This document shows, in pieces, positions 1 through 64,000 of a stretch of DNA of 64,000 bases. A program made the translations under genes and the position numbers. Origin of the DNA: Rhea pennata (Eukaryota > Chordata > Aves > Rheiformes > Rheidae); NCBI RefSeq assembly GCF_028389875.1, contig NC_084687.1:4562157-4626156 (forward strand). The letters are read 5' to 3'. The notes beneath the pieces were generated by a model that saw only the letters and a program-made list of their open reading frames with translations, did not search any database and had not been told where the DNA came from. Within the stretch, counting starts at the first letter, position 1, and every line of letters starts with the position of its first letter.

Positions 1-2528
<2,528 letters not shown>

Positions 2529-2573
2529 GGCTCTGGTTTCTCCTGCGTGTCGTGCACCTTCTCCAGCAGCACC

Positions 2574-2583
2574 TATATATATA
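2574..2583 (-). promoter_or_regulatory. TATA box of the first pepsinogen-B-like gene
   Basis: An alternating TATATATATA run lies about 46 bases upstream of the start codon on the minus strand, implying a very short 5' UTR. The two other full-length pepsinogen copies in this window also carry a TATA box upstream of the ATG. Confidence 0.55.
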
Positions 2584-2829
2584 CTCGGGAAGCAGTGTCC
2601 GACCCTGTGCCTCCCAATGCCCAGTTTGCTTTATCTCATGCTCTCACCTGGCGTCAATATTTTCTCTGGAGTTTGCCTCCTTAGCAGGGCACTTGGACAC
2701 CAGCAGAACAGCTAGCGCCTCTGATACAGAGAGCAAATGGTCAGGATCTGATAAGAAGCAAAAATCTGTTGTTATCCAAATGTTAAATATTCTCCTCTCA
2801 CCTTCAGCACTGGTTTGGTCTTGCCAGGG

Positions 2830-3515
2830 AACAAAGGCAAAAAAATGCCCTTTATATGAAATGGAAATTTATGATACCGTGTCCCTCTTTTGACCTAGCC
2901 AGGTAGCTAGGAGGATGTGCCATGGACCTGCAGTATTTCCTCATAAGAAACAACACTTAGCCCCCCATAGGGTTGTAAATCTGGTGCTTTGGAAGTGCAA
3001 TGATGTCCCAAATGCTTCATGCAGCGCTGACCATATCCAAGCAAGAGAGATGCTGGGCAGTGTGTACTTAGATATTCATTTGCCATGGACTTCAGTCATG
3101 AGAGCCAGTTTCCTCCCCATGGGAAGGTGCCCAGGCTCTAATAACTATGCAAGTCCCTGCTGGGTCACCTCAGGCCGATCCAGGCATCTGGTAACTGAGC
3201 TGAAAAGGAATCTGATTTCCCATCCTCTGGCCCACATTATCAACATGGACCAGCTTCAAGACTAAGCACTTGGTCTCTCCACTCCCAGGTTAACTCAGTG
3301 AGAGCCACATTCCAGGATCACAATCATACTTACCCCAGGAAACAAGGTACAACCCAGGTCAGCCCAGTTCTACCCTAGGTCTGACAGGAGCAATTCAACA
3401 TCCTTCTGTCCTTGGCTGTTGGAGCCCTTAGAACCGCTGAGGCTTGCCAGGCCATGCTGCAAGCAAGTAATGGGGGAGAGAGGGTGGTGAGGGGAGGGCA
3501 AGAACCCCAGGAGAG
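2830..3515. other. Intergenic spacer, nothing recognised
   Basis: This is the stretch between the promoter of the first pepsinogen gene and the exon relic. I see no aspartic protease motif on either strand, no RNA gene and no clear repeat. Later exons of the relic gene would be expected here and are absent. Confidence 0.5.
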
Positions 3516-3521
3516 CCTTAC

Positions 3522-3950
3522 TGCTCATGTTCAAGTAGTTGTTCATCGGTACGTAAAGGACATTGTGGCACTGGACTGGTATTTCCAGCCTAGGTCAGGC
3601 CTGTGGCGGCTCAGGAAATCCTCCAGCATTTCCTCCTCCTCCTCCATCTCTCCCATGCATTTGTCTTTCCTCAGATGCATTCTGCAGGGAGCAAAGATCA
3701 GTGGGGAGATGCAACAGCCTTCACATCTCCCCTGTCTGGACCCTGTTGCCGTGGCTGCTGGCCCCTGTGCCCCTCACTGCTCCCATGTCCTGGCAGAAGC
3801 ACTCATGGTTCTCCTGCACTTTGCAGGGCCTTCAAGGGACAAGTCATGCAAGACTTTGCTGAGCACTTCAGCGATGCAGGGTGTCTGTGCAGTCCTCCCT
3901 ACCAAGCCCACCTTGCCTGCCTCTCCAAGAGCCAAGACAAGCCACTCCAT
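3522..3950 (-). pseudogene. Relic of a pepsinogen gene: decayed exons 1 and 2
   Basis: Two exon remnants lie in the order and orientation of a minus-strand pepsinogen. Exon 1 (3912-3950) starts MEWLVLAL and still ends at a GTGGGC donor like its neighbours. It is 39 nt instead of 56, so 17 nt of the signal peptide are missing and the frame is broken. Exon 2 (3522-3681) keeps a CTGCAG acceptor and a GTAAGG donor. It reads MLEDFLSRHRPDLGWKYQ, then loses frame by one base before a recognisable PMNNYLN end. The family reference is EPLTNYLD in the neighbouring gene. An expanded GAG/GAA run sits in the middle. No trace of exons 3-9 was seen between here and the promoter of the gene at 2.5 kb. Confidence 0.72.
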
Positions 3951-4339
3951 GGGTGCTGGTTTTTTCCAGCGCTTGGCTCCTGTATGCAGTGCCCTGGGTG
4001 CCCCACAGGAGTAGCTTGAGTTCGCTGAAACCTCCACATTTTGTACAGGAGGAGAAATGCCCTTCCTGCTGTCAGCTTCTATCTAGTCTCTGTATCACTG
4101 CACTCAGCTTGTGTCAATATTTTGACACAAGCACAGAGGAGTTCGTGTCCTTTCTCTGGTGAAACTACAGAGCTATTAATACATCTGCTAATGAGCTCCA
4201 ATGATAAAGAGCTTCTAAGAAACAAGTTTGGATCCAGGGAAAGAGAGGTGTTATCTGAGCTTCCACCTACCAGGGTATTTGCTGTTGGCTGCAGTAGTTC
4301 ATTGCTCCTAGGTGCCAAGGGATACTCCTTTCTGTCATA

Positions 4340-5590
4340 GACCGCAACCTATGATACTCTAGTTATTTTTTTACCTGAGCGAATAGCCTCACTTCAGGAT
4401 TTAGGGTCACTTGGATGTCATGGCTAACCTAATCTGGCCTCACATTTGACTCTGATGTAATCATAGATCTTTGTTAAATCTTATCCATCTGCAAGAAAGA
4501 TTAGTCACTTCTCCCATGTATCCCTCAGCAGGTTTCCCAACACCCGGCGAGAGGGACAGATGCAGGGGACAATCAGCTCTATTTCTGGGGCTCTGCAGCT
4601 TTATTCTCAACTGATTGGAGTGACCAGTCTGGCCCTGCAAGCACCAGCAGCAGCAAGAGACAGGACAGCATGTTCTCATGGTGGCTTCAAGGTCACTACA
4701 AACTGCAAGCAAAGCAATCTCCACTGCCAGGGGCTAACCTTATATTTGCCTGATTAGGTCCTGATAAGTATCTCTCTGAACTGACTTAGCAGAAACTATC
4801 AACAAGTGGCAACTGGAGGCAAGAACTTGTATCACCCCTGTTAACAGACGTGCCAAGCATTTGTCAGTGTTGCAGCTGCAACAGCATTTGACAGCACAGA
4901 GCAGAACGGGTTTTTGGGGACATCGTGGTGCTTGGCACCCCTTGGGGAACTCCTGTCCCTGGAGCTGTGAAGACAACCACCTAGAGCTGTGCAACGGCTA
5001 CACAGTTGGCATTTAAGACCAATCTCAGTGCCCTTTTGGTACCTTGGTCCCCAATCCTGAAACCCACATGGTATTTCTTACTTGCAAAGCAGAGCCCTTG
5101 TAGGAATTAGGCTTAGGACACCTTGTCCCTCTTTGTGTCCTAATGGACAATGATGACAGGAATGGAGGTGCAGCTGAAGCCAATGGGAAAGGAATTTGGG
5201 GGATGGCAGCTGGCTGATTTTCAAGGCATAAAGTCTGCAGACCCTGTCTGAGTCCCAAAAGCCTTGCAGAGGGGACAGACCATTCATCACTGCCACTTCA
5301 AGCGCTGCCAAGCATGCAAGAACTCACTGAAGACTGAGACTCAGTCCCAGAGCCTTTAGGGGTTGACAATATGTCATATCACTTTGCAGGAAATGTAAAT
5401 AAATTGACTTCAGATTTGAACGAGACCAGGGGCCGATTCCTTGCCATTTCTACATGCTGAGTTCACAGAAATCTGCCCAGAAGTTTATGATGGCACTTGC
5501 TGCAGTGCCCCGGTGAAAGAGCAGTTAAGACACACAGTCCATCAGTCTGTGTTCAGTCATCATTCAACAAACTCAGGAGAAGGCTAGAGA
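4340..5590. other. Intergenic spacer, nothing recognised
   Basis: Unique-looking sequence between the upstream flank of the relic and the 3' end of the next pepsinogen copy. No coding motif, simple repeat or transposon end was recognised. Confidence 0.45.
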
Positions 5591-5794
5591 CAATATTGGA
5601 CACCACAGCTTATTTGCAGTAATAGAGGATGAAACACTTTTACACAGAAACCCCAGAGAGACAGAAAGACTATACAGGCACATAAAGAATGAGAAGATTT
5701 GTCCATAGAAACTCCATAGGACTCTACGAATGCTCACTAAGGTGTACGTGGCCAGGAGAGCAACTATCTTCTGTTCAGATGGCGCTCCATTCCT

Positions 5795-9877
<4,083 letters not shown>

Positions 9878-9962
9878 GTTTCAGGAGTTGTCCAACGGTC
9901 TGTACACACCGTCTCAGAGACCGCAGCAGGCTGCGCTGAAATCTCCTGCCCAGACTCCTAGG

Positions 9963-9969
9963 TTTTATA
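9963..9969 (-). promoter_or_regulatory. TATA box of the interrupted pepsinogen copy
   Basis: TATAAAA on the minus strand, about 86 bases upstream of the start codon. The spacing is like that of the PGC copy at 17.88 kb. The promoter looks undamaged although the reading frame is broken. Confidence 0.55.
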
Positions 9970-10019
9970 CCTGGAAAGCAGTGACTCACTCTCTTATCTG
10001 CTGACCTCCATTTTCCATT

Positions 10020-10220
10020 ACTGTGACCCATGTCATCAGCATCAACAATTTCTTTGTGTTTTGGTCCACAAGGAGTTTGGGAAGTTTGTGTCCTTAGAGG
10101 AGCATTAAGATGAGAATAGAGCAACTCATGTCTTTGATAGCAGGAACAAAGAATTAACATCTGATAATAGGAAAATTCTTATCTCAACGAAGACAGGAGT
10201 TATCAAAACATCAACATGCT
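10020..10220 (-). promoter_or_regulatory. Conserved upstream block of the pepsinogen array, with TTATC (GATA-type) motifs
   Basis: This flank, upstream of the interrupted pepsinogen copy, shares short blocks with the flanks of the exon-1 relic (11.87-12.13 kb) and, more weakly, of the exon 1-2 relic (4.09-4.23 kb). The clearest is GAGTTATCAAAACATCAACA here against CAGTTATCAAAACGTCAATA at 12.08-12.11 kb. A TGTGTCCTT element is also shared. TTATC is the complement of the GATA core, and GATA factors are known activators of gastric pepsinogen genes. The shared sequence is seen directly; enhancer function is inferred. Confidence 0.45.
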
Positions 10221-10229
10221 GCAGCATTA

Positions 10230-11680
10230 TCTATTTCTTCAAAGTTTTTCAAAGACCTGTTGCTTTCCTCACCAGAGTACACTGCAAAGACCTATAGACG
10301 GCTTCTTGCTCCCAGCCCCAGGGGTTAAGCAAGACAGTGCTTTGCCCAAGAGGTTCATTCTCCTGCAGTTTCCAGCACAGTCCTATCTTCTTGTCATTTT
10401 GTCTCCACTTCTTCATCAGCTTCATAGTCCTCCGCTGTCCCAGTGCAATGTATTCTTTCCTCCAAGTACAGCTAGTCTGCATGGGCTGTACAGCTATATC
10501 CTGCCTCTGCTTTCACATAAGTATTTTGGACAAAAATCACATATTTTTCTATTATTTTTTTTAAATCTTTGTGGAGCAATTAATCTCCTTTTTGTCGCAT
10601 GTTAAAAGGCAGGTGTTTTGCCTACCTGCATCAGATGACCTACCCCCCCAAAAAAAAGATTTGTGATGCTGGTGACCATGCTGCAGTAGTCCTGCTGTCC
10701 TTCACACTTGCATGCAAAGACAGGAAAATTGCTTGTTTGCTTTTCCTCTGTGGAAAAAAAAAGAGAATCAAAACCACTGAGGCTTCCCAAAGTGCTAACA
10801 CGACACAACAAACTAACGCAACACAGCAAACATACCCAAACATTTTCAGTTATAACCTCAACTTTTTCTAGTAATAGGAACATTGAGGGAGATGTTTTCC
10901 ATTTTCCTCAACATGTTTTGTGTAAACCCATCGCTACAGAAATTTCTATAGAAACGTAGCCTGTAGCATGTTACGTGTAACACAGGGATGTCATTCCCGG
11001 ATAACCCATTCCCTTAGCGTCTTCATTGCCTCTGGATTCAGGGCTTTGGCATAGCATCACGAACAGTGCTCTGCTCACTGCAAAGCTCAGACCAGGGTGG
11101 ACAACAGCCACTCCTGGCCAGTGGGCTCAGCAAAATTTGGGTTTCCACTGAGACCAGGGGAGCTGCTGAGCGCTCAGCGCTTTTGGAAACCTGCTCAGAA
11201 ATGCGTAACGGGCAGTTTAACCCAGTGTTTTATACTCATTCAGCAACTGTCGAGGGATAATCAGGTTGTGAATCCCACAGCTAAATAACTGCTCTTCACC
11301 TCTCAAGGAGCTCCGAAGGCAGTCTGACACACAGCCGTTTAATCAGCAGCAATGGAGAGCGCCAACTGCCCTGCACACGCTGACGAGAGGCTAAAGAGGG
11401 ACCTCAGGTCCATCAAGAACGAAATGAGCTGTCTGGAGAAACACAGCATGAAACCATCAGTGTGCAATGCCACAGTTGCTGGGCCAGACGTTTATCTGCC
11501 TCTCCAGGCAGGTGGGGACAAGCCAACATTATCTAGGATCCAGCCAGGCCTGGGAAGGGGAACAGGGCAGCAGCCGTCGTGCTAAAGCCTTCTTTGGAGG
11601 AGCAGATTGCAGCTGAGCTCAAGGCAGAGACTCTGGTCTCTGCCTCAGCTGCGTGACATTTCTGGACACTCACGCTGCAG
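10230..11680. other. Intergenic spacer, nothing recognised
   Basis: Mixed AT-rich sequence with short A/T runs between two pepsinogen units. No pepsinogen exon 2-9 remnant was recognised in the stretch where the exon-1 relic at 11.7 kb would have had them. Confidence 0.45.
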
Positions 11681-11690
11681 CACGTTCTCC

Positions 11691-11741
11691 AGGACACCTC
11701 CACGAGCTGAGGCAGAGCCTGGCCAAGACAAGCTCCTGCAT
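11691..11741 (-). pseudogene. Relic of a pepsinogen first exon
   Basis: On the minus strand an ATG opens MQELVLARLCLSSW. Its DNA aligns with exon 1 of the gene at 2.5 kb, sharing CTTGTCTTGGCC-type and CAGCTCGTGGA segments. The reading frame of the signal peptide is lost after about 12 codons and no usable donor in register remains. The upstream flank is also homologous to that of the neighbouring copies. Only exon 1 and its promoter flank survive. Confidence 0.55.
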
Positions 11742-11869
11742 GAGAGTTGATTCCTCTGCAACCAGCTCCCCATATACAACATCCCAGCGATCTCCTTGGA
11801 TGTTGTTTAAGTGCCTCCAATCTGAGCAGCTTGCTTTTTTCCACACGGGGGAAAAGCCTACTCTCCATT

Positions 11870-12125
11870 ATCTGCTGTTAGCCCAGTGTCACTGTCACTG
11901 TGCTCATCCAGTGTCAATGCTTTGCACATATTTTATTCCCTCGGGAGCACTGGGAAGTGTGTGTCCTTTGCCGGATATTGAGACTATAACAAGGCAATTA
12001 TCTTGTTTGCTAGCAGGATTGATAGAAAGATCAACTTATTAAGATTGGATAAAAGGCAAATTCTGGCTGAAAGCAAAGAGCAGTTATCAAAACGTCAATA
12101 TACTGAGTGTTATCTGCAGGTCCCC
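11870..12125 (-). promoter_or_regulatory. Upstream flank of the exon-1 relic, homologous to other pepsinogen flanks
   Basis: Carries several TTATC/GATAA-type motifs and the shared CAGTTATCAAAACGTCAATA block found upstream of the interrupted copy. A GTGTCAAT element resembles those at about 4.11 kb and 2.65 kb. It is probably an orphaned pepsinogen promoter or enhancer. Confidence 0.4.
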
Positions 12126-12129
12126 ATAG

Positions 12130-13590
12130 GGACTCTGGCTTGCCAAAAGACAAAGGAATAAGGTGCCCTCTGCAGCACACAGAAACATACTCTACTTTTG
12201 TTGCTTTTTTACCCCCAAATTAAACAGCTTTTGTATGTTGAGTCATTTAGTTTAAATGAGAATCAAGGATTTACTGTTTCTGACATCAAAAATTGTGCTG
12301 GCTTGAGCAGAACAGGGTTTAGACAACTTATTTTTCTTCCCAGCTCCAAGCCCCTTTGAGCAGCACTCACCCAAACAGATCTCTAATGCAGGACTTCTCC
12401 TCAGGGCCGAGGCTCTGCTAATTTCCCTTTCTTTGCTTACAGCTTTTTTTCTGTATTGGTTTAACATTTTCATCTTGCACGCAAGCATGCTCCAGTCCAG
12501 GGAATCCTGTTTCCTCTGCTCAGCAGATGACAGCAGACCCTCGTTACATCCCATAGCCACCTCCTCCAACCCTCCTGGGACACTGGAGCTGCGCAAAAAC
12601 AGCAAATGAGATGAGATGAGCTGTGAGTAGAAGGTTTCCTTGCTATCTCGAGGGCTTAAACCATCAACTTTCAACACAAGTCAACAAATCCTATTAAACT
12701 AACAGGCCAAACAGCCACTAAAGATGCAGGCATTCTACAAAATTCCCCATTTCCCCAAACCCACTACCTCCCACAAAGCGTTTCACGGGATTAAGAACGG
12801 CATATAAAGGGAAATGGGGCATTCAGCTTCCCCTGTCACCCAAAGACTTCTGCTGCCTGCAGGCACCTCTGACCAGTGCAGGCTGGGGAGAAAAGCCTGT
12901 TCACAAAGCGACTGCAATCACTCTTTAATCTCCTCCTAGTCTGCTTTAGTTCCGGCTGCTCTGACAGCAATCCCATAGAAAAGTGACTGGTCCCAGCTCC
13001 AGGGCAACTTACCACCCTGACTCCTGGGCCTTGGTCCCAGTCACAAGATACTGCTATTTACCTCAACAAACGATAGCTTCAACTTGGACACAAATGTGGG
13101 ACTGCCAGGAGATTCCCCTGATCATTAGACAAAGACTGTAGCTCTCACAAGCATGTGTCAGCTAAAACCTTCCCTGGAAGTACCAAATCCCATCTTGCAG
13201 TTAGTGAGCAGAAATCTGAGTAAATCCAGTTTTCCATGCCCTGTTATTCCCCTTGCATGTACTGGGAGACATGCAGATGGAAAGAGGCAAGAGTTATCAG
13301 GCTCATGGAAAGGAGAGAGGGGTGAAGTTAGTTAGCAATTGTTTCAAGTCTGAGACATTCCTTTTTAAAATACGTGACCACTTTCTATGTCTTTTAGCTA
13401 AATAACATCCTTGCGCTTCGTTTAAGTTTGTTCCTGCTCAGAATAGGCTACTTGTAAATCTGGCAGTGACATCTGCTTTCACTCTCTGTTTTTTGGAGCA
13501 CATTCTAGAAAAGATAGCTGTTGAAGTTTTTCTTGTTCTATTTTGTATCCAAAAAAAAGAGAGAAAAACAATATTCACTTTATCTTATTT
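12130..13590. other. Intergenic spacer, nothing recognised
   Basis: Between the relic flank and the 3' end of PGC. An open frame of about 141 codons on the minus strand (12252-12677) has no recognisable motif and is treated as chance. No RNA gene or transposon end was recognised. Confidence 0.4.
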
Positions 13591-13600
13591 TTATGGTGTT

Positions 13601-13610
13601 TTTATTTATT
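13601..13610 (-). terminator. PGC: Poly(A) signals of PGC (overlapping AATAAA pair)
   Basis: Minus-strand AATAAATAAA lies about 185 bases downstream of the PGC stop codon. This is a plausible distance for the short 3' UTR of a pepsinogen, placing the transcript end near 13.58 kb. Confidence 0.6.
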
Positions 13611-13794
13611 TGCAGTTGCTTTTGGAAAGAAACCCAAACTTTCATCATACAGATTTCACAGAAGAGAGATTGCAAATTTTGCAGACATGGATGAAGGGAA
13701 GAAACTCCAGATGCTCTGACACACAGAGGCACGAGGAGCTGCTATGCCGGGTAAGTAGAAGCAGCAACACCGTCAGCATGGGAGCCAGTTCTGC

Positions 13795-17793
<3,999 letters not shown>

Positions 17794-17876
17794 GATGATC
17801 TTCTCTGTCAGGCAGTTTCTGAAGAGAGACTCTGCGTATTCCTGGATCCCACACTGCTGGAGCTCTACAACTCCTC

Positions 17877-17884
17877 TTTATATA
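17877..17884 (-). promoter_or_regulatory. PGC: TATA box of PGC
   Basis: TATATAAA on the minus strand, about 84 bases upstream of the PGC ATG. The flank up to about 18.24 kb has several GATAA/TTATC motifs, consistent with GATA-driven gastric expression. Confidence 0.65.
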
Positions 17885-19777
17885 CCCAAGGATGGTCTTC
17901 ATCTCCTTGCGTCACTGCACACTCACATGCATTAAGCTTATCAACACATCCATAACATTTACATGAAGTATTTATCCCACAGGGCTATCAAGAAAACTCC
18001 AGGTCAAATACAAATACAAATGTTGTTCCATTTTCAAGCTATTCCTCAAACAAAGAAATTGATAAAAATGACTTGATAAGACTAACCCAAACCCACAAGA
18101 GTGAAGTTCACTACTAACCGACTTCTTTTTGATTTGATAGAGGTATCAAAGTCTTTCTCAAAAGCCAAATGAAATATAAATTTATCGTGTTTTCCTGAGA
18201 TAGGATGAAAAGAATAACACGAGTTATCATCATCTGTACAATTTATTGTTTCCATTCTAGTTCTTAGCCCTAGTGTTTTAGAAAGTCATAGAATGACCCC
18301 AAAGGAAAGCAACATTCAGGCTTGAGTTGGAAAGACACTATACACAAAGGCATGCTCGCCTAGGAAGACACAAATGGCCCCATTAACTGTTCTTAAATTG
18401 ACTCCAGCTGGGAAAAGAGTTTTCAGGAGAGATTTTTATAAGCCAAGGAACTACACTGTGCATTTCACCAAACAATTAGCCCTCACGTGCTGTAGAGTTT
18501 GAAACAAAAGCAAATCAACTCTTTGCACAGACCTATTGGCAGAGAACTTATGTAAGGGCACATGCACCTGCAGCGGATCAGCACAGCCAGCAAGAGCGAA
18601 ACAGCATCTTGTTCAACACTGGTTTTATGACCTAAATCAGTTCTCTCATCCACACTCTAGTAGTCAACAGAAAGCAATATCTCTGCCCCAAAATGAAGTT
18701 CCATGGAGGAGTAAATGATTTCAGAGCTTTAGCTCCTGTATCACACAGGTCAGACAGCCTCATCCACATCTTTCTGCACTAAGTCCAATTTCCAGCTCAA
18801 ACAAGCAGCAGGTAGAATTGTCCTGCAAAGATAAACCATGGGTGATCAGCCAACAGAAAGCAAAAGATGTCTGTCTGTGTAAACAGGCCTGTTTCTTTTT
18901 CATTTATTTTCAAACCTACTGCAATATTTTTTACAATTTTTCCTGTCAGTAAAATCAGACCGAATTGCTTTTTCTGTTTTCCTCTCCAAACTGTCAATAG
19001 TACATTCTTTAGACTGTCGTCAAAACTAAGAGATCCTCAATGCACATTTACTTCCATCTGTGGGAACAGACAGGAGCACTGGGGGTGATAGAGAAGTAAT
19101 ATGGTTGCACAGAGCTATCTACACAATCTGCCCTCTCCTTCCTTCCTATCCCGGGGACCTCAGCAGTTCAGTTTAGGACACATTACATGGCAAGTATTCT
19201 TTTCTCTGGCTTATTATCAAAAAGACAAACAATATCTTTTCATTCAAATGTAATCTTATCATCAAGGATCAGAATAAACAGTAGAAACTGTTCACCCCCT
19301 GATCAAAAAAAAAAGAGAAGAATGGAAAGAACATGATTGTCTGGAAACATTAGGTAACCAGTATTACCCACATCGACCCAAGCTGATTTTTATAGAACAT
19401 GTGTCTCACCTTCAAGGTCCGTAAGAGCACAGACAAGGCACCTGGCCATTCCCAGTCGCAACGGGAGATGCACTGCTTACTGTCCATCTGCAAATATAAC
19501 ATATTCTAGTAAAAACGTGGAGGTGGAGGGCAATAGGAAGGGATTTGGGGTGGGGGCAGTACTCAGGGCCCCTGTGCAATGCTTCAAGCAGCACATTGGG
19601 TAAGCAAGACTAATGCAGGCTTTATTTGCTGAGTGTCTTAGCACACAAGATCACAGTCCCTCAGATTTTCCATCCTGAATGCCATAGGCATACTTGTGCT
19701 TACCCATTCTGACAGTATAAGGTACTTGAGTAACATTGTCAAGGTTTCCAGGAACAAAATGCAGGATAAAATTGTCA

Positions 19778-19781
<4 letters not shown>

Positions 19782-19810
<29 letters not shown>
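19782..19810. repeat. Poly(T) run, 29 bases
   Basis: Homopolymer in intergenic DNA, possibly the tail of a decayed minus-strand retrocopy. The adjacent sequence was not identified. Confidence 0.9.
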
Positions 19811-22800
19811 GGAGGGGGGTGTATACTTTCCCAATCCCATTTTTAGAGATTATTTTGCTCACTTTTTTTTGGCTTTGCTTAAGGCTGAACAAAGATCTTC
19901 ACTAAACCATCTACAGGAATAGATTAGAGATGTGCAGTTTCCTAGAATTCAAGTTCAGTAGCATCTGTTTTGTTTCCTTCTTGAAGATCAAGCTCCTGAA
20001 ATAAAGACAGCCTCAGCTTTGCTTTAAAAATAGTTCTAATACACAGGTTAACTTGCAAAAATATGAGCACTCAAGGCTCAACCAGCAGAAGTCAGGTGGA
20101 AAACTTCCAACCTTTTAAAATTAGAGGTCACAATGTTTAAGTTATTCCTTGAAAGAAATAAGAAGGAACCTGATGCAACTTTGAATGGTTGGGCCTCACT
20201 GTGTATAGCATAGGTTACACAGCAGTTATACACAGGTTTGACCTACTCTGGTCCAGTTCACAGTTGATAAGATGTTCAAATGCTAAAAATTTACAAAGCG
20301 ATAGCTGGAAACCGAAGAAACTGACTCTGCAAAACAACCCTCATCCATGCCCTCATCAGACTTTCCTTAATGGCTCCTGCTTGACCTGGAACAGCCTCTA
20401 AAATCCTACCAGTCAAAATCTCCCTCTGCACACACAAATTCAAGAATTATTTTGCTTGTGTGGCCATGCTCTTTCTGCCCTTTAGACTACTCTGAGCATA
20501 ACACGAGAAAGATCATCACTTTTCTGAGGAGGCAGTCATCGTTTGCATTCTGCATTGCGTTGCTGTTGAGAGACAGTAAAAGAGATTCTTCAGTATTAAT
20601 GCTTCATTACCACTGAGTCTGAATCCTTTTCAATACGCCTGATGCAGTGAGACTAGTCAGACAGAAGAGCACAACCACTGCTCCACGTAGGCACAGAGTG
20701 GGCAGACAGCAGTTACTCCTCCAGAGGAGAGAGCCCTGGAAAACAAAGGTTGCAAGCAGTCCAGACTGAAGTGCTCGAGGACAACTCTTCATGAGGACTT
20801 CAGGGATGGAGCAGCAAAACCTGCTCTGGGCTGGGTTTAAAGACCAAGAGCTGCTTGTGGGATCCAGGATTGAAATAGGGGGTAAATTGCAAAATGCAAG
20901 ACGCATGGCTCCCAGCCTAGCTATAGACAGGCAAAAGAGGGTCTGTGTAGTCCTATCCAGCTCCCTGGAGCTTTCAATTTTAAATGAACTCTAAAATGCA
21001 CTTTAAAATATGACAATCTTCTCTTTGCAACATACAGAAAAGACATCACCACCAGATAATCATCATATTCTGTTTATTCTGTATACATTCGTAGTGCACG
21101 TTAATGCAAGACATGAGCACTCCTCAGGTAACATAGCACTGCTACTGTTCTTCGCCTTCACGGTTACACCCGGATGAAATATAAAGAGGGACTGAATGCA
21201 TATCCATAGAAACAACCTGAAGAAGCATTTACACAGCAAGATCAACCTCTAAGGTCAAAGCGACTCCGAATCCCCGGTGGCCAGAGCACCGAAGCACCTT
21301 GGTTTTTTCTGCCACATCAGAAATGCTCAGTATTAAAGACACCAGTACAAGTAACAAGGAGAATCACATGGGAATAGAGGTTGAGATTACACAGATGCAT
21401 CTGGGCCTTCCAACTTCAAATCACCTTTACTTATGAAGGAAAAACAAATTAGATCCCTTCTTTAGAATTAGCCTTTTCTATACTGTGGCCTGCAAGTACC
21501 AACTTCAAAAGCTTTCAGGATTTCCCCTAATATATTCACTTCTGGTGCCGTTCAGTATCAGGAGTCTAAACCTGTTCTGCTACCTGTGTGTGGCGTTTCA
21601 AGATGAGCCTACCCTGGTCGAAAAACAGGCTCCCCACAAAAACTGGCTGCACAACCCTGCAGAAGCTGTTATTTGAATCAGTACGTGGCAACGCATTCAT
21701 TAACAATCACTCATTAATGATACTTCACAGGGAAGACACCAGCAGAGAGGGCTGAGTAGCATTACACAGAGGGACAGAGAAGGCTTTGGGAGAAAATGGC
21801 TAAGAGAGCACACAGCAGAACCGCTGAGCCCCGATACAGCACTGTCACCCACAGATCAGACAAGCGTCACGGTAAGGTCGATGCCATTCTCCCCATTTTG
21901 CCATGGAGGAACGGAGACACGGGGACAGGACACGCTCTGGCCATAGCCGCCGAGCAGGATCAGAGGTTGAGAGCGTGAGCTGGCGCAGCACCTCGCCGCC
22001 AGCCGTGCTGCGCGGACCACGCACACCTCCCAACGAGAGGCAGGTAGCAGCCCTGCCAGCTCAAGACAGGAGCCTGGGAATTAGAGGTATTTAGTCAGTC
22101 ATTTCTCACTGGAAATAAAGACAGCAACAGCTGAAGCTGGGTTTGTTTTTCCTCCCAGTGAGCAGCATGGCTTATGTAATAAAAATAACACTTAGTACTT
22201 CAGTAACAGCTAACACATTCAAACTGCTTTGAGAAAATACCAATGTTTTAAACTCAGTTTGGCCTCTCCTTTGCCATCCTCTCCCTGTAAGGCAGGTACA
22301 GCTCACAAACGCTCAAATCTCCTTTCCTTAGGAGAACAAGCGGGCACATAGAATGGGATGAAAGAAAAAAAAAAACACAAAAAATATAAAATCCCTTCCA
22401 CAGTAATAGACAACTGAGAGCTATGAAATGCTGTATCTCTAATAAGGGATTCTTGGAAAAGGAGCAGGGAAAAGATCTATTTATGCAGTCACCAGGGAAG
22501 AAATACCAGAGGAGAAAGTCCAGTTGATCAATTCAAAAATCCAGAGAAGAACCACTTAAAGAGGTTAAGTCAAATTCTCTCTGCACAGCACATGGCTGCT
22601 CACCAAAACATCTCTCGAGCTTCAATCTTGCAAGCAGGGGAAGAGAGACCAGCAAGGATGCAATACAGGCTCCAATGGGGCTACCCAAACCTGCTAAGCA
22701 GCCAGGTGTATAACCTGACAGTTAGGCCCACGCTGCGAGGTCCTCACCACTGTCCAGGCTGGCTCCGTATCACTGCCTAGAGCTATCCTTACAAACCAAA

Positions 22801-25144
22801 GAAAGTCTCAGCAAACAACAGCTGAACGCTGCTCCTTCTTCCAAGTTACCGTTCATAGGCAGAATAGGTCAGCACAAGGGGCAACACTAGTGTGAATCCT
22901 TCCAGAATCCTTCCACCATCCGCCTTCCAGAACCAGGCTTGGGAAAGCAACAGATCTCATGGCTTCAGTTCAGCCTCAGAGAGTAACTCCAGAGAAAAGG
23001 GTTTCAGCCGTACATTCACATATTCATTTCCTCCTAGTCAACTGCATGGCATCAGTTAGATGCCCAGAGCCCTGGAGGAATCCCTCCAACTCACCACCGC
23101 ATGTACGGATGTGACCGCAAAGCAGGAGGTATTCTGCCCTAAGAAGATCACCTTGGTTGTGTGAGGGGTATCGGTTGAAAGGGATAGTGGGAGTCAATGG
23201 TTATTCCTAATTTAGTTCCCCATCTAAGAAGCAAGCACGTACATGTATAATTAATATGCATCCATTTGGAAAGTCCAGCATACTCACATGTAAGGCTCAA
23301 AACAACATCTGCAAGAAAGGGAACCATTACACACAGACAAAGGCAGAATCATGCGATGGTAAAATGAATTCTAGCCACCTGACGGAATATTCTCTTAAAT
23401 AGCCGTGTCACAGCTGACTCTACCAAATTTAGTGGCATTAGCCCTTGGGTGAATTTGGCCCACAAAAAAGTAAGTTAAGTGGAGAGATGCAAGTAATCTT
23501 TGCAAAGTGCCATAAAAATACAACACACTTCATAAACTTGATTTTCAACCAAAAGAAAATAGTAGCAGGGAAAGACTCCAAAGAACTACGAGTAGGAATC
23601 ATTATTCCCACTGCCTGTTACCCAAATCAAAGTGGAGGGAACTGAAAGAATGAGAAAATATTAATTCAAATCCCCTAGCCTTTTCAACCTGTTGATTTCT
23701 TCTCCCCAAAACGATTTCAAGTGTGACCACTAGAGGAAGCTGTGAGACTAGAGAGCACCATTCAGGTTTCAATATTAGAAATCCAAGATAACCACATTTC
23801 TGTTCCTGGTGCTCCAAGAACTGCTGCCTCAGAGTTCAAACACAACTCCAGATTTTTCTTCCATTTTCATATCACCTGTGAAACTGAGCATTAAGTAGCT
23901 CTGAAAGGATCCTGATCACTTAATGAGGATCTTGCTTTTGTGAAGTTATCCACAAAAATGAAAAAGTAAAAAAGGCACTGGCGCATGAACATGGTGTGTC
24001 CTATGAGAGCCATAAATGGTAAGAGGTTCCCTGCATGTGGTCTCACATTTAATTGCTTTAACATTAATAAAAAAACTCAATGCAAACAAATAGCTGTTAC
24101 CAGCTTTACACACCCTAAGCTTTCCGGGAGCTTGCAGTATCACACAAGCAAAGCCTCTGTTCACCCTACTCAAGGCCACAAGGGTGAACACAAAGTAAAG
24201 CAGAGGACAGTGAAGCAAGACTACCAGACTACTATTCACTGAAAATGGCAAACACAGAAGCAGCCAGCACAGGCCCTCCTTTGACCTTACAGATAAGAAA
24301 ATTTAATTCTCTTTCTCCTTTTTGAATAGGTGCAGCATGCATCCCATAAACAGAATAAGAAATGTCACAAGGGAGCAGCGGTAGCGTGTTTGCTATGTAC
24401 ACACAGCTATTTCACAGTGATCTCCTTGTCACTTCTGCCTTCTACATCCTTGTGAGGTAGGGGAGTATTAGCTTCAGTGGAAGAAGGGAGGCACAAGCCA
24501 GGGAACATAATTGTCCAGGAGACATGAAAGTCAGTAGTTTGAATGGTCAAGACCAAGTTTCCCAAATCCAAAGCTAATTTAGAGTCACCTAAATGGGATT
24601 CCCCTGGGACACACTGGGAAGTTCAGCCTCTGCAAGGCCTACAGAGGGGAAACACCAGCAATCAAGCTGTGCTGTCCCAACACTCTGAGCTCCCACCACC
24701 TACAGATCCTCACACCAGCCTCACCCCACTGGAGACCTGTAGCAGCCCCACAGGCCACCCATGCCCACAGGGAGCAGCCGGTGACACCAAGAAAACAAGC
24801 AGTCCAGGCCTCTCCTAACTTCTCCTGGATAGATGAGCAGTCACCCAGCAGCGGCTTCCCTTGCATTTAACCAACCTGCAAACTTCCAATCTGCAAACTT
24901 GGCAGAAAGCCTCTTCTATGCAGGTAGGAAAGGGCCCTGACATCTTGCTCCATGCATACATCAAACATTTCATCCTTTTTTTATTTTCTTCTTTCTAGAG
25001 GAAGAAGGGAATACATATTTTGCATTTCTCAGCTCAGGTAGTGACAAGGCAGGCTCATAGGAAGCTCCTAGAGCACTGCCCCTTGCTGTTATGTCAGGGT
25101 TCCTAATGCTGTCCCAGAGGGTGATACGTAGAGCTTATAAACTC

Positions 25145-25150
25145 TTTATT
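25145..25150 (-). terminator. FRS3: Candidate FRS3 poly(A) signal
   Basis: This is the nearest canonical AATAAA I found on the minus strand downstream of the FRS3 stop, about 2.4 kb away. If used, the FRS3 3' UTR would include the SINE. Other, non-canonical sites are possible. Confidence 0.25.
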
Positions 25151-25365
25151 TAAATAGCTTCCTTAAATACATTTGGTTTTTCTTTTTTTCAAATAAATAA
25201 CTTCTTCTCTCACTTCCCTAAATGAAAACTAGATATAGGGGGATACATTACTTGTCTTTTTTCCTTTAAATAAAGTTATTTGGCATACATATAAAAATAT
25301 ATTATTCAAGTTTCTTTTCAGTTACAAAACACATAATGGTTGGGGTGGAGAAAAGAATGGAAGAC

Positions 25366-25509
25366 AATCATAGAATCATAGAATGGTAAGGTTGGAAGGG
25401 ACCTTTGGAGATCATCTAGTCCAACCCTCAGCGTAGCCTGTATGGGGATTGAACCCGCAACCTTGACATTAGCAGCACCACGCTCTAACTGACTGAGCTA
25501 AACCTAACC
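25366..25509 (-). mobile_element. SINE with tRNA-Ile head and CR1 3' tail
   Basis: Read on the minus strand, the element starts with a near-complete tRNA-Ile-like sequence (about 25434-25508). An A box resembling TTAGCTCAGTCAGTTAGAG and a B box GGTTCAATCC are visible, and the anticodon region contains CTAAT. It continues directly into a CR1 3' end (about 25366-25430) with GGTTGGACTAGATGATCTCC and the terminal ATTCTATGATTCTATG octamer repeats. This is the architecture of TguSINE1, a tRNA-Ile-derived, CR1-mobilised SINE described in songbirds. Flanking CAATCA may be a short target-site duplication. It lies within the probable 3' UTR or downstream flank of FRS3. Confidence 0.85.
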
Positions 25510-27533
25510 CCAATCACAAGGACTTCCCTCCAAAAAAGAAAAATCACTGAATTCTAGCACGTGGAGCACTTTTAACTTACACTGCAATAAACAGTAAGCC
25601 AAGAAATATGTGCTGTGTAGACTCAGGCATGGCATTAGTTATATTTTTATCATTTTTCTTAACTGTACATCACATGTCCTTGCTCCCAGAAAGGTCACAT
25701 TCCAAAATGACACAATAGCACTTCAGAAATCTAGAAATCAAGTTTCTGGACCTCAGAATCAAGTTACAACTGGACAATCAGGTTCTCTCCTCTTTCACCC
25801 CAGAGATTCTCTGACTCTGCAGATGGTAAAACACTAGGAACAAGGAGGACATGGCAAAGCTTGGCAACCTTTCTGCCAGGAGTGGGAGAACTCACAGAGC
25901 ACTGGATCTCTCAAATCGTATTCCAAGGAGGAAGGTGAAGAACACAGACAGCAGAAAGATGGGACTCCAAACGCAGAGTACTTCTGTCTCATAGAAACAT
26001 CTAACAATGGCAAAGAGTAATCCAGGAAGGGATTAGGCTGCAGCATGTCACCAAGTACACAGTGGTGGTGGAACATCCTGCAATGGGAGAGAAGCAGAGA
26101 CCCTACACAGCACCTCACACACAGGCCTGACAGCTCAGCTTGTATTCAGCTCTTATTTCAATAGACAAACCCACATCAGAGGCCATAGATTTATCCAAGA
26201 GCCTAATTTAGCCCTTCCAAGTCTACAGTTGTATGAAACAAAATGCGCGTTCAGTCAAAACACTGATCAAATATTTCACGTGGATTCAACCAGGCACATG
26301 GGTGTTGGCAGCAACTTTGATATGACTCTAAGCTTGGCTGCTTTGCAACTCCGCTCACACTTGCATGTCTCCCGTACGATTTCCCACCCACTCTCCAACA
26401 GTGAGCCTCAGCTAGCAAGTTTGGGATTTGCAGCTGCTCTTTTGCCCCTTTGCAGCACAACAGAGCCACAAACTCTGTTCCGAGATCTGGTCCCCAAAAA
26501 AGGTTATGAGCCACTGAGAGGAAGTGTTTCATATTGGCACCAGCTTTCACAATTATCAATGCAATACAAAAGGGCATTAAATGAATAAATAAATAAATAT
26601 AGAGTAAACAAATAAATAAAACAACAAAATCAACAGCACTTCTGAACAGTCACCAAAAAGTATCTTAAAAAAACAAAACAGGTAACATACAGTTTAAGGT
26701 ATCTAAACTAAGCCTCAAACTTCTCTCAAATTTGCAGTCCTCCCATCCACTTTTTCAGCAAGCCCCCCTCAGGAAACCAGGTTTATGTTATCACATAAAC
26801 CTGTGCCCATGTCTGTCTGTCCTCCTCTGTTAATTTCTGGAGATGCCCAATTCCAATCAAATTTGAGAAAGGCACAGAAGAATCACAGACTTCTATGGGT
26901 TTCAGGAAAATAGGCAACAGAGCAGGGGGGAGAAAGTAGCAGCAACTGGAGAGGGAGAAAGACTGCACCATAAGCTCCCATGTCATCAGCGATCAGAAAA
27001 AAAACAGACTTTGGAATGATCCCACTACAGAGGGTACTTCCCTTGGAGCTCACCAGGAGTCACAAGGCATGAAAATCCCCAAGAAACGGGCTCAATTTAC
27101 AGTCAAGCTCTTAAAGCAACTTGCTTTTAGGAACACTCCGCCACCATGCTACTGCCTTGCCTGTATAGCCAGGCTGTTGGCACCAAGGAGCTGTCAGAAA
27201 AGCAGATTTAACCCTATTTAAGGTTGTATCCACACAGTGCCAGTTCTCATGCTGGCACCTTCTGCCCCTCTCTCCAGAAAGAAAAATTTAACCCTCAAAT
27301 AATGTCTTCAAAGATCCCACAAGGCTTTAAAAACAAACTACACAGGGAGAGTGGAGAGGGGAAGACTGGCAAATAGACTAGCCTTAACATCAGCTGTAGG
27401 AGCCACCCCGTGACACGAGGCAATGGGGTAAACAGGAAAGCAGAAGGCAAGGGCAAATGGATGTCACACCGGGCAATACACTGAAGGGCAGATACCGAAG
27501 CTACAACACTGTGCTTGCACTTGGCATTCCCCC

Positions 27534-30500
27534 TTACAGAGGCAGGTCAGTGCTGTTATGTCGAGTTTTCCTTGAAGTCCCATCATCTCTTGGCAGGGCC
27601 CTTTGCAAGTTGGACATGGCTGCTGTCTTTTTTAGGTCAATGACCGCATAGGAGTCCGTCCGGTGGGCTTCATGGGTGGCAAGAGGTGGGGCGTGGGGGA
27701 CCGGCGACTTCTGATGTCCCTTGTGCGGCTCAGCCTCCAGCTCCACCTGGATGTAGTTGAGCTGCCGTGGTTGCTCTGGACAGGGCCGGGGGAAGTCAAA
27801 GTTGAAGACGCTGGACATGCAGTTGCGACGAGGTTTTGGCAAGAAGCCGCTGCGCCGCAGGCCACTGCCCCCATACAGTGCAGTGTTTTCCGAGTTCATG
27901 TAGTTCTGCAAAGGATCGTCTTCACTAGCCTCAGGGTAGCCGTTGGGGGAAGGTGTCAGCCCATCCCCAGTGTCTGTGACCTCCTCCCCTCGTTGGAGTG
28001 GCTGGCACTCCCACACTGGAGGCAGCGATGGCAAGTTCTCATAGTGCAGCAAAGCCGTTCTGCGATGGGAGCAGCCAGATAAGCCCAGGTCCTCCCGGGT
28101 GAGTTTCAAGCGCCCACCTCGGTGAAGAGATGTGCTGCTGGGGGGCAGCAAGCCATTGACATTCTCGTAGACGCACTGGGGTGAAGCACACTCATCCTCA
28201 CATTCGTTGTTGTTGTTGGGGGCACAGAAGTACGTCCTGCACTCCCGGTGGTGCTGACAGATGCTATCTCGTTTCACTGTGTGCCTGTAGGTGGATGTGG
28301 GACCTAACACAAACTTAACCTCCCCTGGTTGCAGAAAAACCTGGGGATTGCGGTCTTCTAGAGAGCAGCTGTGGATCCTGTGGGGGAAAGGAGGGTGGAC
28401 TTCAGGCAAGGAGTGCATACAATGTCGGCCCCTCAGCTCCTGATCACCACTGGCTGTGTTCACGTAGGTATGGGACTGCAAGGAGAGAAGCAGAGGGACA
28501 GTGAAAGAAGAAGAGATGAGACGAGAACACAGCAGGTGTCAGCAGCTGAGAAAACAACAGGAAAGGGAAGGACTTGGGTGGCTGATGGAGCAGGAAGAGA
28601 GTAAAGCATTTCAGAACTTGAGAAGATTTTGGGAAGCAAGAAGTCATTGGTGAATTTGTGGACTGAAGCAGAGACAAAAGGGAGTTCAACTGTAGAAGAT
28701 TCAGATCATCTGTTTCACGCTAGATACATATATGTGGGACAGAACAAAAAGCAAAGCCACTAGCAAAATGCTTTACTGAGCAGTTTACACTGCAGATATT
28801 GCTGACCACAGGATTATGTAGGGCAAATCTTAAAACTCTAAAACCAAGAAAAGATATCTGAACATCAAAAATAAAATGAAGAGTATGCATCTGCATATAA
28901 ATCCAGAGTTGTAGTAACTGATAGACAGGGCAACATGACTCGGAGTCATGTCGAAAATTAAGCGTTGCTGTTGCATAATTGCCAAGACAGTATCAGTGGA
29001 TTAAGGAAGCCAAGTCAGTTCATCTCAATAGAGTGTTTGTTCCAATCAAGCATGGTAGAGCAGAAGCCTCTAGGACCAAAATAAAGCAAAAGAAACAACA
29101 GATGATGAGGTGTGAGGATCCCCTGAGCTTTGCTGTAGTAAGGAAAGCCTAGAATTGCACAGGACTGGAAGAGAAACATGCTTGCTGTTCATTGCTCACA
29201 ATAACAGAATCTAAGAGATCCAGGTTTACCTGCTCATCAGGCCCAATGAGGGCATGAGTAGAGTCTTCACCCACAGAAGAATGCCTCAGGCTGCTCACAG
29301 AGGGGGGGCGAGCTGTAGAATAAGATAGGGTTTCTCCAGGGAAGCTGTGAAATCCATTGGGAAATCCTGGGACAGTGTACCCCAGACCTGGAAGGGAATT
29401 GAGATAGATAATCATTAGAACATTGATTTGATACAAAATACAGAGTTGGCTGTATTTTCACAATGAGCTGGTCTCTTAAATGCATCTTGAAAGGCAGAAT
29501 CAGCTAGTCTGGAAAAGACTTCTACCATGAGGCTCATAGTATACATACAAGGGCGAGGCTCTCTTCTTTTGTCACTCCTAATAGAGGCAGGAATTGAACA
29601 AACCTTAATTCTCCCAAACGTGTTTTCCTTTAGGAACCACCTGACCCTCAAAGGAGCTATTTAAAAAGGTCATTTGGCAGAGGTCCAGATGAAAACCAAC
29701 TGAAGGCTGACAACTTGCTTATCTATTGGAAGGCTTTTTTTTTTTTTTGCCATTTCCTTGGAAACAAAGTATCACATCACAAACAAGTGGGGGCCTTAAA
29801 ATAAACATGCTGGATGGGACATACACAGATGCAAAGAGACAGTTCAGCAGCAAGCCAGTACATGGGAGAAAGCCCATGGGCTGGAAAGGACAGTTTTCAC
29901 ACAAGCAATTCCAGGCATTGCTCAAGTCTCTGCATTCCCCCTCTTCTCCTCAGATATCAAAGAAGCCTTACTGTTAGGCGCCTGGGGAGTCCGGGAAAGC
30001 TCCCGCTCTGTTGGGTGGCTGTTCCTGGTGATGACAACAGGCTCTTCCACAACGTTGATACTATTACATTGCATCAGGTCCTGAAGCAAATTAAAGATCT
30101 CCTCTGCTCTGGAACACTTAAATGCAAAAATCCCTGCACAGTAATGAAGAGTTGGGTCAGAAGAGCAAAAAAGCAAGCCTGCTTTAACAAGAGTATAATT
30201 CTAGGCTATAAATAAACAAGCATGATTGATTTTAGCGCATTTAACGCAATCAACCCTTGCAACTCACAGCCACAGGAGAACAACTAACAGCTCAGTGGAT
30301 TAATGAAAGATCAGACATTTCAATGAGTTGTGAGAATGTTCATCCTTCCATTGGATGGGATAAAAAATTGTTAGGAGGATGTAAATCCTCCTGCTTTAAG
30401 TCATAAACTGAACAGACAGACAAGCAGGAGAAGAGTCTCCCTTTTCCTATGCAATGACTTGGTAGAAAGTGTCTTGCATCCTTCTTTAAGGCCCATGGCA

Positions 30501-33282
30501 CTAGCCACTAACTGAAAAAGGACACTGAAGAGAGCTGCTGGGACCTGGTAAGGCAGTTCCTAGACTCCTTAAAACACCTTGACAAATCATAAGACAATAT
30601 TTTGTAAGGCACTTTCTATATTCAATTGCATCCTGATGTGACATTTCTGCATAGCATAACCTATTGTTGCAGCAAAGCAAATATGATGCCAGGACTACCA
30701 CCTGAAAAAATGGTGCACTACCAGCAGAAAAACAGCACTTCAATTATCTTAAGGGACAAGCTAGCTGGTTGTGCTCCACTTCTAATCTTCTATTTTAACT
30801 CACTTGGCACCCAGACCAATTCCCACCGCCAGTGGAAAGTCTTTCCAGTGACCGACGGGAGCTGAATGGGGCCTTGTGGAGTGTTAACCAGAGGGAGAGA
30901 CAAGAGCACCATATTTCAAAAAAAATGTGTCAAATTAAATAGTGGCTCCTCAGCTGAGCAGCCCAAACCAGACCTGGTGCGTGCAGAGCCAACCAATCCC
31001 AAGCTGGCACGCACACACACGCACAAGAGCCATAGCAACAAGAACAGCATGGCAACAACAGCTTCTACCCCAAAGAAAAATGTTTAAAATACTCTGGCCA
31101 CAATATAGCTGTATCTGCCTTATTTAAGATGAGGAGCTGCAGCAGGAACAAATTCTCCTAATAAAATTAACTGAGCAGAAAGAATTCCTACAAGGAAAGG
31201 AGGAAACTAATCAATATAACAGTGGCATCCATCCGAATTTTGTCTGCGTTAAGACTGATGAGTTAGCATGTGTCTGCTGAAAGATTTTTTAATATATGAA
31301 GAACAAATAGCTCTGCTTCATCATCACTATCTGGATCTACACAAAAAAAAAAACAGGCAGAATTCTAATTACTCATCTGCATTCTGTAAAGGCAAAACAG
31401 ACAACCAAAGACAAGCAATTCCCATTGCTAGCAACTGAGAAGCATACAATTCAGGAGAGGAAAACCCCACTTACATAAATATTAAAAAGGAGCATACGGC
31501 ATTACAGATTTGCGCAGTACTTCACACAGATACTGAACAGTCATGTGCTGCCCTTCTGGATATGAAGAAGTTTACAAACACATTAGTAGAATGAAAAAAC
31601 ACAAACTTTTTTTCCATTGGTCCCATGTGCCAAGAAAATGCTCAGTTTTTTAAAAGCAAGAGAGAGAGACTGGTAAAGGAACTTATAGGCACCATAGTAA
31701 AATTGGAGTTTATTCCCAGCTCTGCTGATGATTTGGCATGTACTCCAGGGTGAGTCACTTCCCTTCTCTATACACAGGATCCCCATGCACAAGATCTGTA
31801 AAATATAATGACTCCTTTGCCCCCATGTTACAAATTGCTGCCAAACAGTAAATACAAAACATTAAGTAGAACTAGTACTAACAAAGGCAGAGAATGCACT
31901 GAGAAATACAAGAATATTTATACTACTACTGCTATTGATGTGGATTTGGAAGCTCTGTGAAATTAGCAAATCCTCAAAGAAACCTGAAAAGATGCAGATC
32001 ATGCTCTTTTACTTTCTCCCTAGAGTTGAAAGATGCTTAATAAAGCTTTAGTCTTGCAAAAAGCACTTTCTAGCTCCTAGAAGGACACCTCCAGAAACCC
32101 CTCCTACTACAGGTAAACATGGTTAGCTCCAAAGCACAGAGCTGACAGCATAACTAACATCCTGTCCAACACAAAGTATGCCTCCTCCAGTTAAAACTTC
32201 AGCTGCACCACTTACCTTATGTTGTACCAATTACTTTATGAGAGCCAATGCACTAGCGAACTGAGACCACTAGATTTAAGGCTATATATGTCCTGAGCCG
32301 CAATATTGCTAGCATTAGTGTTTTAATTGGGAGTATTAAGTGTATGCATAGGCACATTCCAGTATTCTGGGGGAAGAGAGGCTGCAGACAAACATGTTGA
32401 TTTGTTAGATGCAAGAACTCGGGAAGACATAAGCGTTGACTCACTTGAGCTTACTGGGAATAGAAACTTCAGAGCGCCTTCCTCCAGGAAACACAACACT
32501 CACCCTGCCCTGTCTGGCAGCGACGTCCGCTCTCAAAGGAGAACAGGTTGGAATCATAGCCATAGCGGCGCAAGCAGAGGTAGGGCCACCTGACAGCATC
32601 TCGCTTGTGAGTGTGCAAGATGAGCTCAGTCTGCGTCAGTTCCATAATCCCAGATCCCAGCTCGTTACCTTCATCATCCACATTCGTTACCTGCAGAGGT
32701 GGCACGGCTTGCATCAGGAAAATCTGTGTACTTGTACCCAAAGAAGTGCTACAGGTTTAGGCCCACCACCAAAGATATTTTAATTCCCATGGACTTCCCT
32801 TTCATTTACTAAGATGCATTTTTTTCAGTTGAGAGCATGAATTCATTGTTGGCAGAAGGCGCCAAGTTGGCAGCCTTGGAGACTGTATGCTTGGCAGTTC
32901 AGCTGATGTCTCAACACAAACACTGGAAGATAGCCCTGAGCAATAAGAGATTTCTCTCCAATTCTCCATTTCCTTGCTAAGGGAGAATCTCAGTGGAGAA
33001 GTACTATCTGAGTCCTATTTTTCAAGCAAGGTTTCTTAATTAAAAAACAAAAAAAACCAACAAAAACATATCTGTAAATCTCATCACATGAAAGAATTCA
33101 TGTGAAAGAGCAGGGGTTTTCTTTGCTTTCCTGCCTGGCACCCAACCCAAGCTGATGTTTCCTAGTAGTTGTTGATGTTACAGATTCCCCTCTGACGATG
33201 AAAGTCCAATCTGTACCTTAAATTTGGTGGGATGGTTGTCTAGGATGCTATCCCTGCACAGACAACTGCAGCAGCTCCCCAT
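27534..33282 (-). CDS. FRS3: Fibroblast growth factor receptor substrate 3 (SNT-2 adaptor)
   Basis: Membrane-anchored docking protein that links FGF and neurotrophin receptors to GRB2 and SHP2. Five minus-strand coding exons: 33217-33282, 32504-32690, 29972-30133, 29230-29387 and 27534-28475. They total 1515 nt, or 504 aa (human about 492), in consistent phase. The N-terminus MGSCCSCL carries the myristoylation Gly2 and following cysteines. An IRS-type PTB domain covers about residues 13-115 (TNVDDEGNELGSGIMEL, then WPYLCLRRYGYDSNLFSF and GIFAFKCSRAEEIFNLL). The large last exon holds four GRB2-type YxN sites, Y195 (YVN), Y294 (YEN), Y336 (YEN) and Y383 (YMN). It also has two SHP2-type sites, Y432 (YIQV) and Y467 (YAVI), the same set as FRS2/FRS3 of mammals. 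A 5' UTR piece (to 33305) precedes the ATG behind an AG acceptor, so at least one upstream non-coding exon exists. Confidence 0.96.
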
Positions 33283-33305
33283 GATGCCAGCATAAGAGGT
33301 AATCC

Positions 33306-36300
33306 CTGGGAGAGGACACAAAACAGAGAACAATCACATCTTCAAACCATCTCCTCCATTCTCTCAGAACACACAGCATTTATATACCCTTCTTAATCAC
33401 CCTGCACATGAACCGGAGTGTTTGAATCTCAACTGGTTTTTTTGTTTGTTTGTTTGAAAACTCTTCTGTGTGTTACTCAATCGATAGATATCATATATTA
33501 TAAGGCTGATTAAGAATAACAGCTCTCTGGTGCTACTTTATTCACTTTTTCATTAATCTGCAACATAGCCTAAAAGATTCCATTTCACCCCTTACAGGAG
33601 AGCTGTACTAACAAACAGGTAAAGCATGAAACTACCCAAAGCACCTCTGTGGGGTCTGAACAAAGTTAGTAACTTTTAATCTCATTTGGTTCTTACCATT
33701 AGGCAATTGTTTGATCTTTTTGGAGAAGTGGGAAGAAATCCCACTACTGTCCCTCTATCTTCCTCAGGACTTCATAGTAACCAGGCGTTGCAGTCACCTA
33801 GAACATGAGGGAAACTGTCCCATCTTCTACCTGACACGGAGAATAGAATTAAACAGATCAATAGACAAAACACAGAGAATAATAATAGAAATTTGGAGGA
33901 GGGGTGTCACTGAATTTCCCTCAAATATCACACAGAAGGAAAGTGCATTTTTTTAAAAATTAACTCCCTGCATTTAAATGAGCATAGAAAATAATTCTGC
34001 ACAGACCACTCCTAAAACACAGCACATTTAACACAGACACCAGGTATGCACACTTGCACTGATATTGAAGGCTAGTGAAAATTATCCTTCATCACTATCT
34101 GTGCCAATTTTCTAGCAAATATATGTCATTAAGAACTCACATAGGTCTTGCATAGACACTCACAGGTCTTGAAACCATTTGCATCCCAATGGGCAAAGTC
34201 TACAAAGTATGTTAAAAAATACAACTTCTGAAAAACACAGTCTATAGCCAAAAAGAACTAAAAACAAGAGACATTTTACTTCTTAACTTTGAGATCCTGT
34301 TGAGGAAGGCAGTTTATCAGAGCTACTGTAACACAAACAGAATATTGAATGGCAGATGGCTTTAAAGATGTGGGGAATCACACACATCTGCTGCTTAGGA
34401 ATGTGAAGACATCTTCATTAGATGGAAGGTCCTTAAGGGTCAGAGAACAAGCAGCCTTAAAAGCAAATGAACACAACAGCTGTTGTATGTTGAACTGTGA
34501 AAAGGAGCAAATGCCAGAAAACAAAAAGATGCAGCTATCTAGTGTTTTTCAGAGAGTGCAAGCACGCAGGAGTTACAAACACTAGTAGTAAGAAAAATTG
34601 GCATCTCTGATGCAACCTTAACAAACTTCGCATCAACTCCAGGGCGCTAGAATCAGCAGCAGATAATACAACAGGATGCCATGCTTTATTTGGCAAGAAC
34701 AGCTAATGATATCTCCGTCTGAGGCCTGAGAGAATAAAGCCATATGGATAACCAGCCTGGCACTACAACAGTAAGTAAAATGAAAAGGCTATTGGAAGTC
34801 TCTCACTCTGGCACGCCAGAGTCTGCCTCACCAGTCGCTCCAAATTAAACAATGGATCATGGAGTTGTATCTGCAGACACACACATTACAGAAACTGCCA
34901 TCAGACTTCCAGACAGCGCGCCGTGTAACTGTACAGCATCACGAAGGGATGGGGCAGAGCTGGCAGTGAGCTGACCGATGGATCCCATTTCATTTTTTGC
35001 ACCAAAACACAATCTAAATTATCTTCCATGGCAATTTCGTATCACTTTGACCCCTGAAGAATTCCCAACTCTGTCCTAGTCCTTTAGAGTCCTCCAGAAC
35101 CTGACAACTTCCTTTTGAGCAAGTTGGAGGAGCACTGTCCCGTATCGGTTGGCCACCCGCCTTTTCGCGCACACCAGTTATCCCAACCATAATAACGCTA
35201 CACATTCCCTGTTCAAAACGGCATCCTGTTCAAATTGTCCTATTTGGTTTTTCTACACTCAGTACTCCCAGCTGACTTTACAGACTTTGATCAATAATTC
35301 AGCAAGAGATTCCTCTCTGTTTCATCTAATCTGGTCACTAGGGTCCCTGGTCTCCACAGTTTCCGTCTTTCCATTCCTACCTAATCAATTCCCTTGGTAA
35401 AAAACATCTTGCAGAAAACATCTTACCTTTGCCCCCTTCTCATTTGTTTATTTCTCTCTCTCTCTGGTGCTTCCTTTATCCCTCATCTCTCTAACAGGTG
35501 AAGCATTTAGGAAGCAGTGCTGTGGCCTACGCTGAATTGCTATTACAGATAGAACTGAACAAGTAAGAAAAAACATAGCGAGATCCCCAAGGACTCCCTT
35601 GGTACTTCCAGCTGCTCCTCACTCTTGAATTATTTTAGCCACATCCCTTCCATACAAATATCAAGAGTCTCAGAACTCCAGTCCCTTGCTCAGCGCTTTC
35701 AACACACACCTTTCTGATGGCTGTGTTCGCAACATCAAAGCCTTTACTACTTGAACCAAATGTACTAGCAGCACCATACGCGTCTCTGAAAGCAAGAGCA
35801 CATGCCTCCCTAGATCAGCAGTCTCATTCCTCTCCGCTGTCTCCCAAGCTACAAGGACCCAAACCTAACTCCTCCTAGAAGTCTTCACACCCCTCCTCAG
35901 CCCACTCTACAAACCAGAGCTCACCTCTTCCTATTTCATAGCCAGGTTGCTCACTCTCTTTGCAAATCTTCTATGGAGATGCCCTCCACCCCACCAAGCC
36001 CACAGAAGACCCTTCCATGTCTCCAAGCTCAATTATCCTAAAACCTAGCAATGCAGAAGAGGGTCTGTCCAGTCTCAGGTGATCCTGGCACCTGGTCCAA
36101 GCACCCCAGTCCCGCTGACACTGTGAGCAAAGCGCACCGGGGGGGGGGGGGGCAAACCCACACTGACAGCATTGGACAAGGATACTTGGCGAGCAAATGC
36201 ATTTGGCTCCCCACAAGCACCCTCCTGATGTCCAGTATCAACAGACCCACTGCCCCCTTCACCAACCATCAATATGGGGGGAGGAGGAAAGGGGCTGCAA

Positions 36301-36780
36301 GCACACCCCGTCCCGCTGCAGGAGGGCATCTCCGGGGCAAGAGGGGCTGCGGCAAAGGAGGAGAGGGCGCAGGAGGTGGGGGCGAGGAAGGGGCCCACAC
36401 AGCCCATGGACGGGCAGTGCGAAGGGGCAGCAGGATGGGGCCAAGTACTGGGGAGGAGACGGGGAGGGGGGCACGGGGCACGTGAGGGAGAGACGGGGCA
36501 ACCAGGGGAGCGCAAGGGGCAACTGGGGCATACAGGGGGCTGGGCAAGGGGGAGAGCAGGGGCGGGAAGGGGGCAACGGGGGGGAAGGGGCAGCAGTGGA
36601 AAGGGGGGTGCGCAAGGAGGCTATGCGGGGCGAAGGGGCGCGCAGGGGGGCAACCGGAGGGGCGCGGGGGGAAGTGGCGATGGGGCGGGGGGCGATGGGG
36701 CGGGGGGCCTGGGGAAGACGTGAGCGGGGCCGGGGCCGGGGCCGGGGCCCGGGGGGGGGGGCAGGCCCGGCGGCCCGGGC
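33306..36780 (-). other. FRS3: FRS3 first intron, no exon recognised
   Basis: Lies between the inferred non-coding first exon and the ATG exon. Base composition changes from AT-rich to very GC-rich near 36.0-36.3 kb, and a poly(G) run lies near 36.14 kb. No coding motif was seen. Confidence 0.45.
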
Positions 36781-36792
36781 CGCGGTCGGTAC

Positions 36793-37060
36793 CTGAGGCG
36801 CTGCCCGGCTCCGCCGTCCGGGAACCGAGGGCCGGGCCCGGCGCGCTGCTCCGGCCCCCGCTGCCGCCCGGCCCGGCCCGGCCCGGCCCGTGCCCTGCCC
36901 TGCCCGGCCCGCCGGGACCGGGACCAGGACTAGGACCGGGTCCGGGTCGGGCCCCGCCACCGCCGCCTCCCCCCAGCCCGGGCCGGGGCCCGCCGGGAGC
37001 AGCGAGTCCGCCGGCCGCCGCCTAGAGCGTCTCCGGCTCGGAGGACCCGGCAAGGCCGGC
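36793..37060 (-). promoter_or_regulatory. FRS3: Probable non-coding first exon and CpG-island promoter of FRS3
   Basis: A minus-strand CTCAG/GTACCG donor at 36792/36793 ends a very GC-rich segment that begins near 37.05 kb. This fits the missing 5' UTR exon implied by the acceptor at 33305. The upstream edge is a guess. No transcript evidence is available. Confidence 0.35.
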
Positions 37061-37105
37061 GCGAGGCCGCTGGGGAGCGCGCGAGACCCGCGGCGCCTCG
37101 ACGGC

Positions 37106-37170
37106 GGGGGCGGGGCGGGGCAGAGGGGGCGGGGCAGAGGGGGCGGGGCAGAGGGGGCGGGGCAGAGGGG
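37106..37170. promoter_or_regulatory. Array of GC boxes, 15-bp period
   Basis: GGGCGGGG followed by CAGAGG recurs four times at 15-base spacing just upstream of the inferred FRS3 first exon. GGGCGG is the Sp1-type GC box. It may be promoter, simple repeat, or both. Confidence 0.5.
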
Positions 37171-37194
37171 GGTGACAGGGAGGCAATCGGGATG

Positions 37195-37790
37195 CTGAGG
37201 TGTCCATGGGGCAGGAGGGGATGCTGGGGGTGGGAGCCATCGGGGCAGGAGGGGTGCTGGGAGGGGTCAGTGGGGCAGGAGGGATGCTGTGAGTGGAGGT
37301 CAGTGGGGCAGGAGGGGATGCTGTGGGGTCAGTGGGGCAGGAGGGGATGCTGTGGGGTCAGTGGGACGGGAGGGATGCTGTGGGTGGAGGTCAGTGGGGC
37401 AGGAGGGGATGCTGTGAGGTCAGTGGGACGGGAGGGATGCTGTGAGTGGAGGTCAGTGGGGCAGGAGGGGATGCTGTGGGTGGAGGTCAGTGGGGCAGGA
37501 GGGATGCTGTGGGGTCAGTGGGACGGGAGGGATGCTGTGAGTGGAGGTCAGTGGGGCAGGAGGGATGCTGTGGGGTCAGTGGGACAGGAGGGATGCTGTG
37601 GGTGGAGGTCAGTGGGGCAGGAGGGGATGCTGTGAGTGGAGGTCAGTGGGGCCGGAGGGGATGCTGTGGGGTCAGTGGGGCAGGAGGGATGCTGTGGGGT
37701 CAATGAGGCAGGAGGGGATGCTGTGAGTGGAGGTCAGTGGGGCCGGAGGGGATGCTGTGGGGTCAGTGGGGCAGGAGGAGGTGCAGAGAG
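37195..37790. repeat. GC-rich VNTR, about 600 bp
   Basis: Roughly eighteen tandem units built on GGATGCTGTG..GTCAGTGGGGCAGGAGG. Two unit lengths are interspersed: a short one near 29 bases and a longer one with an extra GTGGAG-type insert. Long open frames across it are repeat artefacts, not genes. Confidence 0.9.
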
Positions 37791-37799
37791 GGCAGGACA

Positions 37800-40700
37800 C
37801 AGGGCGCTGTGGGGGGGGAGGCAGGGGGGGCCTGGTGCAGGAGAGCGCCTGCCCCCCTCCCACCCGCCGCAGCCCTAGGTGCCGCCTGCCGCCCACCCCA
37901 CGGGGGACCGGTGGCCGCGGGGGGGGCTCGGGGCAGGCGCGCCGGGCGGGAGCCGGGGCAGAGCCGGCGCAGCGGGCGCCGCACGCTCCTGCTCTCGCCT
38001 CGCACCGCCCTGGGGGCCCCGCGAGCCCCGACGGCGGCGGCGGCGGCGGCGGCGCGGACACCCGGCGGCGCGGTCCGAGTCCCATCCGTGCCGCCGTCGG
38101 GCGGGGCGGAGCTGCCAGACGTCTGCAGCAGCCGCGGTTATACCTGGGGTTTCGGCTCCTCGGCCGAGACGCTCCCAGTCTGTCCCGGTGCGAAGCTGGG
38201 GGCAGCGAGGGTTTCGCCAGCCTGCTCCACTCTCGGAGCTGCGGGCCGGCGCCCTGCTCTGCCCGCTCCCTGCCCGGCGTCGGTGGGAGCCCCTGCTGCC
38301 GCCCGGGCGAGCCCTGGGCCGCCCGAGCCCCGCCGGTGCCGTCAGGGGGATTTGAGCGTTTCTGCGGTGCTTCTCTTCCGCGGCGCCCGCTGCAGGGGCC
38401 CCGCCGCGCCGCCGTGCAAAGTCCGAGGCGGCGAACGGTCGAGATAAAGCTGCTGAGATCGGCCTGTCACCGACCCCAAACACGGCGGATTAGTTTCCCC
38501 GGCGGAGAGCCAGGCCCTTAAAGGCTCCCTCGGGAGCAGGCTCCGAGGGGGAGCGGGCGCCTGGCAGGGATGAGCCCCCTTCTCCTTTTTCCTGCCCGGG
38601 TGATTTTTGCAGATCGGGAGGATATCAAGACCAGCTGCAGTAACCCGTGCTCGGACAGCAGCCCCGGGCGGCCTCTCCTAGCAGCGCTACCGCGGGAGCC
38701 TGGCTGCATCCTTCGACAGCTTCCCCTCGCCTTCCCGGGGAGACCCCGATCCCGCGGAGACCTGCGCAGGGCACAAGCACTTTCCCCCCGGCTCCCACCG
38801 GAGCCCAAGCCAAGGCGCAGCCCGGGGCGGCGAGCGCCTCGGATCCAGCATCCCCGGCCGAGCTGGTGGGGCTGGGGCGGCCGGGCCACCGCTGTGCCGG
38901 TCCCTCCGGCCACGGCAGCACGCTGGAAAATCCCACGGCACACGGAAGCGCAGAGAAACAACCTACCCTGAAAGGCAGGCTTCGGAAAGTCTGGTAAACA
39001 TTGCCCTGATTCTCACCCCGGTGCAATTGCAGCAGCCGAAGCCGGTCGGAACGGCTTTTCGGAGACACGTCAGGTGTTCAGGGCTTGGGAAAAGTAGGAC
39101 ATCCCGCCTCGGCCCGGCTCGCTCCGCCGCGCGAGCCCGGCCGAGGCCTCCCCACCTCCGAACCCGCCTGGAACGACACCTCCCCCTCTGGTGAGGCTCC
39201 GGCTCCTTCCGATCTAGGTAGGAAAATAAATCACAGCGGATCACAAAAGTCATTGCGGCGGCAACCGGGGCCGAGCTGAGCCGCGGACGGAGGGAAGGGC
39301 GCGGACGCTCAGAAAATGAGAGGTAGCGAGAAAAACAGGCGTCAGGGAGAGCTCGTTCCCCTGCAGGGTTAACGAACGCCCCCCTCGCCGGCGCGCTCTT
39401 CCCCTCCCTGCCTGCCGCTGCCGTCCCTGCCATTGGCTGTCTCTGTAGGTTTAGGCTAAAAAGCCTGTAATTAGGACCCCAGCTGACACAGATCCAGTTT
39501 CCTGGGCAGGCAGATTAAAAAAAAAAAAAAAAAAAAAAAATTGTTTCCCTAACTCAGCTTGGATGTTTTCCTTTCGCTTCGCGAAGCTCCCCCCGACTCA
39601 GCCTCCGTTCCCGCGCCTCCGCCGCGGCAGGTAGGGCGAGCGGGAGCGCCCGGCGCCGCGGCCGTGGCCGTGGCCGTGGCTGTGGCCGGAGCGGGCGGCC
39701 GAGCCCGCCGCGGCGCCGCAGGTACGTGGGCCGCGCGGCCGAGCCGAAGCCGGGCGGAAAGGGGTTATTTTTCTCAGGGCGGTTGGAACGGCGGGACGCG
39801 CGCCGATGGAGCTCGAGATGGAGGAGAAAATATTGGGAATGGGGGGGGGGAAAGCAGGTAATTCCCCATCTGGGAGCTGTTGCAAATGGGAAGACGAGCA
39901 AAACAAGGAAAAATTGAATTTGGGAGGGATTTTGGCTGCTTCCTCTGTGGGAAAAATAAACCGGAGGAGGAAAATAGTGCTGCTGCCCCCTCCAGCCCGG
40001 CAGGCTTTGTCTGCAGCAAACGCCCGTCGAGAGCGCGAGACGGTGTCGGCTTTACCGCCGCCGGAGCTCGGCCGTTCGGGGCTGCCCTGAGCGCGCAGGT
40101 GGACACGTGCCGCGGCACGGCTTTCCCTCGGCTCCGGCGCCTGGAAAAGCCGCCGGCCGGCTGGAGGCTGCGGGGTGCCGGCGGCTCCGCCGGGATGGAG
40201 AGCCGGCGCCGCGGGGGCGAGGCAGGTCTTGGATGACTGAGTCGCAGCGGGTTAATGGGTTACTGCTCCTCGCCGGGACGGGGCACCGGACGTGCCTGCG
40301 CTCTCGGAGCGGGGAAAAACGCCACGGCTGTGTTGACGGCACCTCTCGCAAAAACAGGCTGCCGCGTGGGTGCAGCTCTGCGTCCGAAAGCGGCCAGCGC
40401 TCGCGATGGGATCCGGCCTCGAGAAATTGCGTTTCCCGGTGGCCTGGGGAGGGTCTGGTGCTGCTGCAAAACAGGCCACAGCTGCCCGAACCGGGGTCTT
40501 GTAAAACTGAGAGGTGACTCTGGAAAACCGAAGGCGCCGATCAGACCCGGCGCGTGCCGGGAGCCGGGAACGAGGAGGGCGCGCGTGCCGCGGCCGGCCG
40601 GGGCCGGGGCTGCTCCCGGAAAGCCAGCCAAGGCGAACGCCCCCGTGAATTTAGCCCCTTTGACGCCAGGAGCCGCGGCTGCTTTGCAAAGGGCCACGAC

Positions 40701-42440
40701 CGCCGCGGGAAGCGCGCTCCGAGCGGGAAAGGAAAGCCAGGAGCGGGACGCGGGAGGGTCCGAGCGCGGCAGCGGGCGGCAGAGCGCGCCGGGACGGCCG
40801 GGCCCCGGGGGGCGCAGGGGCTGGCCGCAGGCGAGAGCGGCGGGGCGAGCGGCCGCCGGAGCGGAGCAGCCCGACCTGCTGGAGCCGCCTGGCTCCTCAG
40901 CACGGGCGACGCTTCCCGCTGTCACCGTCTGCTGCTAATTACAGGGAGTTGCCGGCAGCCCAGACGGCCGCCTAATTGCATCAAGCCAAGCCGGGCCGGG
41001 CTCTCCCCCAGCGCGCTCCCTCCTGGGCCGCGCGGCTCCCCGGCACGGCTCGCTGCGCGGGCGCGCGCCTCCGGAGACCCGCTGGGACAGGGGCCGATCG
41101 CGGCTCCGAGCGGGACGCCCGCCGGACGACGGCTCCGGGAACCCGGCTGGCAGCGAGGGGCCGCAGGGGGAAGCCGGAGGCAAGCTGCGCCGCGGCAGGG
41201 CGGCATCCGGCGGGTCGAATTAAGAGCAAGCTGGATTAGACGTGTGTAGCTTGGAGGCTTAGTGAACCGGGCCAGAGCCAGGCAACACCATCCATCTCCC
41301 AGGGGAGGGGGACACGCATTGCTGCCGGTGCCAAAGACGGAGCAGCAGAGCTGGGACTGGAGCTGGGCTCACAGGGGTGCTGGTTCAGCAGCCCCGGGGA
41401 CGCCAGCGCGCCCAGACCAGCCCCGGCTCTACCCTCCACTCTGCCCGGCCGCGGGGCCCTGCGAGCGGGGCACGAAGCCCTTTTTGTCTTATCCCGCTGA
41501 CTAGCCAATTTGCAGAGTTAATCATTGACCCAGGTGCACCGCGGGGAAACCTGAGCTGCCGGAGCCTGGACCCACCGGAGAGGGCCCGGATCGGGAGCGG
41601 GCTGGCGTTCGGATGCAAGGTCCAGCGCCCCGGGACACAGCACGGGAAGGGACAGCGGGGCTGGAGGGGTGCGATGCAAAGAGGCACGGTGCCTGGCACG
41701 GGCTCGGGCGGGAGGCATTGAAGCCAGAGCAGCCGGGACGTTGCTGCTGCCAGCCCTGAGAGCACGGGCAGGGGATAAAACAGATGCACAGCAGTATCGT
41801 GCCAGCTCGTGGTGCCCGGTTTGCACCCATATTGCTGCAGCACGTCCATCCGTGCGGGAGTCCAGGGTGCCCCGTGGCACCTGGGCTTGCCCCGGGAGCA
41901 GCGGCGCAGCCCCGGCCCCCCCCCGGCTCGCGGCACTGGGACGGCGTCCAGGCGCCCCGGGAGCCGCCGGATCGCCATCACGCCTTTGTTTTGGAAACCC
42001 AAGCGAGGAAGGAAGCGAGCAGCGAAAAAGCGCCGCGCGCGCGGGGAGGAGGGGACGGGACGGGACGGGACGGGCGTGCAACCATTAGCAGGGCAAGGCG
42101 GTGGCGGCTGGGCGAGCCGGCTGCCCCGGCAGGAACAGCCGCTCCGGCCTGAACAATAGCAGCCCAGGGGGAATAAATTACTTTCCACTGAATTGGGCTG
42201 GACCTCGATCTCCTCCCACTGCTCCGCTCGGAGACAGGCCACAAAACCAGGGATTAACCAAGCGCAGCAGCCCTGGGAGCCCCTGCGTTTCGCTAGCGAT
42301 TCAGCAGAGGGTCCCGAGGCTCCCGCGGCGGCTCCGCGGGACCATCCCGGAGCGGGGTCCGTGCCCGGGATGCCGCGGCGTGTCCTGGATGCGGACCCGC
42401 CGTCCCGGCCGGCTCCGAGCCCTCTCGCCTCTCTCCGCAG
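37800..42440. other. GC-rich interval upstream of PRICKLE4, no supported coding exon
   Basis: Very CpG-dense. The PRICKLE4 start exon has an AG acceptor before it, so a 5' non-coding exon probably lies here, but I could not choose a donor. The interval contains a 24-base A run (39517-39540), a GTGGCC-type repeat near 39.66-39.69 kb and a GGGAC repeat near 42.05-42.07 kb. The long open frames on both strands reflect lack of AT-rich stop codons. Confidence 0.5.
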
Positions 42441-42443
42441 CTC

Positions 42444-44948
42444 ATGTCCCTGCGGAGCCCCGCATGGCCCCGGCGAGCCGAGCGGCCCCCCTGCGGCACC
42501 GCCGCCGGCCTCCCTCCCGCCTCCTCCGACAGCGACTCCGGCTGCGCCCTGGAGGAGTACGCGGAGCCCCCCGCCGAGCCCGCGCCCCCCGAGGTGGGCA
42601 GGACCCCCCCCCCCTGCTGCACCCCAGGTCCTGTCCCGGCACCCAGCATCCTTCCCCCCCGGCGGTGCATCGTGGATGGGGAGGGAAGGCAGGAGCGTGG
42701 CGCGGGGGGCATCGCGGGGCCGGGAGCGGGGTGAGCCGGGCCAGCCGCCCCGCCGGCGGCGAGGCACCGCCACGAGCCGTGCCGGGGCGAACCCGCCCCT
42801 CCCGGGGCCGCAGCGAGGCAGCTTAATCCCCTGCCAAAAAATCCACTTGTGCTTCTCTCCCCGGCGCGACGTCCCAAGGCGCCCGCGCGGCCCGCCGCCC
42901 GCTCGCCCGAGCCCGCCCCTCCGGCCGACGGCAACCGGCTCCGCGTCCGAGCCCTGCTGCAGCAGCTGCCGCCGCAGGACTGCGATGTAAGACGCGGCGC
43001 TCGCGGAGCGCAGCCCTTCGCGGAGGCGGCAGCGCCCGGGCGCCGTGCGGCCCCCCTCACCCGCCGCGTCCCCCGTGCCCGCGCAGGAGCGGTACTGCCC
43101 CGGCTTGGCCGAGGAGGAGAGGGAGCAGCTGCAAGCGTTCAGCGCCCGGCGCCGCCGCGAGGCCCTGGGGCAGGGGCTGGCGTGCCCGGTGCCGGGTCCC
43201 TGCCACGGGTGCCCCTGCAAGAAGGTGAGACATCCTCTGCCCCCACCGCCTCGACCGCGACGGACGGCGGCCGGGGCGCCGCCGTGCCCGCGCAGCCGCC
43301 GAGCCCCGTCCGCCTCCCTTGGCTTTGCAGTGCGGCCGGAGGCTGAACCGCGGCGACCCGGGGGTTTCGGCGTCCAGGCTGGGCGATGAGCTCTGGCACC
43401 CGTCCTGCTTCTGCTGCCACTTCTGCCACCAGCCCCTGGTGGATCTCATCTACTTCCAGCAGGACGGCAGGATCTACTGCGGCCGGCACCACGCCGAGCT
43501 CTTCCGGCCCCGCTGCGCCTCCTGCGACCAGGTGGGTGCCGGCGGGGAGCAGCCGGGGCCGCGCTCGGCTCGGCTCCGCTCGGCTCAGCTCGGCTCGGCT
43601 CTGCCAGCTGCGCCCACGCCGGGCCGGGGGGGCTGCAGATGCAACGGGGCCCCCCGGCTGCAAAGCAACGGAGGGGAGGGCGGGGGGCAGGCGGGGACCC
43701 CCGGGAGCCCGACGGCCGATCCGCGCCGCGGGCAGCGCGTCGCGGCCACGTCGACGGGTGCTCGGAGGGCGGCCGGTTTCTGTCTGCCCCCCCCCCCCCG
43801 CAGCTCATCTTCCTGGACGAGTGCGTGGAGGCGGAGGGCCGGCGCTGGCACCCCGAGCACTTCTGCTGCCTGGAGTGCCAGGCGCCGCTGCGCGGGCAGC
43901 GCTACGTCATGGCCAGCGGCCGGCCCTGCTGCGGCGGCTGCTTCGAGCGCCTCTACGCCGAGCCGTGCCAGGCCTGCGGTGAGCCCATCGGTAGGTCGCG
44001 GCGCCGGGGTCCCGGCGCGGCCGGAGCCGGGAAGAGCCCGCCGCTCACCCGCCGCCCCTCGCCCAGGCGCCGACAGCGAAGAGGCCACGCACCAGGGGCT
44101 GCGCTGGCATGCCCGCGCCGCCTGCTTCTGCTGCAGCCTCTGCCGAACGCCGCTCCGCGGGCGGCCCGTCACCTCCCGCCGCAGCCTGCTCTACTGCTCC
44201 GAAGCCTGCAGCCGCGAGCGGGACGCCTCCTCCGCCGCCTCCGACTCCTCTGACTCGGCCTTCGTCTCAGCCCCGTCCCCGGACTCGACGCCCGTCTCCC
44301 GCGCTGCCCGGAGCGCCTCGCCGGCCGCGGGCTGCGGGCAGCGGCTGCAAGGGGCCGGTACGGTTCCCGGCGCGGGCAAAACCGGCCCCAGGGCGTTTTG
44401 CGCCCGCTGCGAGCGTGCAGCCCGCCCGCCGCAGCCGCCGGGGCGGGCTCAGCCCTCTCTCACCCCTCCTCGCTCTCCTCCTTGCAGAGCCAGAGCCGGA
44501 TCAGGCCCCTGTGCACCCTGCCTTCAGGAGCGCGGACGACCGCGGAGCAGCGGCCAAGGCGAGGAGCAGGGATGCTCCGCGCCCTGGCACGCCGCTCGCC
44601 CCGCAGCCCGGCGCGGAGGGTCCAAGCGGCCCCGGAGCACCAGGCCACCCGGCCGCAGGGAGCCCCGACCCGAGAGCGCCGCAGGGCGACGGGGACCTGC
44701 GCTTCCGAGGCGACCTGCCCCCCGCCCGACGCAGCCCGAGGCCGCGGGATGGCGAGCTGCAGGATGGCACAGAAGAGGAAGACTCCTGGTGCCCAACCTG
44801 CTCTTCGTCTTCGGACTCAGACTCAGAAGAGGAGGGTTTCTTCTTCGGGAAGCCCATCCCCAAACCCGGGATGAGCTCCCTGGGCCGGGAGCACCGGGGC
44901 CGGACGGCGAAGCCGCGGGGCAGCAGCAGGCACTGCAGCGTGTCCTAG
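42444..44948 (+). CDS. PRICKLE4: Prickle-like protein 4 (PET/triple-LIM protein)
   Basis: Member of the Prickle family of planar-polarity LIM proteins. Seven plus-strand coding exons: 42444-42593, 42879-42986, 43087-43224, 43331-43531, 43804-43990, 44067-44357 and 44488-44948. They total 1536 nt, or 511 aa (human about 344-384). Exon 1 has the family motif [13 protein letters not shown]. The PET region keeps its end ([11 protein letters not shown], then [11 protein letters not shown] and [11 protein letters not shown]), but its middle is replaced by a Pro/Ala stretch. Three LIM domains follow: about 130-193 ([21 protein letters not shown]), 194-253 and 254-315. Next come the Prickle DSSDSAF motif, an acidic [17 protein letters not shown] segment and the C-terminus CSVS, a CaaX-type prenylation box. 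The start is the first ATG after an AG acceptor (42439-42440) and aligns with the PRICKLE1 start exon. The exon 2 acceptor (CCCAAG/G) is the weakest junction. Confidence 0.88.
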
Positions 44949-45379
44949 CCGCGGCAACACGGCAGCCGCGCTGGCACCGCGTTTAAGCAGAGGAGCAGCG
45001 GGGAGGCTCCTCCCGGTCCAGCACCGCCGTCCTGCTCGCACCCCCCGGCCCCGGCCGCCTTTGCAGTCCCTTCCCAGCGCGGTTTGGAACCGGCCCAGTG
45101 CTGGCAGGGAGAAGCCGCCGGGATCCCCTTCGCTGGCAGAGCGCAGCCTGCAATTCCTGCCGGCCTCGCTCGCAATTAAGAACAGGTAAAGCAAGCTCGG
45201 GAGAAGCCAGCCGACAGCCGGGGCTGCATCCTGCCGCCCCCGACGCCGCGTGCGGATTTCCCACCTGCAGGAGCGGATCCTTGAAGGACGCGGCCCCGCG
45301 CCGGGCACTTGAACCGCGGGGAAGGGGTGGGGGGGGAGCAGCGGCGGCGCTGCAGCCGGCTCCGACACCGCGGCGCTGC

Positions 45380-45385
45380 AATAAA
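45380..45385 (+). terminator. PRICKLE4: PRICKLE4 poly(A) signal
   Basis: AATAAA about 430 bases after the PRICKLE4 stop codon, the first canonical hexamer on that strand. The transcript end is predicted near 45.40 kb, about 390 bases from the stop codon of the opposing gene model. Confidence 0.65.
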
Positions 45386-45790
45386 GCTCGGCCGCGATCC
45401 GCGCGCCGCGGAGCCGAACAAGCCTGGCCCGTTCCTCCCCGCCGGCGTTAACGCGCGGCTGGGGGCAGGCGCTGGTGAGGGGCGGCACGGGCGGCGGGCA
45501 CAGCAGGGACGGGACGGGGTCCCCCACTGAGCGCAACAGCGCAGGGGCAGCAAGGGTGACTGCTGCTTTAATTTTAGATTTAAAACCCGCGAGAGGACAG
45601 ACCTCAGCTCTTAACGCAACACCCGTGCGAACAGGAGCCTAGGGAGGAGGAGGAGGAGGAGGAAGGCTGCTGGGTGCAGCCTGGTGGCACCCCTCGTCCC
45701 CGCCGCCAACAGCGGTTCCCACCGGACCCCCGGGGCCGAGCACCCGCTCGTCCTCCCCGCGGGGGCTCAGCGGCCGGCGGCGGCCGCGTC

Positions 45791-48700
45791 CTAGCTGTCG
45801 ATGAAGCTCTCCAGCTGCCGGAGGTGGTGGCCGCGGGCCTGGCGGAGGTTGGCGCGCAGCGCCAGCCCCATCGCCGCCTCCATGGAGGGCTCCTTCTGCA
45901 GCAGCATCGCGGCCGCCACGGCCAAGGCCAGGCCGAAGCGCTGGTAGGACTGCGGGAGGGAGGCGGGGGGGCAGCGGGCGCGGGGCTGCGGGCGCCTCCA
46001 GGGCTGGCGCCCGGCTCGCGAGCGTCTCCGACCGGCGCGGAGCACCCGGCGGGTCCCCCCCCCCGCCCCGTCCCGTCCCCCCGGCACCCTCGCGCCCCGC
46101 GGGGTCCCCCGGCGCTCACCCACTCGATCTCCTCCTTCCTAGCCAGCACGGCAGCGGAGCGGGGGTCTCTGCCGGACGGCAAGGGGGTCGGGAGCGCGGA
46201 GCGGCAGCCGCTGCCGGCCGCAGCCTGGCGAGAGGAAGAGGGGGATGCGCGGAAGGCGAGAAGGAACCGGGGCGAAGGGATGGGGCTGCTGGAAGACATG
46301 GCCGTGTAATCCCACCCTCGGAAAAGCCGGAGAGAAAATCCCCCCTCCAGCCCCCGTGCCGCTCCTGGGGTCGGCTCCCACCCGGAGCGGGGACCCGGAG
46401 ACGCCTCCGGACCAGCAAAGGCACCGGCGGGCCGGGGCAGAGCCCGCTGCTGCCTCCCAGCTCCGTCTGCTCCTCTCCCGCCGGAGGCAGAGCTGAAACA
46501 CAGCTAGCGCCAGTCCCTGACCGCTACTGGGGAAACCGGGCGCTAGTGCCAGTCCCTGACCGCTACTGGGGGAACTGGGTGCACGTGGCGGGGCTGACGA
46601 ACAAAAACAGGGGAAAACAGCCAAAAAAAAAAAAAAAAAAAAAAAAAAGAAGCAGGGGAAAACAGGGAAAATAGCAAAAATGAGTTTTGGGTGAGCGCCC
46701 CTCTCCCTGCCCTTGGCTTGAGGCTCGGCAGGAAGGAGGAGACGCATCGGCCCGTACCGGCTCGGAGTCCTCCTCCCTCTGGCTACGAACGCTCTCCGTC
46801 GGCACCGGCTCCGTCTCCAAAGCTGCGGGGTCCCGGCCGGCGGCGGCAGGACGCAGGGACGTCTGTCCATCCTGGGGGTGGGGGGGAGACGGACGGGCTG
46901 CTAAAATTCCCGGGAAACTAAGAGAGGAGCAGCAAAACGTCCCAGAGAAAGCGGCGCCTTCGTACCGGCTCTGCTCCCGCCGCGCGCCCCTGCTCCGCGG
47001 CCTCCGGCTCGGCACGGCTCATCCGCGGGGCGCTTGCCTGCCCGGGGGGCTCGGGGGCCTCCTGGCTCGGCGGGTCCTGGAGGGGGGGGACGGTGCCGCT
47101 CGGGGACAGGGCGCGGGAGCCGCGCGTGTGCACCCCGGCCGCTCCAAACTCACCGCCGGCTCCGCTTTCCGCGCGCCGTCCGAGCGGAAAGAGCCGACGG
47201 GCTGCGGCTCCGCTCTCTGCGCGGAGCTGGGAGCCGAGGCCTCGGCGGACGAGAGCTTCTCTGCGGAGCGAGGAACAGGACCGGAGCGTGAACGCAAAGC
47301 CCGGAGCCGAGACGCCAGCGCAGTGCCAGAGCCTCCCACCCAGGAGCCAGACGGGCCCCCGAGGTGCCGCCTGGATGGCGCAGAGTCCTTCTCCCACCCC
47401 AAAATCCCACCTACGGGCTTCAGGCCCCCTCCAGCCGTCGGCTGCACCCCAATCCCCCGGGCGCTGCCCCCGAATGCCCCGGGAGCCGCCCCGAGCAACC
47501 CCCGGCGCGAGCGCGCCCGCGGCACAGACCTCTGGAGACACGGGGACGAGGCGGGCGGCAGCCCGAAGCCAAGTTCTCCCGGCAGCGACGTCGAAGGCAG
47601 CGGCGTTTCCAGCCCGGGCCACGGCAGCCCCGGGGCCGGGCGCCCCCCGGGAAGCCCCCTCGTTTCCTGCGGGACGGACAGGCAGCCCCGTGGGGAACCC
47701 GAGGCTGGCGGGGATCTCGCTCGGAGCCGGGCCAGCGTCCGAGTTGAATCCAGTGGGACGAGTATTTCTCCTACTGCATCCCACGCCTTGCCCCCGAAGC
47801 GGGGCGCCGAGCCCCCCCCTGCAGCCCCCCGAGCCCAGCACCTACGCGGGGCCGGCGCCGGGCGGCCGGGCGGGGGGCTGCTCCTCGCCGGGGAACTCGG
47901 GCCAGGCCACGGAGCGCCGGCAGGACACCGGCAGCGGCGGGACCTGGCAGAAGGACGCGGCGCGTCAGGGACGCGGAGCCGCGATCCGCTCCGACGCGTC
48001 CCGTCCTTTCTCCGCGCTCCGATTCCCCTTTACCGGGCGCCAGCCACGTTCGAAGCCGTCGCCGGCTCCTCGCTGCTCTTTGCCGCGGTCCCAGGGGCCC
48101 GGCGGCGCCCGTCTGCCGTCCTCCTCCTCGCCCGGGAAGCCGGCGGGGCCGGGGAAAGGCTCGGCGTCCCAGGGATGGGGCTGGAAGGAGAAATCCCCGC
48201 CGGCGCGGGCAGCGGGGAGGCCGGGCAAGCCGGAGCCGTTTGAGGGGGGCTTCCCGCAGCACGGCAGCGGCCGCGCCGTGGACCGAGCTCCGACGATGCC
48301 TGGCCTCTTAATTAAGGCTTTAGCGACAAGCTCTGCAAAACCTGCACGGTGTCAGCTATCCGCAGGCACGGTTCGCACCCGCTCCTTCCCTGCAGCTGGC
48401 ACTTTGCCCTTTCTGCTGCTTCTTTTGAGAAGGCCAGAGCCGGGCCAGTGGCGCGTGGTGTCCGGGGGTATTTTTTTGTACTTCTGCTTTTGAGACGAGG
48501 GATGAGTCACCCGCCGCCCCCGCGCTCCCCCCCCCAGCTGGGACCCCCAACCACCGCCCCGGAGGTGGAGGAACACCGCAAATTTTAGTCCGCACCCCCG
48601 CTCCCGGCCCCGAGCTCCCCCTGCCCCTCCGGCTCCTGGCGAAGCCCCCTGTCCCGCTCGCCCCGGCTTACCGGCTGCCAGCCGCCTCCGGCGCTCCGGC

Positions 48701-48985
48701 GGTCCCGTCCCCAGGGCGGCGGGCGCCAGGCGGGCCGGGGGACGTCCGCGCGGGGTGGCAGCCGGGACGCCCGCGGCGACTGGGGCTGGGGAGAGGCGAG
48801 CGGGATGGGGCGAACGAACGGGGCCGCGCGAGGACGGGGCTGGGGGGCACCGAGGGGGCGCCGAGACCACCTACCTCCCTGGGGAAGCACGGGGAGCGTC
48901 TCCAGCAGGCGTTTTGGGGGAACATCTCGCCAGCGGGACGAACCCGCGGCCAGCAGAAGGCCCCCACGTGCTCAGCGCCCGGCTC
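45791..48985 (-). CDS. Unrecognised multi-exon gene model, about 494 aa
   Basis: I do not recognise this protein. Minus-strand exons chain in frame through GT-AG junctions: 48875-48985 (ATG at 48925-48923), 48672-48779, 48034-48306 (weak acceptor), 47846-47943, 47415-47773, 47154-47260, 46966-47076, 46758-46871, 46120-46224 and 45791-45949. The last five are best supported. They read ...KLSSAEASAPSSAQRAEP, DPPSQEAPEPPGQAS, DGQTSLRPAAAGRDP, then RKEEIEW / SYQRFGLALAVAAAMLLQKE ... LRQLESFIDS-stop. Most of the protein is Pro/Ala/Gly/Arg-rich and probably disordered. The last exon is compositionally different: a hydrophobic helix (FGLALAVAAAMLL), then a charged, probably helical tail. Three internal exons end with codons for EP or EPA and stay in phase 0. 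The human locus has no gene I know of between PRICKLE4 and TOMM6. The 5' exons could be wrong, and a chance chain in stop-poor DNA is possible. Confidence 0.45.
46503..46575. repeat. Tandem duplication, unit about 41 bp, two copies
   Basis: GCTAG(C/T)GCCAGTCCCTGAC, continuing CGCTACTGGGG, appears twice back to back with only one- or two-base differences. It lies in an intron of the minus-strand gene model. Confidence 0.85.
46623..46648. repeat. Poly(A) run, 26 bases
   Basis: Homopolymer in the same intron, flanked by repeated GGGGAAAACAG(C/G) motifs. Confidence 0.9.
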
Positions 48986-48989
48986 CTGG

Positions 48990-49700
48990 GAGGGGAGGAA
49001 GTGCAAGCGAGCTGGCAGCGCGGGGAGAGCGGCCGGGGCCATCGCTGCCCGGCAGTGCCCCGAGGGGACCCGCGGCCCCCGGGGGCTGCTCCGTCTGCAA
49101 CCGGCGCCCTCCGCTCCCTCCAGCCCTCACCCGGCTCGTCGTGCATGAACGTCACCGAGGCGGCGCCACCCCCGTCCCCCCCCCCCCGGGCCTGCTCTGG
49201 CACGCAGGGACGCACCGTGCTCCCCGTGCAAACCCCGCGGGTCGAGGCGACCAGCTGCGCCGCTCCGCTACTCTTCTCAGCTCGAGCTCGGCCGCAGCGA
49301 AGCCAAGAACCGCCCGGGAAAACGTATCCCCACCGGGCAGACAGCACACGGCTTTCCAGCCGGGCAGTTAATTGTCGTCTCTGCCAGCACGTGTTGCACA
49401 GTGCTGGTGCCTGAGGCCAAGCTCGTGGCACAGGGCTCTGCTCCAGCCTTTCACGCTGCCGAGGGCAGCGCCCGAGGCCGCGCGAGCTGCGCAAAGCCTG
49501 GCTCGCGTGTTGTACGAGGCTGTGCTGTTTGCACGAGGCCCGTGCTCCTGAGCTACGCGCTGCACCGGGCCACACTCCTGCCGCACGGCTTGCACGAGGG
49601 CGTGACGTGAGGCCGCGCTCCCGCTACCCACCCACCCGCCCCGCACGCGGCTGGTGGATGAGGCCACACTTGCACCTCCCCACACTGTGCCCGGCTGTTG
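48990..49700. other. GC-rich interval upstream of the unrecognised gene model
   Basis: Carries a possible 5' exon of the minus-strand model: a GTGAGG donor lies near 49.12 kb. The short frame MHDEP before it does not continue in phase into 48985. Degenerate copies of the 39-bp minisatellite unit occur from about 49.38 kb on. Confidence 0.3.
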
Positions 49701-49706
49701 CACGCA

Positions 49707-49943
49707 GGGCTTTGCAGGAGGACGCCGCACGCGCGTGCATTACACGTGGGGCATTTGCACGAGGACACTGCGAGCACGTTACGTGCGGGGCGTCTGCACG
49801 AGGACGCTGTGTGCGCATTACACACAGGGCATTTGCACAAGGACACTGCATGTGCACTACACGCGGGGCATTTGCACGAGGACGCTGCACGCGCATCACA
49901 CGCCGGGCACCTGCGCGAGGACGGTGGGGACGCGCATGCGCAC
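49707..49943. repeat. 39-bp minisatellite, five to six units
   Basis: Units start near 49707, 49749, 49788, 49827, 49866 and 49905. All but the first step are 39 bases. The consensus contains GGGCATTTGCACGAGGAC, then GCTGCACGCGCATTACACGC. Because 39 is divisible by three, long spurious open frames cross it. The last unit grades into the NRF-1-type site at 49932, next to the TOMM6 promoter. Confidence 0.88.
49932..49941. promoter_or_regulatory. TOMM6: NRF-1-type palindrome, upstream of TOMM6
   Basis: GCGCATGCGC matches the core of the nuclear respiratory factor 1 consensus YGCGCAYGCGCR. It lies about 110 bases before the TOMM6 ATG and at the end of the minisatellite. Confidence 0.6.
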
Positions 49944-49975
49944 GGCGGCGGGAGCGGCTGGGGACGGCATTGCAC

Positions 49976-49987
49976 TGCGCACGCGCG
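49976..49987 (+). promoter_or_regulatory. TOMM6: Second NRF-1-type site upstream of TOMM6
   Basis: TGCGCACGCGCG fits the NRF-1 consensus at all positions, about 65 bases before the start codon. Confidence 0.6.
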
Positions 49988-50016
49988 CCCCCCCCCCCGC
50001 CCGCCGGCGCCGCGCG

Positions 50017-50025
50017 CCGGAAGTG
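50017..50025 (+). promoter_or_regulatory. TOMM6: ETS/GABP (NRF-2) site upstream of TOMM6
   Basis: CCGGAAGTG is a consensus GABP/ETS site, directly followed by a TGACG half CRE, 26 bases before the ATG. NRF-1 plus GABP sites without a TATA box are typical of nuclear genes for mitochondrial proteins. Confidence 0.6.
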
Positions 50026-50050
50026 ACGCCGAAGGCGGGCGGCGGGCGGC

Positions 50051-50369
50051 ATGGCGGCAGCGGGCGGGCCGGCGGCGGCGGCGCCGCAGGGGCCGCGCGG
50101 GTGGCTGCGGAGCGCCCTGCGCTTCGCCACCGACCGCAGCGACTTCCGCAGGTGGGCGCGGGGCCGGGGGGGGGGCGTCTGGGGGCCGGGGCAGGCGGCG
50201 GGGGGCGGCTGCGGGGCGCGCGGCCCGGCCCGGCCCGGGCGCCGCCCGCCTCAGCGCCGGCCTCTCCCGCAGGAACCTGCTGGTGAACCTGGGGCTCTTC
50301 GCCGCCGGCGTCTGGGTGGCCCGAAACCTCACGGACATCGACCTCATGGCGCCCCAGCCCGGCGCCTAG
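50051..50369 (+). CDS. TOMM6: Mitochondrial import receptor subunit TOM6 homolog
   Basis: Small single-pass subunit of the translocase of the outer mitochondrial membrane; it stabilises the TOM40 core complex. Coding exons are 50051-50151 and 50273-50369, giving 65 aa (human 74). The N-terminus (MAAAGGPAAAAPQG) is short and low complexity. The rest is highly conserved: LRFATDRSDFRR across the splice junction, the membrane segment NLGLFAAGVWVARNL, and the ending DIDLMAPQPGA. The GTGGGC donor and CCCGCAG acceptor join in phase 2. Only the N-terminal extension differs in length from mammals. The gene is converging with USP49. Confidence 0.96.
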
Positions 50370-50515
50370 CGGCCGCGGTGAGTGCGGCCCCGAGCGCGCC
50401 CTAGCGCCGGCGCCACTAGGGATTGCGGAGTCGGATTTGTACGAGCCCGAGCTGCCGCGCGCTGGTTTAATTCACTAGGCTAGAAACAGCATTGCCTAAC
50501 TCTGTGTAATTGCAG

Positions 50516-50860
50516 CCCCAGGAAGGAAGCGCGCCTCTGAGGCAGAAGAGCTTGCCCTCCCTGTAAACGACGAGCAGAAGAGATGCGTTTAGCTGTCAGA
50601 GTGCCAGTACCCTCGCGGGGTATCACCTGCTCTTGTTTGCTGTAGAGCTGCTACTCACACTTCAAAGCTGTTACTCTAGGAGCAGTGACTAAGGGTGAAA
50701 AGACTTTTGAGTGTGAGGGGGAGAATTTATGTTAAAAGTCATCCTACAAGGTACAACGGGAAGCGTTTTCTCATGAATGTGAAGCCCTTGTGCATGGAAT
50801 TTTCTGTACTGCCATCTCACTGTTTACTTAAACATTAAAGCATGGGGAATAATGACATAA
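50516..50860 (+). other. TOMM6: TOMM6 3' UTR exon
   Basis: Eight bases after the stop codon a GTGAGT donor (50378) appears, and a TTGCAG acceptor ends at 50515. This implies a UTR intron and a last non-coding exon. ATTAAA at 50834-50839 is the likely poly(A) signal, with the end near 50.86 kb. Confidence 0.6.
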
Positions 50861-50871
50861 CTCACTGGAAT

Positions 50872-50877
50872 TTTATT
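50872..50877 (-). terminator. USP49: Candidate distal poly(A) signal of USP49
   Basis: AATAAA on the minus strand, positioned so that cleavage would fall around 50.85 kb, inside or at the tip of the TOMM6 3' UTR. Use by USP49 is inferred because no other gene is seen between here and its stop codon. Confidence 0.35.
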
Positions 50878-52498
50878 TTTTAATAAGAAACTTCAGCTTA
50901 CAAAAACAAAGTGTAAAAAGAGTAAAGATTTACAAAAATCATAAAAACATGATTTATATTTCACACCCATAAGAGAAAGGAACAAGTCCAGTCCTGGGTT
51001 GTAAGCAGGACACATAGGCTATTTACTCAAAGGAAAACCAAAACTGTAAAAAGCCCTAGGTAAACTCTAACCACCAGAAAGTTACACGGGTAATGTTTGG
51101 ACAAGATAAAGCTGGTATGCTGACTGTAAAGAAAATATAGCTGGATATGGGAAGAAGCCATTTGGTGTTGCATAGCATTTTAGTGCCTTGGACTGAAATT
51201 ACAACATGCCAGAATCAGCTTAATAGTCCAGCTGTCAGTGATGAAGCTGTTTGAGGGACAGTGAAAGCACTACGTGAGGCTGACATGGGAGGAGTGTCTT
51301 TTAACCTAATCCGATATGTTCTACTACAGCTCCCAGAAGATGCTACTCCTAGCACAGAATAACTTCCCAGCCCTGAGCATTATGGCAGTATGACTGCAGC
51401 ATGGCTTCAGATTCTTTGGACAGTTATGCACAGGTTTTTAAGATTAAGACATTCTTCTGAAGTAGCACTGCCTACATATGTTGTGACTTAGAACTGCCCC
51501 CTCACCTGAACAAAGGAGAAACTTATTTCATTACTGAGCAGGAGACCAATTTAAAGAATGCTGTTTTCCAAACAGGTATTTTAACATCCTGTAAAGAAAT
51601 TCTGAAGTACGAGTAGTTCAAGTCATGCAGAGACACTTTCTGCAGGAAAAGGGGATTAGCTATAATATGTCTTAATGTTCCAATTAATCTTAGTTTTGAT
51701 TTAGAACACACTAATCTCCTCCTGAGGCCTGGGGTCAGGCAGGGGGCAGTTCATGCAGTTAAGTACATAAGGCGGCCATAGGTGACTTATTGGATGTTGT
51801 CTTAACAAACCTTGACTAAAATAAAAGCTGCTGAACCTGTGATTAGGAGCAGTGCTTCAAGTGCATTTGCACTAAGCTATGAGACAGCTGGACAGATTGC
51901 CAGAAACATTCAGTAATTAATTGGATTCTCTCTAGTCACTTGCTGCTGCCTAGGAGTGTCCTTGAAGCAAAGGCAGTCTCATTTGTGAGCACAGCATGGC
52001 ATACATCAGCTTAAGTTGTTAGTGACATAAGTAGCAGAAACGCGAAACAGAAACTAGAGGCTGTTCTGACTTAAAGCCCTCACAGAAGTCACTGAAAAAA
52101 ATCAGGAAACCTGGCCAAGCTACAGCTTGGATCCTCACCCAGAAAGCAAAGCAAAATGCTACTGTTGTTTTCACAAGGGCTGTAGGGGATTTCATGCTGA
52201 AGGAAAACTCTTCATGTTCTGCCCAGCCTCTACCAACAGTGTCCTTCCAACAATCTCAACTTAGAGCAGGATTAACTTTTTAAAGTGCTGAAGATTAGCT
52301 TTAATTTTGCTCTAACTCAAGACAACAGTGACACTTCCAAGGCATTAACAGAAGCAGGGTCTTCCTCTGCAGCAATCTACCAAAGCCTGTCACACTGCAA
52401 GGGAGCTTGTCTAGGCAACACTCCCCTCAGAGGAGCTATTTTAACAATCCTGAGCATTTAAAGTAAGCTTGTTTTACGGAAACAGGAAAGACAAGCTT

Positions 52499-52502
<4 letters not shown>

Positions 52503-52529
<27 letters not shown>
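52503..52529. repeat. Poly(A) run, 27 bases
   Basis: Homopolymer in the interval downstream of USP49. Confidence 0.9.
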
Positions 52530-52533
<4 letters not shown>

Positions 52534-55500
52534 TACTGGAAACAAACTTACCCACTTGTTCTTTTCCTATAAACTACTTGCTTAGGTAAACATACAGAAG
52601 GCTGTGGCTTAAAGAATTTGTGACTGCTAAACCAAAGCTGAAGTGGGAGGAAAATGGAACCTCATTCTGTTTTAAATGGGCTCTAGACTGCCAGAGGCAA
52701 GTTACTGTAGTCGGCATGTCTGATAAACTACTTGTTTACATGTGGGAATCTGTGGTTCACCTTGCAGCAGTAAGCACAGGTGCCTAAAGGGCCAGGCCAA
52801 GTAACTTCATTTAATAAGTCTTCGGAGAGTGAAGATGACACTTGCTAAGGAATGTCATTCCTACATCAGAGGTATTGAGTTACGCAGACCAAACATCACA
52901 GCAATTGTGCAAAAGTAAAGGAACCACATGGGTGTTCATCCTAGTTTGTCAGCCTCAAATTCCACTCAAGAGTGCATCAAGAGCCTACGGCAGCATTACT
53001 CATCTGCACACCTCGAGTTTGCCCATGCTGTAATACATTCCTAAACCTTGTCTATCCACAAATGCTGCACGGATTTCATTTTACTAACACAACTGTAACA
53101 GTACAAATTATCCCCAAAGTACAGAGATGGTTATATAAAGAAATAAGGCTAGCCTAAGTGGGCACTTAGCTCTGCCCGTGTTGAAGGAATGTGCATTCCT
53201 CTTGAGCAGGAGCAACATTCAAAAGCTGCGCATTCCCATAAAGAGACACTCATACAGAAAGTAGCTGTAAAGCAGAAGAATGAGATAATCTAGTTAAACA
53301 GAGGCTTTCACTACCCGTTTCCACAATGTTCTAGTTTGACAAGTTTAGGATCCAGCACCTACTGTTTAGTATGGAAAAATCCAATTCCTTCCTGCTACCT
53401 CTATTGGAAGTATGTTGCCAAGACTGAAAAATACAGATCAAATTTACGTAAAGTCACCAACTGTATCCTTCCTTTCTCACTTCTAGTTATACAAAGCATT
53501 TACAGTGACATTGTGGGCTTTAAGTAGGTAGCTCCTTTTTTAAAAACTTGACAGTTTTGTATACTGTTCCTTAGGAACCGTAATATTTAATGGAAAAGCA
53601 CCATTCATTTTGCCAGTATGAAATTACTGATCAGAGAAGTTTTTGCCCCAAAACCACGAGAAGCTTGCTGCTAATGAGACTGCATTTGGATTTTGTCATC
53701 TGTCTCTTGCCTGCAAAATATGCAATCCTCCAATACACGAAGTCCCCTCGTCAAATGCTTCCTGTGTTTCCTAAATTTAGATCACAGCTTACTGCTGTGG
53801 TCGGCTTGGCTTTGTTAAGTGGTTGTTTCATTCTTCCTCATTCCCTATCCCCAACCTGTACAAAATCAGTAGTATGGCAGTTCAAGAACCACCCTAAAGA
53901 TACAGCAGTTTGCTGCAACTGCAATGCATTCTGTATCATGCACAAGCTTCAAAACAATAAATAGTTAACAGTGGTTAAAGTCAGTTTTGGGCCCATTGGG
54001 CTGGTCATTCTTTTTTCCCTTCTGGAAATGTACATTGCAAACAATGCATTTTTAAGAAGACTTGTTTAAGAACTCTTTCCAAAATATTTTGGCCCACCAT
54101 ACAAAGTCATCCTTAAAACAAGCAGAACCCTTACACTCACTCACTCACACACAATAAAATAAGCACAATGGAAGGAGTGGCCTGAAGGCATACCCCTAAA
54201 AATCAACTAAGACAAATAATCACAAGTTGGTACAAGTAACTAACATATGTAGCTTTTGATCATTTGAACAGTGCTGCGGTTGTACAAATTTAAAAGCTTG
54301 CTAGAATGCTTCACATTCCCATCTGCAATAAACAAGGTATCAATATTAATGTAATAGACGCCAAAAAACCCACTTGATTGAGGTTTTAGATTCCCACAGG
54401 CAATACATTCCCTACCTAAGTCCTTCCTATCTGATCTCAAACCAGTTGAAGGGATTAGAGACACACAAAAAAAGCAGTGTTCAGAGCAGGTGTTTGGATT
54501 TTACACCTCCCTCTTGAGGCAGAGATGCTTAGCCACCTTAGCAGTTGTACCTGTTTCATACTAAATTTATGCAGGCATTACCATGGCATGTTTTTGCTTA
54601 CACATGTGGAAGTATTTGCTACATTGCTAAGCAGAAATCTGTGCAAACACAACCATGGTAAAGGGAACAATATTTTTTACTTCATAAATCAGCAATTATC
54701 ATTAGATTTATACCAGAAGGTCCTTTCCAAAGCTACAGCTACTCTACCAGAAACCCCACTGGAGTTTTTATTCCTTGCTCTATGCAGGCTTATTGTATAT
54801 AAGGTACATGCTTTGACAGACATCACTTTACTGATGTGATTGGAGGGGGCCTGAGTGACATAAGAAAATCTAAGAAGCCAAATCCAATCTGCCTTTGAAC
54901 AAATTGTTACTTGAATTATTACAAATACAGAGATTTCAAATGTGTAACACTCAAATATTATCTTCTGAGCTTGCTGGTAAACTTTTAAATTCACACACAG
55001 ATATGAAATGTAAAAATGTCAGTGATACCGAGAGTTCTTATGAAAACACACAGGTCTGTCTGTGGCTTCAGTCATGACAGGGGAATTCAAGACTTTTCCC
55101 AAACATTTCTGTCCCATGCAAAAATGTAACTGGATACAAGGCACCAAATCTAGGGGATCGTAAAAAATTAATTCACAAAGCTGTATTGGAAAGTATACTA
55201 ATGTCCGCCTCTTCTCTCTTCCTTATGTAGTTTTCATTCTGCAAAGTATACAGTCAGCTTCTGTAGCTTATCCTGGGGTAATCTGGAAACAGCCAAAAGT
55301 TTCACTGGTCTCTTCTCTCTCACTGGGATGTAATTAAACATATTTAGGCCCAGGGGTTTCACAATCAATTAAAAGAGTTTCTAAATTACCACCAAGACAA
55401 TATTTATGCTAGAAGCCTTGCCTTCTAAAAGCAAAAATAACTTCTGATAGTGAGTCCATAGGACACACTTAATGCTTTTACCATTTCCAATTGTATTCCT

Positions 55501-55647
55501 ACACTCAAAAAATGTCTGGAGTGGATTTCAGGGTGGAACTGCCACCCAGCAAAGTTTGACGTCAAGCACTTAGTATGTATTATTCCACTTCCTGCCTCAC
55601 ACTGAGGACTCCAAAGTCAGACCGAGAATTGCTCCAGTTAGAACGGG

Positions 55648-55670
55648 GGTGGTGGTGGTGGTGGTGGTGG
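55648..55670. repeat. (GGT)n microsatellite
   Basis: About seven GGT triplets in the interval downstream of USP49. Confidence 0.9.
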
Positions 55671-56300
55671 GAGAACAGCACACGCTACCAAACTAGTTTT
55701 TTTCAGTGCTTTGCAGAGAAACCATTTTTGCAGTATGCATAGTTTAACTTGGGAACGTAGGCAGTAAAGGGGTAACACAAAGGTAAATACATGTAACTAA
55801 ATTGCTAAGGGAGTAATGTTGGCTAAAATATTTTCCAACTACTACAGCAGATGATCATACTGGCCATGAAATTATACATTAATATTCTTCAATTTTAAAG
55901 AAAATTGAGTAAAGTCAGTTTAATAATGAGTTGAACAGAATAAGGACATGTTGAACACAGCTCTTTACCAAAAGCTGCATGTTCATGAACTCAAAGAGTC
56001 TGTCAAGTGTACAGTAACTTCCTACACCTTTAGAAAACAACCTGCAAATGCCAAGAACCTAACACTTGTTCTAAGTAGCTCTCAAAGCAAGTGACTCCCC
56101 ATCACAGGACCAGACTCCCAGCACAGAAGAGAATGAACAGTGGTGAAAGTGTGGTGCGCTGTTCTCATGGTATTAGATTAGCATTAGTAGCTGCTCCAGA
56201 ACCCTGCAAGTTTGGTTATGCATGGTACAACAGGGACCTTTTGCAAATAGTTTAGTCAAGTCAAGTCAAGGTACTGAGCAAACTTGTTTAAGTTTGTTGC

Positions 56301-56328
56301 TTTTTTTTTTTTTTTTTTTTTTTTTTTT
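56301..56328. repeat. Poly(T) run, 28 bases
   Basis: Homopolymer followed by a short G run, in the interval downstream of USP49. Confidence 0.9.
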
Positions 56329-59300
56329 GGGGGGTATTTAGTCTGTTTTAACATTCCTTAACTGAGAAGTTGCAGCTATATATGCAGAAACAAATTCTAC
56401 TCTCAGTTGCATCAAATTAAGGTTCTGATCTTGCAGACATCTCACAGCCACAACTCAGTTGCAAATGGAAATCCACACTTACATCCAAGTTACATCATCT
56501 GCTTATGCAGTTGCAGAAGCAGTGCCTAAGTCTGCAATTATTCTAAATATGTGTCAGTGTGTTAGAAGGATTTGAAGCTATAATACTAGAGGAGATACAA
56601 AGTTTACTTTATAGGCTACCTTTTTCAGGCATTCACTTAGGTGGGCTTCATTGAAATTGCAAGTAGTATATTCATCTTACTAACTTGAGGTAAACTTCCA
56701 ATCAGAATTTCTGGCAAACAAGACACTATAAAACAGTGTACACCACAGAGGGAACATTGGGCTGTGCTTATATAAAGAAGCCTGCAGTAGACAAATATAA
56801 ACCAAACAGCATAAAAAATGCTATACGCTATCGCTTCCAAATAAAAGCTAAATATTACAAAAATCTCACAGTGTTGGAAAAAGCAAGTTTACTTTGAAGT
56901 ATAATTAATTCCTTCCCTATCAGGGCAATCATTTTTCTGACTGCAGTATCTCCACATCTCAGCACAACTAGGCTAATGTCACATGGAGAGGCCACTAATG
57001 TCAAAAGATGTCAACAGCAAATGCTACAAAATCTGCTTGGGAAATCAGATGCACCAGTGGCTAACAGTACACTCTCAGCTCCCCATTCCCCTCTGCAAGC
57101 TACTCAATTCAAAGTGACAACTGTATTACTACCTGAATTCAAATGTTAATGCAAAACACTCAGTCAAAAGATGAGCATTCATAGTGAAGAGTCTCAGCTC
57201 ACTGAAGTAATAACTAATGCTGCATTAAGTTTGCCTCTATATCATGTTTTTATACAAACGGGGCTAGCATGGCTAAGAGATTCAGAAGGTGAACACACCA
57301 TTTGGTAGTCAGAGCAAACCACAACCATCATTTAGAAAAACACAATCCTCTTAAAGGGTGGATACGCCTGGAAGGACAGATGGGAAAGACACCAGTTTTC
57401 CCTTCCACTCAGAGATTACTAAAAAGGCATTGTTAAACACTGTTTTTCTTTTAATTTTCCTTTTGAGACATGTAGTCTTCACAAAGCAAGTGCACTTGTA
57501 AGTATTTGATAATCACAAGTGCTTGATTTTGATCTTCCATGAATGTCAACTTCTGCCTGCGCTGAACCCGAACAAGCTTCACCTGCACTCAGTGGAGTCA
57601 TGCTTCCTTTTACTGGATTTTAACTTGGCCTGTTGCGTTTTTATTATTCTGGCTTATTATTCTGATTCTGTGCAACCAGAAAATAAAACTACCTAGTAAA
57701 TACGCAGATACACAGACATTCATAGGAAATCCTTTCAGATCCTGCTACATTTAGAAAAATAAAACCAAAACTTGTCATCACTTCCCATAAGACTGTTTCA
57801 AACTGTCTTGTCTCTAAAAATAAGAGTATATGATTTCAAAATTATATTTAATTGCCAAAAAGATTGCCAAAGTTTTTGTAGGCTCAAAAAGCAGCATGTC
57901 ACTCAGACATACAGGAAATATGAAACTTTTTTCAGACAGAGGACACCTAGTATGACACTGTGCTCTAAGAAAGCAAAAGATTGTTATTTGCTGCACTCCT
58001 CTCTGCACGGCTGAAGTGATTAACAGCAGCCAGAGAAGACAGCCTGATTTGCCCATATGACAGAAAATTGAAAGTTGCAGTAGTGGCAGTGGAAAGAGAG
58101 GAATAGTATTTGGGAAACTTACCTCTTCACCCCTCCAACAATAATGTAGGGTTGTCAGTTTATGTCTGATGGGTAAATGCTGACAAGAATAAAAGGAGAA
58201 GGGGGAGGGGAGAGAAATAATTTCAGAACTTCTCTACCTGAAAAGTGAATCAAAATTTTTGAAGAACTTCATACTTTTACACGGTTTCATCTTCAACCAT
58301 TTAAAAAATCCCATCAAGACTGGAAGAGGCCATGTCTCTTTGCAGTCACGTATTCTGATTTGATTAAAATATGAAATGTGAACAACTAAACTTCAAAATA
58401 TAAAAACATCTAAGATGCAATTATAGACTGAGAATTCATTCTTTATACATGGTCAGCTTGGTCCCTATGTTTCTCATTTGATTTTAAAAACATTAGTAAT
58501 AATACAGATTTTTCTTTTTGTAGCCTTCCAAACTCAATATGGAACTTCAGAATTAAACTGGATTTGTTCCCTCAGTAGAGATAAAGACCTCACAGGCTAA
58601 ATTCTATTCACTACATCTGTGCAACCTCACTGCCTTCAGTCAGTTTGGGCCACATGTGACGCTGGAGTTAAGGAGCATTTGTATTTGTACAGAAGCAGGA
58701 ACAGAATCCAGCTCTGTCTCCCACTGCTGTGGTATTACTTCCACCCTATTCACCTGAGGAAAACAGGCCACACTTGCAAAAGTGCTAGTTTGTCAGTACA
58801 AGTTGCCTCCATACCAACTGCCTCTACTATCAGAGCTGTGCAAGCCAGGGCTCAGACTTCATTACAGCCCTGATGTGCAAAGCTATGCCAGTAGAAGCCT
58901 GCAGTATAGGCTTTGTTTCTACTGCCTCTGTAAACAGATATGACTCTGAACACACACAAGTACATGCCTGTCTTATCACAGGGTATTTTTTTTTAAGCAT
59001 ACTTTCTCCAGAGTAGGACTGTTTTTAAATAACATTCCAAGAGAATTTAGTTGCCAATTCAGTTCAGCCTAAGGAATAAATCAGCAAGTGTGCACACAGA
59101 GCCAGTAACACCGAGAAAAAGAACTGCTGACAAAGATTGCCAGTCATGGGTTTGCCCTCAACTGCTGGCAAAGAAACTGGTATCACAGAGATAGCTGAGG
59201 TCTCGGGGAACATTTTCTCTGGTAGAAGAACATTAAAGATTTCTCCAGCAAGAATGGCTTGTAGAACAACCAACTCCATCTATTCAATATACGCTGGAAA

Positions 59301-59770
59301 CCATTCAAATAAATACATGGGGAGAGACTGTGTGATTCAAACCCTGGAAGTCTGATTGACAAACAGAATGACAGTTAAAGGGGAGGGTACTATACCTGTT
59401 CCTTCTGGAGGTTTATCAGCATTACTAGGTGCTGAAGGATTTGGGAAGTCAGTTGAATGCTTCTGTTTCCCGGTTGCGCTCATTGTTACATGCCCTAATC
59501 AATTCCTTTTTGATAAAAAATTAAGAATACTAAGCATCAAATTTTCTCTTTTTGTTTTGTAGGAACAATTTAACACCTTTAAAAACAAGATTCTGATTAC
59601 AATCTTATGTCACAGAACTGCACAGCTTGATAAGACTTTTCCAGACCCTGGGTGGCAAACATCATGATCTGATCCATTCCTGCAGCAAGTCTTTTTTCCT
59701 ATAGAGGAAAGATGTGAACACCCATAGTTTTAAAAAACTGAGACTGTTGATTGAGTTATAGTGCTTCCCA

Positions 59771-62700
59771 TCATGGAAATGTCAGTCTTCCGTCCTTATC
59801 GCTGTTTTTGGATGGCACCTGAGCTTGGAGTTGTTTTTCTGAGATTCCTGCTTTGCCCTGTACTGTTCTTTGCGTGTAAAAAAGAATGTAGGCCTGGGTT
59901 TTGCACACCTCCTCCACACTACATACATTCAGTTTGGAGTCATTGCAGTGGACCCAAAAACCTAGGAATCAAAGTGAGAAAGAGGACATCAGTAAGGGAG
60001 ACATCATTCTTTCTGACTGTATTTTGGAACTCTTTATAGGAGCCATCCACAGAGAAACAGGGTTATGCAGGAGAAAAGGCATCTTTACCTTTTCCTCATA
60101 AATACTTTGGAAAGGAGTTTCTAATAAGAAAAACATACCACTTCTGTGCTGTTAACACAGTTTAGAAATATGAAATCATAGTTCAACCAATTGTATATTT
60201 TGGCACAAAAATTTCACTAATAAAATAAAAATTTCTTGGAGATAGCCAATTTGTACCCCTTTCTCCATAAGTTAGAAGGCAGAATTGATACTACTTCAGC
60301 TGCAGAAAGAGACTGCTGGAAATTCATAAAAACCCTGCGGATGTTATTCATGAATAGTCCCTGTCCAGTTTCAAAACACTTTCTGTTTATCTCATCAGCC
60401 CAAAGATGCTAAGAAAAGACACCCAGCTGGAGCAGCCCCACAGAGTTACATAGTGTAAGAAAATGAACCGTTCATGCTGTTAACAACAAGCAATAAAAGG
60501 CATCCCAAAGGGCTACAAAGCAAAGAGCAGCAATCTGTGGTCCTTGTGCAAAAAAAGAAAACATGCTACTAGCAACACATTCTGGGAAACCAACTACTGA
60601 GTATCAGGAAACTTGATCGCGAACAACTTTGATTGTAAAGCTCTACAGCGCACTGCATCTACGGAACAAAGTACAAGCTGCTTGAATTTGTTTCCCCCGG
60701 AATAAGGCACACGCACCTCCCTCCGTGTTGTAGCAATATGCTGTGTAGTGTCCTGAGCCAAACCCTTTCCCGTGATGCATCACCACAGCGGAGAGGTCAT
60801 AGACAAAGGTCTCTTTGTCAAGAGAGGAGATAGAGTCCCTGCAGCAGTAAGGTTCCATGTTTAATACCTGGTCAAAGAGGACATGGACCCCAATCTTCTC
60901 ACGGTGATTGCGTTCAGACCACCTGCAAACACAAGTGCATGAATCAGGCTCGGGATTCCTCTTCTTGACAGTGATAAAGGGCTGCGGAAGCGCACGAACA
61001 GGAGGCGCAGAAACCTAGCCACTCCTGAGCAACTCTGAAGAGCCTTCACTGCTAGGATCAGATAAGCACTACATGCATTTTTCCTTCTACTTTTACTCTA
61101 ACATCCACTTCAGTTATATTTTGCATAAAATAGATATTATTACTGATGCCCTGAGGTATTTGTTGTGGTAGTTAGGATATTTTTGAGATTTGTAACAGCC
61201 AAACACAAAGAAAGCCAGACACCTATTGTGACAGTCAAACAACATTTAAAATACTCAATTACATAAACTTCCCACATCTCACAATTGCTTGCACTAACCA
61301 TTTTAGAAACTTCTCAAAATATTTACAACTTCTTCTGCTACATTTTATTCAATAGGTAAATGCACAATATTGGTTATTTAAACTATCCAACAACCTCTTC
61401 ACTCAACAGATCAGATCATCCTTCTCACAGCCACTGTTTCAAGTTATCTGCAAACTTAGACAGAGGTTACTGGGCATGATTCAAAGGAATTAGCATTAAT
61501 CTTTACAACTTGTTATATAGTGTGTGTATTAGAAAATGCACTAGGAACAGCCTGCTGATTTTAATTTAAATGCTACCCTGAGAAGGTATCAACACGTCTG
61601 GTTTGGGTAAAATGTTTATACACATGCACCTCCCACACTAATCAGTTGTTTCCAAAAAACCCAGCAGTAACACAATTGCTAGACATCATGCAAGGCATCC
61701 CACTCACCTGAATCGTTTAAGGTGCAGTCGGAGGACCTGAGGTAGTCTGTAAATCATTAACTGTTTTCTAGCTTCACTCAAAACAAGAGGTTTAGGAGAA
61801 GACTTTCGTCGTTTGCCTACCAAAAGAAAAAGATACCAGGCAGAGAATGTTAGATTGTAGATAATTTGCTGGGGGTGGGGGGGGAGGGCGGGAACATCAG
61901 GAACCCTTTTTTCTCTTCCAGTAGCAATAGTCCAGTTCACTGTAAGATGCACTCATAGGATGGAGACAGAAGTAAACACTATTTATGCATTCCTTCACAG
62001 AGGAGGAATTTCTTGGTCAGGAACAACTGGCTTAAAAATACCTAAACTTTTTCATTTTTGTGATGCTTATGAACACACCATCAGTTATCTGCTTCAAGCT
62101 GCTCCTGCTGACATTTCTGCTCTGAGAAACACAATAGAAATAGTAATAGAGGACTTGGGCCAAAGACTTCTAGGGTTGCAGCAGTTTCAACAGAAAAACC
62201 AGCAGCACACAAATAATACTATTTGACATCATATTACTTTAGAAGGTATGATCCATTTATTATACCACTACCATAAAGCTTGTACTAGCAAGCTTTACTA
62301 GCTCAAGAACATTAATACAAGTCAGAGGAAAATGCCTCCAGCAAGGTTCCAACTCTAGAAGTTCTGCCGCCCAAGAAAGAAAAGCAACAGCTAAGCAGAA
62401 ACTGGAAAAGAGGAAAAAAGGTTCCTCTTCCCAGTGAAAGCCTATTGCGCTTTCCAAAGCAGTAACATATGATTATATCATGAAGAAGACGGGTGGTTTT
62501 CAGAGTTTCCAATAAGAAACGGACCTGTTAATTACTTTTCTGCACCTTACTGCACCAGTTGGGAACAGATGGGTTGCTCCTCCTCTATCATGTCTGATTA
62601 GCAGTGCCCCATAGTTTTTGGCACCTACAAGCAGGCTACTTGCTTTTCCGTAAGATTTTTTTATCTGGTTAATGTCTCCTTAGCTATGTAACTCTGAAGT

Positions 62701-64000
62701 AACTGTTAAAATTCGGGCTTTCATCAACCACCATAGAAAACAGAGTTAAGATAAAAGTTGCACTGAGTCATATTGATACTTTGCAAACATCATCTGTGAA
62801 TAACAATCTGTTCAAACCATATTTGGTTTTCCTTCAAGGACTTCCACAAGTTAACGGCTATTTCCTAGCGTTTTGGGAAGACATGTGGTAACAGATTCAT
62901 TGTAAGTTGATAAACACAGTTCTACATGTATTTGTTATTTCAGCTGTACTGGTTGCAATATAAGTCAAATCATTGGAGTTTCCTGCCAAATGGGCAAATA
63001 TTTGCCATAAATACCTGCACGAAACAATTCAAATTCAGTGGAGTTAGTAACCTATCTGCATGATTATACAGAAGGCTGAGGTTTTTTCAGAAATATAATG
63101 ACCTTATAATTAGACCTACTAAAAGAAAGCAGAAGTCATCTTCTAGCTGAACATAGCAAAACACATGTATTCACATAACTGCTAATACATTGATGTGGGA
63201 CTAATGACAGTTCATCGCTTCCTGACAAAATTCCTGAAAATTCCCTATAGAAACTCTAACCTGGCAGCAGACCTTGAGAACTATGCCTTTGTGGCTTCTG
63301 GTTAAAGGAATCAATCAAGAATAGGCAGCACAAAGCATATAGATGACTCGTTAAACATGCACAAAGAGTTTGAGAAAACTGTCCTCTTCTTATCATATAG
63401 AAGTTGCATAGCTTTCCCACTATACAGCAGAGATGAGCAAAGCATAATGGAAAAGGTTTCTTCTCTTGTCTCTAAACCAAACACCCCTCAGCCTAAATTC
63501 TTACTGCAGTTGCCTCTCCCCCTAAAAACACAAGCAGGGGGAGCAGTTCTAAACTAGCTCATATTAAATCCTTAGCAAATCATGCTGCTGAATGGCAGAG
63601 ATGATAAAAGAATGAAATAATTCCAAACTGGTGCCTGAAGGAGCAGAAGCTATCAACAGGAAGAAACAAAACAGCATAATCAGTGAGGAAAAACAGTTTT
63701 CATAGACTCATAGGTCACAATACTAGTTTTTAGACACACAAAAGGTACATTGGAAGCCTCTCATTCAGAAAAACAGAGTGTGCTTCTAACCTGCAAAGAC
63801 AGGAGCAGCATCTGACTTACTGTTGCATTGGTCGCATGCATATATCCTCCCTTCCAGAGCTTCAGTTTCCGTGAACTTGGCCAACATTTCTGTCAGCATG
63901 CACTCTGCCTGGTTAACAGGGACAATCCCTTTCTCAATAGAATGATAGCGCTCCGGAAATTCCAGGGAAAGATCCCAAAAGGGCTCAACGGTGTTGGATT
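59771..64000 (-). CDS. USP49: Ubiquitin carboxyl-terminal hydrolase 49, C-terminal exons only
   Basis: Nuclear cysteine deubiquitinase; the family member in mammals removes ubiquitin from histone H2B. Four minus-strand coding exons are visible: from the window edge to 63821 (180 nt, partial), 61708-61816, 60717-60922 and 59771-59961. All have GT-AG junctions and matching phases, and together give about 228 C-terminal residues. Segments include [82 protein letters not shown], the His box [17 protein letters not shown], and [19 protein letters not shown]. The catalytic His and the downstream Asn/Asp of HCNDSK are intact. The Cys box and zinc-finger UBP domain lie beyond the window. The tail [20 protein letters not shown] separates it from its paralog USP44. 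Confidence 0.95.
61820..63815. other. USP49: USP49 intron, nothing further recognised
   Basis: AT-rich intron sequence. Short open frames on both strands lack family motifs. A G-rich run lies near 61.87-61.89 kb. Confidence 0.5.

Follow-up and report, generated by a model that had tools for sequence, protein, structure and literature searches.

The window analysed here, a stretch of 64,000 nucleotides of Rhea pennata DNA, spans bases 4,562,157-4,626,156 of contig C25 in a genome of 1.27 Gb. The genes around the interval of interest were located as follows:

1397-1738 and 14531-14848, minus strand: aspartyl protease exons (Pfam).
32472-32756, minus strand: exon encoding an IRS-type PTB domain, FRS3-like (Pfam).
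43229-44948, plus strand: LIM domains (Pfam LIM, 1e-13) and 3' coding end of PRICKLE4, a convergent neighbour (ORF 43229-44986; stop 44948).
45380, plus strand: AATAAA of PRICKLE4 (motif).
50051-50369, plus strand: TOMM6, two coding exons and the intervening intron (Pfam TOM6p in two frames; ATG).
60646-61014, minus strand: ubiquitin hydrolase exon, USP49-like (Pfam).

The domains were identified with Pfam, and the gene names FRS3, PRICKLE4, TOMM6 and USP49 are presumptive, in part taken over from an earlier note on this DNA. The gene order in the window fits what we take to be the order at human 6p21.1. A genome search for the PET domain (E up to 0.001) returned six places, none of them in the window, and the identity of PRICKLE4 therefore rests on its LIM domains and its neighbours.

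Between PRICKLE4 and TOMM6 the earlier note had proposed a hidden GC-rich protein gene, read from ten minus-strand segments joined in a single frame of about 494 codons. GC content is roughly 69-77% across 44-49 kb of the window, and long ORFs are abundant on both strands of this stretch; since such a composition fills both strands with long ORFs, open frames alone are little proof of coding. A chain of ten segments in one frame does run from 48985 to 45791, although the one that we assembled comes to 400 codons; the note does not list the first segments of its own. Its elements, all on the minus strand, are listed from the 3' end of the gene:

45567-45572, minus strand: ATTAAA, a possible poly(A) signal ~220 nt past the stop (motif).
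45791-45949, minus strand: last coding exon, Periphilin C-terminal domain, SYQRF...ESFIDS (Pfam PF25234; PDB 6swg_A).
45950-46119, minus strand: intron at EEIEW/SYQRF, phase 0 (splice borders; comparison with PPHLN1).
46120-46224, minus strand: penultimate coding exon, start of the domain (RSAAVLARKEEIEW), phase 0 to 0 (shuffle p 0.004 against PPHLN1 exon 8; frame margin).
46758-46871, minus strand: coding exon, phase 0 to 0, without detectable PPHLN1 similarity (gene search, frame margin).
46966-47076, minus strand: coding exon, phase 0 to 0, without detectable PPHLN1 similarity (gene search, frame margin).
47154-47260, minus strand: coding exon, phase 1 to 0 like PPHLN1 exon 6, with no detectable sequence similarity (gene search, frame margin).
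47530-47666, minus strand: doubtful bridging exon, phase 2 to 1, arginine-rich (frame unsupported by composition).
47846-47943, minus strand: probable coding exon, phase 0 to 2 like PPHLN1 exon 4, GC3 1.00 (codon composition; absent from the best gene-search parse).
48034-48180, minus strand: doubtful upstream exon, phase 0 to 0 (chain only).
48672-48785, minus strand: doubtful upstream exon, phase 0 to 0, donor GTAAGC (chain only).
48875-48985, minus strand: doubtful 5' exon with good splice sites and a possible start ATG at 48925 (splice sites; composition borderline).

The four junctions named in the earlier note (47154/47076, 46966/46871, 46758/46224 and 46120/45949) are present and all GT-AG. 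It had placed three of the last introns in phase 0; the phase is correct, but applies to all four of these junctions. Some of the borders that it called strong are so, but our own matrix gave the donor GTACGA a score of 0.8, the donor GTACGG one of -0.2, and each of the acceptors CCCCCTCCAG and CCACCCCCAG one of 2.0. Exon 47260-47154 has the acceptor CGCTCCGCAG and the donor GTGAGT, and the four 3'-most exons measure 111, 114, 105 and 159 nt. Within the 533-nt intron that separates exon 46871-46758 from exon 46224-46120 are a 39-bp tandem duplication at 46503-46579 (two copies with 92% matches) and, at 46623-46648, a run of 26 A.

We searched the locus for genes without recourse to homology, using codon composition (assumed GC3 of 0.92, generic protein composition) and our own splice matrices. 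The minus strand of 45700-50060 scored 51.8, compared with a mean of 3.2 (SD 3.0, maximum 14.0) for 60 dinucleotide shuffles, 11.6 for the plus strand, and 11.3, 4.6, 8.4 and 5.8 for both strands of two other GC-rich stretches. This score and the Pfam domains of the neighbouring genes bear out the hidden protein gene proposed between PRICKLE4 and TOMM6. The best parse recovered exactly 47260-47154, 47076-46966, 46871-46758, 46224-46120 and 45949-45791, omitted 47943-47846, and added two short 5' exons (49937-49911 and 49191-49131) that we regard as unreliable. Some of the middle exons were lost or shortened when introns were penalised more heavily or splice sites were given less weight.

The frame margin of each segment was compared with those of 4,000 segments of 108 nt, drawn at random from GC-rich sequence of the window that was taken as non-coding, a null in which 36.5-42 kb may hold PRICKLE4 exons and against which the tested exons vary in length. 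The margin was reached by 0.0% of null segments for 45949-45794, 0.03% for 46224-46120, 3.4% for 46871-46758, 2.0% for 47076-46966, 0.3% for 47260-47154 and 0.7% for 47943-47846. Segment 48985-48875 was borderline (5.2%), and 47666-47530 (26.0%, the best-scoring frame differing from the frame needed), 48181-48036 (59.9%) and 48868-48672 (89.0%), the last two as tested, were unsupported. GC content by codon position in the last exon was 0.72/0.43/1.00, with G or C at 53/53 third positions (chance at 75% GC ~2e-7). Composition thus upholds the last five exons of the ten-segment chain as coding; upstream of 47260, only 47943-47846 looks coding, at the level of probable, and the other segments are mostly unproven. 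Upstream of 47260, neither a start codon nor a chain of 5' exons emerged that we find convincing.

The earlier note suggested that this gene may lack an obvious human counterpart at the locus. Pfam, PDB, genome-search and shuffle results show that it does have a recognisable human relative, and identify it as a paralogue of PPHLN1. None of the features observed suggests a link with muscle, heart or brain, the tissues that the note had singled out. The spliced last exons matched Periphilin_C (Pfam PF25234) with an E value of 1.5e-8, and a 65-residue core did so with 9.1e-9; the Periphilin_C scores of the hidden gene, 35.3 and 36.0 bits, lie above the curated cut-off of 27. Among PDB chain sequences, the sole match at E up to 1 was 6swg_A, Periphilin-1 (E 1.2e-5). 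A genome search with PF25234 (E up to 1) returned two places: PPHLN1 on C1 (C1:32451731-32451895, 114.6 bits) and the last exon in the window, which alone scored 27.6 bits. The one stop counted within the latter match is a TAG that by position is the exon's own, the stop codon of the hidden gene at 45793-45791 (minus strand).

For direct comparison, eight coding exons of PPHLN1 on C1, from MWSEGR to the last exon, were located with a human query. An ungapped alignment of 65 residues between the hidden gene and this same-genome PPHLN1 contained 21 identities and scored 93, against an average of -51 and a best of 27 in 20,000 shuffles; within the domain, 15/52 residues (29%) were identical. Exon by exon, two pairings exceeded shuffles, that of 46224-46120 with PPHLN1 exon 8 and that of 45949-45791 with exon 9. 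The other three window exons did not rise above shuffles against any of the eight exons of PPHLN1 that were compared (p 0.09-1.0), so that similarity is confined to the C-terminal 65 residues. When PPHLN1 was aligned to the locus as a spliced query, the last exons of the hidden gene were recovered as well; for the 5' half the alignment was set aside as noise, the bird and human queries having picked different 5' exons. Judged by these matches, the hidden gene is almost certainly a periphilin homologue. It is not the PPHLN1 orthologue: PPHLN1 itself lies on C1 (~32.38-32.45 Mb), beside PRICKLE1. Two other candidate relationships were rejected. An initial idea, a relative of PERM1, was prompted by a hydrophobic C-terminus and dropped on the Periphilin_C match, and a match to a viral contig (the one relative among 155 candidate stretches) was attributed to chance, as it lies antisense to a 621-codon ORF that we read as a phage polymerase.

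The gene structures can be compared at the 3' end. The last intron falls at the same residue in both genes (EEIEW/SYQRF here, KEIEQ/IYRQD in PPHLN1) and is in phase 0 in both. From C1 splice sites assigned by eye, the PPHLN1 phases are 0 to 2 for exon 4, 2 to 1 for exon 5, 1 to 0 for exon 6 and 0 to 0 for exons 7 and 8, the exon 7/8 border being ambiguous. The corresponding phases in the window, 0 to 2 for 47943-47846 and 1 to 0 for 47260-47154, were fixed by composition and not by homology, and the phase 0 to 0 exons that follow 47260-47154 number one more than in PPHLN1. Because the three exons before the domain are without sequence similarity, pairing of the upstream exons with those of PPHLN1 depends on phase. 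The two genes therefore have in common the C-terminal domain, the position and phase of the last intron, the phases of those 3' exons that can be compared and a tail-to-tail PRICKLE neighbour. They differ in the sequence of the domain and in the one extra 3' exon; in addition, the hidden gene is very GC-rich and compact (~3 kb if the chain is right, versus ~70 kb for PPHLN1).

The PRICKLE neighbours bear on the origin of the gene. On C1, the stop of PPHLN1 (plus strand) lies ~6.4 kb from the last PRICKLE1-like ORF (minus strand), tail-to-tail, and PRICKLE1 LIM exons (recognised by eye) and PET exons (domain search) are found upstream of that ORF. In the window, the PRICKLE4 stop (plus strand, 44948) and the hidden-gene stop (minus strand, 45791) are likewise tail-to-tail, ~0.8 kb apart, and the two pairs have the same relative orientation. 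No gene was recognised by eye between PPHLN1 and PRICKLE1 among ORFs of at least 45 codons in C1:32.45-32.47 Mb. In PMC7019335, ZCRB1 is listed with PPHLN1 and PRICKLE1 at human 12q12, where one five-gene deletion takes in both PPHLN1 and PRICKLE1. PMC5645911 lists prickle2 and pphln1 as adjacent on spotted gar LG5. There, too, a periphilin-named gene adjoins a PRICKLE, but the PRICKLE is prickle2, and the likeness is one of name and linkage. Three PRICKLE paralogues thus each have a periphilin neighbour in one genome or another, as would fit a PRICKLE-PPHLN pair that was duplicated along with the genome, and this suggests that the pair is an old linked unit. In Rhea, PF25234 (E up to 1) found nothing on C12, which carries two PET loci, one of them PRICKLE2 by assignment. 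Among titles and listings in the open-access literature searched, we found neither a description of a second periphilin in birds nor a paper pairing PRICKLE4 with PPHLN1; the gene may already be annotated elsewhere as periphilin-like. A human 'periphilin-1-like' entry, LOC105373347 on X, listed in PMC7854456, shares the name but lies on another chromosome, and is likened to the present gene by name alone.

On the observed homology, 3' gene structure, synteny and coding composition, we read the locus as a protein-coding periphilin-1 paralogue, an ancient PRICKLE-PPHLN duplicate with a predicted TASOR-binding C-terminal domain (probability roughly 0.75). It is best read as a diverged second periphilin copy between PRICKLE4 and TOMM6. 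That there is no gene at all, and that the chain arose by chance in GC-rich DNA, would accord with the long ORFs on both strands and with those parts of the ten-segment chain that do no better than null segments. The homology is, however, far above shuffles, the Pfam score is above its curated cut-off and the coding score is above all controls, and for the last two exons the homology already refutes chance; we consider this explanation hardly credible. A once-functional paralogue whose 5' half has decayed, leaving a pseudogene or dying copy, would explain both the unconvincing start codon and 5' exon chain and the three exons without detectable PPHLN1 similarity. Against this, open frames and canonical GT-AG borders are kept in all five 3' exons, the last exon combines G or C at every third position with 43% GC at second positions, and 47943-47846 has a GC3 of 1.00 as well. 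We therefore think decay unlikely and regard the gene as very probably intact.

An intact paralogue could also stem from a more recent event, local or segmental, that duplicated the PPHLN1-PRICKLE1 block. A single genome was compared here, and 52 residues are too short for a tree, which leaves room for such an event. However, the 15/52 match with bird PPHLN1 contrasts with 50/54 between bird PPHLN1 and its human counterpart, so that the split looks old or the copy fast-evolving. The 6p21-like neighbours (aspartyl protease, FRS3-like PTB, TOMM6 and USP) are in place, and the gar linkage brings in a third PRICKLE with a pphln1 neighbour. Later duplication thus appears improbable. An ancestral PRICKLE-PPHLN pair would instead have duplicated with the genome in early vertebrates, with the hidden gene as the resulting copy of PPHLN1, and we think it likely that the gene is such an ohnologue.

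The genome contains two DUF3715 loci, a domain that we take to be that of TASOR, TASOR2 or TEX15. A model of the last exon had two predicted helices, at 2-19 and 21-51, with a mean pLDDT of 89 and a pTM of 0.54 (two-sequence alignment). A Foldseek search of the PDB with the 52-residue model gave no match at E up to 10, a result made uninformative by the length. According to PMC7544229, C-terminal hairpins of human periphilin dimerise via L326, L333 and I337 and bind TASOR, and L356R abolishes binding and silencing. The hidden-gene residues matching L326, L333, I337 and L356, with positions from that paper and numbering counted on the human sequence, are L, M, M and L, all hydrophobic. By analogy, the C-terminal domain would form a helical hairpin, dimerise with itself or with PPHLN1, and bind TASOR, which serves as scaffold in the silencing complex HUSH. 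We put the chances of a HUSH role via TASOR at about even; expression, TASOR binding and any silencing effect of the hidden gene are what we infer.

The N-terminus is expected to differ. In humans periphilin helps to silence viruses as well as transposable elements. Human periphilin needs an arginine/tyrosine-rich N-terminal domain for silencing (PMC7544229). According to PMC11754731, HUSH silences retroelements, periphilin is its main RNA-binding subunit, and the N-terminal domain of periphilin binds RNA. In bird PPHLN1, the first 130 residues include 12 tyrosines. The minus frames of 47100-50050 hold 1, 2 and 2 tyrosines per 983 codons, with arginine plentiful, and with so few tyrosines this interval encodes no arginine/tyrosine-rich N-terminal domain such as that of PPHLN1. 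The hidden protein would therefore be expected to compete with or tune PPHLN1 within HUSH as a TASOR-binding periphilin, its likeliest role, or else to silence through an N-terminus of other make-up, rich in arginine and possibly in tryptophan. In the chain's five upstream segments, tryptophan occurs 10 times in frame and 3 and 3 times off frame, a hint only, because most of these segments are unproven (four are doubtful) and all were chosen.

Tentatively, and with the odds rather against it, birds, or sauropsids more broadly, might keep a second periphilin through which HUSH has a second form; in this periphilin the TASOR-binding domain would be kept and N-terminal tyrosine replaced, perhaps by tryptophan. 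If true, this protein would be a different RNA-sensing or condensing arm of HUSH, or a built-in brake on it. PMC10380595 describes a differing avian transposon load, with many CR1 copies and loss of L1 and L2. A second periphilin in a bird would mean that HUSH may exist there in more than one form, alongside this different load. The hidden gene also joins those GC-rich genes of birds that are not easily recognised.

Several further features were observed in the window. Sequence at 25441-25501 (minus strand) matches a tRNA family weakly, with 29.4 bits for a gathering score of 29 and an E value of 0.047, and is possibly a tRNA-derived repeat. A G-rich minisatellite with strong GC skew occupies 37189-37778, ~5.5 kb before the PRICKLE4 LIM ORF; at 37207-37778 it has a period of 34 and 18.4 copies, and other periods fit too. 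A 39/78-bp tandem array at 49701-49923 lies between the hidden gene and TOMM6. Pepsinogen-like aspartyl-protease exons extend over 1397-16203 (minus strand), two recognised by Pfam and others by eye, and the presence of more than one apparent copy suggests a local cluster.
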